Part shown: piece after piece, positions 1 through 64,000 of the stretch
Numbering within the stretch: the stretch's first letter is position 1
Layout: every line of letters starts with the position of its first letter
NCBI GenBank assembly: GCA_018241505.1
Contig: JAFEDS010000012.1
Coordinates: forward strand, 1-64,000
DNA from: Pseudomonadota bacterium
Lineage (GTDB): Bacteria > Pseudomonadota > Gammaproteobacteria > Steroidobacterales > Steroidobacteraceae
DNA length: 64,000 nucleotides
Direction of reading: 5' to 3'
Made by a program: the position numbers and the translations under genes
Notes under the pieces: model-generated
Database searches by the model: none
Told to the model about the DNA's origin: nothing
The model's input: only the letters and a program-made list of their open reading frames with translations

Positions 1-458
1 AGGAAGATGGGCGGCCGCCGGGGCGCATCAACTCCAAAGTCGGTAACCCATTCTGTTGTGGCCTGATTGCCATCATTGCCAGAAGAAACAAAGATCGGCG
101 CACCGCTTTTTGGTAAAACTACGAGCGCGTCATCCTGTGTGAATATGTCCGTTATGTATACGATCCTACCTCGGTGATAGTTTGTATTTCTTCCACATAT
201 GACCAGTGCTGAAAGTCCATGTGCGTGCATCTGGCCGCGAAGCGCCGACAAGCGTCTCTCGTGTTCCTTTTCGGAGGTGACGCCAATGTCAACGGGTATC
301 AAACCAGGAGCGGGCTTGCAGTGCTCGTCGCGGTGATCATTTTCCTTCCCTGAAGCCGGCGACGAAATTGCTCCAGTTGCAACTGCGCCCGTCAGATTCG
401 CGGTCAATATGCCCAAAGCCTGACGCCGGCTCATACCTGCCGGATTGTTGTTCTTCAT
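1..458 (-). CDS. Exported M24/creatinase-like peptidase (N-terminal part, cut by window edge)
   Basis: This reading frame starts with ATG at 458, is open for 152 codons and runs off the left edge, so only the N-terminus is visible. It begins with a twin-arginine signal (SRRQALGIL near residues 10-18) and a hydrophobic stretch ending near residue 35, so export is likely. The next part resembles the N-terminal (creatinase_N) domain of Xaa-Pro aminopeptidase and creatinase proteins: SEKEHERRLSALRGQM, then HGLSALVICGRNTNY, then VVLPKSGAPIF. The catalytic M24 domain would lie outside the window, so the activity is inferred. The gene starts 17 bases after the TonB receptor stop and is probably the last visible gene of the sigma/FecR/receptor operon. 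It may process the imported substrate. Confidence 0.6.
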   Translation of the reverse strand, partial: MKNNNPAGMSRRQALGILTANLTGAVATGAISSPASGKENDHRDEHCKPAPGLIPVDIGVTSEKEHERRLSALRGQMHAHGLSALVICGRNTNYHRGRIVYITDIFTQDDALVVLPKSGAPIFVSSGNDGNQATTEWVTDFGVDAPRRPPIF

Positions 459-475
459 TGATGAATCCCTCGCAT

Positions 476-3376
476 TCAGAAGGTGTAGCCCGCGCGAATA
501 CCGATGACTCGCGGCGGGTTCACCACATAATCATAGGCCAACGGAAAGTAATTTCGCCCCACGGCAGCCAACTGCGACGGCTGCATGATTTCCTGCTTGT
601 TGAGCAGGTTCGTGACGTATGCGCCGTAGTGCCACTGCTTGTGATTCACGGTCGCGGAGAGGTTCATGATCTCATAGGAAGATGACTTCTGGATGGGGGG
701 CGCGAGCGTCATGCTGATCGCGGATCGGTACACCCCGTTCACCGAGAGTGCGAGATCGTAGTTCTGCGCCAGGGGCCTCGCGTAGTTGAGCGCCGCGTTG
801 ACGCTGATCCTCGGGCTTCCCGGCATTTGCTCGCCATCAGTCCCATACAGTTCTCCGTCGACGATCATGTTCTGGCCGTTGTTGGCTGGGAGGGAGAAGC
901 TGCTGCTCAACTTCGCATCGACGTAAGAGAAGCCCGTGGCATAGCTGAATCCCCGCAGTCCCAAAGGTCCGCTCGTCTCGAACTCGAGGCCCTTCGAGAC
1001 CGCGGAATTGGCGTTGTAGACCGCAAGATTTCCGTCCGGCAGGCTCGATGCGATCTGCGGTTTATCCCACTTGATGTAAAAGACATCTACGCTATAGCTC
1101 AAACCGCTGTCGAACCTGCCTTTCAACCCCATCTCGTAGTTGTTGGTGCTGTCGGGCTGATACATCGCGAGCAGCGGGCTCTCCCGGAATATACCCGTGA
1201 GCGGCACGGAGTTCGCGCCGCCGCGGCGAAAGCCCTGGGACCACAGAGCGTACGCGTATTGATGGTAGGCATACTCATACGAGAGGTTGGCCTTGCCGAC
1301 GGTCTTCGACGCCGGTGCGTTGTGTGGGACCGCTGGGACATTGACCGGATACGTATAGTCTACGTACGACTGCGCATCGGTGAAATCCTGCGTGAAGTGC
1401 CGAACTCCGAGCGTGATCTGACCGTGTTTGGCGAAATGCCAGGTGAGCTCGCCGAACACCGACTTGTCGGTGAAGTGCTGCGTGTCGATCTGCTGGAAGG
1501 TCAAATCGCCGGGCGCCGCGAGAATTGTCTCACCGTAGAGCGCGGCTCGCTCCGGTGAACCCGGATCGAAGATGGTCCAGGCGCCCGTGCTGGTCTGCTT
1601 CTCGTAGAAAGCGCCGAACACATAGTCCACCGGATTCTGCCTCTTCGAATCGGACACCAGGCGCACCTCCTCGGTGAACGTGCGCTGTTGATCGGCGAAG
1701 AAAGAATCGTAGACGAACCGCGGATTCCTGGGCGTCCCGGCATAGTAAGCGAACCCCACTGAGTCGTAGGCGAGATGATAGGTTTGGTCCTGTTGCACGG
1801 AGCCCGTGGTTGTGTAATAGGAGCTCGTCGATGAGAGCGTGGCGAACCCAACGTCGTAGGCCAGATCCAAGCTCGTGAGATTCGTGTAGCGCGAAAATGG
1901 CTGTTCGATCTGCGAGAATTCCTGATACTTTCCGCCGGCCGGCAAGTTGATCCGCGGATCGAAAGGCGAGGGACCGCCGGGGAAACTCAAGTTGACCGAC
2001 GGGCCGCCATTTCCCTGCACGTTCGAGTGCAGAAGCGCGAGTGTGGCGCTGAAAGTTTCGTTCGGCTTCCATAGCCCGGCGATATGACCCGTGAAAGTCC
2101 TCTGAAAGTTCCAGCCCTCCCGGCTGGAATAGATCCCGGGGCTGTCGGTCGGATCGGAGGGGTCGGCTAGGATCGGAATCCCGTTCGGCCCATTGTTCGT
2201 CCGCTTCAGTAACCCGTACACGTCGATCCATCCCGGATCGTACTGATACCTGGCCGATGCCCGAACCGCCACGGTATCGGCGAGCGGAATGTTGATCATG
2301 GACTTCAATGTGTAGCCCGTGCCGCTCGAGTTGTAGAACCGATGGCCGCCGGCCTCGACCGACGCGGCGAACGTGCTCGGGTCCGGTGCGTTTGGAATCA
2401 GGCGCAAAGCACCGCCCAGTGCACCCGCGCCATAGAGTGTTCCTTGAGGTCCCCGCAGCACCTCGATCCGCTGCAGGTCATCTAGCTGGAAGTAGCCGTC
2501 GACTGGCGAGTTGTCGATATAGATGCCCACCGAGTTCTGCTCGAAGGAACGAAAGCCTCCCTGAGGCGCCGCGGTTGCATTGATGCCGCGAATGACGGGC
2601 GCCACGGACGCGGAAAATCTAGCGCCTGTCTCGTACATGGACAGACCCGGCACGTAGCTGGCGAGCGACATCAAGTCGGACACACCACTTTGGTTCAACT
2701 GTTCGACGCTGACCACGGAGAGACTGTAGGGCACCGACTCGAGTACCTGTTCGCGTCGGCTGGCGGTGACCGTGATCTCCTGTAGTGTGGCCGAGCTGGC
2801 ATCTTCCTCATCCGCGAGCGCGGCGCGCGGATGTAGCTCTCGCTGTGTTCCAGGCTTCTCTTCGTTCGTAACATCGACGGTGTCGCGAAGACCCGACGTT
2901 GATTGCGGCGCTGAAGGTGGCGTGGTTATTTTCTGGGGCAAAGAAGGGTCGTTCTCTTGTCTGATCAGGATTACATTCGACGATGTTATATCGAAGGCCA
3001 GGCCGGTTCCGGCAAGCACCCGGGCCATAGCCTCGTCGATGGTAAATTCTCCTTTGACGAGCGGACTCGTCTTTCCTCCCACCAGTTTGGCTTTGTAAAA
3101 AAGTCTGTAGTGAGATGCCAATGCGATTTTCTGCAGAGCAGAAGATAGATCCTGGGGTGGGATATCGAGTTTGTAGCCCAGTTTGTAAGTCTCAGTAGAT
3201 CTCAGGGCTGGCGCAGCAGGTTCCTCAGCATTGGCGGCACTGGTTCCGAGGGCGAGGGCAACAGCAGCCGTGATAAGGATGGAGCCGGGTTGCTGCACTG
3301 TACGTTGTGTCGAGGTGCGTTTCGTTGGGGGATACTTATTTTTTTGAAACGCTACCGCCTTGCATTCTCTCAACAT
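476..3376 (-). CDS. TonB-dependent receptor with N-terminal STN signalling domain
   Basis: This is an outer-membrane active transporter of about 966 residues. After a long N-terminal signal region ending near AANA there is an STN domain (about residues 45-130; LDIPPQDLSSALQKIA) of the kind that contacts FecR. A Pro/Ser-rich linker follows, then a TonB-box-like stretch (LQEITVTASRR), the plug with LRGPQGTLYGAGALGG, and a beta-barrel ending in an aromatic residue (GIRAGYTF). I chose ATG 3376 because GGGAGGGGG lies just upstream; an in-frame TTG at 3391 would add five residues. It is third in an operon after sigma and FecR genes, which fits surface signalling. The ligand is unknown. The following peptidase hints at a peptide or amide substrate, but that is inference. 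Confidence 0.88.
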   Translation of the reverse strand: MLRECKAVAFQKNKYPPTKRTSTQRTVQQPGSILITAAVALALGTSAANAEEPAAPALRSTETYKLGYKLDIPPQDLSSALQKIALASHYRLFYKAKLVGGKTSPLVKGEFTIDEAMARVLAGTGLAFDITSSNVILIRQENDPSLPQKITTPPSAPQSTSGLRDTVDVTNEEKPGTQRELHPRAALADEEDASSATLQEITVTASRREQVLESVPYSLSVVSVEQLNQSGVSDLMSLASYVPGLSMYETGARFSASVAPVIRGINATAAPQGGFRSFEQNSVGIYIDNSPVDGYFQLDDLQRIEVLRGPQGTLYGAGALGGALRLIPNAPDPSTFAASVEAGGHRFYNSSGTGYTLKSMINIPLADTVAVRASARYQYDPGWIDVYGLLKRTNNGPNGIPILADPSDPTDSPGIYSSREGWNFQRTFTGHIAGLWKPNETFSATLALLHSNVQGNGGPSVNLSFPGGPSPFDPRINLPAGGKYQEFSQIEQPFSRYTNLTSLDLAYDVGFATLSSTSSYYTTTGSVQQDQTYHLAYDSVGFAYYAGTPRNPRFVYDSFFADQQRTFTEEVRLVSDSKRQNPVDYVFGAFYEKQTSTGAWTIFDPGSPERAALYGETILAAPGDLTFQQIDTQHFTDKSVFGELTWHFAKHGQITLGVRHFTQDFTDAQSYVDYTYPVNVPAVPHNAPASKTVGKANLSYEYAYHQYAYALWSQGFRRGGANSVPLTGIFRESPLLAMYQPDSTNNYEMGLKGRFDSGLSYSVDVFYIKWDKPQIASSLPDGNLAVYNANSAVSKGLEFETSGPLGLRGFSYATGFSYVDAKLSSSFSLPANNGQNMIVDGELYGTDGEQMPGSPRISVNAALNYARPLAQNYDLALSVNGVYRSAISMTLAPPIQKSSSYEIMNLSATVNHKQWHYGAYVTNLLNKQEIMQPSQLAAVGRNYFPLAYDYVVNPPRVIGIRAGYTF

Positions 3377-3476
3377 GCATCCCCCTCCCAAAGCCTTTTA
3401 GGCACGGCCGCCTTTTGGGTCCGCGTACTTGAGGAATACGTGTCACACGAGAAAAGCCGTAAATCTTCTGGCGGCT

Positions 3477-4589
3477 TCAGTTCGGATGCAGATGCAGTCG
3501 CACCCAGCCTGGTGTCGAGATATCTGCGCTTACAGGTAGGGAGGATTGCACGGCTTCCACGAATGCGAGTGAGTCGCCCTCTTCAAAGAGGCCGCTCACC
3601 TCCATGGAGGCCAGCACCGGGTCGCTAATCTCGATCTGTAGACTGGAATATCGATTGAGCTGACGCACAGCCTCACCGAGAGACTCTTTGTGAAAGATCA
3701 CTTTGCCCTCGCGCCAGGCCGTGGCCGCCGCCAGGTCCGCGTGGGGTATGACGGTCGCTTGACCATCTTTGCGGACGTGCAACGCTTCGCCGGCCGTCAA
3801 TTCGATGTCACGATCCACCAACCGCGATGCAATCCCTGACAGGGGCTTTGTCCTAACATCTCGCCCCTTCGAAGCAGCATCCTGAGGACTAGTCCGCTCA
3901 ACGTCCAACGGAGCGTCGGACGATCGCTGCGCCAAGACGGCAACTCTGCCTTCCAGCATTGCCACGTGCATTTCTTGACCCACGTATTCGACTGTAAAGA
4001 CAGTTCCGACAGCCACGACGACGTGACTGTCCGTCTCCACTCTGAAAGGTCTCGCGACGTCCTTTGCCACCCAGAATTGAGCTTGGCCGGAAATGAGTTG
4101 CACGATGCGGGCATCCTTCGAGAAGTGCACTCGCAATCGGGTCACGGCGTCCAACGCGATCCGCGAGTGGTCCGCGAGCTCAATGGACCGCTGCTCACCG
4201 ATGGCCGTCCGGTACTCTCCGGGCCGCCAACCGAAGGGCGCCAACTCATAGGCCGCGGCCAGCGCGAACCCGGTAGCTGCCAAGGCGGCCACGAGACGCC
4301 ATAGAGAGGGCCGCCGTTTGCCAGACCGCCAGCGCCGAGCTCGAGAGAGGGTGCGTTCTCGCATTGCCATCACGTCCGCGGAAGCAGCCTGTTGACCGAC
4401 CGCTGCCCACGATTGTTCCACTCGCCTGTACGCATCCGCGTAGGGCGCATCTTGGGCGAGGCGAGCGCTCAGCTCCGATTCATCACCGGCCGTCCAAGGG
4501 CCGAAGCGACGCCGCGCAAAGACCTGGGCGGCGCGCTCCTCCAGGTCCGGTGCGGCTTCGCTCGTTCCAGATCTCTGGCGAGAGCTCAT
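3477..4589 (-). CDS. FecR-family transmembrane anti-sigma regulator
   Basis: This is a 370-residue inner-membrane regulator that relays receptor occupancy to the adjacent ECF sigma factor. The N-terminal cytoplasmic part (residues 10-65) looks like the DUF4880/FecR_N sigma-binding domain (ERAAQVFARRRFGPWTAGDE). A single hydrophobic segment lies near residues 100-120 (LVAALAATGFALAAAYEL). The FecR periplasmic domain follows (YRTAIGEQRSIEL to AMLEGRVAVL). The C-terminus (about 290-365) resembles the STN-like domain seen in FecR proteins (EAVRQLNRYSSLQIEI). The gene starts 6 bases after the sigma factor stop, so the two are co-transcribed. The downstream receptor carries the matching STN domain. 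An insertion of about 45 residues between the FecR core and the C-terminal domain is not seen in its paralogue at 6012. Confidence 0.88.
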   Translation of the reverse strand: MSSRQRSGTSEAAPDLEERAAQVFARRRFGPWTAGDESELSARLAQDAPYADAYRRVEQSWAAVGQQAASADVMAMRERTLSRARRWRSGKRRPSLWRLVAALAATGFALAAAYELAPFGWRPGEYRTAIGEQRSIELADHSRIALDAVTRLRVHFSKDARIVQLISGQAQFWVAKDVARPFRVETDSHVVVAVGTVFTVEYVGQEMHVAMLEGRVAVLAQRSSDAPLDVERTSPQDAASKGRDVRTKPLSGIASRLVDRDIELTAGEALHVRKDGQATVIPHADLAAATAWREGKVIFHKESLGEAVRQLNRYSSLQIEISDPVLASMEVSGLFEEGDSLAFVEAVQSSLPVSADISTPGWVRLHLHPN

Positions 4590-4595
4590 GGGACT

Positions 4596-5156
4596 TCAAT
4601 CCTTGCGTCCGGCACGCCGGGCCAAATGCGCCAGAGCCTTGATAAGCTCCTTCTCGACGGTGCTCACCGAGACACCCAGCATTTCAGCTACCTCGGCGTA
4701 CTTCATGTTTTCCAGGCGGATCAACATCAACACCTCCTGTGTCCGCTTGTCGAGCTCCTGCAGGGCCATCGCCACGCGATCCAGCTCCTGCTCTACGATC
4801 AATACGTGCTCGGGGCTGTTTTCCTCATTCAACTCCTGCGCGGCGGCGTCCCACTCCACTTTCACCCCGTGCGTGAGCAGCATGCGTCCCCGATCACGCC
4901 AGCGATTCACCGCAGCCCGAAAGATGTACCCCCTTGCCTGATCGGCAGACTCCCAGCGGACGTGGCGCAATGCCCGCAACAGGACATCCTGTGCCAAGTC
5001 CTCCGCTTCGGCCGTGTTTCGGCACTTTCGCGCGAAGTATTTCACTAACGCCGGGCGCATCTGCGCCACGATGAGGGCGGCCGTTGTTGGCTCTTCGGTG
5101 TTCGCTAGGTCGGGTACCACGCGTCTGAGGTTGAACCGGTGGCGGTGGGGTTTCAA
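4596..5156 (-). CDS. ECF sigma factor (FecI-like)
   Basis: This is a 186-residue extracytoplasmic-function sigma factor. Region 2 is visible as LVKYFARKCRNTAEAEDLAQDVLLRAL, split here by its DLAQD core, with the RNA-polymerase- and promoter-binding residues that follow (GYIFRAAVNRWRD). Region 4 carries the helix-turn-helix MKYAEVAEMLGVSVSTVEKE followed by LIKALAHLARR. It heads a tight operon with FecR and a TonB receptor, the classical cell-surface signalling order. It is divergent from a second sigma factor gene, with about 280 bp between the two starts. Its N-terminal 25 residues are basic and poorly conserved, so a later start is possible. Target promoters probably include its own operon, but I could not identify a convincing promoter motif. 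Confidence 0.88.
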   Translation of the reverse strand: MKPHRHRFNLRRVVPDLANTEEPTTAALIVAQMRPALVKYFARKCRNTAEAEDLAQDVLLRALRHVRWESADQARGYIFRAAVNRWRDRGRMLLTHGVKVEWDAAAQELNEENSPEHVLIVEQELDRVAMALQELDKRTQEVLMLIRLENMKYAEVAEMLGVSVSTVEKELIKALAHLARRAGRKD

Positions 5157-5434
5157 GGGGGCGCAAACGCAAAAATGAGGATTTCGGCGTCTTGCACGTA
5201 TTAGTGAAGAGAGAGAGTCCCTTCGTCAGGGTGGGGCGAGTGTTGCCTCCGTATTTTTGTTGGGTGTGGCCTGCCAACCAACTCAGTTTCTCCGTTGACA
5301 GCGAGTCGTTGCCCGTCGCAGATCTTCCAGCACCAGGTGCGCTATCAGTACTCTTCGCGTCGGACTCGAGCAAGGGCGCCGAGCGCCTTCTAATTTTGGG
5401 TGCCCGATTTTGGTCCGATTCCCGTCATAGTATT

Positions 5435-6001
5435 ATGGGCCGTACCAAACGAGGGCCGGCGGTGCTGCAGCCCGACTCGTCCGATCGCCATGATCGAAGC
5501 TCTGACCGAATGGTCGAGGAGTTGGCGACCGACTGTGGTCGTGATCTCATGCGTTTCATCGCGCGGCGGCTGAAATCGACGGAAGATGCTCGTGACCTTG
5601 CTCAAGAGACGTATGCGCGTCTCCTGAGGTTGGAGCGTAAGGATCTGATCCGCGATCCCCGGTCTTACCTTTACCGGGTCGCTTGCAACGTGCTCTACGA
5701 ATTCGAGCTTGGACGGAAAGCAGACGCTCTAGGCCTGCGCCGATGGGCTGCGGAACGCAACCACGACTCGGATAGTGAGCTGATCGACGTAGGGGCCGAT
5801 GCGCTCACCTTGCAGCGACAGCTCGAGTCCACCATGAAGGGCCTTTCACCAAAGTGCCGCGCCGTTGTGACGCTGCATAGGCGAGAGGGCATGACTTACG
5901 ACGAAATAGCCAAACAGCTCGGAATCTCGCCGAGTATGGTCAAGAAATATCTCGCCCAAGGCCTGCTGCATTGCCGCGAGAGACTCAAGGATTTCCGCTA
6001 G
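5435..6001 (+). CDS. ECF sigma factor (FecI-like), second module
   Basis: This is a 188-residue ECF sigma factor. Region 2 has DLMRFIARRLKSTEDARDLA then QETYARLLRL and YLYRVACNVLYEF. Region 4 has the helix-turn-helix MTYDEIAKQLGISPSMVKKY with LAQGLLHCRERL. The open frame extends upstream to 5192, but that extra part has no sigma similarity and lies in the divergent intergenic region, so I start at ATG 5435; ATG 5510 is also possible. A FecR gene begins 10 bases after its stop with a good ribosome site (GGAG). It is a different paralogue from the sigma factor on the other strand, so the two modules probably answer separate ligands. Confidence 0.85.
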   Translation: MGRTKRGPAVLQPDSSDRHDRSSDRMVEELATDCGRDLMRFIARRLKSTEDARDLAQETYARLLRLERKDLIRDPRSYLYRVACNVLYEFELGRKADALGLRRWAAERNHDSDSELIDVGADALTLQRQLESTMKGLSPKCRAVVTLHRREGMTYDEIAKQLGISPSMVKKYLAQGLLHCRERLKDFR

Positions 6002-6011
6002 GAGCGGCGCA

Positions 6012-7082
6012 ATGAACCCATCTTCAGAAGCAAGACACCAGATTGCAGCCGAAGCCGCTGACTGGCTTCTGCACTTCCAAGAAGCACCGGCGCCCGACGC
6101 GCACGAGCAATTCGCCGAGTGGCTCACTCGTTCACCGACACACATCGAGGAATATCTTGCCGTATCGACCGCGTGGGCGGGGATGAAGTTGCCCCATGAA
6201 GGGGAGTTCACGACCCAGGCCCTCGTTGCGGCGGCTCGGGATCCAGACGCGGACAGGGTCCTTCGCCCGGAACAGTTTAATCGACCGCGCAGGCAAGAGC
6301 CTGGGATGGGGTCTCGCGGTAGATCCAGGCGTATGCCATGGATCGCTATAGCCGCAACGATCGTCGCAAGTGTCGGCGCGTCGATCTTTCTGGGGCGGAT
6401 GCAACGCGAGTCTGATTTTCGTACTGCGATCGGCGAACAGCGCAGTGTTAGTCTGTCGGACGGCTCGCTCATCTTCCTGAACACGGATACCGAAGTACGT
6501 ACCGATTGGACGCGCGCGGAGCGCCGAATCACGCTCGAACGCGGCGAAGCCCGGTTCCAAGTCGCGAAGGATCAGCATAGACCGTTCACGGTTATAACGC
6601 GAGATGCCATGATCAGGGCGCTTGGAACGGTCTTTAACGTGAGAGCGAAATCCGGGGCGACAGAGATCACCGTTGTCGAGGGAAGGGTGTCAGTAGCAGG
6701 CGAATCCGCCGGTTCTGCGTTGAACGCGCCGCGGCTCGAGCTCGCGGCCGGAGATCGAGCGTCCGTCGATGTAGGGGGGCAGATCCGACCCAACATCGGG
6801 CCTCCCATCGAACGTGTGAGCGCCTGGATCGAGCGCCGGCTCGTGTTTCGTGGGGATCCGCTCTCGAGCGTCGTTGCGGAATTCAATCGCTACCGAGTCA
6901 AGCCCCTCGTGATCGACGACCGCGAGCTCGCCAAATTGCAGATTAGCGGTGTCTTCGACTCGAGCGACCCCGATTCGCTTCTTGCCTACCTCAGCTCTTT
7001 CGAGGCGGTTGCAATCGAGCGGCCGGGGGACGGCACACTCCATCTCGCGCGAACGCCTGGCAGCTCTACCCAAAACAACTGA
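6012..7082 (+). CDS. FecR-family transmembrane anti-sigma regulator, second module
   Basis: This is a 356-residue partner of the preceding sigma factor. The N-terminal FecR_N/DUF4880 region (residues 8-60; AADWLLHFQEAPAPDAHEQF) is followed by a basic stretch and one membrane helix (WIAIAATIVASVGASIFLG, about 111-129). The FecR domain has FRTAIGEQRSVSLSDGS and VVEGRVSVAG. The C-terminal STN-like part has VVAEFNRYRVKPLVIDD and ISGVFDSSDPDSLLAYL. It shares the TAIGEQRS motif with the FecR protein at 3477, showing common ancestry. A ribosome site (GGAG, 7 bases before ATG) supports this start. The receptor gene begins 76 bases downstream. Confidence 0.88.
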   Translation: MNPSSEARHQIAAEAADWLLHFQEAPAPDAHEQFAEWLTRSPTHIEEYLAVSTAWAGMKLPHEGEFTTQALVAAARDPDADRVLRPEQFNRPRRQEPGMGSRGRSRRMPWIAIAATIVASVGASIFLGRMQRESDFRTAIGEQRSVSLSDGSLIFLNTDTEVRTDWTRAERRITLERGEARFQVAKDQHRPFTVITRDAMIRALGTVFNVRAKSGATEITVVEGRVSVAGESAGSALNAPRLELAAGDRASVDVGGQIRPNIGPPIERVSAWIERRLVFRGDPLSSVVAEFNRYRVKPLVIDDRELAKLQISGVFDSSDPDSLLAYLSSFEAVAIERPGDGTLHLARTPGSSTQNN

Positions 7083-7158
7083 GGTGCCCGCTTTCAGAGG
7101 GGAATCAGTCTTACTCCCAGACAACATCGAGCCGATCGGGAGGGGAAGGACTAGATTC

Positions 7159-10100
7159 ATGAGCAGGCACTGTCGTTGCCTTCTGGTGAGTGTGATCTCA
7201 CTGGTCTTTGGCGCGGCACTACCGGCGGCCAACGCAAACGCGCAAGCGGACGTGAGCGCCCTTCAGTCGCAACCGCTCGTTGATGCGTTTGAGAAGTTCG
7301 CTAAGTCGAGTGGCTACCAACTGGTTTATCGAACGGACGTAGCCGCAGGGTTGATGACCAAAGGAGTGGGAGCGGGACTCTCTGCCGAAGAGACCCTGCG
7401 CCAGCTCCTGGAGGGAACGGACCTCTCGTTCATGTTCATCAATGACCGGACGATCGCGATCTACAAGTCACTGCATCCGTTGCCGCGCCGTAGCCCGATC
7501 GATGTGCCAACTCCTGAATCGAGCCTCCCACCTGCCGAGATAGGCGGTGACAACATCAATGACGTGGGAGTTAAGACAGTGGCGCATAAAGGTTCCTTGT
7601 TTCGGAAAGGGTTTTTGGCGCGAATCTCCGGCATCCTCGCAACGTTGATTGGCTCCGTGGCGGGTGCCGCGGACGGGGTCGACCCAGCCGCGCCGGCGCA
7701 ACCAACACAGGCGGTTGCGCAGCAAAACGACAAAGGCGGCATGGAGGAGGTCATGGTTACCGGCTCGCGAATCATTCGCGACGGTTACGAAGCACCGACG
7801 CCAGTCGCAGTTCTCGGAACCGAAGATCTCAAAGCGATGGCCGTGCCCAATATCGTCGATGCCGTCAATCGAATGCCCAACTTCGCCCCTGTCAAAAACT
7901 CACGAAATTCATCGGCGAATGACCAGGACGGAGGTGTTCAAACACTGGATCTGCGGGGGCTGGGTTCCACGCGCACGCTGGTTCTGCTGGACGGTAAGCG
8001 CGTTGTAAGCGCGATACTGGCCGGTTACGGCAATGTCGGCGGTTCGACCGACATCAACGTGTTTCCCAATGGGCTCATATCCAGGGTAGATGTCGTCACC
8101 GGTGGCGCATCCGCTGCCTATGGCTCGGACGCTCTGGCCGGCGTCGTGAACTTTGTGCTCGACAAGGACTTCACGGGCGTAAAAGGCGAAGCTCTCGGGG
8201 GCCTTACGAATTACGGGGATGATGCAACCTACAAAGTAACTCTGACCGCGGGTACGCCTTTTGCCGATGGCCGAGGACATTTCTTGATCAGCGGTGAAGA
8301 TTCATACGTTCAGGGTATCAAGGGCAAGAATCGGCCTTGGGACAGGAACGGTTATATGATCATCGGAAACCCCGACTACGCGCCGGGCAACGGTTTGCCC
8401 CAATACTTGACCGCCTTTAATACAGGGCTCGCCATTGCGACACCCGGTGGCCTCGTCCTCGGAGACAACGTGAACGGTGCGGCGTCACCCTTTCGGGGCA
8501 TTGCCTTCGGACCGGGCGGCAAACCTGGGCCATTCACTTTCGGGCGTGTCAACGGCTTGATCATGATCGGTGGAGATCTCAACCAATCGAGAGTCGACAA
8601 CAACGAGATGATGGATCTGAATCTCAGGCGCACAAACGCTTTTTCCCGCGTGAGCTACGACGTAGTGGACAATGCCACCGTCTATGGAGAAGCGCTATGG
8701 TCTACCACCCGATCGCGTCTTTTGTCGGGCGTCCCGCAGTTCCAACTGGGTAACATCAATATCGAGTCGGGAAATCCGTTTATTCCTGCGTCTGTCCAGC
8801 AGCAAATGACGGCGCAGGGCGTTGCATCTTTGAATATCGGGTCGACGGTCGGTGATCTGCCTTTCTTTTCCCACGACAACGTCCGTGAAACGCGTCGATT
8901 TGTAGGGGGAATAAAGGGCACACTCGACGCCTTGGGTACAAAGTGGAGTTGGGATGCTTACTATGAAGGAGGCCAGACCCATGCCTCCGTGAAAACCCCC
9001 GGCGACGTCCTGCAAGCCAACCTCATTCGAGCCGAAGATGCGGTCATCAATCCCAACAACGGCAAGATCGTCTGCCGTTCTACCCTTACCAATCCCGGTG
9101 ACGGTTGTGTGCCGTTCAACGCGATGGGTACCGGGGTGAACTCACAGTCGGCGGTCGACTATGTCACGGGCACCGGATATTCGGTGATTCGCCTCGGGCA
9201 GGACGTGTTTGCGGCAAGTGCCAGTGGTGAGCCGTTGTCGACGTGGGCTGGACCGGTTTCCGTGGCCTTTGGTGTTGAACACCGCCGTGAAACGGTGAGA
9301 AGCAGCGCTAGTGCCTTGGATGAGGCGCGGGCGTACTTCGCCGGCAATTTTACCGCATCTCACGGTCAATACACTGTAACCGAGGGGTTCGCTGAAACCG
9401 TGATTCCGCTGGCCAAGGACGCGTCCTGGGCTAAATCGTTCGATTTGAACGCAGCCGCGCGCGCTACCGACTACAGTACGGCTGGTTATGTAACGACGTG
9501 GAAAGCTGGAGCCACCTACGCACCGATCAGCGACATCAAGTTTCGCGTTACTCGTTCGCGAGACATCCGCGCGCCGAACCTGAGTGACCTCTTCAATGCC
9601 GGCCGATCCGGCACCGTTTCGATAACTGATCCAGCCACGGGTATTGCGACGACGGTCGCGGCTCGTACCCAAGGCAATCCAAACCTGACGCCGGAGAAAG
9701 CGGACACGACCGGGGTAGGCGTCGTCTTCTCACCGACCTGGCTTCGCGGGTTTGGTGCATCCATCGATTTCTACAATATTCAAATCAAGGATGCCATTTC
9801 AACGCTGAACCCACAGCAATACGTGGATCGCTGCTTCGCCGGACAAACGGCGCTGTGCGCGTTTATTGAGCGAGATTCTAACAATCTGATCGATTTCGTC
9901 GCGGTCCAGCCGGCCAATGTCCTGTCACAAAATGCGCGCGGCATCGATTTCGAAGCCAGCTACAACCTGCCGCTGTCGAATATCTATGCTCGTTGGAGTG
10001 GCGATATTGCGGTGCGCGGCCTGCTGTCCTACCTGATGTCGCTCGAGACGGTTGACGATAAAACTACAATCCAAGGTGCGGGCGTAAATTCCGACCGCGG

Positions 10101-10512
10101 GTCTGCATTTGGACCGGCAAGCGGCTTATATGCGCCGCATATGAAATACCTGGTGTCAGTAACTTATTCCAACGGCCCGATTTCCGGCACTGTGACGGCG
10201 CGCGGTGTTGGCTCGGGTAAATATAACAATGCGCTGGTTCAATGTGCCTCTGCGTGCCCCATTTCGACGGATACCAATCCGACGATTGATAATAATCACA
10301 TCAAAGGCGTTACCTATTTTGATCTGGAGCTCGGCTACAAGTTGTTTGACGAGAAGGCGGAGTTGTTTTTTGCAGCGGAGAACGCCCTCAATACCGCGCC
10401 GGCGTTCGTTGCCGGCGATCCCAGCCAGAATTTCTACAACGGACAGGGCGCGACGGCTGTGTACGATACCCTTGGCCGCATCTTCAGGGCCGGTTTCCGT
10501 TTCAAACTGTAG
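7159..10512 (+). CDS. TonB-dependent receptor with STN domain and a buried second signal-like segment
   Basis: This is an outer-membrane transporter of 1117 residues. ATG 7159 has AAGGA eight bases upstream and opens a clean signal peptide (SVISLVFGAALPAANANA), so I reject longer in-frame starts that overlap the FecR gene. Residues 30-110 form an STN domain (QPLVDAFEKFAKSSGYQLVY). A linker follows, and near residues 140-175 there is a second sequence that looks like a signal peptide (FRKGFLARISGILATLIGSV then AGAADG). After it come the TonB-box-like EEVMVTGSRI, the plug (LDLRGLGSTRTLVLLDGKRV; GGASAAYGSDALAGVVNFVL) and the barrel ending in FRAGFRFKL. The plug and barrel resemble the large Caulobacter/Sphingomonas-type receptors. 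The operon context (sigma, FecR, then amidase) suggests ligand-induced uptake. Confidence 0.87.
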   Translation: MSRHCRCLLVSVISLVFGAALPAANANAQADVSALQSQPLVDAFEKFAKSSGYQLVYRTDVAAGLMTKGVGAGLSAEETLRQLLEGTDLSFMFINDRTIAIYKSLHPLPRRSPIDVPTPESSLPPAEIGGDNINDVGVKTVAHKGSLFRKGFLARISGILATLIGSVAGAADGVDPAAPAQPTQAVAQQNDKGGMEEVMVTGSRIIRDGYEAPTPVAVLGTEDLKAMAVPNIVDAVNRMPNFAPVKNSRNSSANDQDGGVQTLDLRGLGSTRTLVLLDGKRVVSAILAGYGNVGGSTDINVFPNGLISRVDVVTGGASAAYGSDALAGVVNFVLDKDFTGVKGEALGGLTNYGDDATYKVTLTAGTPFADGRGHFLISGEDSYVQGIKGKNRPWDRNGYMIIGNPDYAPGNGLPQYLTAFNTGLAIATPGGLVLGDNVNGAASPFRGIAFGPGGKPGPFTFGRVNGLIMIGGDLNQSRVDNNEMMDLNLRRTNAFSRVSYDVVDNATVYGEALWSTTRSRLLSGVPQFQLGNINIESGNPFIPASVQQQMTAQGVASLNIGSTVGDLPFFSHDNVRETRRFVGGIKGTLDALGTKWSWDAYYEGGQTHASVKTPGDVLQANLIRAEDAVINPNNGKIVCRSTLTNPGDGCVPFNAMGTGVNSQSAVDYVTGTGYSVIRLGQDVFAASASGEPLSTWAGPVSVAFGVEHRRETVRSSASALDEARAYFAGNFTASHGQYTVTEGFAETVIPLAKDASWAKSFDLNAAARATDYSTAGYVTTWKAGATYAPISDIKFRVTRSRDIRAPNLSDLFNAGRSGTVSITDPATGIATTVAARTQGNPNLTPEKADTTGVGVVFSPTWLRGFGASIDFYNIQIKDAISTLNPQQYVDRCFAGQTALCAFIERDSNNLIDFVAVQPANVLSQNARGIDFEASYNLPLSNIYARWSGDIAVRGLLSYLMSLETVDDKTTIQGAGVNSDRGSAFGPASGLYAPHMKYLVSVTYSNGPISGTVTARGVGSGKYNNALVQCASACPISTDTNPTIDNNHIKGVTYFDLELGYKLFDEKAELFFAAENALNTAPAFVAGDPSQNFYNGQGATAVYDTLGRIFRAGFRFKL

Positions 10513-10649
10513 ATCGAAGGGTGCGCAGGATACGGCGCAGCCGGGCAAGCTCACGCAGCATCCGGTACACAACCGCAGCTCGGGCAGTGAAGAGTGTTCG
10601 CGTGCCCAAAGTTGCTTTATCGGAAATATCAGGGTCCTCGAGGTGTCAA

Positions 10650-12245
10650 ATGTCATATCGATCGTTGATGTATCTGCCGATGGTCCTTGCGTTGTCGCTG
10701 ACTGTCGGTTCGGCAGCAGCGGCAAAAAAACTCTACAACGTCGTGGAGGTTCCGCTTGCGCAAATTTCAGCGGATCTCACGGCTCGCAAAGTCACTTCAG
10801 TTGAGATAACCCAAACATACATTAACCGCATTGCTTCTTTGAACGCTCCATTGCACGCCGTCATCATGATTGCACCCGATGCGTTGGACCAGGCCGCGGC
10901 ATCCGATGAGCGGCGCGCGGGCGGGCGGGCCTTGGGTGCGCTGGACGGCGTGCCGATTCTCTTGAAGGATAATCTCGACGCTGTCGGTATGCCGACTACG
11001 GCAGGATCGTATGCCCTCGTACAAAACTACCCGAGCAAAGACTCTGAGGTGGTGAGACGTTTACGTGCTGCAGGAGCCGTGATTTTGGGAAAAGCGAATA
11101 CCTCTCAATTTGCCGGCTATCGTACCGTTACGGGCATCAACGGCAGCCCGTTTGGTGGCAGTACCAATAATCCCTATGACATCAGCCGTTCCGCCGGAGG
11201 GTCGAGCAATGGTTCGAGTATTTCAGCGGCGATGAGCTTTTCCGCCGGAACCATCGGGACCGAGACCTCGGGGTCAATTGTCGGTCCTTCGAGTCTCAAT
11301 GGTATTGTCGGCATTAAACCCACCATCGGGTTGGTCTCGCGTCGCGGAATCGTACCCATCAGTTTGAACCAGGATTCTGCGGGTCCAATAACCCGGACGG
11401 TGAGGGACGCCGCAATGATGCTCAACGTCTTGGCAGGAAGCGATCGGGGCGACCCATGGACGGTAGACTCCGACGCTAAAAGGAAGGATTACGTCGCTGC
11501 GCTCAGCGACACCGCGTTGCAGGGAAAACGGCTGGGCGTACTTCGCATTGGCGAGTACTACACCGATGCAATCGTACCCCGATACAATGAAGCGCTTAAG
11601 GTGCTCGCTGCGCGAGGCGCCGAACTGGTGGAGCTACCAGCAGACTCTCTGAGCGATTCCAGCGTGTATACACGTACGACACTACTCCATGAATTCAAGG
11701 AAGATCTCACCGCCTACCTTGGCGGAACGCCCCAAGCCGTGAAAGTAAAGACGTTGGCGGATCTCATCGCGTTCAGTAAAACCGAGCCCCATGAGAGGAT
11801 GCACGCCATGGATCTTTGGGAGGCTGCCGAAAGAACGCAGGGCGGGCGCAAGAACCCAGACTACATAGCGGCCTCAAATGAGGGAAAGCGTGTGTCGACG
11901 AAGGATGGTATCGATCGCTTATTGAAGGACTACAAATTGGATGCTTTGGTGTCCGTGACAGCGGGTCCGGCGTGGTTGATCGAGCCCGATGGCACGGCGT
12001 CTGCGTACGCGTCCTTTCTGTCTGAGCACAAGGCAGGGGATTTTCCGCCTTCGGCCATCAACAGCGCCGCGACCGCTGGATATCCCGTGATGTCGGTTCC
12101 CATGGGCTTGGTGGGCGGTTTGCCTGTCGGCATATTGTTCGTCGGAACAGCATGGTCGGACGCTCTGTTGATCTCGCTTGCGTACGACTATGAGCAGGCC
12201 TCGCACGCCCGCGTGCCGCCGCCGCGGGCACTGTCAGGGCGCTAA
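10650..12245 (+). CDS. Exported amidase-signature-family hydrolase
   Basis: This is a 531-residue hydrolase that cleaves a C-N amide bond of an unidentified substrate. The amidase-signature Ser-cisSer-Lys triad is visible: Lys in VPILLKDNLD (about 106), the cis-Ser in SAGGSSNGSS (about 185) and the nucleophile in GTETSGSIVGPSS (about 209). The N-terminus MSYRSLMYLPMVLALSLTVG followed by AAA is a signal peptide, so the enzyme should act in the periplasm. That is not typical of the GatA branch. ATG 10650 has GAGG six bases upstream; the frame stays open to 10521 without signal features. It lies 137 bases after the receptor stop on the same strand. It probably attacks what the receptor imports. 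Confidence 0.85.
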   Translation: MSYRSLMYLPMVLALSLTVGSAAAAKKLYNVVEVPLAQISADLTARKVTSVEITQTYINRIASLNAPLHAVIMIAPDALDQAAASDERRAGGRALGALDGVPILLKDNLDAVGMPTTAGSYALVQNYPSKDSEVVRRLRAAGAVILGKANTSQFAGYRTVTGINGSPFGGSTNNPYDISRSAGGSSNGSSISAAMSFSAGTIGTETSGSIVGPSSLNGIVGIKPTIGLVSRRGIVPISLNQDSAGPITRTVRDAAMMLNVLAGSDRGDPWTVDSDAKRKDYVAALSDTALQGKRLGVLRIGEYYTDAIVPRYNEALKVLAARGAELVELPADSLSDSSVYTRTTLLHEFKEDLTAYLGGTPQAVKVKTLADLIAFSKTEPHERMHAMDLWEAAERTQGGRKNPDYIAASNEGKRVSTKDGIDRLLKDYKLDALVSVTAGPAWLIEPDGTASAYASFLSEHKAGDFPPSAINSAATAGYPVMSVPMGLVGGLPVGILFVGTAWSDALLISLAYDYEQASHARVPPPRALSGR

Positions 12246-12261
12246 TGTTGAGAGGAAATAA

Positions 12262-13221
12262 ATGCGCAAATATCGGTTTGGATTGGGTGCGTTAGCGAGT
12301 GCGCTACTGCTTGCGCTGCCGGCGTGGGGAACAACATTGGCGCAAACGGCGGATATTGCCGAGCGCGGTTTGAAGGCGAGCGATTTTCCCCGCTGGAAGA
12401 AACTCGTCCCGAACGTCTATGTTTATTCGGATGTCCTGACTGAGGCGGGAACGACCCTCACGACCAATAGCCTCATCGTCGTTACCGGCGACGGAGTGGT
12501 CGTTGTCGACGGCCAGGACAATCTGGCGCAGGGCAATGCGATGGTAGGCAATATCAAAAAGATTACACCCCAGCCCATCAAATATGTAGTGATCGCATCC
12601 GATCATCCTGATCATGTTGGCGGCAATGCAGCCTTCAGAGCTGCCAATGTAAATGTCGTATTCATATCATCACCTGCGTCGCAAAAGGTGCTCGAAAGAA
12701 ATCCAAACCCGCCTTCAGAGGTCGTTGCCGATCAGCGGACATTGCACCTTGGAGAATCCGACATTGAGATTCTGAATCTCGGCCGGGGCCACACGGGCGG
12801 CGATCTCGCAGTTTACCTACCTGAAAGCAAGGTGCTGTTTCTCGGCGAGCTCTATCTGCGCTTTGTATTTCCCGCCATGGTTACGGCCTTTCCCTCGGAA
12901 TGGGTTGCCACCATAGAAAAAGCCCAGGCAATGGACGTGAGTTGGTACGTCCCCGGCCACGGTTTCGTTGATGATAGGGCGACGATGAAAACTGACTTGG
13001 AGAAATCCCGTAACGCGATCGAATATGTAATCGCGGAAGCAAAACGTCTGCATGCTGCCGGGCTCGATTGTGCGTCCGAAAAGCACTGTTCGGCGGCGCA
13101 ACGGGCAAACTGGGGTGCGTACAGCAAGTGGACGCTCTTTAGTTCACAGGCGTCGCGCGCTTTGGCAAGGGTCTATTTGGAGCTTGATGGAAAATTGCCA
13201 AATAGAGGAGGGTCACCATGA
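12262..13221 (+). CDS. Exported metallo-beta-lactamase-fold hydrolase with altered metal ligands
   Basis: This is a 319-residue secreted protein with a signal peptide (ALASALLLALPAWGTTLAQ). The MBL fold is shown by NSLIVVTGDGVVVVDG, IASDHPDHVGGN, GRGHTGGDLAVYLP, LFLGELYLR and YVPGHG. The usual HxHxDH motif reads SDHPDH here (first His replaced by Ser at about 113). The bridging Asp of the usual GD motif is Glu (about 196). His115, Asp117, His118, His177 and His233 remain. Binuclear zinc chemistry may therefore be changed or lost. It follows the amidase by 16 bases and overlaps the next gene by four bases (ATGA). The substrate is unknown; its role is probably a later step on the same compound. 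Confidence 0.82.
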   Translation: MRKYRFGLGALASALLLALPAWGTTLAQTADIAERGLKASDFPRWKKLVPNVYVYSDVLTEAGTTLTTNSLIVVTGDGVVVVDGQDNLAQGNAMVGNIKKITPQPIKYVVIASDHPDHVGGNAAFRAANVNVVFISSPASQKVLERNPNPPSEVVADQRTLHLGESDIEILNLGRGHTGGDLAVYLPESKVLFLGELYLRFVFPAMVTAFPSEWVATIEKAQAMDVSWYVPGHGFVDDRATMKTDLEKSRNAIEYVIAEAKRLHAAGLDCASEKHCSAAQRANWGAYSKWTLFSSQASRALARVYLELDGKLPNRGGSP

Positions 13222-13730
13222 ATCTACGAAACATTTGCATGATCGCGCTTGCGGTTGGAGCCTGCACCGCCGAATGCACTGCGGCGGCCGAAGCGGAGCC
13301 GGCATCGAACATCGCCGGAGTCGTGTTGAACGTCACGAATCTGGAAAGGTCAGTCTCGTACTACACGGCGCTCGGGCTCAAGAGCATGAGGACGCGCGGG
13401 ACCAAGCCGAATCGAGTCGTCCTATTTAACGTTGTGCTCGCTGAGGCGAAATTTCAGGGTGGCCTCGCGCTTGCTGAATCCCACGATCCGGCCGGTGTTA
13501 ATCTCGGTAACGGTTTCGCGCGAATGTTCCTGACCGTGCACAACGTCCGTGCGCTGTGTCGACAGCTCGCGGAGATGAAGCTTCCGTGCACTCGGGAGCC
13601 TAAGATCGTGCCGGAAGACGGCAACTCGATCATCGCGATCGCGAAGGATCCGGACGGATACACGATGGAGTTGATCGAGCCGCCGGCTGGTTCAGGCACT
13701 CAGCCCAAGGATCGCCCCGCCGGGAGTTAA
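13218..13730 (+). CDS. Small exported VOC (glyoxalase/dioxygenase-fold) protein
   Basis: This 170-residue protein has an N-terminal signal-like segment (MIALAVGACTAECTAAA) and one vicinal-oxygen-chelate unit (IAGVVLNVTNLERSVSYYTA; AKDPDGYTMELIEPP). The final Glu of MELIEP is the usual metal ligand of the fold. The start codon overlaps the preceding stop as ATGA, so translation is coupled to the MBL-fold gene. VOC proteins include glyoxalase I, extradiol dioxygenases and binding proteins, and the sequence alone does not tell which. It is the last gene of the sigma/FecR/receptor/amidase operon before the transposase gene. Confidence 0.78.
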   Translation: MNLRNICMIALAVGACTAECTAAAEAEPASNIAGVVLNVTNLERSVSYYTALGLKSMRTRGTKPNRVVLFNVVLAEAKFQGGLALAESHDPAGVNLGNGFARMFLTVHNVRALCRQLAEMKLPCTREPKIVPEDGNSIIAIAKDPDGYTMELIEPPAGSGTQPKDRPAGS

Positions 13731-15246
13731 CGCGCCGGGGACGTCGTTCACTCGGAACGATGAAGGCGTCTCAGCGGGTATGCCCAGATGGATAGCACGC
13801 AGCAGCTTGCCTTGGGAGATGTGTTGGCACCATCGTCACAAACAGTGCCGACCCTGGAACGCCCACTGGCGGCGCGTATCCGTCGTGATCCGCGCAAGGA
13901 TGGTGCGGTGGGCGAGGCTGAGAGCGTGCCCTTTTTTGACGAGGCGCGCGTGCCGGTTGAGACTATCGAACTTCCGAACCCTGGGATCGCAGGTCTCGCC
14001 CCGCACGAGTACGAGGTGATCAGTCAGAAGGTCACGTATCGCCTGGCGCAGCGGCCCGGTAGCTACGCGGTGCTCAAATACTTGCGTTCTGTGGTCAAAC
14101 GGCGCGACACCCAGGCGATCAGTTGTGCACCGGCCCCCGCGAGCGTAATTGAGGGCAGCCGCGCTGATGTGAGCTTTGTGGCAGGGCTATTGGTGGATAA
14201 ATTCCTCTATCATCTGCCTCTGTATCGCCAACACCAGCGCTTGCAAGACATGGGTTTCCAGGTCAGCCGCCCTTGGCTGACGCAGCTGAGCCAACAGTCG
14301 ATCCGCTTGCTGAAACCGGTCTATGAGGCTCAGTTCGATTCCATCCGTGCCAGCCGCGTGAAGGCGATGGACGAGACGCTGATCAAGGCCGGCCGCAAAG
14401 AGCGAGGCAAGATGAAGCTCGCCTACTTCTGGCCGGTGTATGGCGAACACAATGAGGTGTGCTTTCCGTACTATCCTTCGCGGGAAGCACAGCGCGTTTA
14501 CCAGAGCCTCGGCGCCGACCCCGGGCCCGGCTCAGTCATTTTGACCGATGGCTACGCGAGCCATGCGAAGAAAGTCGGGATCGCACATGCGCTGTGCTGG
14601 AGCCATTCACGGCGCGAGTTCGTCGAAGCTCAAATGAGTGAGCCGGACGGCTCCCTCAAGGCACTTCGGCGCATCAGCGCGCTTTACGCGATCTACGCGA
14701 TCGAGGAGGACATTCGCAATCGTGGGCTCACGCGGGAGGCCAAACAACTGCATCGTCTCGCGCACAGCAGAAGGCATGTGGAGGATTTCTTTGCCTGGGT
14801 AGACCGTTGCCGCGAGGCGCATGGCTTGCGGCCCACGACACCGTTTACCCAGGCGCTCAACTACGTATGTGAGCGGCGACTCGGGCTCGAGTTGTTTCTC
14901 ACGGATCTGGATGTTCCGCTGGATACGAACCATTTGACGCACGGGCCACGCAGCGTTCCCATGGGCCGCAAAAACTGGAACTTCTGTTGGACCGAGCTGG
15001 GCGCCGAACAGGTCGGCATCGTGCAGAGCCTGATCGTGACCTGTCGTTTGCACGGCATCGATGTTTATACTTACCTGGTGGATGTTCTGCAGCGAGTCAC
15101 TCACCATCCCGCAGCCAAAGTGGCCGATCTCACCCCGCGGATGTGGAAGTCGATCTTCGCTTCCAGGCCTCTGCGAGCATCCGGTCAACAGTAGAGTCTC
15201 ATTGCCGCCGATTTCCATTCAGCACTGCCTTTGATCAAACCGGCGG
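13731..15246 (+). mobile_element. IS66-type insertion element, borders uncertain
   Basis: The element is inferred from the single transposase gene at 13788-15194, which fills the space between the VOC gene stop and the reductase gene stop. Only 57 bases lie upstream and 52 downstream of the transposase. I could not find convincing terminal inverted repeats or an 8-bp target duplication in this space. The true ends may lie inside neighbouring gene ends, or the element may be worn. The coordinates are the outer limits set by the neighbouring genes, not observed termini. Confidence 0.45.
13788..15194 (+). CDS. IS66-family transposase (TnpC-like)
   Basis: This is a 468-residue DDE transposase. 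The catalytic pattern is visible as VKAMDETLIK (Asp about 195), VILTDGYASH (Asp about 254) and, near the C-terminus, the Glu of WTELGAEQ after the IS66 signature PMGRKNWNF. The C-terminal GIDVYTYLVDVLQRV is also typical of the family. The usual IS66 Cys-rich zinc motif between the N-terminal region and the catalytic core is absent here. The N-terminus is shorter than in classical TnpC, which is about 510-530 residues. No tnpA or tnpB gene lies beside it, as in the ISBst12-like branch of IS66. The frame is intact, so it may be active. Confidence 0.88.
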   Translation: MDSTQQLALGDVLAPSSQTVPTLERPLAARIRRDPRKDGAVGEAESVPFFDEARVPVETIELPNPGIAGLAPHEYEVISQKVTYRLAQRPGSYAVLKYLRSVVKRRDTQAISCAPAPASVIEGSRADVSFVAGLLVDKFLYHLPLYRQHQRLQDMGFQVSRPWLTQLSQQSIRLLKPVYEAQFDSIRASRVKAMDETLIKAGRKERGKMKLAYFWPVYGEHNEVCFPYYPSREAQRVYQSLGADPGPGSVILTDGYASHAKKVGIAHALCWSHSRREFVEAQMSEPDGSLKALRRISALYAIYAIEEDIRNRGLTREAKQLHRLAHSRRHVEDFFAWVDRCREAHGLRPTTPFTQALNYVCERRLGLELFLTDLDVPLDTNHLTHGPRSVPMGRKNWNFCWTELGAEQVGIVQSLIVTCRLHGIDVYTYLVDVLQRVTHHPAAKVADLTPRMWKSIFASRPLRASGQQ

Positions 15247-15915
15247 TCAGGCGTCGTTGTTCACTCGACGCCGGAGTACCACATGAGTGGCCTTCTCCGA
15301 CGCAACCACCTGCGCACACTCATACCCCAGCGCCCGCGCATCAACCCCCTCAAACAGCCGCTCGCCACCGCCTAGCAGCACAGGCGAGATAGCAAAGTGC
15401 ATCTCATCAATGAGTCCCGCGCGAAGATATTGCTGAATCGTATTAGCCCCGCCACCAATGCGGACATCCTTGCCCTTGGCCGCTTCGCGCGCCCGGTCTA
15501 GCGCCTCGTGAATACCGCCCGTAACGAAATAGAACGTCGTGCCGCCCTCCATCTCGATGGGCGCCCGCGCGTGATGAGTCAGGATGAAAGTGGGAACGTG
15601 ATAGGGTGGATTGTCCCCCCACCAGCCCTTCCAGCTCAGGTCCGACCAAGAACCGCGAATCGGGCCAAACATGTTTCTGCCCAGAATCCAGGCGCCCACA
15701 TTCTTGAAGCCTCGCGCCGCGAAGTCATCATCAATCCCGGTAGTGCCCCCGTCGGCGCCGAATAGAGTCCGTTGGAATGTGCGCGTGGGCACCAGCCATT
15801 GGTGCAGATTTGCCCCACCCACACCGAGCGGATTGCTGAGGTCCTGGTTCGGGCCCGCGCCATATCCATCCAGCGAGATGGTGAAGCATTCAACCCGGAC
15901 GCGTGTGTTACTCAT
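15247..15915 (-). CDS. RibD C-terminal/dihydrofolate-reductase-like protein
   Basis: This is a 222-residue cytoplasmic protein of the RibD_C/DHFR-like reductase superfamily. Supporting motifs are ECFTISLDGYGAGP at the N-terminus, AWILGRNMFGPIRGSW, FILTHHARAP, and the nucleotide-binding stretch VRIGGGANTIQQYLRAGLID followed by LLGGGERLF. Family members are NADPH-dependent reductases or poorly characterised homologues, so the substrate is unknown. It is a single gene convergent with the transposase. Nothing nearby shows a folate or riboflavin role. Confidence 0.82.
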   Translation of the reverse strand: MSNTRVRVECFTISLDGYGAGPNQDLSNPLGVGGANLHQWLVPTRTFQRTLFGADGGTTGIDDDFAARGFKNVGAWILGRNMFGPIRGSWSDLSWKGWWGDNPPYHVPTFILTHHARAPIEMEGGTTFYFVTGGIHEALDRAREAAKGKDVRIGGGANTIQQYLRAGLIDEMHFAISPVLLGGGERLFEGVDARALGYECAQVVASEKATHVVLRRRVNNDA

Positions 15916-15998
15916 GGCTTCCTTATACGTCGAGCGCCGTTGCGCTTACAGAACCAGATCCTGAAAATTGATCCAGGCCACAGCGGCGCGGCGAACGG

Positions 15999-16130
15999 TC
16001 AAAGCCGCAGTCTGCCGCGTCGCTCAATCCAGGTCAGCGCCAGGCCAACCAGGAAGGCCAGTCCCACATTCCACATCGCAAAGGCCGTCGTCGCAAGCGT
16101 AATAAATCGCCGGTGCGCGTTGATTCGAGC
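15999..16130 (-). pseudogene. Possible C-terminal remnant of a membrane protein
   Basis: The 15916-16217 gap has no intact gene. On the minus strand one frame, bounded upstream by a stop at 16131-16133, reads AHRRFITLATTAFAMWNVG then LAFLVGLALTWIERRGRLRL and a stop. This has the pattern of a last transmembrane helix followed by a short basic tail. It lies directly downstream of the ModE-like regulator, so it may be the leftover of a transporter gene, perhaps for molybdate, that was deleted. No homology can be proven from 43 residues. It could also be chance coding potential in GC-rich DNA. Nothing else is visible in this gap. Confidence 0.25.
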
Positions 16131-16217
16131 TCATGGCAGGCATTCGCCCTCGTGCTGTCGCTCCTGCCCGGATTCTCTCCTGAAGCGTTCTATAGGTGGA
16201 AAGCCAACGCTCCGGGG

Positions 16218-17369
16218 TCATTTGCGACGGGCGGGTGGGTTTCGCCACCACGGCAACGTCGCATCGATCGGCAACATCTCACCCGGAACCCCGTCAGGCT
16301 GATAACCGGCGAGGCTGGTCAGAATCTGCGCCCAAGGGCGCCCCGCGAGAATCTCGCGCAGTCGTCGAACCGCAGGCAGCTCACGATTCTTCGTGAGACA
16401 CGCCAGAAAATAACGCTCCTCGAGCAGCGGCACAAAGTGCAGGCCAAACTGCAGTGCCGCCGCCTCAATACCCACACCGGCGTCGGCAACCCCGCTTGCC
16501 ACACATAACCCAACGGCAACGTGCGTTTGCTCCACGTGATCCGTGAAGCCTTGCGCGCGTATGGAGTGCTCCCTTCGCAGGTGATCCACCAACATGCGCG
16601 TGCCGGACCCCGCCTGACGATTGACAAATCGGAGCCGCAGCGCGGACACATCCTCGAATGTCCGAATTCGCTGCGCATCTTCCTTTCGCACCATCAGTCC
16701 CTGGGTGCGCCTGGCGCAGGCAATGAGCGTGTGATCATTCGGCTCGAGCAGTGGCTTCAGGGCGCGGGCAAAAACCGAGGTGCGAGGGGTCACAACGGGA
16801 ACGTGGAAGCCGGCGATCAGGCACTGCCCTTCATTCAGAGAGCGAAGTGAATCCACACTGCCCGAGAATGTCACCGCGAGGTGCAGATCCGTGTGCTCCG
16901 CCATATGGCGTTGCAGCAGCGACACAGCCAGGTCGTGACTTGCGCTCATAGTGAGAAGCAATTGCCGTTCATCGCGCGCGTCGGCAATGACGTGTTCCAA
17001 ATCCGACCGCAGGGCTTCGATATGAGGTTGCATTCGTGTGCGGGCGCGGCGTTCGGCCCAGAGCAGGCGATGCGCGAATTGCGTGGGGCGCGCTCGCTTT
17101 CCTTGGGACCACGTAACGAGCGGTTCGCCGAGCACGCTCTCCCATTTCCGCACGCTATCCCAGACGTATCGATAGGAGGTGCCCAGCAAGTCAGCGGCGT
17201 GCCGGATCGATCCGCCGTCTACGAGTGCCGCAATCAGCGCGAAGAGGGGGTTGTCCAGGCTCGCACCGTCTTGTTGGCCCGGTTCGAGCGAGTAACGCAA
17301 ATGAATGCCGAGAGCGCCGGCCTCCGGCGGGTGAGCAGTAACGGTTTGGGCGGTTTTCTGCGCTGGCAC
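16218..17369 (-). CDS. ModE-like HTH regulator with PBP-like ligand domain
   Basis: This is a 383-residue transcription factor. Residues about 40-120 look like the ModE/LysR winged helix (ALVDGGSIRHAADLLGTSYR; VWDSVRKWESVLGEPLV). The rest is a periplasmic-binding-protein-like domain of the PBP_like type (LLLTMSASHDLAVSLLQRHM; FVNRQAGSGTRMLVDHLRRE; AVGLCVASGVADAGVGIEAA). That domain is common in regulators and enzymes linked to molybdate or tungstate. The start appears to be GTG. It lies next to a TonB receptor, moeA, mobA, modA and formate dehydrogenase genes, so I infer that it senses Mo or W oxyanion and controls this block. Direct ligand binding cannot be read from sequence. Confidence 0.8.
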   Translation of the reverse strand: MPAQKTAQTVTAHPPEAGALGIHLRYSLEPGQQDGASLDNPLFALIAALVDGGSIRHAADLLGTSYRYVWDSVRKWESVLGEPLVTWSQGKRARPTQFAHRLLWAERRARTRMQPHIEALRSDLEHVIADARDERQLLLTMSASHDLAVSLLQRHMAEHTDLHLAVTFSGSVDSLRSLNEGQCLIAGFHVPVVTPRTSVFARALKPLLEPNDHTLIACARRTQGLMVRKEDAQRIRTFEDVSALRLRFVNRQAGSGTRMLVDHLRREHSIRAQGFTDHVEQTHVAVGLCVASGVADAGVGIEAAALQFGLHFVPLLEERYFLACLTKNRELPAVRRLREILAGRPWAQILTSLAGYQPDGVPGEMLPIDATLPWWRNPPARRK

Positions 17370-17422
17370 CGCCCAATTGTATCGATTTCAGGGGTCAGGG
17401 CCAGCCACGGCCTGCGGAACCG

Positions 17423-19576
17423 TCAGAAGTCCGTCGTCAGCGAAGCGAGTACGGTGCGTGGCGCGCCTAGGTGCGCCAGCAAATTTCCTGTATTCGTGCC
17501 TGTCAGGTTGCTGGGCCCGATCGTCGAATAGTACGCGCGGTCCGTTACATTGTTGACTGCAACCCGCAGCGTCACCGGTAGGCGGCCAATTGTCGACGTG
17601 AAGCGTGCGCCGATGTCGAACAGGTTGTAGCCGGCGGCGACCTGCGTGTTGGTATCGTTCGCCGCGCGTCGCCCCGAGAACTGATAGTCGAACACGGCAA
17701 CCAGGCCCGGCAGGCCGGGGATGTGGTATTCAAACAGCGTGTTGCCCTTGATCCGCGCAGCACCGACATAGTTCTGGCCGTTGGTCGAGGGTAGCGCAGT
17801 ATGTTGCAGCCGGGCATCCAGCACTGTCAGGCCGCCAAACACCGTCAGACCATCGACAATCTCGCCCACGCTGGACAGCTCCAGCCCCCGGTTGACCTGT
17901 TCACCGCTGATCTTGAATACCTTGTCGGCGGGGTCGATGTTCGCGAAAGGACGCTCGATCCGGAACAGGGCTGCCGTGAAGCCGATTTTGGCGAACGTGG
18001 CCTTGTAGCCGACCTCATATTCCTTGCTGCGATAGGGTGGCAGGCTGGAGCCGCCGTTGGCCGCCATGCCCGGTGCGAGATCGCCTACCTGCAGGCTGCT
18101 TGCATAAGTCACGTACGTGGACATGTTGCTCGCGGGCTTGAATATCAGGCTGCCCGTGGGGCTCACGCCGCTGTCGGAGTAGCGGGTGGTGCGTGCTCCC
18201 TTGACGTTGAAGTTGTTGGTATGAAACCAGTCCTGGCTGGCCGCGACTCGGGCCGACCAGTATTCATTGAAGCGGATCGTGTCTCCGATATTGAACCCTT
18301 GCTGATAATTGTCGCTCGAGTCGAAGCGGCTCGACGTATCGGGTGGTCCGTTCGCAGGCTCCGGAAATACAATCGGGTCGGCGATGTTGGCGGTCCCCAA
18401 TCGAACACTGGCGGGGCTCGCCGCGACCCGGACGGAATAGGTTTGCGCCTTGTAGCCCGCAGTCCCCATGGTCAGATCGTGGGCCAGCGGCCCCGTCTCG
18501 AAGTTACCATTGAGGTATGCGGTATCACTGGTGATGACGAAGCGCGGCGCAAATCCGTTGGCAAACGAGGACGTGTAATTCGCCGTGTTGGACGTCAAAT
18601 TGTTGACCGGAGTGTTGATGTTGCGCGTGCCGTCCTGGCGCAGAACACCGGCTACTGCGCGCCAGTTGGAATTGATGTCCTGCTTGACGCGCACTGTCCC
18701 CATGCGGTTGTGGAGCTCCACCCCGGCGTATTCCTGCCCATAACCGACCCGCGTCGGATCCGGCGCGGCCGGAAGAACCGTGGTCTCGCTGTAAGTAAAC
18801 CAACCCGGATAACCCTTGTCCTCGAGTGAATAATCCGAGTAGTTGAGCTCAATCACCCCGCCGGTCCAGGCGTGGACATCGATCCCCAGGTCACCCAGCA
18901 GGCGTCGCTGACGACTGTGGTCGACATACGCATCCCCGGTCCCATACAGCGCATTGAGGCGGTAGCCGAAGATACCGTTCGGGTCGAGCTTGCCTCCGAG
19001 ATCAACCCGTGCGGTGCCGATGGTGTCGCTGTTGTAACTGACGGCCACTTCCCGCAAGGGCTCATCGGTCGGGCGCTTCTGGACAAAATTGAACATGCCC
19101 GACGGATTAGCCGGTCCGTATAGCGACGATGACACGCCGTTCACCACCTCAATCTGCTGGAACTGCTCGAGGGCATTGCCGACGGTAATGAACATCGTCA
19201 TGCCGTCGACCTTGGTGTTCTGGAAATTGCTGCCCTGCATTCCGCGCGTTTGCGGGCGCAGGACATCCGGTCCCTGTTGCTCCTGGTATGCCACCAGGGG
19301 CAGGTATTTCGACACGTCCTTGAAATTGACAGCCTGCGAATTCTGAATGACGTCCGCGGGCAGCACGCTGATTGAGTACGGCGTGTCCAGAACAGGTGTT
19401 GTGCCGAGGGGGCCCAGGGAGCTCAGCGAATTCACCCGGTTGTCCGCCTCGGGTCGCTCCCCGTTGATAATGACCGGCGACGAATTCGATTGCGGCATAT
19501 CGGCCGCAAAGCTGCTTGATGCAGCAACCACGGGCAAGGAGGCCAAAAGGGCACATCTGAGCGTTACATTCACCAC
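17423..19576 (-). CDS. TonB-dependent receptor of siderophore type, in Mo/formate cluster
   Basis: This is a 717-residue outer-membrane receptor with a signal peptide (LLASLPVVAASSSFAADMP), a plug (TPYSISVLPADVIQN; QTRGMQGSNFQNTKVDGMTM; SSLYGPANPSGMFNFVQKRP) and a barrel ending in TVLASLTTDF. The plug motifs match the siderophore-receptor group. No STN domain is present, so it does not signal through a FecR. The start is GTG (19576 or 19573), with a weak ribosome site overlapping an inverted repeat. Its neighbours are a ModE-like regulator downstream and moeA divergently upstream. I infer a metal-chelate ligand, possibly a molybdate or tungstate complex, although an iron siderophore cannot be excluded. 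Confidence 0.87.
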   Translation of the reverse strand: MVNVTLRCALLASLPVVAASSSFAADMPQSNSSPVIINGERPEADNRVNSLSSLGPLGTTPVLDTPYSISVLPADVIQNSQAVNFKDVSKYLPLVAYQEQQGPDVLRPQTRGMQGSNFQNTKVDGMTMFITVGNALEQFQQIEVVNGVSSSLYGPANPSGMFNFVQKRPTDEPLREVAVSYNSDTIGTARVDLGGKLDPNGIFGYRLNALYGTGDAYVDHSRQRRLLGDLGIDVHAWTGGVIELNYSDYSLEDKGYPGWFTYSETTVLPAAPDPTRVGYGQEYAGVELHNRMGTVRVKQDINSNWRAVAGVLRQDGTRNINTPVNNLTSNTANYTSSFANGFAPRFVITSDTAYLNGNFETGPLAHDLTMGTAGYKAQTYSVRVAASPASVRLGTANIADPIVFPEPANGPPDTSSRFDSSDNYQQGFNIGDTIRFNEYWSARVAASQDWFHTNNFNVKGARTTRYSDSGVSPTGSLIFKPASNMSTYVTYASSLQVGDLAPGMAANGGSSLPPYRSKEYEVGYKATFAKIGFTAALFRIERPFANIDPADKVFKISGEQVNRGLELSSVGEIVDGLTVFGGLTVLDARLQHTALPSTNGQNYVGAARIKGNTLFEYHIPGLPGLVAVFDYQFSGRRAANDTNTQVAAGYNLFDIGARFTSTIGRLPVTLRVAVNNVTDRAYYSTIGPSNLTGTNTGNLLAHLGAPRTVLASLTTDF

Positions 19577-19581
19577 GAAAT

Positions 19582-19605
19582 TCCGCGCGTTTAATGACGC
19601 GCGGA
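19582..19605. promoter_or_regulatory. Perfect inverted repeat upstream of the TonB receptor (candidate operator)
   Basis: Arms TCCGCGCG and CGCGCGGA are perfect reverse complements separated by the 8-base spacer TTTAATGA. The repeat lies 6-29 bases upstream of the receptor's GTG start and about 48 bases upstream of moeA. The two-arm size and spacing are like a ModE-type operator, though the arm sequence differs from the E. coli ModE box. On RNA it could also form a hairpin covering the receptor's ribosome site. I infer that it is the target of the regulator at 16218-17369; a second copy was not found in the window. Confidence 0.4.
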
Positions 19606-19652
19606 CGCTAGCACTTCAGCTTTGGGGCGCCGATATGCAGATGACTGCATAA

Positions 19653-20924
19653 GTGGTGTTCTCATCCCGCTTCCGCCAAGCGGTACACTATTCACTCCAG
19701 TCACCCCTCGGAGGCTCTACGCCCATCACCCCGCAAATGGCCGAAGATGCCATCCAGGAGCAGCTCACCGTGCTGCCGCCTGAAGCTTGTCCGCTGCAAA
19801 CCTGCGTTGGCCGCACCCTCCAGCAAGACGTCTTTGCCGAAAGAGACAACCCGCCATTCGATCGCGTCTGCATGGACGGCATCGCCATCAGCCACGCCGC
19901 GTTTGAGCGCGGTGCGAGGGTGTTCCGAATTGAGACAACCCAGGCGGCGGGAGCCCCCGCGGTGACGCTCAGGGACGGTGCCAATGCCATTGAGGTCATG
20001 ACGGGTGCGATGGTGCCGAAGGGCACCGACTGCATCATTCCCCTGGAGGAATACGATCTCGACGGCGATGTAGTCAGTCTGAAGACTCAGGCGACGTCCA
20101 AGCCCTCCCGGAACATCCAGCGTCGCGGCGAGGACAGCGAACCCGGCGTCGCGATGTTGGCCCGCGGTGTGCGTCTCGGCGCGCCCGAAGTGGCCACAGC
20201 CGCTTCCGCCGGCCTGTCTCATCTCACGGTCACCCGACAACCTCGTGTCATCGCCATCTCCACAGGCGATGAGTTGATCGAGCCGGGTCAACCTATCCTC
20301 GAGCATCAGGTTCGGCGATCCAACGCCTACGCTATTGTCGCGGCTCTCAGGGATCGCGGCTATACACAGGTCGTGGACGATCACATTCCTGATGACGAGC
20401 AGACACTGACACAGAAGCTGCTGCGCCACTTGTCCGAGCAGGACGTCCTCGTTTTGAGTGGCGGCGTATCGAAGGGCAAGTTCGATCTCGTGCCCAAGGT
20501 CCTGCAAAAAATCGGCGTCCAACAGGTGTTCTACCAGGTTGCGCAGCGCCCCGGTATGCCCATGTATTTCGGCGTAGGCCCGGATGGCCAGGCGGTGTTC
20601 GGACTGCCCGGCAATCCGGTGTCCACTCTCATGTGTCTGGTGCGCTACGTTGTTCCGGCTCTCCTGTATCTGTCGGGCCGAGGGCGTGCGCCGATTCAAC
20701 CCATGCCGTTGGCTACGAACGTGAAAGTTGGAAAAGCCACCATGGCCTACTTCCTGCCGGTTACGGTTCGAGTCGATGAGAAAGGCGCGCCCAGCGCGGT
20801 GCCCGCACCGACCAACGGACCGGGTGATTTTCTCGCGCTGACCCGGACACACGGCTTCGTTGAGTTGCCGCCGCAATCCGAACCCTTTCCCGCCGGATTC
20901 ATCGCCCGCTTCTATCGGTGGTAG
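19653..20924 (+). CDS. moeA: Molybdopterin molybdenumtransferase MoeA
   Basis: MoeA inserts molybdate into adenylylated molybdopterin, the last step of Mo-cofactor synthesis. The 423-residue protein shows the expected domains: DNPPFDRVCMDGIAIS (the usual PxFDxSxMDG motif, with Val and Cys replacing the usual residues), TGAMVPKGTDCIIPLE, VIAISTGDELIEPG, VLSGGVSKGKFDLVPKVL, and FGLPGNPVSTLMC with the C-terminal domain. The start is uncertain: GTG 19653 gives an N-terminus of about 30 extra residues, while ATG 19737 is closer to the family start but lacks a well-placed ribosome site. The gene converges on mobA with a 13-base overlap. It supplies cofactor for the formate dehydrogenase nearby. Confidence 0.9.
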   Translation: MVFSSRFRQAVHYSLQSPLGGSTPITPQMAEDAIQEQLTVLPPEACPLQTCVGRTLQQDVFAERDNPPFDRVCMDGIAISHAAFERGARVFRIETTQAAGAPAVTLRDGANAIEVMTGAMVPKGTDCIIPLEEYDLDGDVVSLKTQATSKPSRNIQRRGEDSEPGVAMLARGVRLGAPEVATAASAGLSHLTVTRQPRVIAISTGDELIEPGQPILEHQVRRSNAYAIVAALRDRGYTQVVDDHIPDDEQTLTQKLLRHLSEQDVLVLSGGVSKGKFDLVPKVLQKIGVQQVFYQVAQRPGMPMYFGVGPDGQAVFGLPGNPVSTLMCLVRYVVPALLYLSGRGRAPIQPMPLATNVKVGKATMAYFLPVTVRVDEKGAPSAVPAPTNGPGDFLALTRTHGFVELPPQSEPFPAGFIARFYRW

Positions 20925-21574
20925 TGCGGGACGCAGTCCTCATCGTCGGATCGTGGTGTTTGTGCAGCCGCCTCCTCGAGGCGACCCGCCAGCACAGCCA
21001 GGTCGATCCGGGTGTTGATGTTGACGAACGCGGCTGCTGAATGAAAATGGACGTGCTGTGCCTGCAGCCGCTCCAACATCATCCAGGTGGCCGGATGTCG
21101 GCCGTCCGCCAGCTCCTCGCGCAGCAGAGGAAGTGCGCTGACCGGCCAAACCGAACACAGCGGCTGCAGACGCTCCTCGCTCTGCGCGATGGCCGCACCC
21201 GCTCCCGCAGCGGCAATCAACTTCGGGTACAGGTCATGCGGCAACATCGGCGCATCGCACGGACTGACGGCCAGCGACTGCACACCTTGCGCCTCGGCCC
21301 ATATCAACCCGACCTTCACCCCGGCTAGGGGGCCCAGGGCATCGCCAGGCTCATCATGGAGAACAGGCAATCCGGCCGACTGGGCCAGTGCTTCGGCTTC
21401 GGTTCCCGCCCGCGTATTCACGGCGACGACCCTGCAAGAGCGTTGCAATCTTCCCACGGCCCACATCAGCAGCGGTTTGCCGGCCAGTACCGCGACCGAC
21501 TTTTCGCCCCCGAAGCGGACCGAGCGTCCGCCGGCAATCACCACGCCCACGACCGCTTCAGATTGAGTGCCCAT
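20912..21574 (-). CDS. mobA: Molybdenum cofactor guanylyltransferase MobA
   Basis: MobA transfers GMP to Mo-molybdopterin to make the bis-MGD-type cofactor used by formate dehydrogenase. The 220-residue protein has the nucleotidyltransferase signature VVIAGGRSVRFGGEKSVAVL, where the usual LAGG is IAGG. The Asp-containing motif is SPCDAPMLP, the family's usual CDxP motif with Ala at the third position. PLCSVWPVSALPLL follows, and ends in FVNINTRIDL, matching the family's NxNTPxDL motif. I start at ATG 21574, since the upstream open frame lies inside the divergent modA gene. It overlaps the end of moeA by 13 bases. Confidence 0.88.
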   Translation of the reverse strand: MGTQSEAVVGVVIAGGRSVRFGGEKSVAVLAGKPLLMWAVGRLQRSCRVVAVNTRAGTEAEALAQSAGLPVLHDEPGDALGPLAGVKVGLIWAEAQGVQSLAVSPCDAPMLPHDLYPKLIAAAGAGAAIAQSEERLQPLCSVWPVSALPLLREELADGRHPATWMMLERLQAQHVHFHSAAAFVNINTRIDLAVLAGRLEEAAAQTPRSDDEDCVPHYHR

Positions 21575-21577
21575 GCA

Positions 21578-21590
21578 CCGTAGTATACGG
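21578..21590. promoter_or_regulatory. Short palindrome between mobA and modA starts
   Basis: The sequence CCGTAGTATACGG has perfect 5-base arms (CCGTA/TACGG) around a 3-base centre. It fills nearly all of the 19 bases between the divergent mobA and modA start codons. A regulator bound here would block both genes. It is short, so chance is possible, and it does not match the larger repeat at 19582. Confidence 0.25.
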
Positions 21591-21593
21591 CTC

Positions 21594-22397
21594 ATGAAAC
21601 TGAAGCTTGTCGCGTTGTGTCTGACCGTTGGATTGACGGCCGCCAGTATCCCGGCTGAGGCCGAGCCCGTGGTGATCATGGCCGCCGGCAGCCTCCGGGG
21701 CGTGGTGGCCGACCTGGCGGCGGAGGCGAAGGGAGCGTTGGGTATAGAGGTCACGCCCGCCTTTGGCGGCTCGGGACTGCTGCGTGAACGCATCGAGAAG
21801 GGCGAAAAAGCCGATCTGTTTCTCTCCGCTGATGTTGGATCCCCCGAGAAGCTCGCCGCCGCGGGTCACACGGTCGTGCCCGTCGTTCCGTTTGCCCGCA
21901 ACCGCATGTGCATAGTGTCGCGAAAATCCGCCCGCATCACTGCGACCAACCTCGTCAAAAAGCTGCTGGCCAAAGATGTGCGTCTAAAAACCTCCACCCC
22001 GGTTGCGGACCCGTCCGGCGACTACGCCTGGAGCATTTTCGACAACATCGAGCATACGCAGCCCGGCGCCGCAGCCGCCCTCAAGGACAAGGCCCGCGCG
22101 CTGATGGACCAGGGCGCGGCAGCAGCCTTGTTCAAGAGCAACCAAGCCGACGTGACGATCACCTATTGCAGCGCCGTCGATGCGCTGACGAAAGAAGTAC
22201 CCGACCTTACGAGCTTCGAGATCCCGGCGCGGTGGGATCCGCATCCGCTGTACGGCGCGGCTGTGCTGTCGGACCGCCCGGAGACGTTCCGCCTGATGTT
22301 GTTACTGCTGTCCGAACGGGGCCAGGCCATCCTGGCCCGTAATCACTTCGTGCCGCTGACGGTCACTCAACCGCAACCGTCTCCTTCACGGGACTGA
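21594..22397 (+). CDS. modA: Molybdate/tungstate-type periplasmic binding protein ModA
   Basis: This is a 267-residue exported binding protein of the ModA family, which captures molybdate or tungstate for an ABC importer. The signal peptide is KLVALCLTVGLTAASIPAEA. The mature part starts VVIMAAGSLRGVVADLAAEA and contains TPAFGGSGLLRERIEKGEKA, DLFLSADVGSPEKLA and VADPSGDYAWSIFDNIE, all ModA-like. No modB or modC lies beside it, so its transport partner must be elsewhere, or it may serve as a sensor. An in-frame ATG at 21573 is a possible earlier start. The 3' end overlaps the convergent formate dehydrogenase gene by 35 bases. Confidence 0.83.
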   Translation: MKLKLVALCLTVGLTAASIPAEAEPVVIMAAGSLRGVVADLAAEAKGALGIEVTPAFGGSGLLRERIEKGEKADLFLSADVGSPEKLAAAGHTVVPVVPFARNRMCIVSRKSARITATNLVKKLLAKDVRLKTSTPVADPSGDYAWSIFDNIEHTQPGAAAALKDKARALMDQGAAAALFKSNQADVTITYCSAVDALTKEVPDLTSFEIPARWDPHPLYGAAVLSDRPETFRLMLLLLSERGQAILARNHFVPLTVTQPQPSPSRD

Positions 22398-25140
22398 CTC
22401 GCGCCGCGCAGAACTTGAACTCCGGGATCTTCCCGGACGGATCGAGCGCGGGATTCGTCAACAGGTTCGCAGCCGCTTCCGCGTAGCAGAAGGGCATGAA
22501 CACCATTCCCACGGGAACATCGCGGTCCGCCCGCACAGTCAATTCAACCGCACCGCGCCGGGTTTCCAGCCGCAAGCGCTCTCCGGCCTTCATGTCCAGG
22601 CGATGCAACTCGCGCGGCGACAGAAACGCGACCGCCTCCGGCTCCAACTCATCGAGCACTCCCGCTCTGCGGGTCATAGAACCCGTGTGCCAGTGCTCCA
22701 GCACCCGGCCCGTGGACAGGACCATCGGGTATTCCATATCCGGAACTTCATCCGGCGGCCGAATGTTGGCCGGCACAATCTTCGCGCGCCCATTCTCGGT
22801 GGGAAATCCGTTTCGGAAGATGATGTCATTACCGGGCACATCGGGGCCGTCCACAGGGTATGTCACTGCACCTTCGCGCTGCAGACGTTCCCACGTGATG
22901 TTCTTGAAGGATGGTGTCGTAATCGCGAGCTCGGCGAAGACCTCGGCGGGCCCCGCATAGTTCCAATTGAGGCCGAGCCGCTTCGCAATTTCCTGGATGA
23001 TCCACCAGTCCTGCCGCGCATCGCCCGGAGGTTGAATGATCTGCTGTCCGATCTGCACCCGCCGATCGGTGTTGGTAAATGAGCCCTCTTTCTCAGCGAA
23101 CGCCGATGCGGGCAGAACGACATCGGCGTGGAATGCCGTCTCCGTCAAGAACAGGTCCTGCACCACGAGATGATCGAGCATCGCCAGCGCCTGGCGGGCG
23201 TGATTGAGATCCGGATCCGACATCGCCGGATTCTCACCCTCGACGTACATGCCGTTGATGGTGCCGGCATGAATCGCCTTCATGATCTCGACCACCGTCA
23301 GACCTTTCTGCGGATCGAGCGGCTGACCCCAAAGGTCTTCAAACAGCTTGCGCACTTCCGGCTTCTCAACCGACTGATAGTCGGGATAGACCATCGGAAT
23401 CAAACCCGCATCCGATGCGCCCTGCACATTGTTCTGACCGCGCAGCGGGTGCAACCCCGTGCCCTTCTTGCCGATCTGACCGGTCGTCAGCGCCAGCGCA
23501 ATCAGACAGCGCGAATTGTCCGTGCCATGAACGTGCTGGCTGATGCCCATGCCCCAGAAAATGATGGATCCCTTCGAAGTGGCATAGAGGCGGGCGATTT
23601 CCCGCAGCACTTCAGCGTCGATGCCGCACACCGGTGCCATCTTTTCCGGGGTGAACTGCACGATGTTGGCCTTCAGCGCCTCGAAGTTCTCGGTGTGCGC
23701 CTCAATGAAGTGCCGGTCGTACAGGCCCTCCGTGATGATCACGTTCAGCATCGCGTTCAACATCGAGACATCCGATCCCGGCTTGAACGATAAATGCCGG
23801 TAGGCGTGGCGCGACAGGGACTGCAGCCGCGGATCCATGACGATCAGCTTCGCGCCCTTCTGTTTCACAGCGTTCTTGATGAACGTGGCCGCTACCGGAT
23901 GATTGACGGTCGGATTGGCGCCGATGACAATGATGACTTCCGCATCGAGAGCGGCCTCAAACGGCGCCGACACAGCACCTGAATTCAGTCCTTCCATGAG
24001 TGCGGCGACTGACGAGGCGTGGCACAGGCGCGTGCAGTGATCGACGTTGTTGGAGCCAAAGCCGGTCCGTACGAGCTTCTGGAAAAGGTACGCTTCTTCG
24101 TTGGAACCCTTCGCGGAACCGAAGCCGGCCAGTGCCTTTTTGCCCTTTGTATCGCGGACTTTCTTCAAGCCCGCTGCGGCCCGGTCCAGCGCTTCCTCCC
24201 ACGTCGCTTCGCGAAAGTGCGTCCACGGGTTCGCCGGATCGACCTGATCGTTCGCGTCCTTTTTGACATTGTCGAGACGAACGAGCGGCTTCATCAGGCG
24301 ATGCGGGTGATGAATATAGTCAAAGCCGAACCGCCCTTTGACGCATAGACGGTTGTGGTTGGCCGGTCCGTTGCGCCCCTCGGCATACACCACCTTCTCG
24401 TCCTTGACCTTGTAGGAAACCTGGCAACCCACCCCACAGTAAGGACACAGGGAATTGACCTCGCGATCGGGGTAAACCGTGCGCGTCTGATTTTCATCAA
24501 GGTAAGCCGACGGCATCAAAGCCCCGGTGGGGCAGGCCTGCACACACTCGCCGCAGGCAACGCAAGTTGACTGACCCATCGGGTCATCGAAATCAAACAC
24601 GATCTTCGCGCCGTGTGACCGGTACGCCATACCGATGACATCGTTGACCTGCACCTCGCGGCACGCCCGGACACACAGGTTGCAGTTGATGCAGGCATCG
24701 AGATTGACGCGCATCGCTGTGTGGCTGACATCGGGTTCCCACCGATGCGCGGCTGGGAATCGGCTGCCTTGCAGCCTGACGAAATCCGCCTGGCTCCAGA
24801 AGTGCGACTCAGGGTCATGCGAGGTTGCGCGGGCCGGTTGATCAGCGAGCAACAGCTCCATGACCATGGAGCGTGCTTTGGAAGCCCGTTCGGTGGCCGT
24901 CTTCACCTTCATGCCGACTGTCGGCGCGCGCTTGCACGAAGCAGCCAGCACGCGCTCGCCTTCGATTTCAACCATGCACGCCCTGCAGTTTCCATCGGGG
25001 CGATAGCCGTGCTCGGGTCTGTGGCACAGATGCGGAATGTGCGTGCCCAGGCGCTTGGCGACCGCCCAGATCGTTTCTCCAGGCAGAGCCTCGACCTGCT
25101 GTCCATCGAGCTCAAAAATCAGTGCGGATGAGTCTTTCAT
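22363..25140 (-). CDS. fdsA: NAD-dependent formate dehydrogenase, alpha (catalytic Mo/W) subunit
   Basis: This subunit oxidises formate to CO2 at a bis-MGD Mo or W centre. Of 925 residues, 1-80 hold a NuoG-like [2Fe-2S] domain (HLCHRPEHGYRPDGNCRACM) and about 140-215 hold ferredoxin clusters (CINCNLCVRAC; CVACGECVQACPTGAL). The [4Fe-4S] catalytic domain starts at CPYCGVGC. The metal-ligand Cys with its His partner is in CTRLCHASS (about C373-H374), so this is the Cys type, not the selenocysteine type. The C-terminus is the molybdopterin dinucleotide-binding domain (STGRVLEHWHTGSMTRR). I start at ATG 25140, 19 bases after the beta gene stop. It resembles the two-subunit FDH1 of Methylorubrum. 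Confidence 0.92.
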   Translation of the reverse strand: MKDSSALIFELDGQQVEALPGETIWAVAKRLGTHIPHLCHRPEHGYRPDGNCRACMVEIEGERVLAASCKRAPTVGMKVKTATERASKARSMVMELLLADQPARATSHDPESHFWSQADFVRLQGSRFPAAHRWEPDVSHTAMRVNLDACINCNLCVRACREVQVNDVIGMAYRSHGAKIVFDFDDPMGQSTCVACGECVQACPTGALMPSAYLDENQTRTVYPDREVNSLCPYCGVGCQVSYKVKDEKVVYAEGRNGPANHNRLCVKGRFGFDYIHHPHRLMKPLVRLDNVKKDANDQVDPANPWTHFREATWEEALDRAAAGLKKVRDTKGKKALAGFGSAKGSNEEAYLFQKLVRTGFGSNNVDHCTRLCHASSVAALMEGLNSGAVSAPFEAALDAEVIIVIGANPTVNHPVAATFIKNAVKQKGAKLIVMDPRLQSLSRHAYRHLSFKPGSDVSMLNAMLNVIITEGLYDRHFIEAHTENFEALKANIVQFTPEKMAPVCGIDAEVLREIARLYATSKGSIIFWGMGISQHVHGTDNSRCLIALALTTGQIGKKGTGLHPLRGQNNVQGASDAGLIPMVYPDYQSVEKPEVRKLFEDLWGQPLDPQKGLTVVEIMKAIHAGTINGMYVEGENPAMSDPDLNHARQALAMLDHLVVQDLFLTETAFHADVVLPASAFAEKEGSFTNTDRRVQIGQQIIQPPGDARQDWWIIQEIAKRLGLNWNYAGPAEVFAELAITTPSFKNITWERLQREGAVTYPVDGPDVPGNDIIFRNGFPTENGRAKIVPANIRPPDEVPDMEYPMVLSTGRVLEHWHTGSMTRRAGVLDELEPEAVAFLSPRELHRLDMKAGERLRLETRRGAVELTVRADRDVPVGMVFMPFCYAEAAANLLTNPALDPSGKIPEFKFCAARVSPVKETVAVE

Positions 25141-25159
25141 TACAAGGACACCTGTCCGA

Positions 25160-26890
25160 TCAGCCGGCAGCCGCCCGTTTCGGGGCGCCGAACAAGTCGG
25201 GAAAATACTTGATGACACAGCTCAGGGGATTGGACGCCGCCTGTCCCAGGCCACAAATGGAGGCATCGCGCATGCATTGCGACAACTCTTCCAGCAGGGC
25301 GGTGTCCCAGACCTCACGCTCCATGAGCTTGACCGCCTTTTCCGTCCCGGTGCGGCACGGCGTGCATTGTCCGCACGACTCGTCTTCAAAGAATCGCATC
25401 AGGTTGAGAGCGGCCCCTTTGACATCGTCCTGGTCGGACAAAACGATTACGGCGGCCGATCCAATGAAGCAGCCGTATTTTTCCAGTGTGCCGAAATCGA
25501 GCGGAATGTCGTTCATGGCGGCGGGCAAAATGCCACCGGAGGCCCCGCCCGGCAGATAGGCTGTGAACGTATGACCGTCGCCCATGCCGCCACAGAATTC
25601 GTCAATCAACTCCTGAATGGTGACACCCGCCGGCGCGAGCTTGACACCCGGGCTCTTCACGCGGCCGGAGACGGAGTACGAGCGCAATCCAGTGCGGCCA
25701 TTGCGGCCGTGGCTCTTCCACCAACCCGCTCCCTTTTCAACCAGGTCCCGAATCCAGAACAGGGTCTCCACATTGTTGATGAGCGTGGGCCGGCCAAACA
25801 GGCCCACCTGGAACGGGAAGGGCGGCTTGTGGCGCGGCAACCCGCGCTTGCCTTCGATCGACTCCATCAACGAGGACTCTTCACCGCAAATGTACGCGCC
25901 GGCGCCCCGTCGCAAATGCAGGTTAGGGCCGCCAGCGGGCAGCTTCGCGATCTCCGTCGCCAGAATCTCCCGCGCGATGGGGTACTCGTCTCTTATATAG
26001 ATGTAGACATCCGCCGCTTCGACGACATGAGCGCCAATCAACGTCCCTTCCAGAAATCGATGCGGGTCCGTGTTGAGGTAGTACTGGTCCTTGAAGGTAC
26101 CCGGTTCACCTTCATCGCCGTTGACGGCCATCAAACGCGGGCCCGGCTCGCCACGAACGGATCGCCATTTACGCCCGGTTGGAAAGCCTGCGCCGCCCAA
26201 TCCGCGCAACGACCCATCGTCCAGAGTCTTCAACACTTCGTCGACGCTCAGCTCGCCCGCCCGCAGGCGTTGCAGAGTCTTGTACCCACCCGCCGCGCGA
26301 TACGCGTCAAAGTCAATGTAGTCAGGAACGTGAGGGTGTGTGTCCCCGTGCGACACGGCGTGTCTGACTTTCTCGACAGTCGCATGAGGCACGAAATGGT
26401 GCCCAACTTCGACAGCCGGCCCGACATCGCACAGGCCCACGCAGGGTGCCCGGACCACACGCACGCCCTCGGGAAAGCTCTTCTCGAGCGAGGCCAACAA
26501 CGGCTCCGCCCCCAACATGCAGCAGGTCAGACTGTCGCAGACCCGGACCGTCATGGGCGGAATATCGGGCTCGCCTTCCTTCACGACGTCAAAGTGCGCA
26601 TAGAACGTCGCTGTCTCGAAAACCTCCGCAAAGGACAGCCTCATTTCATCGGCGAGCGCCGCCAGATGTTGTGCCGAAATTTGACCATAGGTGTCCTGAA
26701 TCAGGTGCAGGTACTCAATCAGAAACTGCCGTTCCCGCGGCTCATCCGCCAGCAGCGCCTCCATCGCGCTCTTGGCGTGGACCTCCACCTGCCGCCCCTT
26801 GGGAACTGCGCGAGCACGCTTTTTTCCCTTTCCCGGGTGATCGAAGCGGCGCACCTTGCTGACGTCGTCGTAGTTATCGCGGTCTTGCAT
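25160..26890 (-). CDS. fdsB: Formate dehydrogenase beta subunit (fused NuoE- and NuoF-like, NAD-reducing)
   Basis: This 576-residue flavoprotein passes electrons from the alpha subunit to NAD. Residues about 40-190 are NuoE/24-kDa-like with a [2Fe-2S] site (VRVCDSLTCCMLG and APCVGLCD). The rest is NuoF/51-kDa-like, with the FMN/NADH motifs LRGLGGAGFPTGRKW, GDEGEPGTFKD and GAGAYICGEESSL, and the [4Fe-4S] motif DESCGQCTPCRTG plus SICGLG. The fusion of both units in one chain matches the two-subunit enzymes rather than the separate fdsG/fdsB arrangement. It is the first gene of the pair. I saw no fdsD or fdhD gene near it. Confidence 0.92.
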   Translation of the reverse strand: MQDRDNYDDVSKVRRFDHPGKGKKRARAVPKGRQVEVHAKSAMEALLADEPRERQFLIEYLHLIQDTYGQISAQHLAALADEMRLSFAEVFETATFYAHFDVVKEGEPDIPPMTVRVCDSLTCCMLGAEPLLASLEKSFPEGVRVVRAPCVGLCDVGPAVEVGHHFVPHATVEKVRHAVSHGDTHPHVPDYIDFDAYRAAGGYKTLQRLRAGELSVDEVLKTLDDGSLRGLGGAGFPTGRKWRSVRGEPGPRLMAVNGDEGEPGTFKDQYYLNTDPHRFLEGTLIGAHVVEAADVYIYIRDEYPIAREILATEIAKLPAGGPNLHLRRGAGAYICGEESSLMESIEGKRGLPRHKPPFPFQVGLFGRPTLINNVETLFWIRDLVEKGAGWWKSHGRNGRTGLRSYSVSGRVKSPGVKLAPAGVTIQELIDEFCGGMGDGHTFTAYLPGGASGGILPAAMNDIPLDFGTLEKYGCFIGSAAVIVLSDQDDVKGAALNLMRFFEDESCGQCTPCRTGTEKAVKLMEREVWDTALLEELSQCMRDASICGLGQAASNPLSCVIKYFPDLFGAPKRAAAG

Positions 26891-26937
26891 TTCCCTAGCT
26901 TACTCATTGGCCGGCGGATTCGCAGGTCCTGTATTAA

Positions 26938-29900
26938 CTATATGAAATTCAAGGAATTGCGGCCACGCACACGCCGTAGCCGCAGCAGCTTGTAGGCGGC
27001 CGGAATGACAAACATCGACAGCAGCGGCGCCGTCAGCATCCCACCCACCATCGGGGCCGCGATCCGCCTCATCACCTCGGACCCCGTCCCGGTTCCCCAG
27101 AAAAGAGGCAGCAGCCCTGCAATGATCACGGCCACGGTCATTGCCTTGGGCCGCACCCGCATCACCGCACCTTCCCGGATTCCAGCCTCGATGTGGGTGG
27201 GTGTTGCCGTCCCCTGCGCATCAATCGCATTCTTCAAATACAACAACATCACCACACCGAACTCAGCGGCCACTCCGGCCAGCGCAATGAAACCGACGGC
27301 CGTGGCGACCGACAGGTTGAATCCCTCCCAATACAGGAACCAGATGCCGCCTGTGAGTGCCAATGGCAGTGTTGCCATGATCAGTGCGGCGTCGTCAAGA
27401 CGGCCAAAGGTGAAATACAGGAGCATGAAGATAATCAGCAGCGTTGCCGGCACCACAATCCGCAGCCGTGCGTTCGCGCGCTCCAGGTATTCGAACTGCC
27501 CCGAGTAGGTGAGGCTCATCCCGGGCCGCAATTCGACCTGCCTGCCGACAGCGATCTTCAAATCGCCGACCACCGCGGCCAGGTCGCGGCCGCGTGCATC
27601 AATGTAGACCCAACCCGACAGACGCGCATTCTCCGTTTTCAACATCGACGGTCCGTCGCGAACCGATATTCGCGCAACGCTCCCCAGCGTGATCTGCGCA
27701 CCGCTGTTGGTGAGAATCGGCAGAGTGCGCACGCCTTCGACGGAATCGCGAATCTCCCGGGGGTAGCGCACATTGATGGGAAACCGGGCCGATCCTGCCA
27801 CCGTTTCGCCAATCGTCTGGCCGCCGATCGCCGCGCTGACGACCGATTGTATGTCCTCAATGTTGAGCCCATAGCGGGCCGCCGCGTTGCGATCAATGTC
27901 GACATCGATATAGCGGCCTCCGGTGAGCCGCTCAGCGACGGCGGACGTGACGCCCGGAACGCTGCGGGCGGCTCGTTCGATCTGCGCGGTCACCGCATCA
28001 ATCTCCTGTAGATCGGTGCCGGCCACCTTGATGCCGATAGGACTCTTGATGCCCGTGGCCAGCATGTCGATCCGGTTGCGGATGGGGGGCACCCAGACAT
28101 TGGTGAGTCCAGGCACACGCACCGTGCGGTCCAGCTCATCCAGCAACTTCTCGGGCGTCATGCCGGAACGCCACTGCGTCCGGGGTTTGAACTGAACAGT
28201 GGTTTCAAACATCTCGAGTGGCGCAGGGTCCGTCGCGGTGTCCGCGCGGCCCGCCTTGCCGAACACCGTGGCCACTTCCGGCACTGTTTTGATCAGGCGA
28301 TCCGTGATTTGCAGCAGCTCGGCAGCCTTCGAGGCCGGCAGGCCGGGCAGGGCGGAGGGCATGTACAGCACATCGCCCTCATTGAGCGGCGGCATGAATT
28401 CGCCGCCCAGGCGGCTCAGCGGCCAGGCCACCGATCCAAATACCAACACAGCCGCAACCAGTGTCAGCATCGGCCGCCGCAGGACCGCATCGAGTGCCGG
28501 GCGATAGAGATTGACGAGCACCCGATTGAGTGGGTTGCTGAGCTCCGCGGGGATGCGCCCCCGAATCCACAATCCCATCAACACCGGCACCAGGGTAACG
28601 GCCAGTCCTGCGGACGCTGCCATCGCATAGGTCTTGGTCAAGGCGAGCGGCCGAAACAGCCGGCCCTCCTGGGCCTCCAAAGTAAACACAGGAATAAACG
28701 ACAAAGTGATGATGATCAGGCTGAAGAACAGCGCGGGACCGACTTCAACAGCGGCCTCGGATATCAACTGCCACCGAGGCGCGCCGGTCAGCGTCTTTCC
28801 CGGATGCGCGCGACTCCAGGACTCCAGGTGCTTGTGCGCGTTCTCAATCATCACGACGGCGGCGTCGACCATTGCGCCAATGGCGATCGCGACTCCGCCC
28901 AGCGACATGATGTTCGCGCTGACTCCCTGGTATCGCATGATGATGAGGGCCGTCAGCAGGCCCAGGGGCAGCGAGATGATGGCCACCAGCGCGGAGCGCA
29001 GATGCCACAGGAAGATCACGCAAACGACCGCGACCACAATGAATTCCTCGATGAGCTTGTCGGTCAGATTATTTACGGCGCGATCAATCAACTGCGAACG
29101 ATCGTAGGCCGGTACAATCTCGACGCCGGCGGGCAGAGTCTGTTTCAGCTCCGCGAGCTTGTTTTTCACCGCCTGAATCGTTGCTCGCGCATTCTTTCCC
29201 GAGCGCATTATGATGACGCCACCGGCGACTTCTCCCTCACCATTCAACTCCGTCACACCACGGCGCATCTCGGGGCCGAGCTGCACAGTGGCGACATCAC
29301 CGAGGCGGGTGGGAATTCCCGCGGAATCGCTCTCCAGCGGAATCGCCCTGAAGTCATCGAGCGTTTGCAGATAGCCCGACGCACGGACCATGTATTCGGC
29401 CTCGGCGAGCTCGAGGACGGACCCGCCCGCCTCATTGTTGGCACGTCGAACAGCCCCGATGACCTTCTCCTGCGTGATGTGGTAGGCAACCAACTTCGCC
29501 GGATCGAGCACAATCTGGTATTGCTTCACCATCCCGCCGATGCTGGCCACCTCCGCCACGTTAGGCAGTGTTTTCAGCTCGTATCGCAACAGCCAGTCCT
29601 GGATGGCCCGCAGTTGACTCAGGTCGTGCTGTCCACTGCGGTCAATGAGCGCGTACTCGTAGATCCAGCCTACGCCGGTCGCGTCGGGCCCGAGCGAAGG
29701 GCGGGCGGCCGCCGGCAGCCGGCCTTGAACCTGGTTCAGATATTCGAGTACCCGCGAGCGCGCCCAATACAAGTCAGTCCCGTCCTCAAACAGGACGTAC
29801 ACGAACGAGTCACCGAAGAAGGAAATGCCCCGCACTGTTTTGGCGCCCGGCACTGACAACATGGTGGTGGTCAGCGGATAGGTCACCTGGCTTTCGACTA

Positions 29901-30078
29901 TCTGCGGCGCCTGCCCCGGATAGGTCGTCCTGATGATGACCTGCACATCCGAGAGGTCGGGCAGCGCGTCTACCGGTGCACCTCGCATGGCCCAAACACC
30001 CCACGCGACCCATCCTGCGGCTGCCAGCAACACCCACAGGCGATTGCGCATGGATAGGCGAATGAGGCTCGCAATCAT
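26938..30078 (-). CDS. cusA: Heavy-metal RND efflux permease CusA/CzcA type
   Basis: This is a 1046-residue inner-membrane proton-driven pump expelling metal ions, probably Cu(I)/Ag(I). It starts [18 protein letters not shown] and has 12 expected helices with two large periplasmic loops. The proton-relay motifs are [19 protein letters not shown] and [17 protein letters not shown], as in CusA. Periplasmic features include [20 protein letters not shown] and [20 protein letters not shown], typical of the monovalent-metal group. It overlaps the adaptor gene by four bases (ATGA). It is the third pump gene of the operon. A divalent-metal (Czc) role cannot be fully excluded by eye. Confidence 0.9.
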
Positions 30079-31301
30079 TGGGCTGCTCCCGCGCGGTCGC
30101 GCCCGCCATCCAATCTCGCCAGGACCTCTTTGAGGCTGGCCTCCGAATCGATCAGGAACTGGCCCGAAGCAACGACCCGCTGCCCCTGCGTGAGGCCACG
30201 CAGGATCACCGTGTTCACACCCACATCCCGGCCTGTTTCCACTGCAGTGGGTATGAAGTGTCCATTCTCGCCTGCGACAATGGCGACCGTTCTCTGGCCG
30301 GTCCGGATCAGGGCCTCGGTAGCCACATACGAGACTGCCTCGGAATCCTCGGCGCCGAGTGAGACGTTGGCGAACATACCGGGCCGCAATCGAGCGCCGG
30401 GATTGGGCAACTCGATTCTTGCTCGGAGAGTTCGCGTCTGTGCGTTGGCTTGCGGAAGAATGGTTATCAATCGGCCCTTGAAGCTCTCGCCGGGATAGGC
30501 AGGTAGGCGCACCGTCACATCGCGGCCGGTTGCCATTTCAACTCCGCGAGCCTCCGGGATCGCCGCGTCCAGCCATACACTGCCCAGTCCGTTGATGGAG
30601 GCGATCGTGGCGCCGCTCGGCATCGACATGCCTTCGCGGGCATCGAGAGCCGCAATGACGCCGGCAATGGGACTGCGCACGGTGACTGTCGCCTGCGGTT
30701 GGCCGCTGCGCTCAACTTGCGCAATCAGTTCCGGGGGCATTCCAACAAGAGTCATGCGCTCGCGTGCGGCCTCGATCAATGCAGGATCCGCGCTTCTCAG
30801 CAGTGCGAGAAATTCGGTTTGCGCCCCAGTCCACTCGGGCGCCAGCAGATCCACCAGGGGCGCATTCCGTTCAATCACATCGCCCGGAGCGCGTGCGTAA
30901 ACACGCGTAACAAAACCAGCGCTGCGCGTCTGAACAACCGCAATGTCACGCTCATTGAAGCTGATCGATCCCACCGCGGCCACAGGCTGACTCAGCTTGC
31001 CGCGCTGGACCGTTGTGTAGCGGATTCCCAGCAATTGGGTCATCGCCGGGTCGACACGAATCCCGTTCTGCGCTCCTTCGTCGGCATACTTCGGAATCAA
31101 CTGCATATCCATGAACGGTGATTTGCCGGGTTGATTGAAGTGCTGACTGGGTTGCATGGGGTCGTACCAGTAGAGAACCGCTCGAGTCGGTTTCGCCGGC
31201 GAGTCGTGTTGGGAAAGCCAGAAGCCTCCAGCCGCCCCCACTGTAACCAACGCCACGGCCGCGGCCACGAGCGCACCCCGCCTTACAATTGACGAGCTCA
31301 T
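30075..31301 (-). CDS. cusB: Periplasmic adaptor (membrane fusion protein) CusB-like
   Basis: This is a 408-residue adaptor linking the pump to the outer-membrane channel. An N-terminal membrane anchor ([18 protein letters not shown]) is followed by a degenerate heavy-metal-binding segment ([20 protein letters not shown] then MDMQLIP), whose family form is rich in Cys and Met. The lipoyl/barrel core follows ([51 protein letters not shown]). Both gene borders are 4-base overlaps, so the three pump genes are translated as a unit. The Met residues of the N-terminal segment fit Cu/Ag transfer. Confidence 0.88.
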
Positions 31302-32545
31302 CGCGAGCTCTCCAATACAGCGCCGGGGCCATAAAAGTAGTAGAGCTTCGCGGCGGCGACGGCTCGCTTGCCTTCCAGCTCAATCTGCCTGAGCCGCACA
31401 TCGATCAGCTCACGCCTTGTTGTCAGCACGGAAGACAGATCCGCCTTGCCGCTTCGATAACTCGCGAACGCGTAGTCCGCCTTCTGCTGCGCGAGAACCC
31501 GCCGCGTCTGCTGCAATCTGGTTAGCTGTCGAGTCATGGCCTCGTATTCAGCCAACTCACCTTCCAGCTCTTCGGTGTGATCGCGGAACATGGCATCCCG
31601 CTCCGCCTCGACCCGGGTCAACTCCTGGCGCTTGGCACGGATCTGTGGGTCCTGGCGATTCTGCGCGAACAACGGCAAAGCGAGGGTGAACTGCAGCGAG
31701 ACCATGTCGCTGTAAGCGGCCCCTCGGCGGCCATACGCGACTTCAACACCCCAATCCGGCCGCTTGCTCGCCTCCGCCGCGTGCACTTCGGCCTGGGCCA
31801 TTTGTGTCATGGGAACGAAAACCGCCAGGTCGGGATGTTCATGGACATGCTCCCGCAGATGGGCTGTATCGAGACTCAACATCGGGGGTTCGCCAAGCAA
31901 CGGCGCTTCGGCGGCGCTACCGACCCAACGTTTCAGTACAGCCTTGGATTTGGCGATTGCCGCGGCCAACTCATCGCGCTGATCGGCGATGTCCGCCGCT
32001 TCCTGTTTGGGTTCTATGACATCTGCGGGCGTGCCCCGTCCCGTTGCGAGCTGCGCCTCCACCGCAATGGCCAGTAGCCGATTCTCACGCTGGAGGTCAT
32101 CGAACAGAGCCTCCCGTCGTTCGAGGTAGTAGCGTTCGAGCCATGCGACGGCGGTATCCCGACGAACCGACAGCAATCCGACTTGGCGCTCGGTATCCGC
32201 TTTGCTGATCGCCGCCTCGGCCGCGGCCGAAAGAGCCGCGCGCTTGGTACTGTTGGGTATGTCTTGCATGATACCCACCTTGCGCATCGTCATGAAGTCG
32301 CGTGTGAGGCTCCACTGATCCGGTCCCGTGACGGGCAGGTTTTCGATCCCAACCGCCAGCTTCGGGTCGGGTAGCCGTCCGGTGGAAATGGCGGCGGCGC
32401 GGGCCGCTTCCACGTTGGCAGTTTGGTTCGCGATCTGCGGTGCAGTTCGGACTGCGATCTCCAGGGCTGCGTCGAAAGTGAGCGGCTCGGCGCTGGCGAC
32501 GGCAATGGCACTCGCAAGCGAAACGAACAGAATATGTCTGACCAT
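31298..32545 (-). CDS. cusC: Outer-membrane efflux channel, TolC/CusC family
   Basis: This is a 415-residue outer-membrane channel protein, the exit duct of the Cus-type pump. The signal peptide ends in AIAVASAEP, and the TolC repeat pattern is visible in long helical stretches (AALEIAVRTAPQIANQTANV; GRLPDPKLAVGIENLPV; LTTRRELIDVRLRQIELEGK). I chose ATG 32545 because GGAAGGG lies six bases upstream; the frame is open further to 32614. No lipobox Cys is seen. It is the first pump gene. The 126 bases before it hold a small hairpin and separate it from a Cys-rich gene. Confidence 0.87.
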   Translation of the reverse strand: MVRHILFVSLASAIAVASAEPLTFDAALEIAVRTAPQIANQTANVEAARAAAISTGRLPDPKLAVGIENLPVTGPDQWSLTRDFMTMRKVGIMQDIPNSTKRAALSAAAEAAISKADTERQVGLLSVRRDTAVAWLERYYLERREALFDDLQRENRLLAIAVEAQLATGRGTPADVIEPKQEAADIADQRDELAAAIAKSKAVLKRWVGSAAEAPLLGEPPMLSLDTAHLREHVHEHPDLAVFVPMTQMAQAEVHAAEASKRPDWGVEVAYGRRGAAYSDMVSLQFTLALPLFAQNRQDPQIRAKRQELTRVEAERDAMFRDHTEELEGELAEYEAMTRQLTRLQQTRRVLAQQKADYAFASYRSGKADLSSVLTTRRELIDVRLRQIELEGKRAVAAAKLYYFYGPGAVLESSR

Positions 32546-32615
32546 GATGACCCTTCCAAAGGCGATGGAATGCACTCGCTGCGCGCGACGGATCACGCGG
32601 AGTGCCGACTGCATT

Positions 32616-32633
32616 GAGCCCCCGAAAGGGCTC
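32616..32633. other. Short perfect hairpin upstream of cusC
   Basis: GAGCCC and GGGCTC are perfect complementary arms around a CCGAAA loop. The hairpin lies between the Cys-rich gene and cusC, both on the minus strand. No T-run follows on either strand, so I do not call it a terminator. It could shape mRNA processing or be incidental. Confidence 0.3.
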
Positions 32634-32671
32634 TCAGCAGCGCCGGGCAGGCCGGAGCCTGCAGCGGAAGG

Positions 32672-33043
32672 TCAGCTCAATGTGGGAGGGCGCCACAGCC
32701 CGTCAGGGCTGTGCGAAATCAGAATCGAGGCGATGTGTGAAGGCGTGTTGGTCCGGGCCGGCAGTGAGAAGAGAACCCAGACAGAGGACGGCTCGAACGA
32801 CTGTGACGTCTTGCAGTTGTATCCCGCCTTGCAGGCGGTGCAGGAACCCTTTCCGGGGCCGTCGCCGGATTGCTTGCAGGGCGTTCCCTGATCGGCCTTG
32901 CCCGGGCAGCAGTCGCCGGCTTGCACCGTATGGCCGGACGCGCTCATCTGTTCCTGGCAGGTGCGCTGCGTCACGCCTGCCAGCCCATACACGGGCAGCG
33001 TCAGCAGCGTAAACAGCAAAACCACCAGGCGGGCAGCGCTCAT
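32672..33043 (-). CDS. Small exported Cys-rich protein at head of cus operon
   Basis: This is a 123-residue protein of unknown function. It has a signal peptide (LVVLLFTLLTLPVYGLAG) and then a Cys-rich segment (residues about 29-75: CQEQ, GDCCPGK, PCKQ, GSCTACKAGYNCK) with nine or so cysteines. The tail is SHSPDGLWRPPTLS. The pattern suggests periplasmic metal binding. Small proteins of this kind, with the same SPDGLWRPP ending, recur upstream of Cus/Czc pump genes. It is 126 bases upstream of cusC on the same strand, so it probably belongs to the same transcript and may buffer or deliver copper or silver. That role is inference. Confidence 0.72.
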   Translation of the reverse strand: MSAARLVVLLFTLLTLPVYGLAGVTQRTCQEQMSASGHTVQAGDCCPGKADQGTPCKQSGDGPGKGSCTACKAGYNCKTSQSFEPSSVWVLFSLPARTNTPSHIASILISHSPDGLWRPPTLS

Positions 33044-33081
33044 ACCCTACATCGTAGTAGCTGCAAGCCCGCAACTCAACC

Positions 33082-33801
33082 TCAAAGGCCTTTTTCCATC
33101 AGCGTGTCGCCGACGACCGGCTTCTGTTTCTCTGGTACAAACAAGAAGTTGGCAATACGGTAGCACACCGAGGCGCCCACGAGCTGCGCGAGAATGAATG
33201 GCGGTACATCCGCCGGTCGAATGCCCGCGAATGTGTTGGTCAGGGAACGCGCAATCGAAATTGCCGGGTTCGCAAAGGACGTTGAGGCCGTGAACCAATA
33301 CGCCGCGCCGATCCATGCAGCCACCAGCCAAGGCGCTTCACTCGCCTTTCGATGACCTGCCACTACTAGAATGAGCCCCCCGGTTGCTACGGCTTCTGAC
33401 AACCACTGTCCTGGTCCCGTTCGCGTATGGGAGGAGGTCTGCAGCAGGGCCAAACCGAACATGGCATGTGCCAGAAGCGCTCCCAAACAACACCCGACGG
33501 TTTGGGTGACGGCGTGTGCACCAGCATCACGCCAACTCATCCTGCCTCGCAGTGCTTCGACGAACGAGACGGCCGGATTGAAATGGGCACCGCTGATGGG
33601 CCCCAGCAGATTGATCAGAACCGCAAGGACAGCCACCGTTGCGAATGTATTCGCAAGCAGTGCGACGGCATCATTATGGGCCGACAGTTGCGCGGCCATG
33701 ATGCCGGACCCGATCACGGTCGCCGCGAGAAGGACGGACCCGATGGCCTCTGCAGCAAGACGTCGCACCACGTTAGCTGCTCCGGTCCGCCGACTTGCCA
33801 A
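33082..33801 (-). CDS. aqpS: Aquaporin (MIP family), probable arsenite channel
   Basis: This is a 239-residue membrane channel with six predicted helices. The two pore motifs are HFNPAVSF (first NPA) and SFANPAISIARS (second NPA, with the Arg that follows). It lies in an ars operon directly after arsC, with the starts overlapping by up to 29 bases. In Sinorhizobium meliloti, AqpS in such an operon lets arsenite formed by ArsC leave the cell passively. No ArsB or Acr3 pump lies here, so the same role is likely. A GTG at about 33771 is an alternative start that would avoid the overlap. Confidence 0.82.
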   Translation of the reverse strand: MASRRTGAANVVRRLAAEAIGSVLLAATVIGSGIMAAQLSAHNDAVALLANTFATVAVLAVLINLLGPISGAHFNPAVSFVEALRGRMSWRDAGAHAVTQTVGCCLGALLAHAMFGLALLQTSSHTRTGPGQWLSEAVATGGLILVVAGHRKASEAPWLVAAWIGAAYWFTASTSFANPAISIARSLTNTFAGIRPADVPPFILAQLVGASVCYRIANFLFVPEKQKPVVGDTLMEKGL

Positions 33802-34282
33802 TATTGTCCAGCCGCGATTTCAATTGCGCGTGATCCAGGGCGCCAATCGGCAGGCTGACAAACGGTTTGATGCGTTGCTCCATCTGTCGCAAAGCGGTTC
33901 GGAATGCCTGCCACTTCTGCGCGTCGGCGCCTTCAACCGCGGCGGGATCCGGAATTCCCCAGTGAGCCGTCATCGGCTTGCCGGGCCAGACAGGACACAC
34001 TTCGCCCGCCGCGTTGTCACACACTGTGATGATGAAATTCATCTGCGGGGCATCGGGTGCATCAAACTCGTCCCAGGACTTCGAGCGAAGATCGGCGGAG
34101 GGCAATTCCAACTGCTGGAGCAGGGCGGCCGCAATCGGATGGACGCGCCCCTTGGGTTGGCTGCCCGCGCTGAACCCTCTAAAGCGGCCACCGCCGTGGT
34201 GATTCAGTGGGCTCTCGGCGAGGATGCTGCGTGCGGAATTGCCGGTGCAGAGGAAGAGTACGTTGTAGACCTGTTCATCCAT
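33773..34282 (-). CDS. arsC: Arsenate reductase ArsC (low-MW phosphatase, thioredoxin type)
   Basis: This is a 169-residue cytoplasmic enzyme reducing arsenate to arsenite. The phosphatase P-loop is LFLCTGNSARS (Cys about 12), and the redox cysteines are in VCDNAAGEVCPVWPG (about C88 and C96), as in thioredoxin-coupled ArsC. The Asp-Pro loop is WGIPDPAAV. A C-terminal extension of about 25 residues (IGALDHAQLKSRLDNIGK) goes beyond the usual family end and overlaps the aquaporin gene. It follows arsN2 by 12 bases. Product arsenite probably leaves through the aquaporin. Confidence 0.9.
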   Translation of the reverse strand: MDEQVYNVLFLCTGNSARSILAESPLNHHGGGRFRGFSAGSQPKGRVHPIAAALLQQLELPSADLRSKSWDEFDAPDAPQMNFIITVCDNAAGEVCPVWPGKPMTAHWGIPDPAAVEGADAQKWQAFRTALRQMEQRIKPFVSLPIGALDHAQLKSRLDNIGKSADRSS

Positions 34283-34294
34283 GAAGGCTCTCTC

Positions 34295-34771
34295 TCATAC
34301 GAGTATTTTCGACATACACGTCGCCGACGCCGGGCACAGAGAGCGGAATTGCGCGGAGCTCTTCACGGCGCTGCTGACATCGTCCCGACCGACGGCCTGG
34401 TAGCCGAGATCCCGGAAAAAGGGTGCTGCGGTCTGTGTCAGGAGCACGAGAGTTCTCACTCCTTCGCTACTCGCATCGCTCTCGAGCTGCATCACCAAAT
34501 TGCGGCCGAGTCCGTGCCTGCGTGCGTCAGGTGCGACGACGAGCGAACGCAAAAGACCCTCTTTGCCGAATGGCTCGAGGGCAATCGCTCCTTGAATGGT
34601 GCCGCCTGCCTCGACCACCCAAGTTAGAAGTCCCGGAATGCCGCGGATGTCATCTGCCGGCAGTCCGGCGCTTTGCAACAGCGATTCAATGGCAGACAGA
34701 TCTGCCTGCGAGCCATGCCGGATGCGCGGCGTTGCCTCGTTCATTCCGCACAGCACCGACAGGTCGTGCAT
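34295..34771 (-). CDS. arsN2: ArsN2-type GNAT acetyltransferase
   Basis: This is a 158-residue acetyltransferase of the GNAT fold. The acetyl-CoA loop is LVVAPDARRHGLGRNLV. The late motif TLVLLTQTAAPFFRDLGY and the ending FRSLCPASATCMSKIL are those of the ArsN2 group found in ars operons. Family members are proposed to acetylate organic arsenicals or related toxins; the exact substrate of ArsN2 is not settled. The ATG at 34771 lies one base after the arsR stop, and an in-frame ATG at 34744 is also possible. It lies between the repressor and arsC. Confidence 0.83.
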   Translation of the reverse strand: MHDLSVLCGMNEATPRIRHGSQADLSAIESLLQSAGLPADDIRGIPGLLTWVVEAGGTIQGAIALEPFGKEGLLRSLVVAPDARRHGLGRNLVMQLESDASSEGVRTLVLLTQTAAPFFRDLGYQAVGRDDVSSAVKSSAQFRSLCPASATCMSKILV

Positions 34772-34772
34772 T

Positions 34773-35105
34773 TCATGCGGGTTTCCTCTTTCTCGTCAGC
34801 CCGGTCTGAGGCGCGCAACTGCGCCCACCACAGCAGTTCTCGGTCAGAAAACCCAGCAGCGCGTTCATTTGCTCGTAGTGGGTCGAGTAGTAGATGAATC
34901 GCCCGGCCTGGCGCGATTGCACCAGGCCGGCGTGACTCAGGGTCTTCAGATGAAAAGACAGCGTATTCGCCGGGATACTCAGGCGTTCTGCGATCTCCGA
35001 CGCCGCCGTTCCTTCCGGCCCCGCCTGAACGAGCAAACGATAGACCTCCAGGCGGCTCTCCTGAGCCAGGGCGCTCAGTGCCGTGACGGCAGACTTCAAT
35101 TCCAT
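34773..35105 (-). CDS. arsR: ArsR-family arsenical repressor with C-terminal Cys site
   Basis: This is a 110-residue winged-helix repressor that heads the ars operon. The DNA-binding part has ALAQESRLEVYRLLVQAG, AASEIAERLSIPANTLSFHL and AGRFIYYSTHYEQM. The classical ELCVCD metal motif of the alpha-3 helix is missing. Instead, cysteines lie near the C-terminus (ENCCGGRSC; C91, C92, C97), similar in type to the Acidithiobacillus ArsR arrangement. These should bind As(III) and release DNA. A promoter with TTGACT and GATTCT boxes lies just upstream. Confidence 0.9.
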   Translation of the reverse strand: MELKSAVTALSALAQESRLEVYRLLVQAGPEGTAASEIAERLSIPANTLSFHLKTLSHAGLVQSRQAGRFIYYSTHYEQMNALLGFLTENCCGGRSCAPQTGLTRKRKPA

Positions 35106-35111
35106 AAATCT

Positions 35112-35140
35112 AGAATCATCGAATTAATGCTCGAAGTCAA
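35112..35140 (-). promoter_or_regulatory. Predicted arsR promoter/operator region
   Basis: On the minus strand TTGACT (35140-35135) is followed after 17 bases by GATTCT (35117-35112), a plausible but weak -10 box (3 of 6). Transcription from it would begin at about the arsR ATG (35105), implying a leaderless or nearly leaderless message. The AT-rich spacer includes an imperfect inverted repeat around ATTAATTCGATGATT, a likely ArsR binding zone. Confidence 0.4.
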
Positions 35141-35236
35141 GCCGACGACCCTCGTCCTCGGGCGCGACGGCGTTCGTGTAGCTCTGGTTTCTACGCGACC
35201 CGCCGTCGGACCTCATGCCATGCGCGGGGAAGGGCG

Positions 35237-35686
35237 CTAATCGTCGTGACCATGCCCTCTGTCGTGATCGCGATCGTGGTCACGGTCATGGTCCTTGTGA
35301 TGACCATTGCCATGCCCATGTCCGTGTCCATGGTCGCGGTCATCGTCGTCGTGATGTCTGTACCGCGGCACATATTCTTTGTTGTACCACTCATCCCGCA
35401 CAAAGTAGACCGGTCGGCCGCATGCGTGGTACTCCGCGCAATGCCGGTCCCAGTGTTTCTCATGTCCTGGCGGCACGTGCAGGTAGATCGGCTCCACTGC
35501 AACATACTCCGGCGCGCGTGCAACCACGACAGGTTGCGCATAGACGACGGGCGGCCGCGGGATATTGCCGATATCGATCTGACCATAGAACCCGGGCTGG
35601 CCGACGCTGATGGATATACCCACATCACCGGCAAATGCCGGCGCAGCGCACACGCTCAGCAGCGTGACAAATATAGCTTTCTTCAT
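35237..35686 (-). CDS. Exported protein with His/Asp-rich repetitive tail
   Basis: This is a 149-residue secreted protein of unknown function. It has a signal peptide (KKAIFVTLLSVCAAPAFAG), a middle section (IPRPPVVYAQPVVVARAPEY; CAEYHACGRPVYFVRDEWYN) found in many proteobacterial envelope proteins, and a tail of about 35 residues built of HGHG, DHDRDH and HDD repeats. The tail should bind divalent metals, perhaps Ni, Zn or Cu. The coding DNA of the tail is itself repetitive. I prefer ATG 35686; GTG 35695 would add three residues. It starts nine bases after the DUF4382 gene stop and is probably co-transcribed with it. Confidence 0.72.
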   Translation of the reverse strand: MKKAIFVTLLSVCAAPAFAGDVGISISVGQPGFYGQIDIGNIPRPPVVYAQPVVVARAPEYVAVEPIYLHVPPGHEKHWDRHCAEYHACGRPVYFVRDEWYNKEYVPRYRHHDDDDRDHGHGHGHGNGHHKDHDRDHDRDHDRGHGHDD

Positions 35687-35695
35687 TGCATGCAC

Positions 35696-36604
35696 TCACT
35701 GTAAATCGACGGTCGTAGTCATGTTGGCGGCCACGGAGACACCGGTGTTGACCGGACTGAAGGTCACCGCACCGTCAGCCTTGTCAGGATCGTCCGAGGC
35801 AGCCTGACAAGTGAACGCCACCGTGTAGGTTCCCGGGGAAAGGAACGTAAACTGGTAATAGTACGGAGGCTGTGAATTGGCCACGGGAACTTTCGAGCCG
35901 ATCGGCAGGCTGGTGTCGCTCGAGGAGCCGGAGCTGTTCATGTCTTTCGGCGCAGTCACGTTCCCGCTGTAGAGATAAACGCCGGGACTGCATCCATCCG
36001 GGATCAGCGTATTGCTGACAACGCCCTGAATGTTGCCGACCGCGGTGTTGTCAATCAGGCGATCGGCCGGTTTGAGAATACACACCGGCGCCTGGCCTGG
36101 CGGACACGTAAGGTCCTTGCGCAGGTCGAAATCGATGGTGTAGTCCACGACACCGCTGCTTGGGACGGTAAAACCGGAGACCAACTTATAGCCGCTCTCC
36201 GAGCCGCTCGGCACCTGCAGGCCGTGCATCGTGCCGTCCGACAGTGTTATGTATGAATTGCTGGGATCGCCGTCGGCGACGACCATCAGCCGGATCTGAC
36301 TATATTTGCCCGCGATAATCGGCTGGTTGAACAGCACTGCGCTGGCCGTGCCGCCGTCCTTCAGCAGGTCGATGCTCTTGGGTTGAGCAAAGGTGATGGT
36401 GACCGGGGAGCCGCTGTTACCCGTCAACTCCACCCCGGTGAATTTAACAACGACTGCCTCAGCGCCGTCGACGGGAGCGTCGGCAACTGACAACTTCATT
36501 TGCCCCGATCCCGCGACATCGCCGCCGCCGCAAGCGGCAACAACGAGCAGCGTGCCAGCCAGGAGCACACCATGAAGTGCACCCCGTCGTGAATGTCGAC
36601 CCAT
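35696..36604 (-). CDS. DUF4382 lipoprotein
   Basis: This is a 302-residue predicted lipoprotein. The N-terminus has a signal with the lipobox LVVAAC (Cys about 25) followed by GGG. The next part matches the DUF4382 pattern: GQMKLSVADAPVDGAEAVVV, FTGVELTG, SIDLLKDGGTA, AGKYSQIRLMVV and SGFTVPSSGVVDYTIDFDLR. The C-terminus looks like a carboxypeptidase-regulatory-like or bacterial Ig-like fold (YYYQFTFLSPGTYTVAFTC). Function is unknown. It precedes the His/Asp-rich gene. The 215-base space upstream contains the 11-base palindrome GACAATTTGTC but no clear promoter. Confidence 0.78.
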   Translation of the reverse strand: MGRHSRRGALHGVLLAGTLLVVAACGGGDVAGSGQMKLSVADAPVDGAEAVVVKFTGVELTGNSGSPVTITFAQPKSIDLLKDGGTASAVLFNQPIIAGKYSQIRLMVVADGDPSNSYITLSDGTMHGLQVPSGSESGYKLVSGFTVPSSGVVDYTIDFDLRKDLTCPPGQAPVCILKPADRLIDNTAVGNIQGVVSNTLIPDGCSPGVYLYSGNVTAPKDMNSSGSSSDTSLPIGSKVPVANSQPPYYYQFTFLSPGTYTVAFTCQAASDDPDKADGAVTFSPVNTGVSVAANMTTTVDLQ

Positions 36605-36819
36605 TTGGACGCCTCCCCGTGACTACCGCCTGTGGGACAACGTATCTCACCGAGACTGGACGGCACCTGAACGCAGTCGACAATTTGTCAAACACTGTGA
36701 TGCCTGTCGCAACTGGCCGACGCCTGTCGGGCCACCCTCGTTTGCAACAGCAACCGAATTGTGACGCACGTCGTGGACGCGCTGCGCCGCCGTGGGTTCC
36801 GGCAGGCGCTCAGCCCCAA

Positions 36820-39800
36820 TCAGCTCGAATGCGGTGTCTGCGCCGCGTGCGCGATGATTTTGACAGTCTGTCCGGGCGCGAGGCGCTCAGCGCCCCGTAC
36901 CACCAACTGATCGCCCGGCGAGACAGGTCCCCTGACCTCCACGACATCGGCCAGGGCGATACCCGGGGTCACATCCAACTCTTCGACCGTGTTGGCATGG
37001 CTCACCCGCAGCACGTAGGAATGGTTCTCGCGGATGACCAGCGCGTCGCGGGGAATCGTGAGGGCGGTGCGCTCGGCCGCGGAAGGCAGGCTGACCTCGA
37101 CGGAGGTTCCGACCAGCCAGTCAGGATCCTGGAAGACCACCCGGATTTCGAATTGGCGGGAGCGGTCATCGCCCACCGGGACGATAGCCCGGATGCGGCC
37201 GGGGCGCTCCTGATCGTGATCGCGGATGCTCACCGTCTGGCCGGTGCGAATGTTCGCAGCGAGCCCCAGTGCAGCGGTCGCGCGAGCTTCGATGTCAGCC
37301 GTATTTACCAGGCGTACGGTGGCGGCTCCCAACTGCACGTACTCGCCCTTTTGTATGAAACGCTCGGTCACCACGCCGGGAAAAGGTGCGCGGATTTGCG
37401 ATTCGTTGATGTCGTACGCTGCTTCGCGGAGCTGCGCTTCAGCGCGCAAGACGTCCTCATGAGCGACGTCGCTCTGCGCTCGTGCGTCGTCAAGCTGGCT
37501 GACACTGACCACCTTCGTCGCCGCAAGTTGTGTGAAGCGCTCGAGTTGAGTTGCGGCAACGGCAAGTTGAGCTTTGGCACGCGCAACCTGCGCACGCAAA
37601 TCCTGAGACCGGATCTGCGCCGGCGTGTCATCCAGCTTTGCAATGGGCTCGCCCGCCTTGACCCGCTGCCCGACTTCGGCCACCCACATCGCGCGCCCGG
37701 CAATGACACTGGCCACGCGTGCATCGTACCGACTCACAATTGAGCCTGGAATCCAGCTCTTGGCGGACACCGAGCGCTCAGTGACTGTGCCAACCTGCAC
37801 CGGCACGGGCGGTCCGGCATCCGCGGCTGCGTGCGCGCTCCGGGTGGCAGCAATACATAGAAGCGCCGCCAACATAACACCAAGGGCATGAGCACCCGTA
37901 GTGGCGGCCCGCGCACCCGCAGCCAAAGAGCCCGCCGCCGTTGCCGCCGGCACACGCGACACCCGCCTCTGAAGCAGCCGCATCAGCGCCGGAATCAACA
38001 CGAGACTGAACACGAGACTCACCACCACACCACCAATATTGACCGCCGCGAGACCCCGATAGATCACGCTGCCCGGACCTGGATTCACGGCCATGGGCAG
38101 TGCGCCGAGCGCTCCCGTGAGCGTGCTTGCCAGAATTGCACGCAGCCGTTGATTGAGTCCGGCCCGAATCGCTTCTTCCAGCGCCGCGCCCGTCGATTCA
38201 ACACTGCGCACGGCGGCTACGAGCAGGATCGCGTGATTGATGATGACGCCGATCATCATGACGAACCCGATCATGGACAGCAGATCCAGCGCCTGAAACT
38301 TCACCACATCGAGCATGCGCAGGCCCACCACACCGCCGATGAGCGCCAGCGGTACGGTCAGCAGCACAATCAGGCTGTCTCTCACGGAGCGGAACAGGGC
38401 GGTCATCAACAGCAACAGCACAACCAGCGCGACACCAAACACCCGTGACATGGTGTGCAGTGTCTTGCTGAGGCTGTCGGCACTTCCAGCCATGCGGATC
38501 GCGCCGTCCGCAGGTAACTTCGCCCGCAGTTCGGGCAGGACATCCCGATTGATTGTGCTGAGAACCTGTTCGAGTGACAGTGACGCCGGAGGGTCCACCG
38601 TGAGAGTCACCGTACGGCGATGGTTGAGCCGGCGAATGGCCGGGGGCCCGAGCTCGGTCGACAATTGCACCAGATCCCCGAGCCGTACGACCGTGCCCGA
38701 GGCTGTACGCAGAGGCGCGTTCGCAAGATCCTCGGGAGTCGCGCCCTCGCTGGACCGCAACACGATCGGCAATCGCGATTTGCCGTCGAAGTACTCGCCC
38801 AACCACGCCCCTTCCCCCACCGTACGGATCACGGTACCGAGTGTGGCTCGATCCCAGCCCACTTCCGCAATGCGCCGGTCATCCGGAACCGCATGCAACT
38901 CGAGCGCAACATCCTCGGGGTTGGGAAAGCTCTGTACCGCGGAGTTGGGGAAAGTCTTCTCGAGCAGCGCCCGTCCCTCGAGAGCCACCCGGTTCAAGGG
39001 CGCGGTGTTCTCACTCTGCAAATGAATGCCGACCGAGCGCGCCGAGCCGCCGATTCCGCCGAACAAATCGCCTTCGGCCGCGAAGGCGCGGGTATCCGGC
39101 AAGCCGACAATGATCTTGTCCCGAATGATCGTTTCGAGCTCGCCGATGCGCGTCTCGTCCTGCACCCGGGCGCCGATCGTGCCGCCGCCCGGCCATGTCA
39201 GGACGTACCAGTTCTTGAGCCTCGGCTCGAGCCGTCCCTCCATGTACGGACGCATGCGCTCCAGGATCGTCGGCAGCAATTCGCGGTTGACGGCTTCGGA
39301 GCTCATGCCCGGCGGGAAGTTGAAAAAAGCGTCAATGGCCGCGCGTTTGACCGGCGGCAGATAGTCGAGCGGTGGCAACAGCCACCACGCCAGGCTCAGC
39401 GGCAGCACCAACAGCCCAGCGATCCACGACACTTGTTTGGGCCTGGAGTTTGTGACCCGCAGTACCCACTCCGCAAGTTGCGGCCAGCCGTGCCCGTAGC
39501 CGGATGGGCGCAACGGCCGGTCGAGAGCCAAGCTCAGCGAGACCGGCAACAAGGTCAGCGCAACAACAATGGAAATCGCGACGGCAATGGAAATGGTGAG
39601 TGCCAGATCGCCGAAAAGCTGTCCCTCGACGTCTTTGAGGAACAGAACGGGCACAAAAACCGCAATCGTGGTGGCGGTCGAGGCAATCAGGGCACCGGCC
39701 ACCTGCCGCGCTCCCTCGCGGGCGGCTTGCTGCAATGGCAGGCCACTCTCGCGCAATCGCACGACATTTCCTGAAACAACAATGGCCCCCTCGACCACCA

Positions 39801-41004
39801 TGCCAACCGCCAGCGCGAGTCCCGCTAGGGAAATCACGTTCAAACTGCGGCCGAGCAGGTCGAGCACGGTAAAGGTCGCGCACAAACACACAGGTATGGT
39901 GAGCGCGATCAGGATCGTCACGCGCGTCTCGCGCATGAACCACCAGACCACAATCAGTGCCAGCAGCGTTCCGACAATCAGATTTTCAGACAGCAGATTG
40001 ACGGCGCGATGAATAAACAAAGAGGCATCGAACGACTGCTCGATCCCCAGGCCGCGCGCCTTCAGGGGGCCATCGCGCAGTTCGGCCACCGCGGCCTTGA
40101 CCGTCTCGAGCGTGCCGAGAACATTGGCACCCGGCGTGCGGAAAACCTGGATGCCGATGGCCGGATTGCCATTCTGATAGCCGAATTGTTGGCGAGCGGG
40201 CGGGGCGATGTCGATGGTGGCCACATCGGACAGCCGGACAGGACGGCCGTCGCGCCAGGTCAGTACGAGATCTCCCAACCGGTCAGGTTTGAATAGACCC
40301 GTGAAACGCAGGGTGTATTGGCGGCGGCCCACGTCGAGTTGGCCGCCTGAGACGTTGTTGGCTGCTGCGGCCTGCGCCGCGATATCCGGTACCGCAATTC
40401 CCAGTGCCGCCGCCCGTTCGAGATCTACGGTGATCCTGACATCATCCGGAGGGCCCGCGTTGACGTTGACAGCCGCTACACCCGGGATTGCTTCGAGCCG
40501 CGGCCGCACGGTGTCCTCTATAAAGCGCCGTTGCGACTCGATCGTGCCCGGCGTTCCGGCGAGTTGTTGGACGAAGAACCAGGACAGGGTCTCGTTCGCG
40601 TTGCCATCGCCGCCGCCGAGACTCACGATGGGACGGTCCGCGTCCCTGGGCAACGGGCGCAATCGGTTCAGGCGCCCAATGACCTCCACGAGCGCGTTCT
40701 TCATGTCGGTTCCGAGCGCGAAGCGCAGATTGATTTGGGCATTGCCGGCGTTGGCCGTGCCTTCAATTTCCTCCACCCCCGGCATGCCCTGCAGCACATT
40801 CTCGAGTGGCTCCAACAATTCGGATTCCACTTCCTCGGGCGAGGCCGTCCGCCACTGGCATTGGATGGAAATTTCGGGCCGGTTGATGTCCGGAAAAAGC
40901 TGCAGCGGCAATCGGCTCAGGCCGAGCGTGCCCAGAAGGACAATGAACAACGCGATGACCGCGACCGCAATAGGACTACGGCCCGACCATTGGACACTCT
41001 CCAT
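36820..41004 (-). CDS. Fused RND permease plus periplasmic adaptor in one polypeptide
   Basis: This is one uninterrupted frame of 1394 residues. Residues 1-1020 are a complete RND permease (SRLPLQLFPDINRPEISIQC at the start; helices and both periplasmic loops; AVNIGGVVVSLVFSLVLIPA near the end). After a linker, residues about 1038-1060 form an extra hydrophobic segment (HALGVMLAALLCIAATRSA). From about 1061 a full membrane-fusion protein follows (MWVAEVGQRVKAGEPIAKLD; IRAPFPGVVTERFIQKGEYV; VEVRGPVSPGDQLVVRGAER). Because the permease C-terminus is cytoplasmic, the extra helix would carry the adaptor to the periplasm, so the fusion is topologically sound. The proton-relay motif reads GMVVEGAIVV (E405-G406) instead of Asp-Asp or Asp-Asn. 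No outer-membrane channel gene is adjacent. The substrate is unknown. Confidence 0.85.
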   Translation of the reverse strand: MESVQWSGRSPIAVAVIALFIVLLGTLGLSRLPLQLFPDINRPEISIQCQWRTASPEEVESELLEPLENVLQGMPGVEEIEGTANAGNAQINLRFALGTDMKNALVEVIGRLNRLRPLPRDADRPIVSLGGGDGNANETLSWFFVQQLAGTPGTIESQRRFIEDTVRPRLEAIPGVAAVNVNAGPPDDVRITVDLERAAALGIAVPDIAAQAAAANNVSGGQLDVGRRQYTLRFTGLFKPDRLGDLVLTWRDGRPVRLSDVATIDIAPPARQQFGYQNGNPAIGIQVFRTPGANVLGTLETVKAAVAELRDGPLKARGLGIEQSFDASLFIHRAVNLLSENLIVGTLLALIVVWWFMRETRVTILIALTIPVCLCATFTVLDLLGRSLNVISLAGLALAVGMVVEGAIVVSGNVVRLRESGLPLQQAAREGARQVAGALIASTATTIAVFVPVLFLKDVEGQLFGDLALTISIAVAISIVVALTLLPVSLSLALDRPLRPSGYGHGWPQLAEWVLRVTNSRPKQVSWIAGLLVLPLSLAWWLLPPLDYLPPVKRAAIDAFFNFPPGMSSEAVNRELLPTILERMRPYMEGRLEPRLKNWYVLTWPGGGTIGARVQDETRIGELETIIRDKIIVGLPDTRAFAAEGDLFGGIGGSARSVGIHLQSENTAPLNRVALEGRALLEKTFPNSAVQSFPNPEDVALELHAVPDDRRIAEVGWDRATLGTVIRTVGEGAWLGEYFDGKSRLPIVLRSSEGATPEDLANAPLRTASGTVVRLGDLVQLSTELGPPAIRRLNHRRTVTLTVDPPASLSLEQVLSTINRDVLPELRAKLPADGAIRMAGSADSLSKTLHTMSRVFGVALVVLLLLMTALFRSVRDSLIVLLTVPLALIGGVVGLRMLDVVKFQALDLLSMIGFVMMIGVIINHAILLVAAVRSVESTGAALEEAIRAGLNQRLRAILASTLTGALGALPMAVNPGPGSVIYRGLAAVNIGGVVVSLVFSLVLIPALMRLLQRRVSRVPAATAAGSLAAGARAATTGAHALGVMLAALLCIAATRSAHAAADAGPPVPVQVGTVTERSVSAKSWIPGSIVSRYDARVASVIAGRAMWVAEVGQRVKAGEPIAKLDDTPAQIRSQDLRAQVARAKAQLAVAATQLERFTQLAATKVVSVSQLDDARAQSDVAHEDVLRAEAQLREAAYDINESQIRAPFPGVVTERFIQKGEYVQLGAATVRLVNTADIEARATAALGLAANIRTGQTVSIRDHDQERPGRIRAIVPVGDDRSRQFEIRVVFQDPDWLVGTSVEVSLPSAAERTALTIPRDALVIRENHSYVLRVSHANTVEELDVTPGIALADVVEVRGPVSPGDQLVVRGAERLAPGQTVKIIAHAAQTPHSS

Positions 41005-41164
41005 GGCCCACCCCTTTTGAAATGCCTACGGCAAACCGGCGACGCCCATCGAGTGACGCTCGAGAGTCCCCGATGCTACTGCAGGCAGACCGGGTTGGGC
41101 CCCGGGTGTGCGTCTCACATGGGACGGGCTCGTCGTAGGCAGGGACGAGCTCGTGCCACAGGCG

Positions 41165-42340
41165 TTAACCGATCACTCCGCCGGTCGCCAAAGCCTCAAC
41201 TTCCGCCCGGCTGAACCCAGCCCCTTCGAGCACCTCAAACGTGTGCTCCCCGGGCCGTGCCAACAAGGTCGAAGAGCCGCTGCGGCGATCCCCCATCTCA
41301 ATGGGCAGGGTAGGCAAAAGCGTCGCGCCACCCCCGGGCAACACCACCGGCGCCAGCCCGCCGCTCGCCAGCAAATGCGGATCCTCGAACAGCTCCTCCG
41401 GCTTGCCAATGGGTGCAAAGGGCAGCCCGGTGTGTTCCAGCTTGGCGAGCAGGTCCGCCCTGGAGTAGCGTGCCAGCACCGCGCTGACCTGCGGCAGCAG
41501 CTCCGGTCGCGCCTGCACCCGCTGATTGTTGGTCTTGTAGCGCGGATCTTCCGCCAGGGCCTTCAGTTCGAACACCTCGCAGAACTTCTGCCACAGCCCA
41601 TCCGAGACCACGCCCAGGAACACCTGCTCGTGATCGCTGGTCGTGAACACATCGTAGATGGCCCAAGCTGACACGCGCACGGGCATAGGTTGGGCCGCCT
41701 GACCCGTGACCGCCTTCTGTGCCATGTGCTGCCCGACCAGGTAGACGCTGGTTTCAAAGAGTGCGCTGGTCAGCTTCTGCCCACGCCCGCCGGTCTGCCG
41801 TTCCAGGAGCGCCGCCAGAATGGCAATAACCGCAAACATGCCACCCGCTACATCAATAACCGAGGATCCAGCGCGCAGCGGCCGCCCCGGCGGTCCCGTC
41901 ATGTAGGCGAGGCCACTCATCATCTGTGCCACTTCGTCCAGCGCAGTCCGATGTTGGTAAGGGCCTTCCAGGAAGCCTTTTTCAGAACAGTAGATGAGAC
42001 GCGGGTTCTCGCGGCTCAGGCTCGTGTAGTCCAGTCCCAGTCGATCCAGCGTCCCGGGGCGGAAGTTCTCAATCAACACATCCTGCGTGGCAACCAGGCG
42101 TCTGGCGCTCGCCAAGCCGAGCGGACTCTTGATATCCAGGCAAATGCTCTTCTTCCCGCGGTTGTACATCGGAAAGTAACCGGCGCCCGAACCCTTCAGG
42201 TTGCGCGTGGCGTCGCCGCCGATCGGTTCGACCTTGATCACTTCAGCGCCGAGGTCGGCCAATACCGCGCCCGCGGCGGGTCCCATGACCATGTGAGTGA
42301 ATTCGATCACCCGCAGCCCCTGCAACGGAAGCGCCCTCAT
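41165..42340 (-). CDS. Class III (CaiB/BaiF) CoA transferase
   Basis: This is a 391-residue enzyme moving CoA from a thioester to a carboxylic acid. It shows LRVIEFTHMVMGPAAGAVLA, LGAEVIKVEPIGGDATRNL, NRGKKSICLDIKSPLGLAS, VLIENFRPGTLDRLGLDY, and the likely catalytic Asp in RTALDEVAQMMSGLAYMTG. I chose ATG 42340, which overlaps the lyase stop as ATGA; the open frame further upstream lies inside that gene. It is the last gene of a seven-gene operon. In this context it probably activates the hydroxy-diacid made by the LeuCD-like enzyme so that the adjacent lyase can split it. That sequence of steps is inference. Confidence 0.87.
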   Translation of the reverse strand: MRALPLQGLRVIEFTHMVMGPAAGAVLADLGAEVIKVEPIGGDATRNLKGSGAGYFPMYNRGKKSICLDIKSPLGLASARRLVATQDVLIENFRPGTLDRLGLDYTSLSRENPRLIYCSEKGFLEGPYQHRTALDEVAQMMSGLAYMTGPPGRPLRAGSSVIDVAGGMFAVIAILAALLERQTGGRGQKLTSALFETSVYLVGQHMAQKAVTGQAAQPMPVRVSAWAIYDVFTTSDHEQVFLGVVSDGLWQKFCEVFELKALAEDPRYKTNNQRVQARPELLPQVSAVLARYSRADLLAKLEHTGLPFAPIGKPEELFEDPHLLASGGLAPVVLPGGGATLLPTLPIEMGDRRSGSSTLLARPGEHTFEVLEGAGFSRAEVEALATGGVIG

Positions 42341-43260
42341 TGGCGAAACCCCAGTGGTAGCCCCGCCAACGGCGTAAATCCGTACAACTCGTCCGTCGCC
42401 GGCAATGCCTTTCGCAACACCTCTCGTGCCGCAAACAACCCTTCCAGTTTGATTCCCGTCTTCAGTCCCATCGCCTCCAGCATGAACACCAGGTCCTCGG
42501 TCACAATGTTCCCCGAAGCACCCGGAGCGAACGGGCAACCGCCCAACCCGCCCAGCGAGCTGTCGAACGTGGAGATGCCCACGTCGAGGCCTGCCAACAC
42601 ATTGGCCAGCCCGAGTCCGCGGGTGTTATGCAGATGCAGTCCGTTCAGCGCATGCTCTCCCACGGCTCCCCGGATGCGCCGGACCAGTGATTTGATTTGA
42701 GTGGGGTTGGCATAGCCGGTCGTATCCGCCAGGCCCACTTCATCGCAGCCGGCGCGCATCAGTTGCTCAGCGAGGGCGACCACACGATCGGCGGGCACGG
42801 CGCCTTCCAGCGTGCAGCCGAACGCAGTCGATAAACCACCTTCCAGAGAAGGACGCCGATCCTCGGGCAACGACGCTATCAGCTCGGCGATAGCGTGAGT
42901 CTCGGCAACGATCTGTTCGTGTGTACGCCGTATGTTGCGCAGGCTGTGAGTTTCGGAAACCGACACCGGAACGGTGATCTTGTGAGCGCCGGCTTCTACC
43001 GCCGCCTGTGCCCCCTCGAGGTTAGGCACCAGCACCGCCACCGTCAGGCCCGGCAGAGTACGGGCGAATCGCACCACGTCGCCGGTATCAGCCAACTGCG
43101 GCAGCAATTTGGCCGGCACGAAGCTGCCGACCTCGATCTCGCGCACGCCCGCTGCGTATTCGGCGGCTACCCAGGCACACTTGGCTTCCAGCGGCAGAAT
43201 GCTTCGGATGCTCTGCAGCCCGTCGCGCGGCCCGACTTCGCTGATCAGTATCTGTGTCAT
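42337..43260 (-). CDS. Hydroxymethylglutaryl-CoA lyase-family enzyme
   Basis: This is a 307-residue TIM-barrel lyase of the HMGL group, which cleaves a 3-hydroxyacyl-CoA diacid to acetyl-CoA and a keto acid. Signature motifs are SEVGPRDGLQ (catalytic Arg and Asp), GLHLHNTRGLGLANVLAG (metal His pair), and FDSSLGGLGGCPFAPGASGN followed by TED, with the conserved Cys. The natural substrate may be HMG-CoA or a relative such as citramalyl-CoA. Four-base overlaps link it to the LeuD-like and CoA-transferase genes, so its substrate is probably made by these two enzymes. Confidence 0.87.
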   Translation of the reverse strand: MTQILISEVGPRDGLQSIRSILPLEAKCAWVAAEYAAGVREIEVGSFVPAKLLPQLADTGDVVRFARTLPGLTVAVLVPNLEGAQAAVEAGAHKITVPVSVSETHSLRNIRRTHEQIVAETHAIAELIASLPEDRRPSLEGGLSTAFGCTLEGAVPADRVVALAEQLMRAGCDEVGLADTTGYANPTQIKSLVRRIRGAVGEHALNGLHLHNTRGLGLANVLAGLDVGISTFDSSLGGLGGCPFAPGASGNIVTEDLVFMLEAMGLKTGIKLEGLFAAREVLRKALPATDELYGFTPLAGLPLGFRQ

Positions 43261-43880
43261 GTCAGGTAGATCCAGGGCCGCGCCCGCGCGTCCCGCTCAA
43301 TAAAATCCTCAATGGCCGGACGGTTCTTCAAAGCCATGCCGACCGAGTCCAAGCCCTCCAACAGCATCTCGCGCGCCTGCGGTTCGAGATCGAAAGGGAA
43401 GGGCCCCACGCCGGGTGCGGATACCTGGCAGCGGATTAGGTCCACAGTCACCGCATTCTCGCCAGGATCGTCGCGCACCACCGCTTCGATCTCGCCGATG
43501 CAGGACGCGGGCAACACCACCGGCAACAATCCGTTGCGAATGCTGTTACCGAAAAAGATCGGCGCAAAGCTGGGTGCCAGCACTGCCCGAAAGCCGTACT
43601 CAACCAAAGCCCACACAGCATGCTCACGGCTCGAGCCGCACCCGAAGTTCTCACCGCCGAGCAGAATCCGCGCATTCGAGTACGGCGCCTGGTTCAACAC
43701 AAAGTCCGGATTGGGGGACCCGCCCTGGGCATCGCGGTAGCGCCAACCCGCGAACAACCCGGCCGCCAACCCGGTTCGCCCCACGGTTTTGATGTGGCGC
43801 GAAGGTATGATGGCGTCGGTATCGACATTGGCGCGTACCAGCGGCGCTGCGACGGCGGTGACTGTTGTGAAGGGTTGCAT
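43257..43880 (-). CDS. LeuD-like small subunit of aconitase-family hydro-lyase
   Basis: This 207-residue protein matches the swivel-domain subunit of 3-isopropylmalate dehydratase relatives: RANVDTDAIIPSRHIKTVGR, ILLGGENFGCGSSREHAVWA and LAPSFAPIFFGNSIRNGLLP. The LeuC-like partner lies 6 bases upstream. The gene context is catabolic, not leucine synthesis (no leuA or leuB), so a branched hydroxy-diacid such as citramalate or dimethylmalate is more likely than isopropylmalate. Substrate choice cannot be read from the sequence by eye. Confidence 0.87.
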   Translation of the reverse strand: MQPFTTVTAVAAPLVRANVDTDAIIPSRHIKTVGRTGLAAGLFAGWRYRDAQGGSPNPDFVLNQAPYSNARILLGGENFGCGSSREHAVWALVEYGFRAVLAPSFAPIFFGNSIRNGLLPVVLPASCIGEIEAVVRDDPGENAVTVDLIRCQVSAPGVGPFPFDLEPQAREMLLEGLDSVGMALKNRPAIEDFIERDARARPWIYLT

Positions 43881-43886
43881 GGCGAG

Positions 43887-45305
43887 TCAGTCGTGCAGTC
43901 GCCGAGGGTCTGAGATGTAGCCCGCGATGGCGCTGGCGGCCACGGTCTCCGGGCTCGCGATATGAGTGCGCGTCTCGGGTCCCTGTCGACTCTCGAAGTT
44001 ACGGTTCGTCGAAGACACCACACGCTGCCGGTAGCCGAAGCTCTCGCCTCCCGCATAAAAGCACATGGAGCAGCCGGCCTCCCGCCATTCAAACCCAGCC
44101 TGTTTGAATATCCGGTCCAGCCCCTCCTGTTCGGCCAGCCGTTTCACCCGCCCGGACCCTGGGACGCAGATGGCCCGGAGTCCAGGGGCAACGTGCCGTC
44201 CCTGGAGCACCCGCGCTGCCCGACGAAGGTCACTCAGCCGACTGTTGGTGCACGAGCCAATGAACGCGGCGTCGATCTTCAGGCTCGACAGCGGCACCCC
44301 TGGCTGCAGATCCATATAGCTCAAAGCTCGTTCATAGGCCTCGCGCGAAGTACCTGACTGCTCCAGCGAAGGCACACGCCCGGTGACGGCAATCGCGTGC
44401 GCAGGGTTGGTTCCCCACGTAACCATCGGAGCGATGGCCGCCGCGTCGACATGCAACTCGCGATCAAAGGCCGCTCCCGGGTCGCTCTGTAGCGCCGACC
44501 AATGCTGCAGCGCCGCCGGCCACTGCTGCGCTGTCGGAGCAAACGGACGGCCTTGCAGATGCGCGAACGTTTTCTCATCAGCCGCAATCAACCCGGTCAC
44601 GGCGGAGAACTCAGTCGTCATATTGCACAAGGTCAACCGCGACTCCAGGTCCATTGCACCAATGGCCTCGCCGCTGTACTCAACCACGCAGCCGTTGCCG
44701 CCAGCCGAGCCATGACGGGCAAGCAAAGCAAGGCTCAAGTCCTTTGCCGTCACTCCGGGAGCCGCCTGGCCGTCAAACCACACACGCATGGATTTGGGCT
44801 TGCGCATGCGCAGCGCCCCCGTCGCCAATGCTTCCTCTGCGTCCGTGGATCCAATGCCCCATGCCAACGCGCCCAACGCTCCCTGCGTGCAGGTGTGGCT
44901 GTCAGGGCATACGACTGTCGCGCCCGGCAGTGCGATACCCAACTCTGCCGAGACCACGTGAACGATACCCTGCTCGGGATCCTGTATGTCAAACAGGGTG
45001 ATGCCGGCAGCCCGCGCCGCGGCGCGGGTCTGCAAAATGAACTGCTTTCCACCCGGCATCATCGTGTCATCCCCGCGGCCCGGGAAGGTGTCGACGATGT
45101 GATCCATGGTGCAGAACGCCCGCTTGGGATCCAACACCGGGGTGCCTCTCGCGGCCAGGCTCTTCAATGCCACTGAGCCGGTCCGCTCGTGCAGAAAAAC
45201 GCGGTCAATGGCCACCACCGCACTGGCGCCGTCCCCGCCCTGGATGATGCAGTGCTGCCGCCAGATCTTTTCAAACAGCGACAGCGGTGCGGCGGAATCA
45301 GCCAT
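43887..45305 (-). CDS. LeuC-like large subunit of aconitase-family hydro-lyase
   Basis: This is a 472-residue [4Fe-4S] dehydratase/hydratase subunit. The iron-sulphur cysteines are in FIGSCTNSRLSDLRRA and EAGCSMCFYAGG, and the family ending STNRNFESRQGPETRTHIAS is present. The N-terminus has the IDRVFLHERTGSVALKSL form of the usual YIDRHLVHE motif. I chose ATG 45305, which overlaps the amidohydrolase gene by eight bases; upstream extension would lie inside that gene. With the LeuD-like protein it should add or remove water on a branched diacid, feeding the CoA transferase and lyase. Confidence 0.87.
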   Translation of the reverse strand: MADSAAPLSLFEKIWRQHCIIQGGDGASAVVAIDRVFLHERTGSVALKSLAARGTPVLDPKRAFCTMDHIVDTFPGRGDDTMMPGGKQFILQTRAAARAAGITLFDIQDPEQGIVHVVSAELGIALPGATVVCPDSHTCTQGALGALAWGIGSTDAEEALATGALRMRKPKSMRVWFDGQAAPGVTAKDLSLALLARHGSAGGNGCVVEYSGEAIGAMDLESRLTLCNMTTEFSAVTGLIAADEKTFAHLQGRPFAPTAQQWPAALQHWSALQSDPGAAFDRELHVDAAAIAPMVTWGTNPAHAIAVTGRVPSLEQSGTSREAYERALSYMDLQPGVPLSSLKIDAAFIGSCTNSRLSDLRRAARVLQGRHVAPGLRAICVPGSGRVKRLAEQEGLDRIFKQAGFEWREAGCSMCFYAGGESFGYRQRVVSSTNRNFESRQGPETRTHIASPETVAASAIAGYISDPRRLHD

Positions 45306-46773
45306 AAGGTCGGGCAAGATACTTGCCACGGGCGGGGCCGACCATCTTGCCATCCTGGTAGATGGGTTGCCCACGCAGGAAGGTTGTCACTACGCGAGCG
45401 TTGAGCTCGATTCCTTCAAACGGCGTGTAGCCCTGGGTCGAGGCCGAATTGGCAGCGTGAATGGTGTCCGTCACCCCGGTCCTCACCAGCGCAATGTCCG
45501 CATCGAATCCGGGAGCAAGCTGACCCTTGCTGCGCAGGCCAAAGCGCTGAGCCGGGTTGGCCGCGGTCAGTTCGGCAATGCGGTACAAGGGCAGGCCGCG
45601 GCGCTCGCCCTCGGTGATGAGGGCTGGCAACAACCACTCGCTGCCCCCGAATCCCGACTTGGCCTTGAAAATCTCAGTGGGCTTCGCCTGGTCCACCTTC
45701 ATCTCGTGGCGGCAGCAGGCATGATCGGAGGTGACCCAATCGAGCTTGCCTGCCAACAGCGCACTCCACAGATACTCGACGTCCTCGGGTGAGCGGATGG
45801 GCGGATTGACCTTCGCCAGCGAACCGGCGGGCGAGTCATAGTTCAGACACAGGTGTCCGATGGTCACCTCGCGCCGGAAGTTGACATGAGGAAACACCTG
45901 GGCCATCTGCATCGCGGCTTCCACCGCCTTGCGGGAGGACAGATGCAGCAGGTTGATGTTGAGGCAGTTGGTTTCATTCGCCAGGTAGCCGGCAATGAAA
46001 ATGGCCAATCCTTCGGAGTGAGGCGGCCGGGCCGCGCTGTAGGCCCGTAGCCCCTGCAACTTGCCCTCACGCTGCACAATCTTTGTGTAGGCATTCATGA
46101 TCTCGGCCGTCTCACAATGCAGTGAGAGGGAAATGATGTCGGACAGCGCCGGATGCTTTTGCGCCGCCGCCTGTACACCGCGCATCACGAACTCGAAGTG
46201 CGCGATGTCATAGTTCTCATCCGCGCCGATCATGAGGAAATCGCGCTGCGAGGCCGATGCCCCGTGCAGCCCGTAGCCCCCATAGAACATGAAGATCTTG
46301 TAGCTGGTGACGCCGTGTTCCTCGATCAGTTGCGGGATCTCCTGGATCTGCGTCGAGTCGACCGGAGCCAGGTGATAGGCGTAATCAACATGAAAATTGC
46401 CGGCCGACAGGCGCAGCGCTTCCGGAAACAGGTCGCGATAGGGGCCGCCCTTGTTCAGATAGTACTGACCCGAACGGAAGTAGTTGAGACTCGAGGTCAC
46501 GCCTCCCTGGGCGGCGGCCTGACTCTCGGTCACCGCGTCTGCAGCGAGAGGCGAATAGATGCCGGTGTGCATGTGCGCATCGACCACCCCCGGAAAGGCG
46601 TAATTGCCCTGGCCGTCAATGACCTGGCGGGCCTTGCTGACATCCAGGCTGGGCCCGATGGCGGCGATCTTCTCGCCCTGCATGGCGATGTCGACGGGTG
46701 GGGTGTCTTTGTGTCCGGGTCGGACGGCGCGCACATTGCGCAGTACACAGTCGTAGTGGATTTTCTCGGGCAT
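45298..46773 (-). CDS. Dihydropyrimidinase/hydantoinase-like amidohydrolase
   Basis: This is a 491-residue binuclear-metal cyclic amidohydrolase. Metal ligands are visible as VVDAHMHTGI (His67, His69), the carboxylated Lys of VTSYKIFMFYGGYG (about 159), LSLHCETAE, NLLHLSSRKA and VTSDHACCRHEM. The C-terminal barrel cap has GLRSKGQLAPGFDADIALVR, typical of hydantoinases, dihydropyrimidinases and allantoinases. The likely job is to open a cyclic amide or imide ring. It lies between the VOC gene and the LeuC-like gene in a tightly packed operon, so the product may become the diacid used next. The substrate itself is unknown. Confidence 0.86.
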   Translation of the reverse strand: MPEKIHYDCVLRNVRAVRPGHKDTPPVDIAMQGEKIAAIGPSLDVSKARQVIDGQGNYAFPGVVDAHMHTGIYSPLAADAVTESQAAAQGGVTSSLNYFRSGQYYLNKGGPYRDLFPEALRLSAGNFHVDYAYHLAPVDSTQIQEIPQLIEEHGVTSYKIFMFYGGYGLHGASASQRDFLMIGADENYDIAHFEFVMRGVQAAAQKHPALSDIISLSLHCETAEIMNAYTKIVQREGKLQGLRAYSAARPPHSEGLAIFIAGYLANETNCLNINLLHLSSRKAVEAAMQMAQVFPHVNFRREVTIGHLCLNYDSPAGSLAKVNPPIRSPEDVEYLWSALLAGKLDWVTSDHACCRHEMKVDQAKPTEIFKAKSGFGGSEWLLPALITEGERRGLPLYRIAELTAANPAQRFGLRSKGQLAPGFDADIALVRTGVTDTIHAANSASTQGYTPFEGIELNARVVTTFLRGQPIYQDGKMVGPARGKYLARPYG

Positions 46774-46784
46774 CGTGTTCTCAA

Positions 46785-47738
46785 TCAGACTTTCAACAAT
46801 TCGAGCAATTCTCCCGCCGGGCCGCGCAGTGTCGCCGCGGATCGCCCCTTGAACGGCGGCAACTCATTGCGCGCGGCAGGGTGAATGAACTTATCCTGCA
46901 AGGCATCGAAGCGCCTGCAATCGAAGCTGACCAGCGCCACCCCTGGAGGCAATCCCCCATCGGGCCGCTGGCGTGGTTTCGCCTTGTCACCGTAATGGTC
47001 AATCTCAATCTTGGCACCGTCGTCCAACTTGACCACCGCCAGTTGCAAGGAGGGCAACTGACGGATCGGGCTCGGAGTATTACCAAACGTATCCTGATAG
47101 AACTTCAAGGCGGCCGGCAGGTCGGGCGCCCCCAACACGGTGATGAAACACCTCCCGACGGGCGACTTCGCCACGGCGAGATCCGGCCGCGGCTCGGTAA
47201 TCCAGGTCAGGTTCAACTGCTCGCCCGCCGGCCCCACCGCGTGCATGGCCTTCAAGTACGAATAGGTCGGGATCACAGCAGGCGGATGCGTCACTGTGAA
47301 TGGAGAGTGCTGCAGCTTTTCATACAGTTTGTCGCTGTCCTGTACCGTGATTTCGGTGGTGGACCATCCCAACGTACCGCTTCCGGTGTCATCGCCATCC
47401 TTGCCCTGCTGCACGAACCGCAAATACGTTTGTTCGCCGCTGGCGGGTCCCACTATCAGGTACGGACTCCCGCCTACCGCGGGAGCGTCCCAGCTCGCCG
47501 CGGTCGCTTTGGGCACTTTGCCCTTGGCGATGACCTGGTAGCCCATGTACTGAGTCCAGGCCGACTCAACGGCCTTCAGGTCGGGCGCCGTAATCGTCAC
47601 CGCACGGATGACTCCCAGGCCTCCTGGGGCCGCCGGAGCGGGAGCGGGTGCCGATTGTGCGAGAGCCCGCAGGGCCGGTGAGAGTGAGAACACCGGACCC
47701 GCGAGTGCGCTGAGTACAACATCTCGGCGCGTAAGCAT
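46785..47738 (-). CDS. Exported two-unit VOC family protein
   Basis: This is a 317-residue protein with an N-terminal twin-Arg-like signal (MLTRRDVVLSALAGPVFSLS) and an Ala/Pro-rich linker, so it probably works in the periplasm. Two vicinal-oxygen-chelate units follow (VIRAVTITAPDLKAVESAWT; CFITVLGAPDLPAALKFYQD) and it ends ATLRGPAGELLELLKV. It is paralogous to the VOC protein at 53753, which shares the TLRGPxGEL ending. Its start overlaps the receptor stop by one base (TAATG). It may be an extradiol-type enzyme, a lyase or a binding protein for the imported compound. Confidence 0.8.
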   Translation of the reverse strand: MLTRRDVVLSALAGPVFSLSPALRALAQSAPAPAPAAPGGLGVIRAVTITAPDLKAVESAWTQYMGYQVIAKGKVPKATAASWDAPAVGGSPYLIVGPASGEQTYLRFVQQGKDGDDTGSGTLGWSTTEITVQDSDKLYEKLQHSPFTVTHPPAVIPTYSYLKAMHAVGPAGEQLNLTWITEPRPDLAVAKSPVGRCFITVLGAPDLPAALKFYQDTFGNTPSPIRQLPSLQLAVVKLDDGAKIEIDHYGDKAKPRQRPDGGLPPGVALVSFDCRRFDALQDKFIHPAARNELPPFKGRSAATLRGPAGELLELLKV

Positions 47739-49969
47739 TAGAAATCCGCCTGTAGCCGCACCATGATCGTCCGCGGGTCGTTGATGTAACCCGTGACGGA
47801 TGGTATCAGGGGGCTCGCGAGCTGCAGGCCGGCCGCGACGTAATGCTTGTTGGTGATGTTCTTGCCGTCAAGCGACACGCGGTAGTGACCGGTCGGGTCG
47901 TTATAGGCAATCGATGCGTCGTACAACGTAACCGCCTGCGTCTGGACCAGCGGCCCTTCATTCGCGACGTTGTTGTAATAAAACCCGGTGTGCCGTGCCT
48001 GGCCAAGCAAATGCACCTTGCCGGGAATCGGGATCGGCGGCGAATAGTCGACGCCCAGGGTTTCCGACCCGGGTATCAGTCCCTTCAGCTTCCTGTTTTC
48101 ACATTGCTGGAACACACCGTGCTGGCTCGTGCAGATAAACGGCTGAGTGTACTTGCCGGTGTAGAACGAGGCGTTGCCATACAACTGCAGCCCGTCCATC
48201 ACCTGCCAGGTCGGCTCCAGCTCGATTCCCTTGACCGTGGCTTTCGAGGCGTTGGATGTGTAGCTGGTGGATGTTCCGGGGAAGAACACCGGCAACTGCA
48301 AGCCATCGTACTTCGCAATGAACAACGCCGTATTCAACCGGAACTGGTGGTTGGGGGTCTGCAGCTTGTTGCCTATCTCAAAGCTGTTGGAGGTTTCCGG
48401 CCCGTAGGCCTGCGGCGCGCCGGCCTGCCCGGGCACACCCGTATTGGCGGTCGGCGGCACCGGATTGATACCCCCGCTCTTGAATCCCTTCGTCCAGGAC
48501 GCATAGGACAGAATGTCCGGTGTCATCTGCCAGTCCACCCCGATCTTCGGGCTGGTGCCCTTGAACTGGTCCTTCAGTGCCTGCGGATGATTGATCAGCG
48601 TGTAGTAATACTGGGTGAAGTCCGCAAACTCCTTCGTCTCGCGGATACCTCCGGTAAGACCTACGCCCCATCCGATGTTGTAAGTAGCCTGCGCGAACAC
48701 CGCATAAGCATCCGTCAATCGCTGCTGGATGTTCTGCGGATTGCCGATGATTGTCTGCGCGCGTCCCTCTTCGTGGAACACGTAGAGACCGCCCACCGCT
48801 TTGATCTTCTCTGACGTGTAGGTCGCGTTGAATTCCTGGCTGTAGAACTCATCCCGCGTGCGGCCATCGCCGCCGGCGCCCAGGTTCAACGCCCCATTGC
48901 CGGTCTTCTGCGCGGCCGCCGTCAGCCACAGGATGCTGCCGGTGCTGTGGATGCTGAGCAGTCCGTAGCCGGTGATGGAGTTGATAGCCAGGTTTTCCAT
49001 GGGCTCGTAGGTCATGTTCAGTGACGCGCCGTTGTTGGTCAGGCTCTGGCCGATGGGCCCGAAAATCTCCGTCCGGGTGAGATCGCGGTTGAACGAGTTG
49101 TTGGCGTACGGGTCGACTACGCCGACTCCGACCTGCAGCGGCACGCCGACGCCCGGATCCGAATAATCCTGCATCGCATAGACGGACAGAGTCGCCTCGA
49201 AGTTGTCCCACGGCGTGAACAACAGCTTGGCGCGCTCGCCCCAGCGTTTCAGGTTGCCGATGCGGTGATCGTAGTACGGATCGTTGAAGAAGCCGTTGTG
49301 ATAACGCTCGACGCCGCTGACCGAGAAGGCGAGCTTGCCCGGAATGATCGGGCCGGTCAGAAAGCCCTTCACTTCGTTGGCCGACCAGTCGCCGAAACCC
49401 ACTTCCGCGGAGCCGGTGAACTCATTCAGCTCGGGCCGGCGCGTGTCGATCTTGATCGCGCCGCCGGAGGTGTTGCGCCCGTACAGCGTGCCCTGGGGGC
49501 CGCGCAGCACTTCCAGGCTGGCGAGGTCGAAGAAATCGAAGAACGAGCCGTTGATACGCGGCTGATAGACGCCGTCGATGTAGATACCCACGGCGGGGTC
49601 GAAGTTGATTCCACCCTGCTCCTGGCCGACACCGCGCATCACAATGCGCGCGGAGTTCGAGCTTCCGGTGGAGGGCGTGATGACCGTACCGGGGATCTGC
49701 GCCGACACATCCTGCACGCTGGTGACCTTGCGGTCGGCCAGGATGTCAGGATTGAACGCAGTAACCGCTACCGGGGTCGACTGCACGGTCGCCTTGTAGC
49801 GTTCGGTCGTCACAGTGACTTCCTGCAGACCGAGGCCTCCGCTCGTATCGCCCGCTTCCGTGCTTTCCGTCTGGGCCACCGCGGCGGCGGAGGCCAACAG
49901 CAAGCCGATAGCTGCTGCCAGAGTTGTTGTCGACGTCACGGCACTGGCCGCGGTCAGCCTATTGAGCAT
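47738..49969 (-). CDS. TonB-dependent receptor heading a catabolic operon
   Basis: This is a 743-residue outer-membrane receptor. ATG 49969 opens a clean signal peptide (LAAAIGLLLASAAAVAQ); an in-frame GTG at 50026 would only add a poor leader. The TonB-box-like LQEVTVTTERYKATVQ is followed by the plug (ARIVMRGVGQEQGGINFDPA; LEVLRGPQGTLYGRNTSGGA) and a barrel ending in TIMVRLQADF. No STN domain is present. It is the first of seven overlapping genes ending with the CoA transferase. It is divergent from the cupin operon, with a shared operator between them. Its ligand is probably the substrate of this pathway. Confidence 0.88.
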   Translation of the reverse strand: MLNRLTAASAVTSTTTLAAAIGLLLASAAAVAQTESTEAGDTSGGLGLQEVTVTTERYKATVQSTPVAVTAFNPDILADRKVTSVQDVSAQIPGTVITPSTGSSNSARIVMRGVGQEQGGINFDPAVGIYIDGVYQPRINGSFFDFFDLASLEVLRGPQGTLYGRNTSGGAIKIDTRRPELNEFTGSAEVGFGDWSANEVKGFLTGPIIPGKLAFSVSGVERYHNGFFNDPYYDHRIGNLKRWGERAKLLFTPWDNFEATLSVYAMQDYSDPGVGVPLQVGVGVVDPYANNSFNRDLTRTEIFGPIGQSLTNNGASLNMTYEPMENLAINSITGYGLLSIHSTGSILWLTAAAQKTGNGALNLGAGGDGRTRDEFYSQEFNATYTSEKIKAVGGLYVFHEEGRAQTIIGNPQNIQQRLTDAYAVFAQATYNIGWGVGLTGGIRETKEFADFTQYYYTLINHPQALKDQFKGTSPKIGVDWQMTPDILSYASWTKGFKSGGINPVPPTANTGVPGQAGAPQAYGPETSNSFEIGNKLQTPNHQFRLNTALFIAKYDGLQLPVFFPGTSTSYTSNASKATVKGIELEPTWQVMDGLQLYGNASFYTGKYTQPFICTSQHGVFQQCENRKLKGLIPGSETLGVDYSPPIPIPGKVHLLGQARHTGFYYNNVANEGPLVQTQAVTLYDASIAYNDPTGHYRVSLDGKNITNKHYVAAGLQLASPLIPSVTGYINDPRTIMVRLQADF

Positions 49970-49991
49970 GAAGAACACCCCACAATCGTTA

Positions 49992-50020
49992 TTGACATCC
50001 TCGATGCGAGGAAACACTAT
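49992..50020 (+). promoter_or_regulatory. Predicted promoter of the cupin/methyltransferase operon
   Basis: A perfect -35 box TTGACA (49992-49997) is followed by 17 bases and CACTAT (50015-50020) as a weak -10 box. The predicted start is near 50027, upstream of the first cupin gene. The palindromic site at 50044-50061 would lie just downstream of the start, a blocking position. Confidence 0.4.
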
Positions 50021-50043
50021 CGCCACCTAGATACCTACGTCAA
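50016..50043 (-). promoter_or_regulatory. Predicted promoter of the TonB-receptor catabolic operon
   Basis: On the minus strand TTGACG (50043-50038) is followed after 16 bases by GATAGT (50021-50016, 4 of 6 matches to TATAAT). The -10 boxes of this promoter and of the opposing one overlap, so two polymerases could not bind at once. The palindrome at 50044-50061 directly abuts the -35 box. Confidence 0.4.
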
Positions 50044-50061
50044 GACATAGTGACCCATGTT
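50044..50061. promoter_or_regulatory. Candidate operator for the FadR-type regulator (imperfect palindrome)
   Basis: The site GACATAG-TGAC-CCATGTT is 18 bases long. Its left arm is identical to the perfect palindrome at 57413-57430, and its right arm matches there in 5 of 7 positions. It lies between the two divergent operons of the putative catabolic regulon, next to both predicted promoters. I infer that the GntR/FadR protein at 56045-56917 binds it. Confidence 0.45.
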
Positions 50062-50118
50062 AAAAAGCAACAACTCGCTGCGGGGTGCAAGGTGACAGCC
50101 GACGGAATAGAAATTTTC

Positions 50119-51165
50119 ATGCGCCCAGGCGCACTTGCATCGGTTGCGCTGGCTTGCGGCGCGCTGTTGGCGACGGGCGATATCGCCTGGGCAGCCGGCA
50201 AGCCGAAGGCGGATCAGGGAAAGCCTTATGAACATAGGATGCCGGCACAGGCACCTTTTGCTGCGGTGCGCGTGCTCGACGTTCTGAATATGCCCATCGA
50301 GGCGCCTGGCGGAAATGGTTGGGGCGTTCGCACGCTGTATTCAGGGCCGGCGGGCGAGCACCTGCGCATTCTGTACGTGCCGCCCGGTGCCGAGGGCGCC
50401 AAGGTGCACTACCACGAATTTCACGAGTGGGCGTACAACATTGCAGGTGACTTCACCAACAACGAGTCGACGATGCCGGACCAGGTGTACGGACCGTTGC
50501 AACGCTTCCGCGAAGGCAACTTCCTGTCCCGCCCGCCGCACAGCCTGCACGGCGGCGAGAAGGGCCGCATGAAGTGGATGGCGTCCCAGGTCGGCGCCGA
50601 AATCCTCATCATGGAAGAAAAAGACGCAATGAAGTACAGCTACACGGTCGACCCCGACGTGCGCAATGGCGATGAAAAGTCCGCCGGCGGCATGCATTAC
50701 AACCCGGACTACAAGAAGATCCAGAACTGGGCGACCCCGCGCATCATCGACACTCTCGACAAGATGCCCTGGCAGCCCGTCGCAGGCTCGCCCGGCTTGA
50801 ACGTCAAACACCTGATTGACGATCCTTCACACGGCTTCCGCGCCGATATGTGGTTCCTCGAAGCGAAGTCGCCCACTCCCGAGATGTTCGCGGCCTATCA
50901 CTACAAGCAGGCCAATGAATTCAACTTTGTGATTGCCGGCGACCTCAACATCGAGACCTATGCCAACGAGGGCGCGAAGCCGGACAGCGTGACCCTGGCG
51001 AAGGAGTTCTTTGTAGAACATCCGGCCATGAGCATCATGGGACTGGCTGCGTCTGAAGCCACCAAAACGGGTGCTGTCTGGCTGCAGGTTACGTACGCGA
51101 GCGGCGCGCACTGGAGCGACTCGCCTTCACCCATTGAGCCGCGAATCGGAGCCACTCAACGATGA
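50119..51165 (+). CDS. Exported double-cupin protein A
   Basis: This 348-residue protein has a signal peptide (MRPGALASVALACGALLATG followed by DIAWAAG). The first cupin unit has HYHEFHEWAYNIAGDF and SRPPHSLHGGEKG, giving several His metal ligands. The second is weaker (FAAYHYKQANEFNFVIAGDL). The open frame extends to a GTG at 50050, but the ATG at 50119 opens the signal peptide. It is paralogous to the next gene (SRPPHSLHGG against SRPAYSLHGG) and overlaps it by four bases. Cupins of this kind are often metal-dependent dioxygenases or isomerases. The reaction is unknown, but it should occur in the periplasm. Confidence 0.78.
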   Translation: MRPGALASVALACGALLATGDIAWAAGKPKADQGKPYEHRMPAQAPFAAVRVLDVLNMPIEAPGGNGWGVRTLYSGPAGEHLRILYVPPGAEGAKVHYHEFHEWAYNIAGDFTNNESTMPDQVYGPLQRFREGNFLSRPPHSLHGGEKGRMKWMASQVGAEILIMEEKDAMKYSYTVDPDVRNGDEKSAGGMHYNPDYKKIQNWATPRIIDTLDKMPWQPVAGSPGLNVKHLIDDPSHGFRADMWFLEAKSPTPEMFAAYHYKQANEFNFVIAGDLNIETYANEGAKPDSVTLAKEFFVEHPAMSIMGLAASEATKTGAVWLQVTYASGAHWSDSPSPIEPRIGATQR

Positions 51166-52295
51166 ACAATAAACACATGCCCGTCTTGTCACGCCTGACT
51201 GCCGCAGCCGCTTCCGTGACTGCCGTTGTTGCGACCACAGCGGCCTTGGCCGCGCTGTCTGGCGCCGTCGCGACAAGCGCCTTCGCGGCCACCAAGGCCG
51301 CCAAGCCTACGCCGGGCACACCTCTCGAGCCTCCAGCCATCACCGCGCCCATTGTCGGTACGGTCACGCCGGCCACGACCGGTTGGGTGCCGGTGCAGGT
51401 CGTGGACGTCAACAACTTCCCGTTGGACTCCCATCCGCGCTATCACGCCAAGTCAAAGACCTTCTTTGTCGGGCCCAACGGCGAGGGCTTCCTGGTCCAC
51501 GTCATTTTCCCACCCACCTGGAATACCAAGATGCCTCCCGCCGGCACCTGGCCGCACTATCACTACTATCACGAGTGGGGCTACACCCTGAAAGGTGACT
51601 TCGTGCTGGGCGAGCCGGTGACGCCGGAGCAGAAAAACGGCATGGTTTCGCACAAACACGAAGGCGGCTGGCTGTCGCGCCCCGCCTATTCCCTCCACGG
51701 CGGCTCCCCCGAGGAGGGCGGCATCCGCGCCCAGTTTCCCTACGACCTGCTGATTTTCGAGGAAGGCGATGGCAGCCTGGTCCAGACCGGCCCCGGCGGC
51801 GATCACATCAAGCCGGATTTTCCCGGCGAGAAGCCCAATCCCTACCTGCCTGACTGGAAGAAAGTGAAGAATTTCACCCGCCCGTGGCTGGTGGACACCC
51901 AGAACAACATGGAGTGGGAAACGGACCAACACGTTGCCGGCCGGTTTGTGAAGTGGCTGAGTGATGACATGGCGGATGGCTTTCGGGCCCAGCTCGTGAA
52001 GATCCCGCCGGGTTGGAAGCCGGCGGACAACAAGCGCACCTACCACGCGAACGCCAATGTACTGCGCTACATGATCTCCGGGGACATGAATGTCTGGGTC
52101 TTCAAGGGGCCGAAGGATGCCGGTCAGCCCTATGTCGTGCGGGAGAACGGCTTCGTCTATCAGCCGCCGCGCAGCATCTGGGGCTATGGCGAGGGTGAGG
52201 TGACGAAGGAGGGCGCCGTCTGGTTGGAAGTGACATACGCCAAGGGCCTGAGCGTCGGCAACGGTCCGATCGAGAGTCCGCAGACCGCGGAGTGA
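51162..52295 (+). CDS. Exported double-cupin protein B
   Basis: This is a 377-residue paralogue of the preceding protein. The signal peptide is long and Ala-rich (ending SAFAATKA). The first cupin unit contains WPHYHYYHEWGYTLKGDFVL and SRPAYSLHGGSPEEGG. The second contains NVLRYMISGDMNVWVF and YQPPRSIWGYGEGEV. ATGA overlap with protein A couples their translation, and a hetero-oligomer is plausible. It differs from A in having a longer insert between the units (FPGEKPNPYLPDWKKVKNF). No close characterised relative comes to mind, so I name only the fold. Confidence 0.78.
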   Translation: MNNKHMPVLSRLTAAAASVTAVVATTAALAALSGAVATSAFAATKAAKPTPGTPLEPPAITAPIVGTVTPATTGWVPVQVVDVNNFPLDSHPRYHAKSKTFFVGPNGEGFLVHVIFPPTWNTKMPPAGTWPHYHYYHEWGYTLKGDFVLGEPVTPEQKNGMVSHKHEGGWLSRPAYSLHGGSPEEGGIRAQFPYDLLIFEEGDGSLVQTGPGGDHIKPDFPGEKPNPYLPDWKKVKNFTRPWLVDTQNNMEWETDQHVAGRFVKWLSDDMADGFRAQLVKIPPGWKPADNKRTYHANANVLRYMISGDMNVWVFKGPKDAGQPYVVRENGFVYQPPRSIWGYGEGEVTKEGAVWLEVTYAKGLSVGNGPIESPQTAE

Positions 52296-52302
52296 GTTGC
52301 AG

Positions 52303-52638
52303 ATGAAAAAAGATGCCAAAAGCGGGGCACGGGCTGAACAGTTGTTCTTTGACGATCCGGCGGTGGATGGCCTCATGGGGGTGTTGATGAGCCTCGCCAC
52401 CGATCACTATGTTCTGCGGGACCGGGTCCAGGTGCTGGAGAAGCTGTTGGTCAGCTCCGGACAGGTGAGCAGGCAGGCGTTGGATGCGCCTGACACTCCC
52501 GAGGCAACGGCCGCCGCGAATGACGACGCAGCGGCCTTCGCCAACGAGTTGCTGCGCCCGCTGTTGGGATTGCAGGAAACGACCGGTATCGGCGGCCGCT
52601 TCTCGCTGAAGAAACACAAACGGAGAGCCCGCTCATGA
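52303..52638 (+). CDS. Small protein of unknown function between cupin and methyltransferase genes
   Basis: This 111-residue soluble protein is rich in charged residues. Residues 12-48 form a likely helix and heptad-like stretch (FFDDPAVDGLMGVLMSLATD then HYVLRDRVQVLEKLLVSSG), followed by an acidic linker and a basic tail (KKHKRRARS). Small proteins of this pattern occur beside TonB-receptor catabolic genes in sphingomonads, with unknown role. ATG 52303 follows the cupin stop by seven bases with a GAGTGAG site. The stop overlaps the methyltransferase ATG (ATGA). The coiled-coil-like part suggests a partner-binding or chaperone-like subunit; that is a guess. Confidence 0.68.
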   Translation: MKKDAKSGARAEQLFFDDPAVDGLMGVLMSLATDHYVLRDRVQVLEKLLVSSGQVSRQALDAPDTPEATAAANDDAAAFANELLRPLLGLQETTGIGGRFSLKKHKRRARS

Positions 52639-53756
52639 TTACACCGCGCTCACTGGAAGCAGGACAGCGCTTTCTGCTGGCCGCGAAGAAGTGGTGGACG
52701 GCCGATCTGTATGAGCATTTGCGCAAGCAATACCTGGCGCAGGCCGGTGCCAAGGCGGATCGCCACAATGTGGCGGACGTAGCCGCCATCCTCGAGGACA
52801 CGACGGAGTATCGGTATTTCGCCTGGCTCGAGCGGCACCTGCAGCGCATGAAGTATTCCGGTGCTTATGGCCTGGCCCGCTACTACGATCAGGCGCGGGA
52901 CTCCGTTCTGCCGCCGCTCGCGGAAGTCGAGCGGAAATCCGCGCTTCTGGATTTGCAGCCGGATCTGCCACTGCCCCGTTATTACACCGGCGTCGACATC
53001 CACCAACACCCGGGTGGTGTCTGGTCGGATGACGTAGCGGGGCTCGTCTATGAGCATGGCGCCCGCACGACGACTCCAATGTTGGGTACATCGCATGCCG
53101 ACCTGCATACCCGATTCACCGAGCTCGTTGGCAAGAGGATGACGCCCAAGAAAATCCTCGACCTGGGCTGCGGCTTCGGCAAGAGCACTCAACCGTTCTA
53201 CGCCGCGTTTCCAGAAGCGCAGGTGGAGGGAATCGACCTGTCCGGTCCCTGTTTGCGCCTCGCTGCACGAGCCGCCGAGTCCGTTGGCGCCAAGAACATC
53301 CGCTTCCGCCAACGGGACGCCGTCAACACCGGTTACTCGCCGGGCTCATTCGACCTCGTCACCTCCACGATGTTGCTCCATGAGACGCCACCCGCACCCC
53401 TCGAGACGATCATCGAGGAAGCGGCCCGTGTGTTGGAGCCGGGCGGGCGGATGATCCACTTGGATTTCCACCACCTGCCCGACGCCTTCCGGCGATTCAT
53501 GTTCTACGGACATGGCCGTCGCAATAATGAGCCGTACATGCAGCCGCTGGCGGAAGTCGATCTGCACAAGGTGCTCAAACGGCATGGCTTCGAGGACGTC
53601 ACCATCGAGCCGTTCAGTGAAGCCGAAGGCCTCGGGGTGCACCGCGAGGACGTGTGGCGCCTGCCCTGGACCGTAATCAGTGCGCGCAAGTCCAGCAGGG
53701 CTGATTCGCGCACCAAGCGCACCAAGCGCGCCAAGTCCCGCTCCGCGCGCTCATGA
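52635..53756 (+). CDS. Class I SAM-dependent methyltransferase
   Basis: This is a 373-residue enzyme. The SAM-binding motif I is KILDLGCGFGKSTQPF (about residues 170-185), with motif II near VEGIDLSGPCLRLAARA and later motifs FDLVTSTMLLHETPPAP and LEPGGRMIHLDFHHLP. About 165 N-terminal residues before the Rossmann core may form a cap or substrate-binding region. The C-terminal 25 residues are very basic (KSSRADSRTKRTKRAKSRSA). Its genes are fused by ATGA overlaps on both sides, so it probably modifies the pathway compound or an intermediate. O-, N- or C-methylation cannot be told apart here. Confidence 0.82.
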   Translation: MITPRSLEAGQRFLLAAKKWWTADLYEHLRKQYLAQAGAKADRHNVADVAAILEDTTEYRYFAWLERHLQRMKYSGAYGLARYYDQARDSVLPPLAEVERKSALLDLQPDLPLPRYYTGVDIHQHPGGVWSDDVAGLVYEHGARTTTPMLGTSHADLHTRFTELVGKRMTPKKILDLGCGFGKSTQPFYAAFPEAQVEGIDLSGPCLRLAARAAESVGAKNIRFRQRDAVNTGYSPGSFDLVTSTMLLHETPPAPLETIIEEAARVLEPGGRMIHLDFHHLPDAFRRFMFYGHGRRNNEPYMQPLAEVDLHKVLKRHGFEDVTIEPFSEAEGLGVHREDVWRLPWTVISARKSSRADSRTKRTKRAKSRSARS

Positions 53757-54655
53757 CCCTCAAACTGATCCTGATCATCACCCTGTGCGCACCAGACCTG
53801 AGCGTCATGGAGCACGCCTACACCGGAGTATTGCATTACTCCGTTGTAGAGCGAGGTCACATACCGGCCCAACTGGGTAAAAGTTGGGCCGCTCCCAAAA
53901 TGAGTGGCCACCCCTATCTCATGCTGCGGCCCGAAAGTAATGCCAACATCTACATCCGCGTAATTCAGGGAGACGTGCCGGCTGACTACGAGCCAATGAG
54001 CACGTACGGCTGGAATGCCACCGAGTTTCTGGTGCAGGACCCCGACGCACTCGCCGAAGCTATCCGCAAGCCCGGTTCCGGATTTACCGTGGCCGGCGAG
54101 CCTCGCCCCCTGGGACCCAATTCGCCCATCCGCGCCATGCAGGCCATCGGCCCCGCGCACGAAGTGTTGTATCTCACCAGGCCGCCCGAAGGCGGTGCCA
54201 TGGAGACTGCGCATACGCCGGTTGATCGTCCGTTCATTGTGATTCTGGGCAACCGGGACCTGCCGGCTACGCAGGCGTTCTTGCAGTCAACGTTCGGCTT
54301 GAGCAGCGGCACTCCCATCGCCGCCCGTATGACGGTGTTGAATAAGGCATTCGGCCTCGATATCGAAACCACGCATCCGCTAACAGTGGCGCGCGTGTCG
54401 CCCCAATACTCCATTGAGCTCGATCAGTATCCGGATGTGGCTCGGGAGCGTCCGCATGCAAAAGGTGCGCTCCCCCCGGCACTGGCCATGGTCAGCTTCG
54501 AAACCGAGTCACTGGAGTCCGTCAAAGACAAGCTCCTCGCGCCGCCGCAGAGGATCAAACGAGCTCCGTACGATGGCCGTCGCACCGGTACCCTGCGGGG
54601 TCCCTCCGGTGAGTTGATCGAGCTGATAGAAGATGCACGGCACAACGAGCGCTGA
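53753..54655 (+). CDS. Cytoplasmic two-unit VOC family protein
   Basis: This 300-residue VOC protein is paralogous to the exported one at 46785. Alignment of LKLILIITLCAPDLSVMEHA with the first unit there, and the shared ending GTLRGPSGELIELIED, make the relation clear. The fold therefore starts at the first Met (53753), which overlaps the methyltransferase stop as ATGA. It has no signal peptide beyond that fold, so it probably acts in the cytoplasm. The second unit begins near FIVILGNRDLPATQAFLQST. Function may be a dioxygenase, lyase or isomerase in the same pathway. Confidence 0.8.
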   Translation: MTLKLILIITLCAPDLSVMEHAYTGVLHYSVVERGHIPAQLGKSWAAPKMSGHPYLMLRPESNANIYIRVIQGDVPADYEPMSTYGWNATEFLVQDPDALAEAIRKPGSGFTVAGEPRPLGPNSPIRAMQAIGPAHEVLYLTRPPEGGAMETAHTPVDRPFIVILGNRDLPATQAFLQSTFGLSSGTPIAARMTVLNKAFGLDIETTHPLTVARVSPQYSIELDQYPDVARERPHAKGALPPALAMVSFETESLESVKDKLLAPPQRIKRAPYDGRRTGTLRGPSGELIELIEDARHNER

Positions 54656-56042
54656 CACGAGCACTGAGCGGTCCAAGACGTACGCTTGGTACGTTGTCGT
54701 TCTGCTCACGCTCATTTACACGGTCTCGTTCATTGATCGCCAGATCCTGGCGCTGATGATCGGCCCTATCCGCAGGGACTTTGGCATTTCAGATACCCAG
54801 GTCAGCCTGCTCATTGGGCTGGCATTCGCCCTGTTCTATACCTTCCTCGGAATCCCCATTGCCCGAATGGCCGACCGCCACAGCCGGCGCGGAATCATTG
54901 CCGCGGGTGTGTTTGTCTGGTGCCTGATGACGGCCGCCTGCGGTGTTTCTCACAACTACGGCCAGTTGTTCCTGGCTCGCGTGGGAGTCGGCGTGGGTGA
55001 GGCGGCTCTCGGGCCGAGCGCGCTGTCAATGATCAGCGACTACTTTCCGCAGCAGAGCAGGGGGCGTGCCATCTCTTTCTATACCATGGGCATCTCCCTC
55101 GGCTCCGCCCTGGCGATGATTGTTGGTGGGCAACTCGTGGCCAACGCCTTGCAGGCGGCCCCGATCTCCGTTCCCCTGTTTGGTGAGCTCTACGGTTGGC
55201 AGCCCATTTTCTTCATGGTCGGGTTGCCCGGCATCGTGCTCGCCGCGGTCATGTTGACAGTCACGGAACCCGAGCGCCGCGAGAAGCTGAAGTTCGTCAG
55301 CGCGCAGCCCGCGGGCGCCCGCGGGCCCCAATCTCACGGAATTCCAACAGCCACGGACGCCGCCGATCACCCTTCGCTGGCCACCGTGGCCCACTTCATC
55401 GCCCAGCGCTGGCGCCTGTACGGCAGCCACTTCCTCGGCATGTCCGTTGCCGCCACCCTGTCGTATGGCTTCTTCGCCTGGATCCCCCAGACTTTTGTGC
55501 GTACCTGGGGCTGGACCATCGCCCAGGTGGGTCTGGCCTACGGTTGTATTGTCGCCGTCTCCGGTGTCGCCAGCATTTTCCTCGTGTCAGGACTGGCAAG
55601 TTGGTTGACCGTCCGCGGCTCCCGGGACCTCTACATGCGGGTCGCTCTATACTGCGTGATTCTGGCGGTGGTTGGCGCGGTGCTCACGCCGATCGCCCCA
55701 AGTCCCTACCTCTCGCTTCTCATGTTGTTCCCCGCAACCGTGGGAACCATGGCCGCGACGGCCGCCGGGCTCACCGGGCTCATGGTCGTAACCCCCAATC
55801 AGATGCGCGCGCAGGCCTCGGCCCTGTACTACCTGGTGGTGAATCTCATCGGCCTGACAGTCGGGCCCACCGGCATCGCGTTGTTTACCGACAAGGTCTT
55901 TCGCAGCGATGCAATGTTGCGCTACTCGGTATTGTGCGTGGCCTGCCTGGCGGGCGCTTTCGCGATCGGCCTGCTTCTCTACAACGTCAGGCAGTATCGG
56001 CTTGCCTACGAGGAGGCGCAGTCCTGGTTACGAGCTGCGTAG
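54633..56042 (+). CDS. MFS transporter, spinster/glycerol-3-phosphate-like group
   Basis: This is a 469-residue inner-membrane carrier with 12 predicted helices. The first helix reads YVVVLLTLIYTVSFIDRQIL, with the MFS loop motif FLGIPIARMADRHSRRGIIA between helices 2 and 3. Helix 4 to 5 has ARVGVGVGEAALGPSALSMI and PQQSRGRAISFYTMGISLGS, typical of the spinster-like group. Its start overlaps the VOC gene by 23 bases, so it is co-transcribed. It probably moves the substrate or a cleavage product from the periplasm to the cytoplasm, the second uptake step after the TonB receptor. Confidence 0.87.
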   Translation: MHGTTSADTSTERSKTYAWYVVVLLTLIYTVSFIDRQILALMIGPIRRDFGISDTQVSLLIGLAFALFYTFLGIPIARMADRHSRRGIIAAGVFVWCLMTAACGVSHNYGQLFLARVGVGVGEAALGPSALSMISDYFPQQSRGRAISFYTMGISLGSALAMIVGGQLVANALQAAPISVPLFGELYGWQPIFFMVGLPGIVLAAVMLTVTEPERREKLKFVSAQPAGARGPQSHGIPTATDAADHPSLATVAHFIAQRWRLYGSHFLGMSVAATLSYGFFAWIPQTFVRTWGWTIAQVGLAYGCIVAVSGVASIFLVSGLASWLTVRGSRDLYMRVALYCVILAVVGAVLTPIAPSPYLSLLMLFPATVGTMAATAAGLTGLMVVTPNQMRAQASALYYLVVNLIGLTVGPTGIALFTDKVFRSDAMLRYSVLCVACLAGAFAIGLLLYNVRQYRLAYEEAQSWLRAA

Positions 56043-56044
56043 CG

Positions 56045-56917
56045 TCACGAGCTCCGTAGCCGCACCGCACCCGGGTTGCGCGAGCCGAACACACCCTGTT
56101 GCGTGCCGAAGTTGGTTTGCGGCGCTACGACCCGCAGCGTCGCCAGCCCATTCTTCTCCATGAAGTCCGCCGTATCCAACATGTAGGAGCGCCAGAACTT
56201 TTCCGCGGCGTCCGCCTTGCCGGCGGCAATCAGTACGACCAGCTTGGCGTGCGCTTCAGTGGATTCCTCGCTGCGGCGCCAGATGTGCCTGCGATCCTTG
56301 GCATTGCTGCTGGCCAGGGGGATCTGCGGATACACATTGACGGCAATGTCATTCAACATGCCGGCAAACATGCCCAGCGCCCGGTTTTCCGACAACCGCT
56401 CCAGCCGGCCGTGAAATTCGTTCACCGCCGACGCAGCAGCCACATAATCCCCCCGCTGCAACGCCTCCTGCTGAATCCTCACGCATTCCTGCAACGAGGC
56501 CACCGCACTGGTGTCCGTTCGGGCTCGCCGCGCTATCAGCGCAGCCAGGGGCGGCTCCAACAGGGTACGTACCTGGTGAATCTCGGCGAGGGTAGCTCCC
56601 TGGGTGGCCAGATACAGCGCCCCGTATTGGGCCGCAGCCTCAATGGATGGGCGTAGTACGGTTGCACCACTGCGGGCTCCGCGTCCTAGCTGGATCAGTG
56701 ACTCGGACTCGAGTACACGCAACGCTTGCCGCAATGTAGGTCTCGAGACGTGAAGCTGTTGGAGCAACTCCGCTTCCGGTAACAGTGTGTCGCCGGGCTT
56801 CAGCTCACCGCTCGCGATCTTGGAGCGGAACAGTTCGACCAGTGCGTGGGAGAGCTTTTGAACGGGGGCGGCGGCGGTCTCGGTGGTGGACCGTTCTCGT
56901 TTGGCCTTTCGTTCCAT
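56045..56917 (-). CDS. GntR-family regulator, FadR (FCD) subgroup
   Basis: This is a 290-residue transcription factor. The N-terminal winged helix (about residues 22-90) has LVELFRSKIASGELKPGDTL, LPEAELLQQLHVSRPTLRQA and LRVLESESLIQLGRGARSGA. The C-terminal helical FCD domain has a usual ligand/metal pattern (IHQVRTLLEPPLAALIARRA; AVNEFHGRLERLSENRALGM; EESTEAHAKLVVLIAAGKAD). It converges on the MFS gene and follows the lipocalin-like gene with a TAATG overlap. Its own promoter contains a perfect 18-bp palindrome that recurs between the two divergent operons at 50.0 kb. I infer that it is the pathway repressor, released by a pathway intermediate. Confidence 0.88.
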   Translation of the reverse strand: MERKAKRERSTTETAAAPVQKLSHALVELFRSKIASGELKPGDTLLPEAELLQQLHVSRPTLRQALRVLESESLIQLGRGARSGATVLRPSIEAAAQYGALYLATQGATLAEIHQVRTLLEPPLAALIARRARTDTSAVASLQECVRIQQEALQRGDYVAAASAVNEFHGRLERLSENRALGMFAGMLNDIAVNVYPQIPLASSNAKDRRHIWRRSEESTEAHAKLVVLIAAGKADAAEKFWRSYMLDTADFMEKNGLATLRVVAPQTNFGTQQGVFGSRNPGAVRLRSS

Positions 56918-57417
56918 TACGATGAGCCTGCTACGCGTTTCCAGACAATCGTGGAAGTATACAGATGGCCGTCTTCGGGCGCGGAGCGCTGTGAAACCGC
57001 CGTAAACGACTGGCCGTCCGCGGCAAGGGTCATGGTGGAGGAACCGATGACGTTCCCCGCGCGGATCTCAGTCCGCTTGGCGGTATTGGCGTCGGACCAC
57101 GAAGTGGATTCGCTGTCGTAGTAGGGATTGCCCGTCACCGAATGCACGCTCCCATCCTCCGCTCCCTGGTACTCGAAATGAAACGGGATGCCGCTGGCGG
57201 TCATCACGTCACAGGTCACGTGAACTCCCTGCGGAGTCGCCTCAAACCGCATCGTGCCACTACGCAGCGGAGCGCGGCCCTTGTACTGCGAGCTGGGCGG
57301 GTCGATCTGCCAGGTCCCGAGAAGGCCCCGATGTTCCGGCTGCTTGCCGCCGGCCACGCTCGCCGAGCCCAGCGCCAGCGCCGCTACCGCCGCGGCCCAC
57401 CTGAATAATTTTGACAT
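56917..57417 (-). CDS. Small exported lipocalin-like protein of unknown function
   Basis: This 166-residue protein has a signal peptide (AAAVAALALGSASVAGG) and then a beta-rich pattern (GTWQIDPPSSQYKG; GTMRFEATPQGVHVTCDV; FEYQGAEDGSVHSVTGNPYY; TMTLAADGQSFTAV). It resembles lipocalin-like extracytoplasmic proteins, some of which bind small hydrophobic ligands. Its ATG lies inside a perfect palindrome and close to a predicted -10 box, so the message may be leaderless. The stop overlaps the GntR-family gene start (TAATG), placing both in one transcript. A role as binding protein for the pathway compound is a guess. Confidence 0.72.
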   Translation of the reverse strand: MSKLFRWAAAVAALALGSASVAGGKQPEHRGLLGTWQIDPPSSQYKGRAPLRSGTMRFEATPQGVHVTCDVMTASGIPFHFEYQGAEDGSVHSVTGNPYYDSESTSWSDANTAKRTEIRAGNVIGSSTMTLAADGQSFTAVSQRSAPEDGHLYTSTIVWKRVAGSS

Positions 57418-57430
57418 AGGTAACTATGTC
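57413..57430. promoter_or_regulatory. Perfect 18-bp palindrome, candidate autoregulatory operator
   Basis: GACATAG-GTAA-CTATGTC is an inverted repeat with perfect 7-base arms. It covers the start codon of the lipocalin-like gene and the predicted -10 box of the lipocalin/GntR operon. A related copy lies at 50044-50061. Repressors of the FadR group bind palindromes of about this size, so the adjacent regulator is the obvious candidate. Confidence 0.55.
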
Positions 57431-57452
57431 TGCCGGCGCGGCAAGCTGTCAA
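57423..57452 (-). promoter_or_regulatory. Predicted promoter of the lipocalin-like/GntR operon
   Basis: On the minus strand a perfect TTGACA (57452-57447) is followed after 18 bases by CATAGT (57428-57423; 4 of 6 matches). The start codon follows only five bases after the -10 box, which implies a leaderless message. The -10 box lies inside the palindrome, a classical repression geometry. Confidence 0.45.
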
Positions 57453-57511
57453 GGCGCCAAACAGGAAGATTGGATCGGACAACCGAGCTGCAGGCAACGG
57501 CCGTACGGCGC

Positions 57512-58177
57512 TCATTGGTTGGTTTTGAGAACCTCGAGACCGGATTTCTGCGCCCAGAACCGCTTGCCATCGGCTTTCTGCACTCGATATTGGGTCAGTT
57601 CCGCTGGCGTACACTGCGCCCCGATGACCGTGCCTTCCCCGTCGCTGCCACGAACCCGGGCACCGAGCGTCAGTTCAAAGCAGTCCTGAGGAAATGTGGT
57701 TGTAACACGGCCCGGTTCCTCCGCCGTCTCTATCAACATCACACCCTTGTCACTCAGCTCGTACATGGGCACGACCCATCTGACCCGGAAGGGGCCGATG
57801 CCGTGCACCTGGATGATAGTGTCGGTCTTCGACAGCGCGAAATGTGCCATGTCATGCCGCGCGAAACCAAAATCGCCGACCTCCATCGCCTCGAGCCGCT
57901 CCTTGCGGTACTGAGGGCCCATCCCTAAAGCCCAACTGCCTTTCAGAATGACAATGTTTTCATCCACAGGGTGGGTATGAGGCATGACAATAAAGCCCGC
58001 TTCCGCGTGGATCCGGATCACGAAGGGCTGCCCCGGCCGCGTCCGGTCGCCGTGCACCGCCTCGACCCGTTTGTTCAGGGCTTCGACCCCGAATTTCTGC
58101 AGCGGCACGACCGCGCTTTCGCCCGCCAGACAGTTCGTTGCGAGCAGTACCAGTCGAAGATAATACGGACGTGTCAT
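57512..58177 (-). CDS. Exported single-cupin protein
   Basis: This 221-residue protein has a signal-like N-terminus (YLRLVLLATNCLAGES) and a RmlC-type cupin with the metal motif PHTHPVDENIVILKGSWALG and the later His in ARHDMAHFALSK. The C-terminal third (about residues 140-215) is beta-rich: SDGEGTVIGAQCTPAELTQY. I start at ATG 58177, where GGGAGG lies eight bases upstream. It is downstream of a PLP-lyase gene, with 155 bases between them. It is not closely similar to the paired cupins at 50-52 kb. The function is unknown. Confidence 0.77.
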   Translation of the reverse strand: MTRPYYLRLVLLATNCLAGESAVVPLQKFGVEALNKRVEAVHGDRTRPGQPFVIRIHAEAGFIVMPHTHPVDENIVILKGSWALGMGPQYRKERLEAMEVGDFGFARHDMAHFALSKTDTIIQVHGIGPFRVRWVVPMYELSDKGVMLIETAEEPGRVTTTFPQDCFELTLGARVRGSDGEGTVIGAQCTPAELTQYRVQKADGKRFWAQKSGLEVLKTNQ

Positions 58178-58222
58178 GTCAGAAGCCTCCCAACAGGACA
58201 CTTACGATACGGTAATGGCCGA

Positions 58223-58329
58223 GCTTCAGGCCACTGGTCTTCGCGCCCGCCCGGCGTTTCCAAGCGCCGCTCGTCGCGCGGCTGGCGCGCTTCAGGCCGC
58301 TGCTTTCCGCTCTGCGACCGCGCTTCAGG
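58223..58329. repeat. Three dispersed GCTTCAGG repeats in an intergenic region
   Basis: The octamer GCTTCAGG occurs at 58223-58230, 58289-58296 and 58322-58329, within the 155-base space between a PLP-lyase gene and a cupin gene. The flanking bases are partly similar (each followed by CC or TT and preceded by G or C). No other gene is visible in this space. They may be regulatory or decayed coding repeats. Confidence 0.3.
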
Positions 58330-58332
58330 TTG

Positions 58333-59355
58333 TCAATGTCGCGGTTCTTCAGCGACCAGTTTGGCGAAATCCGCCGCCGCGATGTTGCCACCCGAGCAGA
58401 CCACGCAAACACGGCTGCCCAGATCCACGCCCCGGCGTTTGGCGACCAACGCTGCCGCCAATGCGCTAGCACCACTCGGCTCCAGGACGAGCTTTAAATG
58501 CTCCAGCGCTGCCCGCATCCCCTGTCTCACATCCTCATCCGTCACACTCAAGGCGCCACTCAGCGTCTCCAGCAAAACAGAGAAGGGCACGGGCCCGGGC
58601 GAAACAGCCTGCAGCGCATCGCACAGGGTACGGGAGGCCGTCTCATTTCGGTGCCGTTCGCCTGCCGCCAAAGACCGGGCGAGATCGTCGTACCCACTGG
58701 GCTCCACGGCGATCAGACGTGTAGTTGATTGATGTGATCGCAGCGCCAACGCGATTCCAGCCGCAAGGCCGCCGCCTCCCGCGGGCACTAACAGCGCGTC
58801 CATCGGCTGATCTTCGTGCAGAGCTTCAAACTGTTGTAACAACTCGGTCCCCAGGCTGGAGTGGCCGAGCACCACATCCGAGTCGTTGAAAGGGTGGAGT
58901 AGCGTGAGGTGCCCGCTCTCCGCAAGGTTTGCCGCAGTCTCCGCGGCGACCATCTCCCGTGGCCTTCCGTCGGGCTCACTGAACACCACGCGCGCACCAT
59001 ATCGCTTGGTGCCGAGCACTTTCATCTGCGGCACATCGTGCGGCATCACAATCGTCACCGGAACGCCCAGGATCTGGCCCGCCCGGGCCAACCCCTGCGC
59101 GAAGTTCCCGGACGAGAACGCAACGACCCCAATTTCGCGCTGTGCCGGATCCAGGTTCTTCAGGCGATAGAACGCGCCCCGCAGCTTGAACGAGCCCGTG
59201 TGCTGGAGCGACTCTGCCTTGATAAAGAGCCGGCAGCCGGCCAGCTCATCGAGCGCCGCGGACGTGAGCAGCGGCGTCTCGCGCGAAATAGTCCTTACCG
59301 TTTCAAAGACTTCGTGAGTCGTCGACCAGGGCGTATTCAGCAACGACGTCTGCAT
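58333..59355 (-). CDS. Threonine/serine dehydratase-like fold-type-II PLP enzyme
   Basis: This is a 340-residue PLP-dependent lyase or racemase. The PLP Lys is in LQHTGSFKLRGAFYRL, the phosphate-binding Gly loop is in LLVPAGGGGLAAGIALAL, and the substrate Ser/Asn motif is VVAFSSGNFAQGLARAGQIL. The C-terminal VCVVCSGGNIAAADFAKLVA is typical of catabolic threonine dehydratases. No C-terminal ACT domain is present, so allosteric isoleucine control is not expected. I chose ATG 59355, with GGAG nine bases upstream, over a TTG at 59415. It may deaminate a beta-hydroxy amino acid released by the pathway. Confidence 0.85.
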   Translation of the reverse strand: MQTSLLNTPWSTTHEVFETVRTISRETPLLTSAALDELAGCRLFIKAESLQHTGSFKLRGAFYRLKNLDPAQREIGVVAFSSGNFAQGLARAGQILGVPVTIVMPHDVPQMKVLGTKRYGARVVFSEPDGRPREMVAAETAANLAESGHLTLLHPFNDSDVVLGHSSLGTELLQQFEALHEDQPMDALLVPAGGGGLAAGIALALRSHQSTTRLIAVEPSGYDDLARSLAAGERHRNETASRTLCDALQAVSPGPVPFSVLLETLSGALSVTDEDVRQGMRAALEHLKLVLEPSGASALAAALVAKRRGVDLGSRVCVVCSGGNIAAADFAKLVAEEPRH

Positions 59356-59453
59356 GGGAGCTCGCTCCGGGTGGCCGCTGGCTGGATTCTCTGGCGGCCA
59401 TCGGAGCTGCGTCAAGGCTGACGCGCACGTGACGCCTCAACGCATCGCCCCCG

Positions 59454-60506
59454 TCAGCCGCGCAGGAACTTCACCAATCGCTCGTTCACCGTGGCAGAAG
59501 CCTCGTGTTGCACCCAGTGGCCGACGCCGTCGAGCTCGACCATCCCGACGAGGCCCGGCAACCCGGGACGAAGTTGCTCCGCCGTTACGGGAAACAGCTC
59601 GTGCAACCCATCCACCTTTCCAACCATGTAGAACGACGGCTGCATGATCTTCGCCCCTTTCCACGGCGCAGATAAATAGAAATACGGTTCGTAAGCCCGG
59701 TAGTAATTCAACCCACCGTGAAACCCGGTTCGCTGAAACTCACTGATGTTATGAGCAACATAGTCAGCTTCAGCCCACGACGGCAAAGGTCCCGGTGCCG
59801 GCCGATAGGCACTGCGCGCCGGCTGCATCGGGTGCCACCGCTTGTCCGCGGGCGCAGAGCCCGAGCCCCAGTACAAAACCCCCGGAATCGTCACCGCCGC
59901 ATTCGCCCAAAGTTGATCGGCTTCGGGCCGCATCTGCTCAAACATGTAGAAATCGTTTTGATGTCCCGCCTTTCTCATGCGTTCGAAGAAGTTGACCTCG
60001 CCGCGCGGAGCGTACGGCACACTCAAACAAAACACCGACGTAAATCGATCGGGGCGCATCAGCGCAGCGCTCCACGCATGACTGGCGCCCCAGTCGTGGC
60101 CTACGAGAACAGCGCTGGGAATCTTCAGAGAGTCCAACAGACCAACAAGATCTCCAGCGGTGTGAAGCGGCGTATAGACGCTCGCGTCCGCCGGCGCTGA
60201 GCTTCGCCCGTAGCCGCGCATATCCGGCGCAATTGCCTTGAATCCTGCTGCCGCAACGGCTGCCATCTGGCGTCGCCAGGTGTACGACGTGTCCGGGAAG
60301 CCATGGAGGAAAAGAACCGCCGGACCTTCACCTTGCTCCGTCACATGCAAGGAGATGCCATTGGTGGCGATGTCATATTCCTTGATGGACGCTCCATCCG
60401 CCGCCGCTGCTGTCTGCCTCAGAAGCAGACCTGCACCCACCGCAGCCCCAGCCGCCAGGAGTTCACGCCGGGACACCGCTGACTCCAAAGTTCCCTTTGC
60501 CTTCAT
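59454..60506 (-). CDS. Exported alpha/beta hydrolase, epoxide-hydrolase-like
   Basis: This 350-residue hydrolase carries a Tat-type signal (VSRRELLAAGAAVGAGLLL). Its catalytic parts are the oxyanion motif FLHGFPDTSYTWRRQM, the nucleophile elbow LVGHDWGASHAW (Asp nucleophile, as in epoxide hydrolases and haloalkane dehalogenases), and the final His in DGVGHWVQHEAS. A cap region contains Tyr residues (SAYRPAPGPLPSW; NYYRAYEPYFYL). I chose ATG 60506, one base after the preceding stop. Export is unusual for this family and fits the other secreted enzymes of this cluster. The substrate is unknown. Confidence 0.84.
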   Translation of the reverse strand: MKAKGTLESAVSRRELLAAGAAVGAGLLLRQTAAAADGASIKEYDIATNGISLHVTEQGEGPAVLFLHGFPDTSYTWRRQMAAVAAAGFKAIAPDMRGYGRSSAPADASVYTPLHTAGDLVGLLDSLKIPSAVLVGHDWGASHAWSAALMRPDRFTSVFCLSVPYAPRGEVNFFERMRKAGHQNDFYMFEQMRPEADQLWANAAVTIPGVLYWGSGSAPADKRWHPMQPARSAYRPAPGPLPSWAEADYVAHNISEFQRTGFHGGLNYYRAYEPYFYLSAPWKGAKIMQPSFYMVGKVDGLHELFPVTAEQLRPGLPGLVGMVELDGVGHWVQHEASATVNERLVKFLRG

Positions 60507-60507
60507 T

Positions 60508-61485
60508 CTATCCTGCTTTCGGTGTGCCACCCGCCAACACCTCAGAGAACCGTGCGCGCTCGATATTCCCGCCACTCAAAATAACACCCACATTCTTACC
60601 CGCCATCCGTCCGCGCTCCTGCAACAAGGCGGCGAGTGGAGCTGCGCCGGCGCCTTCGGCTACCTGATGCGCATCATCATAATAGACCCGCATGGCCTCA
60701 GCCATCTCGTCTTCACTCACCTTGACGAAGCGAGCCGCTCCCCGGTAGATCATTTCAATGGCATCCGCCACCGGCTCACGAGTGGCAATGCCATCAGCAA
60801 ACGTCCGCGCCGACGGTGCCGTCACCGGCTTGCCGGCGTCAAATGACAGCGCGGTGGCCGGAGCATTCACCGCCCCCACGCCAATGATCTCTGTTTTCAA
60901 CCCGAGCAGGTCCCGCACCGTAATCAGCCCACAGATGCCGGATCCCATCCCAACACCAACATAAACCGCATCGAGCTTTTCAACCGCCCGGAACAACTCC
61001 AGGGCATAGCTGGCAACCCCGGCCACGAGATCCCAATTGAAGGAAGTAATGAAGTGCAGGTTCTGCGCGGCGGCGACCCGATGGGCTTCGTGCTTGGCTT
61101 CATCGAAGTCCTTGCCGAACTCCACCAGCTTGGCGCCGAAAGCGGCCATCGAGCCATTCTGATCCGGCGAGTTCCCATACGGAACGTATATTGTCGCCGG
61201 CACGCCCGCCCGAGCCGCCGCAAACGAAATCGACTGACCATGATTTCCGCGCGTCGCGGATACGACCCCCGCGATCTTCGGTTGCGCCCGCATCAGGCGA
61301 TCCATGTACACGAGCCCGCCCCGTACCTTGAATGCCCCTGTGGGTGTGTGGTTCTCATGTTTGACCCAAACGGAGGAGCCAATCCGCTTGCGCAACTTGG
61401 GCCATGCGAATTGAGGGGTGGGCGACATCACTCGATACACCAGGGCAGCGGCCTGATCGAGCTCCTCGAGGGTGATCCGCGACAT
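60508..61485 (-). CDS. Threonine dehydratase-like fold-type-II PLP enzyme, second copy
   Basis: This is a 325-residue PLP enzyme distinct from the one at 58333. The PLP Lys is in NHTPTGAFKVRGGLVYMDR, the substrate loop is VVSATRGNHGQSISFAAARA, and the Gly-rich phosphate loop is VYVGVGMGSGICGLIT. The C-terminus has VGVILSGGNIERARFSEVLA. It belongs to the serine/threonine dehydratase group that includes ectoine-pathway and hydroxyamino-acid lyases. I chose ATG 61485 with GGAG six bases upstream; upstream in-frame ATGs exist at 61497 and 61518. It is one base apart from the hydrolase gene, so both are co-transcribed. Confidence 0.86.
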   Translation of the reverse strand: MSRITLEELDQAAALVYRVMSPTPQFAWPKLRKRIGSSVWVKHENHTPTGAFKVRGGLVYMDRLMRAQPKIAGVVSATRGNHGQSISFAAARAGVPATIYVPYGNSPDQNGSMAAFGAKLVEFGKDFDEAKHEAHRVAAAQNLHFITSFNWDLVAGVASYALELFRAVEKLDAVYVGVGMGSGICGLITVRDLLGLKTEIIGVGAVNAPATALSFDAGKPVTAPSARTFADGIATREPVADAIEMIYRGAARFVKVSEDEMAEAMRVYYDDAHQVAEGAGAAPLAALLQERGRMAGKNVGVILSGGNIERARFSEVLAGGTPKAG

Positions 61486-61677
61486 CGGTCTCTCCATGCA
61501 AAGGGGGTATTCCTGCATCCTGACCGAGCCATCGCGAGAGTGCCAGCAGCGCGTGTGCTCAGTCCCAGCTCACTGTACTGGTCGCGAAGCAGTACGCCGC
61601 GCGTGTCAGCTCCGATTGGCGTCGCGACCTTGCGTGGCGCGTCGGGGCCCCACGCGGCCGGCGGGCTCGTGCGCTCC

Positions 61678-62343
61678 TCAGCGCGCTAGCATTTCCCGCG
61701 CGCGCCGCTGCCAATCCACCGCCAGTCCCGCCATGTTCTGCAACTGTTCCAACTCAGCTCGGGTCACCTCGCTGCCTGAGGCGACTTCCACCAGGCGCGC
61801 GAACGAAAACCCCGGATTCGGCCGGTCCACCAATTCAACCGCATCCCCAGGGTGAATCGTCCCTCCCTCCACTACGCGGTAGTACCATCCTGAGCGGCCG
61901 GTGCGAACCATGGCCTTCGGCATGTACTTGTCATTGAAGCGCAATGCGAATTTGAAACATGGCCGGCGTGGCTGACACACCTGCAGTCTCGTTGTCCCGA
62001 TGGAGTGAATGTCCCCGACGCACAGATCGCCTTCGCGCAGGCCCTCGATTGCCAGGTTTTCGCCGAGCCCGCCGGGCACCAGCAGCGCACTGTGCTGGGG
62101 ATACTCCTGGCGCCAATCGAGATAATTCGCCGCCCCATAACCGTAGACCGCTTTGTCCGGTCCCCCATGGACACTCAGATCCGCCTGTTCGTCGCCAATG
62201 ACTCCGGTCGCAGTCACCGTGACCGGACCCGATACCGGATGTTTGATGAAGCCGCTGGGTACGGCTTCCGGCCCCAGCGGAGCCACCTTGCCTACATGAA
62301 TGGAGACGATTCGGGGAGGGTCGGCGCGCATAGGAGTCTTCAC
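61678..62343 (-). CDS. MOSC-domain protein (YiiM-like)
   Basis: This is a 221-residue protein of the MOSC fold, related to YiiM/YuaD, which use molybdenum cofactor or handle sulphur. Motifs are TGVIGDEQADLSVHGGPDKA, GGLGENLAIEGL, GDIHSIGTTRLQVCQPRRPC, and a C-terminal 3-alpha domain (EVTRAELEQLQNMAGLAVDW). The conserved Cys of the domain is in QVCQPRRPCFK. The start at GTG 62343 or ATG 62331 cannot be decided. It is isolated from the molybdenum block 36 kb away. It may reduce hydroxylamine-like compounds, as shown for YiiM. Confidence 0.83.
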   Translation of the reverse strand: MKTPMRADPPRIVSIHVGKVAPLGPEAVPSGFIKHPVSGPVTVTATGVIGDEQADLSVHGGPDKAVYGYGAANYLDWRQEYPQHSALLVPGGLGENLAIEGLREGDLCVGDIHSIGTTRLQVCQPRRPCFKFALRFNDKYMPKAMVRTGRSGWYYRVVEGGTIHPGDAVELVDRPNPGFSFARLVEVASGSEVTRAELEQLQNMAGLAVDWQRRAREMLAR

Positions 62344-62473
62344 CCAGGTCAGGTAATCAATGGTTCCACAGTTCCGGGTTCCGTGTACACTGCTCGTGGG
62401 TGTTGAGGCCGCTTCCCATGCGGCGCAACAGGTCAGAGCCGGTCGGGCCGCCAGCTCCTGGAGCCGTACGCCT

Positions 62474-63460
62474 GTGACTCAACGACCCGATTCTCCCTTC
62501 GCCAGTCTGATTGCCTTTCTCCGCGTCGAAGCCGGAAGCGGCATCGTGCTGCTGGCCGCCGCCGCGGTGGCGCTGATCTGGGCCAACTCACCGGCCGCGC
62601 ATCTCTATCAGGCGTTGTGGGAACCGTTGCGGCTCTGGGTCAACGATGGGTTGATGACGCTGTTTTTCCTGCTCGTGGGGCTCGAGTTGCGCCGCGAGCT
62701 GCGCGAAGGCGCGCTCGCAGACTTCAAACGGGCCACACTGCCGGCGGTTGCGGCGCTGGGCGGCGTGCTGTTTCCAGCACTCATCTACATAACCTTCAAC
62801 GCCAACACACCGCATTCGAACGGATGGGCCATTCCAACCGCAACAGACATTGCCTTCGCCGTTGGTATCCTCGCCTTGCTCGGCAAGCGCGTACCTCCCG
62901 CCCTGCGTGTTCTGTTGTTGGCGATTGCGATCGTCGACGATGTCGTGGCGATTCTGGTAATTGCCATTTTCTACTCTGACGCGGGCTCCGGTGTACATCC
63001 CGCACTTGCCGGCGTAGTCATCGGATTTCTCATTCCCGTTTCCCCCGCGCGCCGCCTCGAGCACCATCTTCATCCATGGGTTGCGTTTGGCATCGTGCCT
63101 TTGTTTGCGCTCGCAAACGCCGGCGTCAACCTGGCCGAAGTAAACCTCAACTTCGCGGCAACCCTTGTTGGCGGAGTTATAGTGGGTCTCGTAGTGGGAA
63201 AGCCCGTTGGCATCCTATTGGCAACGGCGCTGGCCGTCAGGCTCAACTGGTGCGCCTTGCCCACGGGAGTGGGTTACAGGCAGGTTGCCGTCATCGGGTG
63301 TCTCGGCGGCATTGGCTTCACCATGTCGATTTTCATCAGTCAGCTTGCCTTTGCGGGTCAGGCCGAACTGGTGACCGCCAAGGCCGCCATCCTCATGGGT
63401 TCGGGCATTGCTGCCGTCGTTGGCTTGACTGCGGGCCGCTACCTGCTACCCCCATCGTAA
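62474..63460 (+). CDS. nhaA: Na+/H+ antiporter NhaA
   Basis: This is a 328-residue inner-membrane antiporter exchanging sodium for protons. The ion-binding Asp residues are visible in [17 protein letters not shown] (about D125) and [18 protein letters not shown] (about D155-D156), with the 30-residue spacing of the E. coli protein. Other family signs are [20 protein letters not shown] and [19 protein letters not shown]. The protein is shorter than the E. coli form of 388 residues. I chose GTG 62474 because the family starts about 25 residues before [12 protein letters not shown]; the frame is open to 62360. Confidence 0.88.
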
Positions 63461-63590
63461 GTGCTCGCAAACATATGCTCGCGAGATTTCTGCATATTTA
63501 GCGCGATACCGTAAGCACGAATGCCGCTTTTCAGCTCAGACCGTCCGTTTTTCGCCGCCGTGCCGCGCCACCGACGTCCAGACTATCCGC

Positions 63591-64000
63591 ATGAATGCCA
63601 ACCTTGATCCTGCGGTCCTCTGGGAGGACTACCATCCATCGAGCGTCGTGGAATTTGCCGACCTTGCGCGCCATATGCGCGTCGCTCATGTCAGCGCGAA
63701 GCTGGAAAATGAGCGCCCGCTCGGCAATTTCAAAGCACTCGGTGGAATGGTGGCCGGCTTGCGCGCTCTGGCCAGGTTAGCCGCCGCTGGCAACGACGGC
63801 GTCCCGCGCCTGATCTGCGCAAGCGACGGCAACCACGGCCTTTCTGTTGCAGCGGCCGCTGCCCGTGCCGGCGGAAAGGCGAGAATCTACCTGCCTGCCT
63901 GTGCAAGTCCCATCCGTGCCGAAAGAATCGAGGCAATCGGTGGGGAGGTCCTGAGCGTTAATGGAACATATGACGACGCCGTCAACGCTGCTGCGGCAGC
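63591..64000 (+). CDS. Diaminopropionate ammonia-lyase-like PLP enzyme (N-terminal part, cut by window edge)
   Basis: An open frame from ATG 63591 runs off the right edge after 136 codons. It has the motif ERPLGNFKALGGMVAGLRAL, with the PLP Lys in NFKALGG, then LICASDGNHGLSVAAAAARA and RIYLPACASPIRAERIEAIG followed by GEVLSVNGTYDDAV. This is the pattern of diaminopropionate ammonia-lyase (YgeX type), a fold-type-II PLP enzyme. No ribosome site is seen before the ATG and the frame stays open upstream, so the true start may be earlier. It is the third fold-type-II PLP gene within 6 kb. The C-terminal part is outside the window. Confidence 0.7.
   Translation, partial: MNANLDPAVLWEDYHPSSVVEFADLARHMRVAHVSAKLENERPLGNFKALGGMVAGLRALARLAAAGNDGVPRLICASDGNHGLSVAAAAARAGGKARIYLPACASPIRAERIEAIGGEVLSVNGTYDDAVNAAAA

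Follow-up and report, generated by a model that had tools for sequence, protein, structure and literature searches.

A single stop-free reading frame on the minus strand of the window, that is, the whole stretch of 64,000 nucleotides that was analysed, encodes a full RND permease joined to a full periplasmic adaptor, and the join is a singleton and not a conserved trait. The reading that we favour, whose chances are close to even, is that two genes which overlapped in the ancestor became fused in this lineage alone, and that signal peptidase I would cut the product at an internal signal peptide, restoring two proteins. The frame comprises 1394 codons plus the stop codon, begins with ATG according to the ORF listing, and includes the following features:

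36820..41004, minus strand: whole frame, RND permease and periplasmic adaptor (ORF listing, Pfam and NCBIfam domains)
37972..41004, minus strand: permease part, residues 1-1011, including TM12 and the conserved ALMRLL terminus (domains; same end as the permeases of congeners)
36823..37827, minus strand: adaptor (membrane fusion protein) part, residues 1060-1394 (TIGR01730 on 1069-1383, 210 bits; top PDB sequence match 6vej)
37828..37971, minus strand: linker, residues 1012-1059, an Arg-bearing, presumably cytoplasmic stretch followed by a signal-peptide-like segment (sequence; stop-free in all forward frames)
37846..37887, minus strand: hydrophobic core ALGVMLAALLCIAA, residues 1040-1053, interpreted as the h-region of a Sec signal peptide (hydropathy; compared with the N-termini of relatives' adaptors)
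37825..37836, minus strand: A-H-A↓A, residues 1057-1060, candidate signal peptidase I site (read from the sequence)
37951..37953, minus strand: in-frame GTG, residue 1018, at which a free adaptor might be initiated (SD-like energy -8.6, a strength reached by 1% of about 800 random positions)
37961..37969, minus strand: SD-like stretch GAGGCGGGT before GTG 37953 (SD energy scan)

Domain Organization of the Fused Frame

The presence of both complete halves is supported by Pfam and NCBIfam profiles, and in this respect the domains and exact coordinates agree with a preliminary description, which had recognized a complete RND permease and a complete membrane-fusion protein in a frame of 1394 residues. 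In particular, ACR_tran collects 561 bits in all against a cut-off of 28, with its best stretch at residues 9-571, and the other Pfam matches are MMPL (842-1016), HlyD_3 (1203-1294), and HlyD_D23 (1095-1295); the NCBIfam model RND_mfp (TIGR01730) matches residues 1069-1383 with 210 bits (cut-off 94.9) along positions 1-321 of its 322. The permease half is assigned to the RND permeases by an ACR_tran score above the curated cut-off, a length of about 1000 residues, and 12 membrane segments (the sequence ahead of the linker shows 13 hydrophobic peaks, but those at 467-485 and 480-498 overlap and count as one); the adaptor half is assigned to the RND adaptors by RND_mfp, above its curated cut-off and at full length. 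Sequence matches in the PDB are AcrB, MdtB, MexB, and CmeB for the permease half, and the top match of the adaptor half is 6vej, whose 695-residue chain matches it twice. Among the 25 NCBIfam matches listed for the fused protein, no permease model lies above its own cut-off.

The proton-relay residues of AcrB, which we take to be D407, D408, and K940, are not matched in the fused protein, which carries E405, G406, and N923, with H924 beside the latter. In an alignment of 74 permeases, consisting of the permease of the window and 73 loci with at least 36% identity, position 405 is occupied by D 62 times and by E 12 times, position 406 by A 58 times and by G 13 times, and all 74 have N at position 923. 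Judged from these aligned residues, the subfamily departs from AcrB at the proton relay, which does not thereby exclude it from the RND family.

The own genome contains 55 adaptor-matching stretches, several of which are parts of a single gene, and the fused frame (1401 aa; the next has 679) is its only adaptor match in a frame longer than 1000 aa; the largest adaptor frame among the matches listed for the order (59 genomes) and the phylum (60 genomes) is 663 aa. No OMF gene is adjacent to the fused gene, since the only OEP matches of the contig are found at 31328-32476 in a separate Cus-like cluster; the absence of an adjacent TolC-type gene had already been reported. Scans of the region returned one promoter-like site (0.9 expected) and nine terminator-like sites (4.0 expected, sd 2.2), none of the latter on the gene's own strand at its 3' end. 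The linker also contains, on the strand of the gene, a hairpin that resembles a terminator but has a weak T run (37897-37884), such sites being common here.

The Junction and Its Signal-Peptide-Like Segment

Beyond TM12 (990-1008), the highest-scoring 19-residue window is 1033-1051, with a mean Kyte-Doolittle value of 1.77, and the strongly hydrophobic core of the segment, ALGVMLAALLCIAA, is short, with only 14 residues (1040-1053). Arginine residues at 1009, 1013, 1014, 1017, and 1032 all precede the hydrophobic segment, which points to an N-in/C-out orientation. Signal peptidase I sites follow the A-x-A rule, and the layout of the junction, in which the Arg-bearing stretch and the 14-residue core are followed by TRSAHA↓AAD, is made of parts that are also found at the N-termini of relatives' adaptors. 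In fact, these N-termini are mostly signal-peptide-like in the 49 loci whose adaptor start was set by rule (L035, L037, and L061 being doubtful). An A-x-A occurs within the checked stretch in 38 of the 49, a count to be read knowing that this motif arises easily in Ala-rich sequence and that some of the 38 are too distant from the N-terminus to mark a cleavage site.

The preliminary description had interpreted this segment as an extra helix placing the adaptor in the periplasm; the hydrophobic segment is real and would have that effect, but given its 14-residue core and the A-H-A↓A motif it looks more like the Sec signal peptide of the adaptor itself than a 13th helix added for the fusion. If the segment is a signal peptide, the accompanying proposal that the fusion enforces a 3:3 ratio need not follow. 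Single-sequence structure prediction of residues 985-1394 is of low confidence (mean pLDDT 44.3, pTM 0.28).

The linker, taken as 180 nt, contains no stop in any of the three forward frames, and none is found in any forward frame from 37985 to 37780. Over 46 codons of the linker, codon bias is weakly in favor of the fused frame (-2.6 versus -9.7 and -9.4); across the latter half of the linker a different frame outscores the fused one (0.6 versus -2.3) and also reads signal-peptide-like, and this ambiguity may reflect a history, or an error, involving two frame changes.

Permease-Adaptor Junctions in Relatives

Junctions could be placed in relatives in 57 cases, corresponding to 56 distinct loci (L052 and L105 are an identical locus), out of 97 loci; in the other 40 the adaptor lies upstream or could not be located, a contig end intervenes, or the anchors are separated by over 400 nt, as in L035 and L061, which were judged by reading to be separate genes. 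The junctions have a median of 180 nt (range 132-346), and none of the 57 is fused or stop-free, the permease frame being interrupted by one or more stops in each. A conserved fusion family was therefore rejected, there being no fused relative among the matches listed; of those that span both domains, all but the window itself contain one or more stops (2 to 15 candidates scored per genome). Seven candidates with long open frames (L037, L069, L097, L103, L104, L105, and L106) turned out on reading to be separate genes, and L014, L015, L027, L028, and L075 were discarded due to the position of the adaptor upstream of the permease. The adaptor scan across named genomes returned one weak relative only (best segment 29%), and of three plasmid records found at E 1e-50 none covers 80% of the query.

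In the three congeners (L002, L031, and L032) the permease and adaptor genes overlap by 4 nt (ATGA/GTGA), with the adaptor in another frame; the permease part of the fusion is about 81-83% identical to their permeases and the adaptor part 64-67% identical to their adaptors. Permease and adaptor are in register in 13 of the 49 relatives, none of which is one of the three congeners. The alignment of the junctions, coding ends included, has a mean column identity of 62%, and the linker is too diverged for the exact mutational path to be reconstructed.

Sequence Quality and Selection

The source assembly is a draft in 46 contigs, its contamination amounts to 5.67%, and it is the one genome that carries the fusion. 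A codon-usage scan, able to detect only switches between coding stretches longer than 150 nt each, showed no frame switch within 36820-41004 and no convincing frame break in 219 kb of the genome, in which three frame switches without a nearby stop all lie opposite better-scoring plus-strand genes. The sampled 219-kb stretch also includes a run of 99 N. The adaptor half gives no sign of relaxed selection: its pN/pS against the three congeners is 0.345, 0.337, and 0.345, and between the congeners it is 0.306, 0.335, and 0.326; for the permease the values are 0.18-0.20 against the congeners and 0.17-0.20 between them.

A stop at the junction of close relatives had been proposed at the outset as telling against the fusion, and it is present in all 57. 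These stops alone do not amount to an error, because one indel fails to restore the relatives' layout and no convincing frame break occurs in the 219 kb. Since the linker is stop-free in all forward frames, a single indel would not yield that layout, and a one-base sequencing slip was rejected as the full explanation on these same two grounds; an error of another kind is possible.

Proposed Origin and Maturation

In the favored reading, the ancestral layout would have been permease then adaptor with a 4-nt ATGA/GTGA overlap, as in the three congeners; the permease stop would have been lost and the two frames brought into register, with retention of the adaptor signal peptide. We infer single-chain translation, cleavage, assembly, and the correctness of the sequence. 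The ribosome would make one chain of 1394 residues, whose permease part would insert normally, with TM12 ending in the cytoplasm, while the internal signal peptide would send the adaptor through Sec. Signal peptidase I would then cut after A-H-A (1057-1059), giving a near-normal permease with a short C-terminal stub and a separate adaptor, made 1:1, which would assemble with an outer-membrane channel encoded elsewhere.

Alternative Explanations

The chain might remain uncleaved, with residues 1040-1059 acting as a 13th membrane helix in a covalent pump that has three tethered adaptors per trimer, or in which free adaptors fill the other three places; this was the reading of the preliminary description. 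The topology fits, the many other adaptors of the genome could fill in, and engineered AcrB-AcrA fusions are reportedly functional transporters, as the title of Hayashi et al. 2016 (J Bacteriol) has it; but the short core followed directly by A-H-A↓A resembles a cleavable signal peptide, the adaptors of relatives are separate proteins, and in the usual stoichiometry, according to PMC4446572, each permease is matched by two adaptors. Compared with cleavage, a permanent 3:3 tether is less likely, and this explanation as a whole is unlikely. That the true genome has two separate genes, the fused frame being an artefact, is decidedly improbable: the fusion is a singleton in a contaminated draft with a run of N, and coding signal is ambiguous in the latter half of the linker, but a single indel would leave the permease frame open as far as 37780 or 37736, deep inside the adaptor, unlike the 4-nt overlaps of the congeners. 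A single miscalled base in a stop codon would be enough, but only from the in-register layout that the congeners lack, and the three flagged switches in 219 kb all face better-scoring opposite-strand genes.

Dual products are also conceivable, in which the fused chain is accompanied by an extra free adaptor with its signal peptide, started internally at GTG 37953 (or TTG 37926 or GTG 37962), so that adaptor exceeds permease beyond 1:1. The preliminary description was right that ATG 37875 has no ribosome site, its SD energy (-2.1) being equalled by 60% of random positions, but its case against internal initiation weighed this codon alone and omitted GTG and TTG. GTG 37953, with GAGGCGGGT at a spacing of about 7 nt, has a stronger SD-like energy (-8.6) than the permease's own start (-7.9 kcal/mol), and GTG is the first possible adaptor start, by rule, in 8 of 49 relatives (L061 among them doubtful). 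However, the scoring covered eight in-frame codons, including two CTG, which makes one at the 1% level only weakly unusual, and the adaptor starts of the three congeners have no strong SD (-1.5 to -2.8); dual products are accordingly very doubtful. Most improbable is the combination in which a polyprotein is cut at the internal signal peptide and GTG 37953 adds a free adaptor, so that one gene would encode the ratio of two adaptors per permease.

Comparison with Known Systems and Significance

The fbcH product of Bradyrhizobium japonicum, a cytochrome b/c1 precursor, reportedly consists of a multi-span membrane protein, an internal signal peptide, and a periplasmic protein, and is said to be cut by signal peptidase; its architecture is similar to that proposed for the fused pump, but it belongs to a respiratory complex. 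Engineered AcrB-AcrA, to judge by its title, likewise has permease and adaptor in one chain with the permease first, but it is laboratory-made, whereas the present fusion is natural and bears a putative adaptor signal peptide at the join. The congener pairs share subfamily and gene order with the fusion and differ in that their two genes overlap by 4 nt, with the adaptor read in another frame. Fused dimeric adaptors are represented by DSY0927 and engineered AcrA tandems (PMC4446572); in these, as in the 6vej chain, adaptor is covalently joined to adaptor, and here to permease. The SecDF of Thermus thermophilus (PMC8277102) unites two RND-superfamily proteins in one chain, a fusion of two membrane halves without an adaptor, in contrast to the permease plus adaptor found here. 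The listings and passages of the literature within reach on natural fusions and the engineered one yielded no natural RND permease-adaptor fusion.

The importance of the fusion is limited by its occurrence in one draft genome as a trait that is not conserved. If real, the fusion would be a natural counterpart to laboratory permease-adaptor fusions and would test how fixed the 3:6 permease:adaptor ratio is, and the junction would illustrate how overlapping genes can merge into one with an export signal kept mid-chain.

Domain composition and genomic context of the fused gene

The open frame under study and its neighbours are:
36820–41004, minus strand: fused permease-adaptor open frame of 1394 codons with an ATG start
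35699–36604: DUF4382 protein, directly downstream of the fused gene
26938–32614, minus strand: Cus/Czc-type-looking efflux set (permease named by eye, adaptor and channel from searches)
41168–50026, same strand as the fused gene, upstream: catabolic-looking cluster

The single-frame fusion of an RND permease and its periplasmic adaptor, proposed in the preliminary description, is borne out by the one 1394-codon frame and by domains of both proteins: Pfam assigns ACR_tran (561 bits), with MMPL covering the permease's second half and HlyD_3 and HlyD_D23 lying C-terminally, and the full NCBIfam adaptor model RND_mfp matches residues 1069–1383 (210 bits, cut-off 94.9); among the 25 NCBIfam families listed, no permease model reached its own cut-off. 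The nearest solved structures to the permease part in sequence searches are AcrB/MdtB-type pumps, and the best solved match of the adaptor is 6vej, whose 695-residue chain aligns to it twice. The parts are of known kinds and their arrangement is unusual. Passages of published work give two adaptors per permease as the usual assembly (PMC4446572; PMC8300642), cite laboratory-made AcrB-AcrA fusions, which are reported to be functional (PMC6935241), and mention an AcrA copy joined to AcrZ in one structural study (PMC4446572).

The efflux set and the fused gene are about 4 kb apart; the catabolic-looking cluster, 160 nt away, contains a CoA-transferase III, an HMGL-like protein, aconitase-type small and large subunits, an amidohydrolase, a glyoxalase-fold protein and a TonB receptor.

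The window's permease and 11 aligned relatives at at least ~65% identity carry Glu-Gly at residues 405-406 and Asn-His at 923-924, positions that align with Asp407-Asp408 and Lys940-Asn941 of AcrB, whose Lys is replaced by Asn in 74 of 74 aligned permeases. Judged from these aligned positions, protons may be relayed differently in this subfamily than in AcrB.

Arrangement in relatives

One query was run on overlapping genome sets including the window's own genome, with matches in 40 of 40 relatives (E 0.001) and in 5/58 genomes of the genus set (1e-160), 23/217 of the family set (1e-200), 104/396 of the order set (1e-180), 60/369 of the class set (1e-150) and 35/398 of the phylum set (1e-130). 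Among the matches listed, only the window's crosses both domains free of stops; since the best 2 to 15 candidates were scored per genome, fusions of more distant pumps could escape. In the own genome, every other adaptor match lies in a frame of at most 679 aa, and those listed from 59 order and 60 phylum genomes include no longer frame.

Whether relatives keep the fused junction, as the preliminary description had asked, is answered in the negative: the permease frame meets a stop at every one of the 57 junctions that could be placed (56 distinct loci; 97 loci submitted). Three congeners with readable junctions (L002, L031, L032) have two genes with a 4-nt overlap and the adaptor in another frame. 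This overlap recurs in 24 of the 49 loci with a rule-assigned nearby adaptor start, where the adaptor frame is that of the 4-nt overlap type in 33, in register with the permease in 13 and the third frame in 3; L035, L037 and L061 (gaps 196–427 nt) are doubtful members of the 49. A further permease, at L069/L107 (G805:C13), comes from a different family of the class; it is 69% identical to the window's, nearer than the 65–66% group inside the window's own family, and may reflect horizontal transfer.

Junction and probable fate of the fused chain

The junction comprises:
residues 990–1008: TM12 of the permease part
after TM12, before the hydrophobic segment: Arg-bearing stretch
residues 1040–1053: hydrophobic segment ALGVMLAALLCIAA, followed by TRSAHA|AAD

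The adaptor N-termini of relatives are mostly signal-peptide-like (49 loci with a rule-assigned start), and the fused junction shows the same parts; A-x-A occurs within the examined N-terminal part in 38 of these 49, a weak test in Ala-rich sequence. The permease C-terminus is cytoplasmic in AcrB-type pumps, and given this topology the hydrophobic segment would begin a new N-in/C-out crossing, while a cut after A1059 would release a 335-residue adaptor. Because the junction resembles the relatives' adaptor N-termini and such a cut would free the adaptor, a cleaved precursor is tentatively preferred, with nearly an even chance of being right, to an uncleaved tether in which permease and adaptor stay covalently joined, which seems unlikely. 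A separate adaptor could also start internally. ATG 37875, described earlier as lacking a ribosome site, indeed scores only -2.1; GTG 37953 does have a ribosome-binding stretch and reaches -8.6, equalled in 1% of ~800 random positions, with the permease's own start at -7.9, TTG 37926 at -5.5 and GTG 37962 at -5.2. As eight in-frame codons were scored, the value at GTG 37953 is suggestive of a candidate internal start and no more.

A sequence or assembly error may lie behind the fused frame, though this is unlikely, slightly more so than the tether. All three forward frames are free of stops across 37985–37780, while stops occur in each of the 57 junctions of relatives, so a one-base slip is disfavoured; a single indel would moreover extend the permease frame far into the adaptor, a layout that the congeners do not have. 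When codon usage was scanned over 219 kb of the own genome, three same-strand frame switches with no stop inside 50 nt were flagged (C3 80464, C3 53664, C4 10812), none inside the fused gene; all lie opposite better-scoring plus-strand genes (45.2 vs -20.9 at C3 80464), and therefore none is a convincing frame break. In the linker the fused frame is weakly favoured by codon usage overall and not in the second half, where another frame is likewise signal-peptide-like, so that two frame changes, as history or error, may be conceived. Constraint on the adaptor part is about as strong as on the congeners' separate adaptors (pN/pS 0.34–0.35 vs 0.31–0.34), and the synonymous distances to congeners are large (dS 1.1–1.6). 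The fusion, unique to one draft genome, nevertheless looks real and is probably undone after translation.
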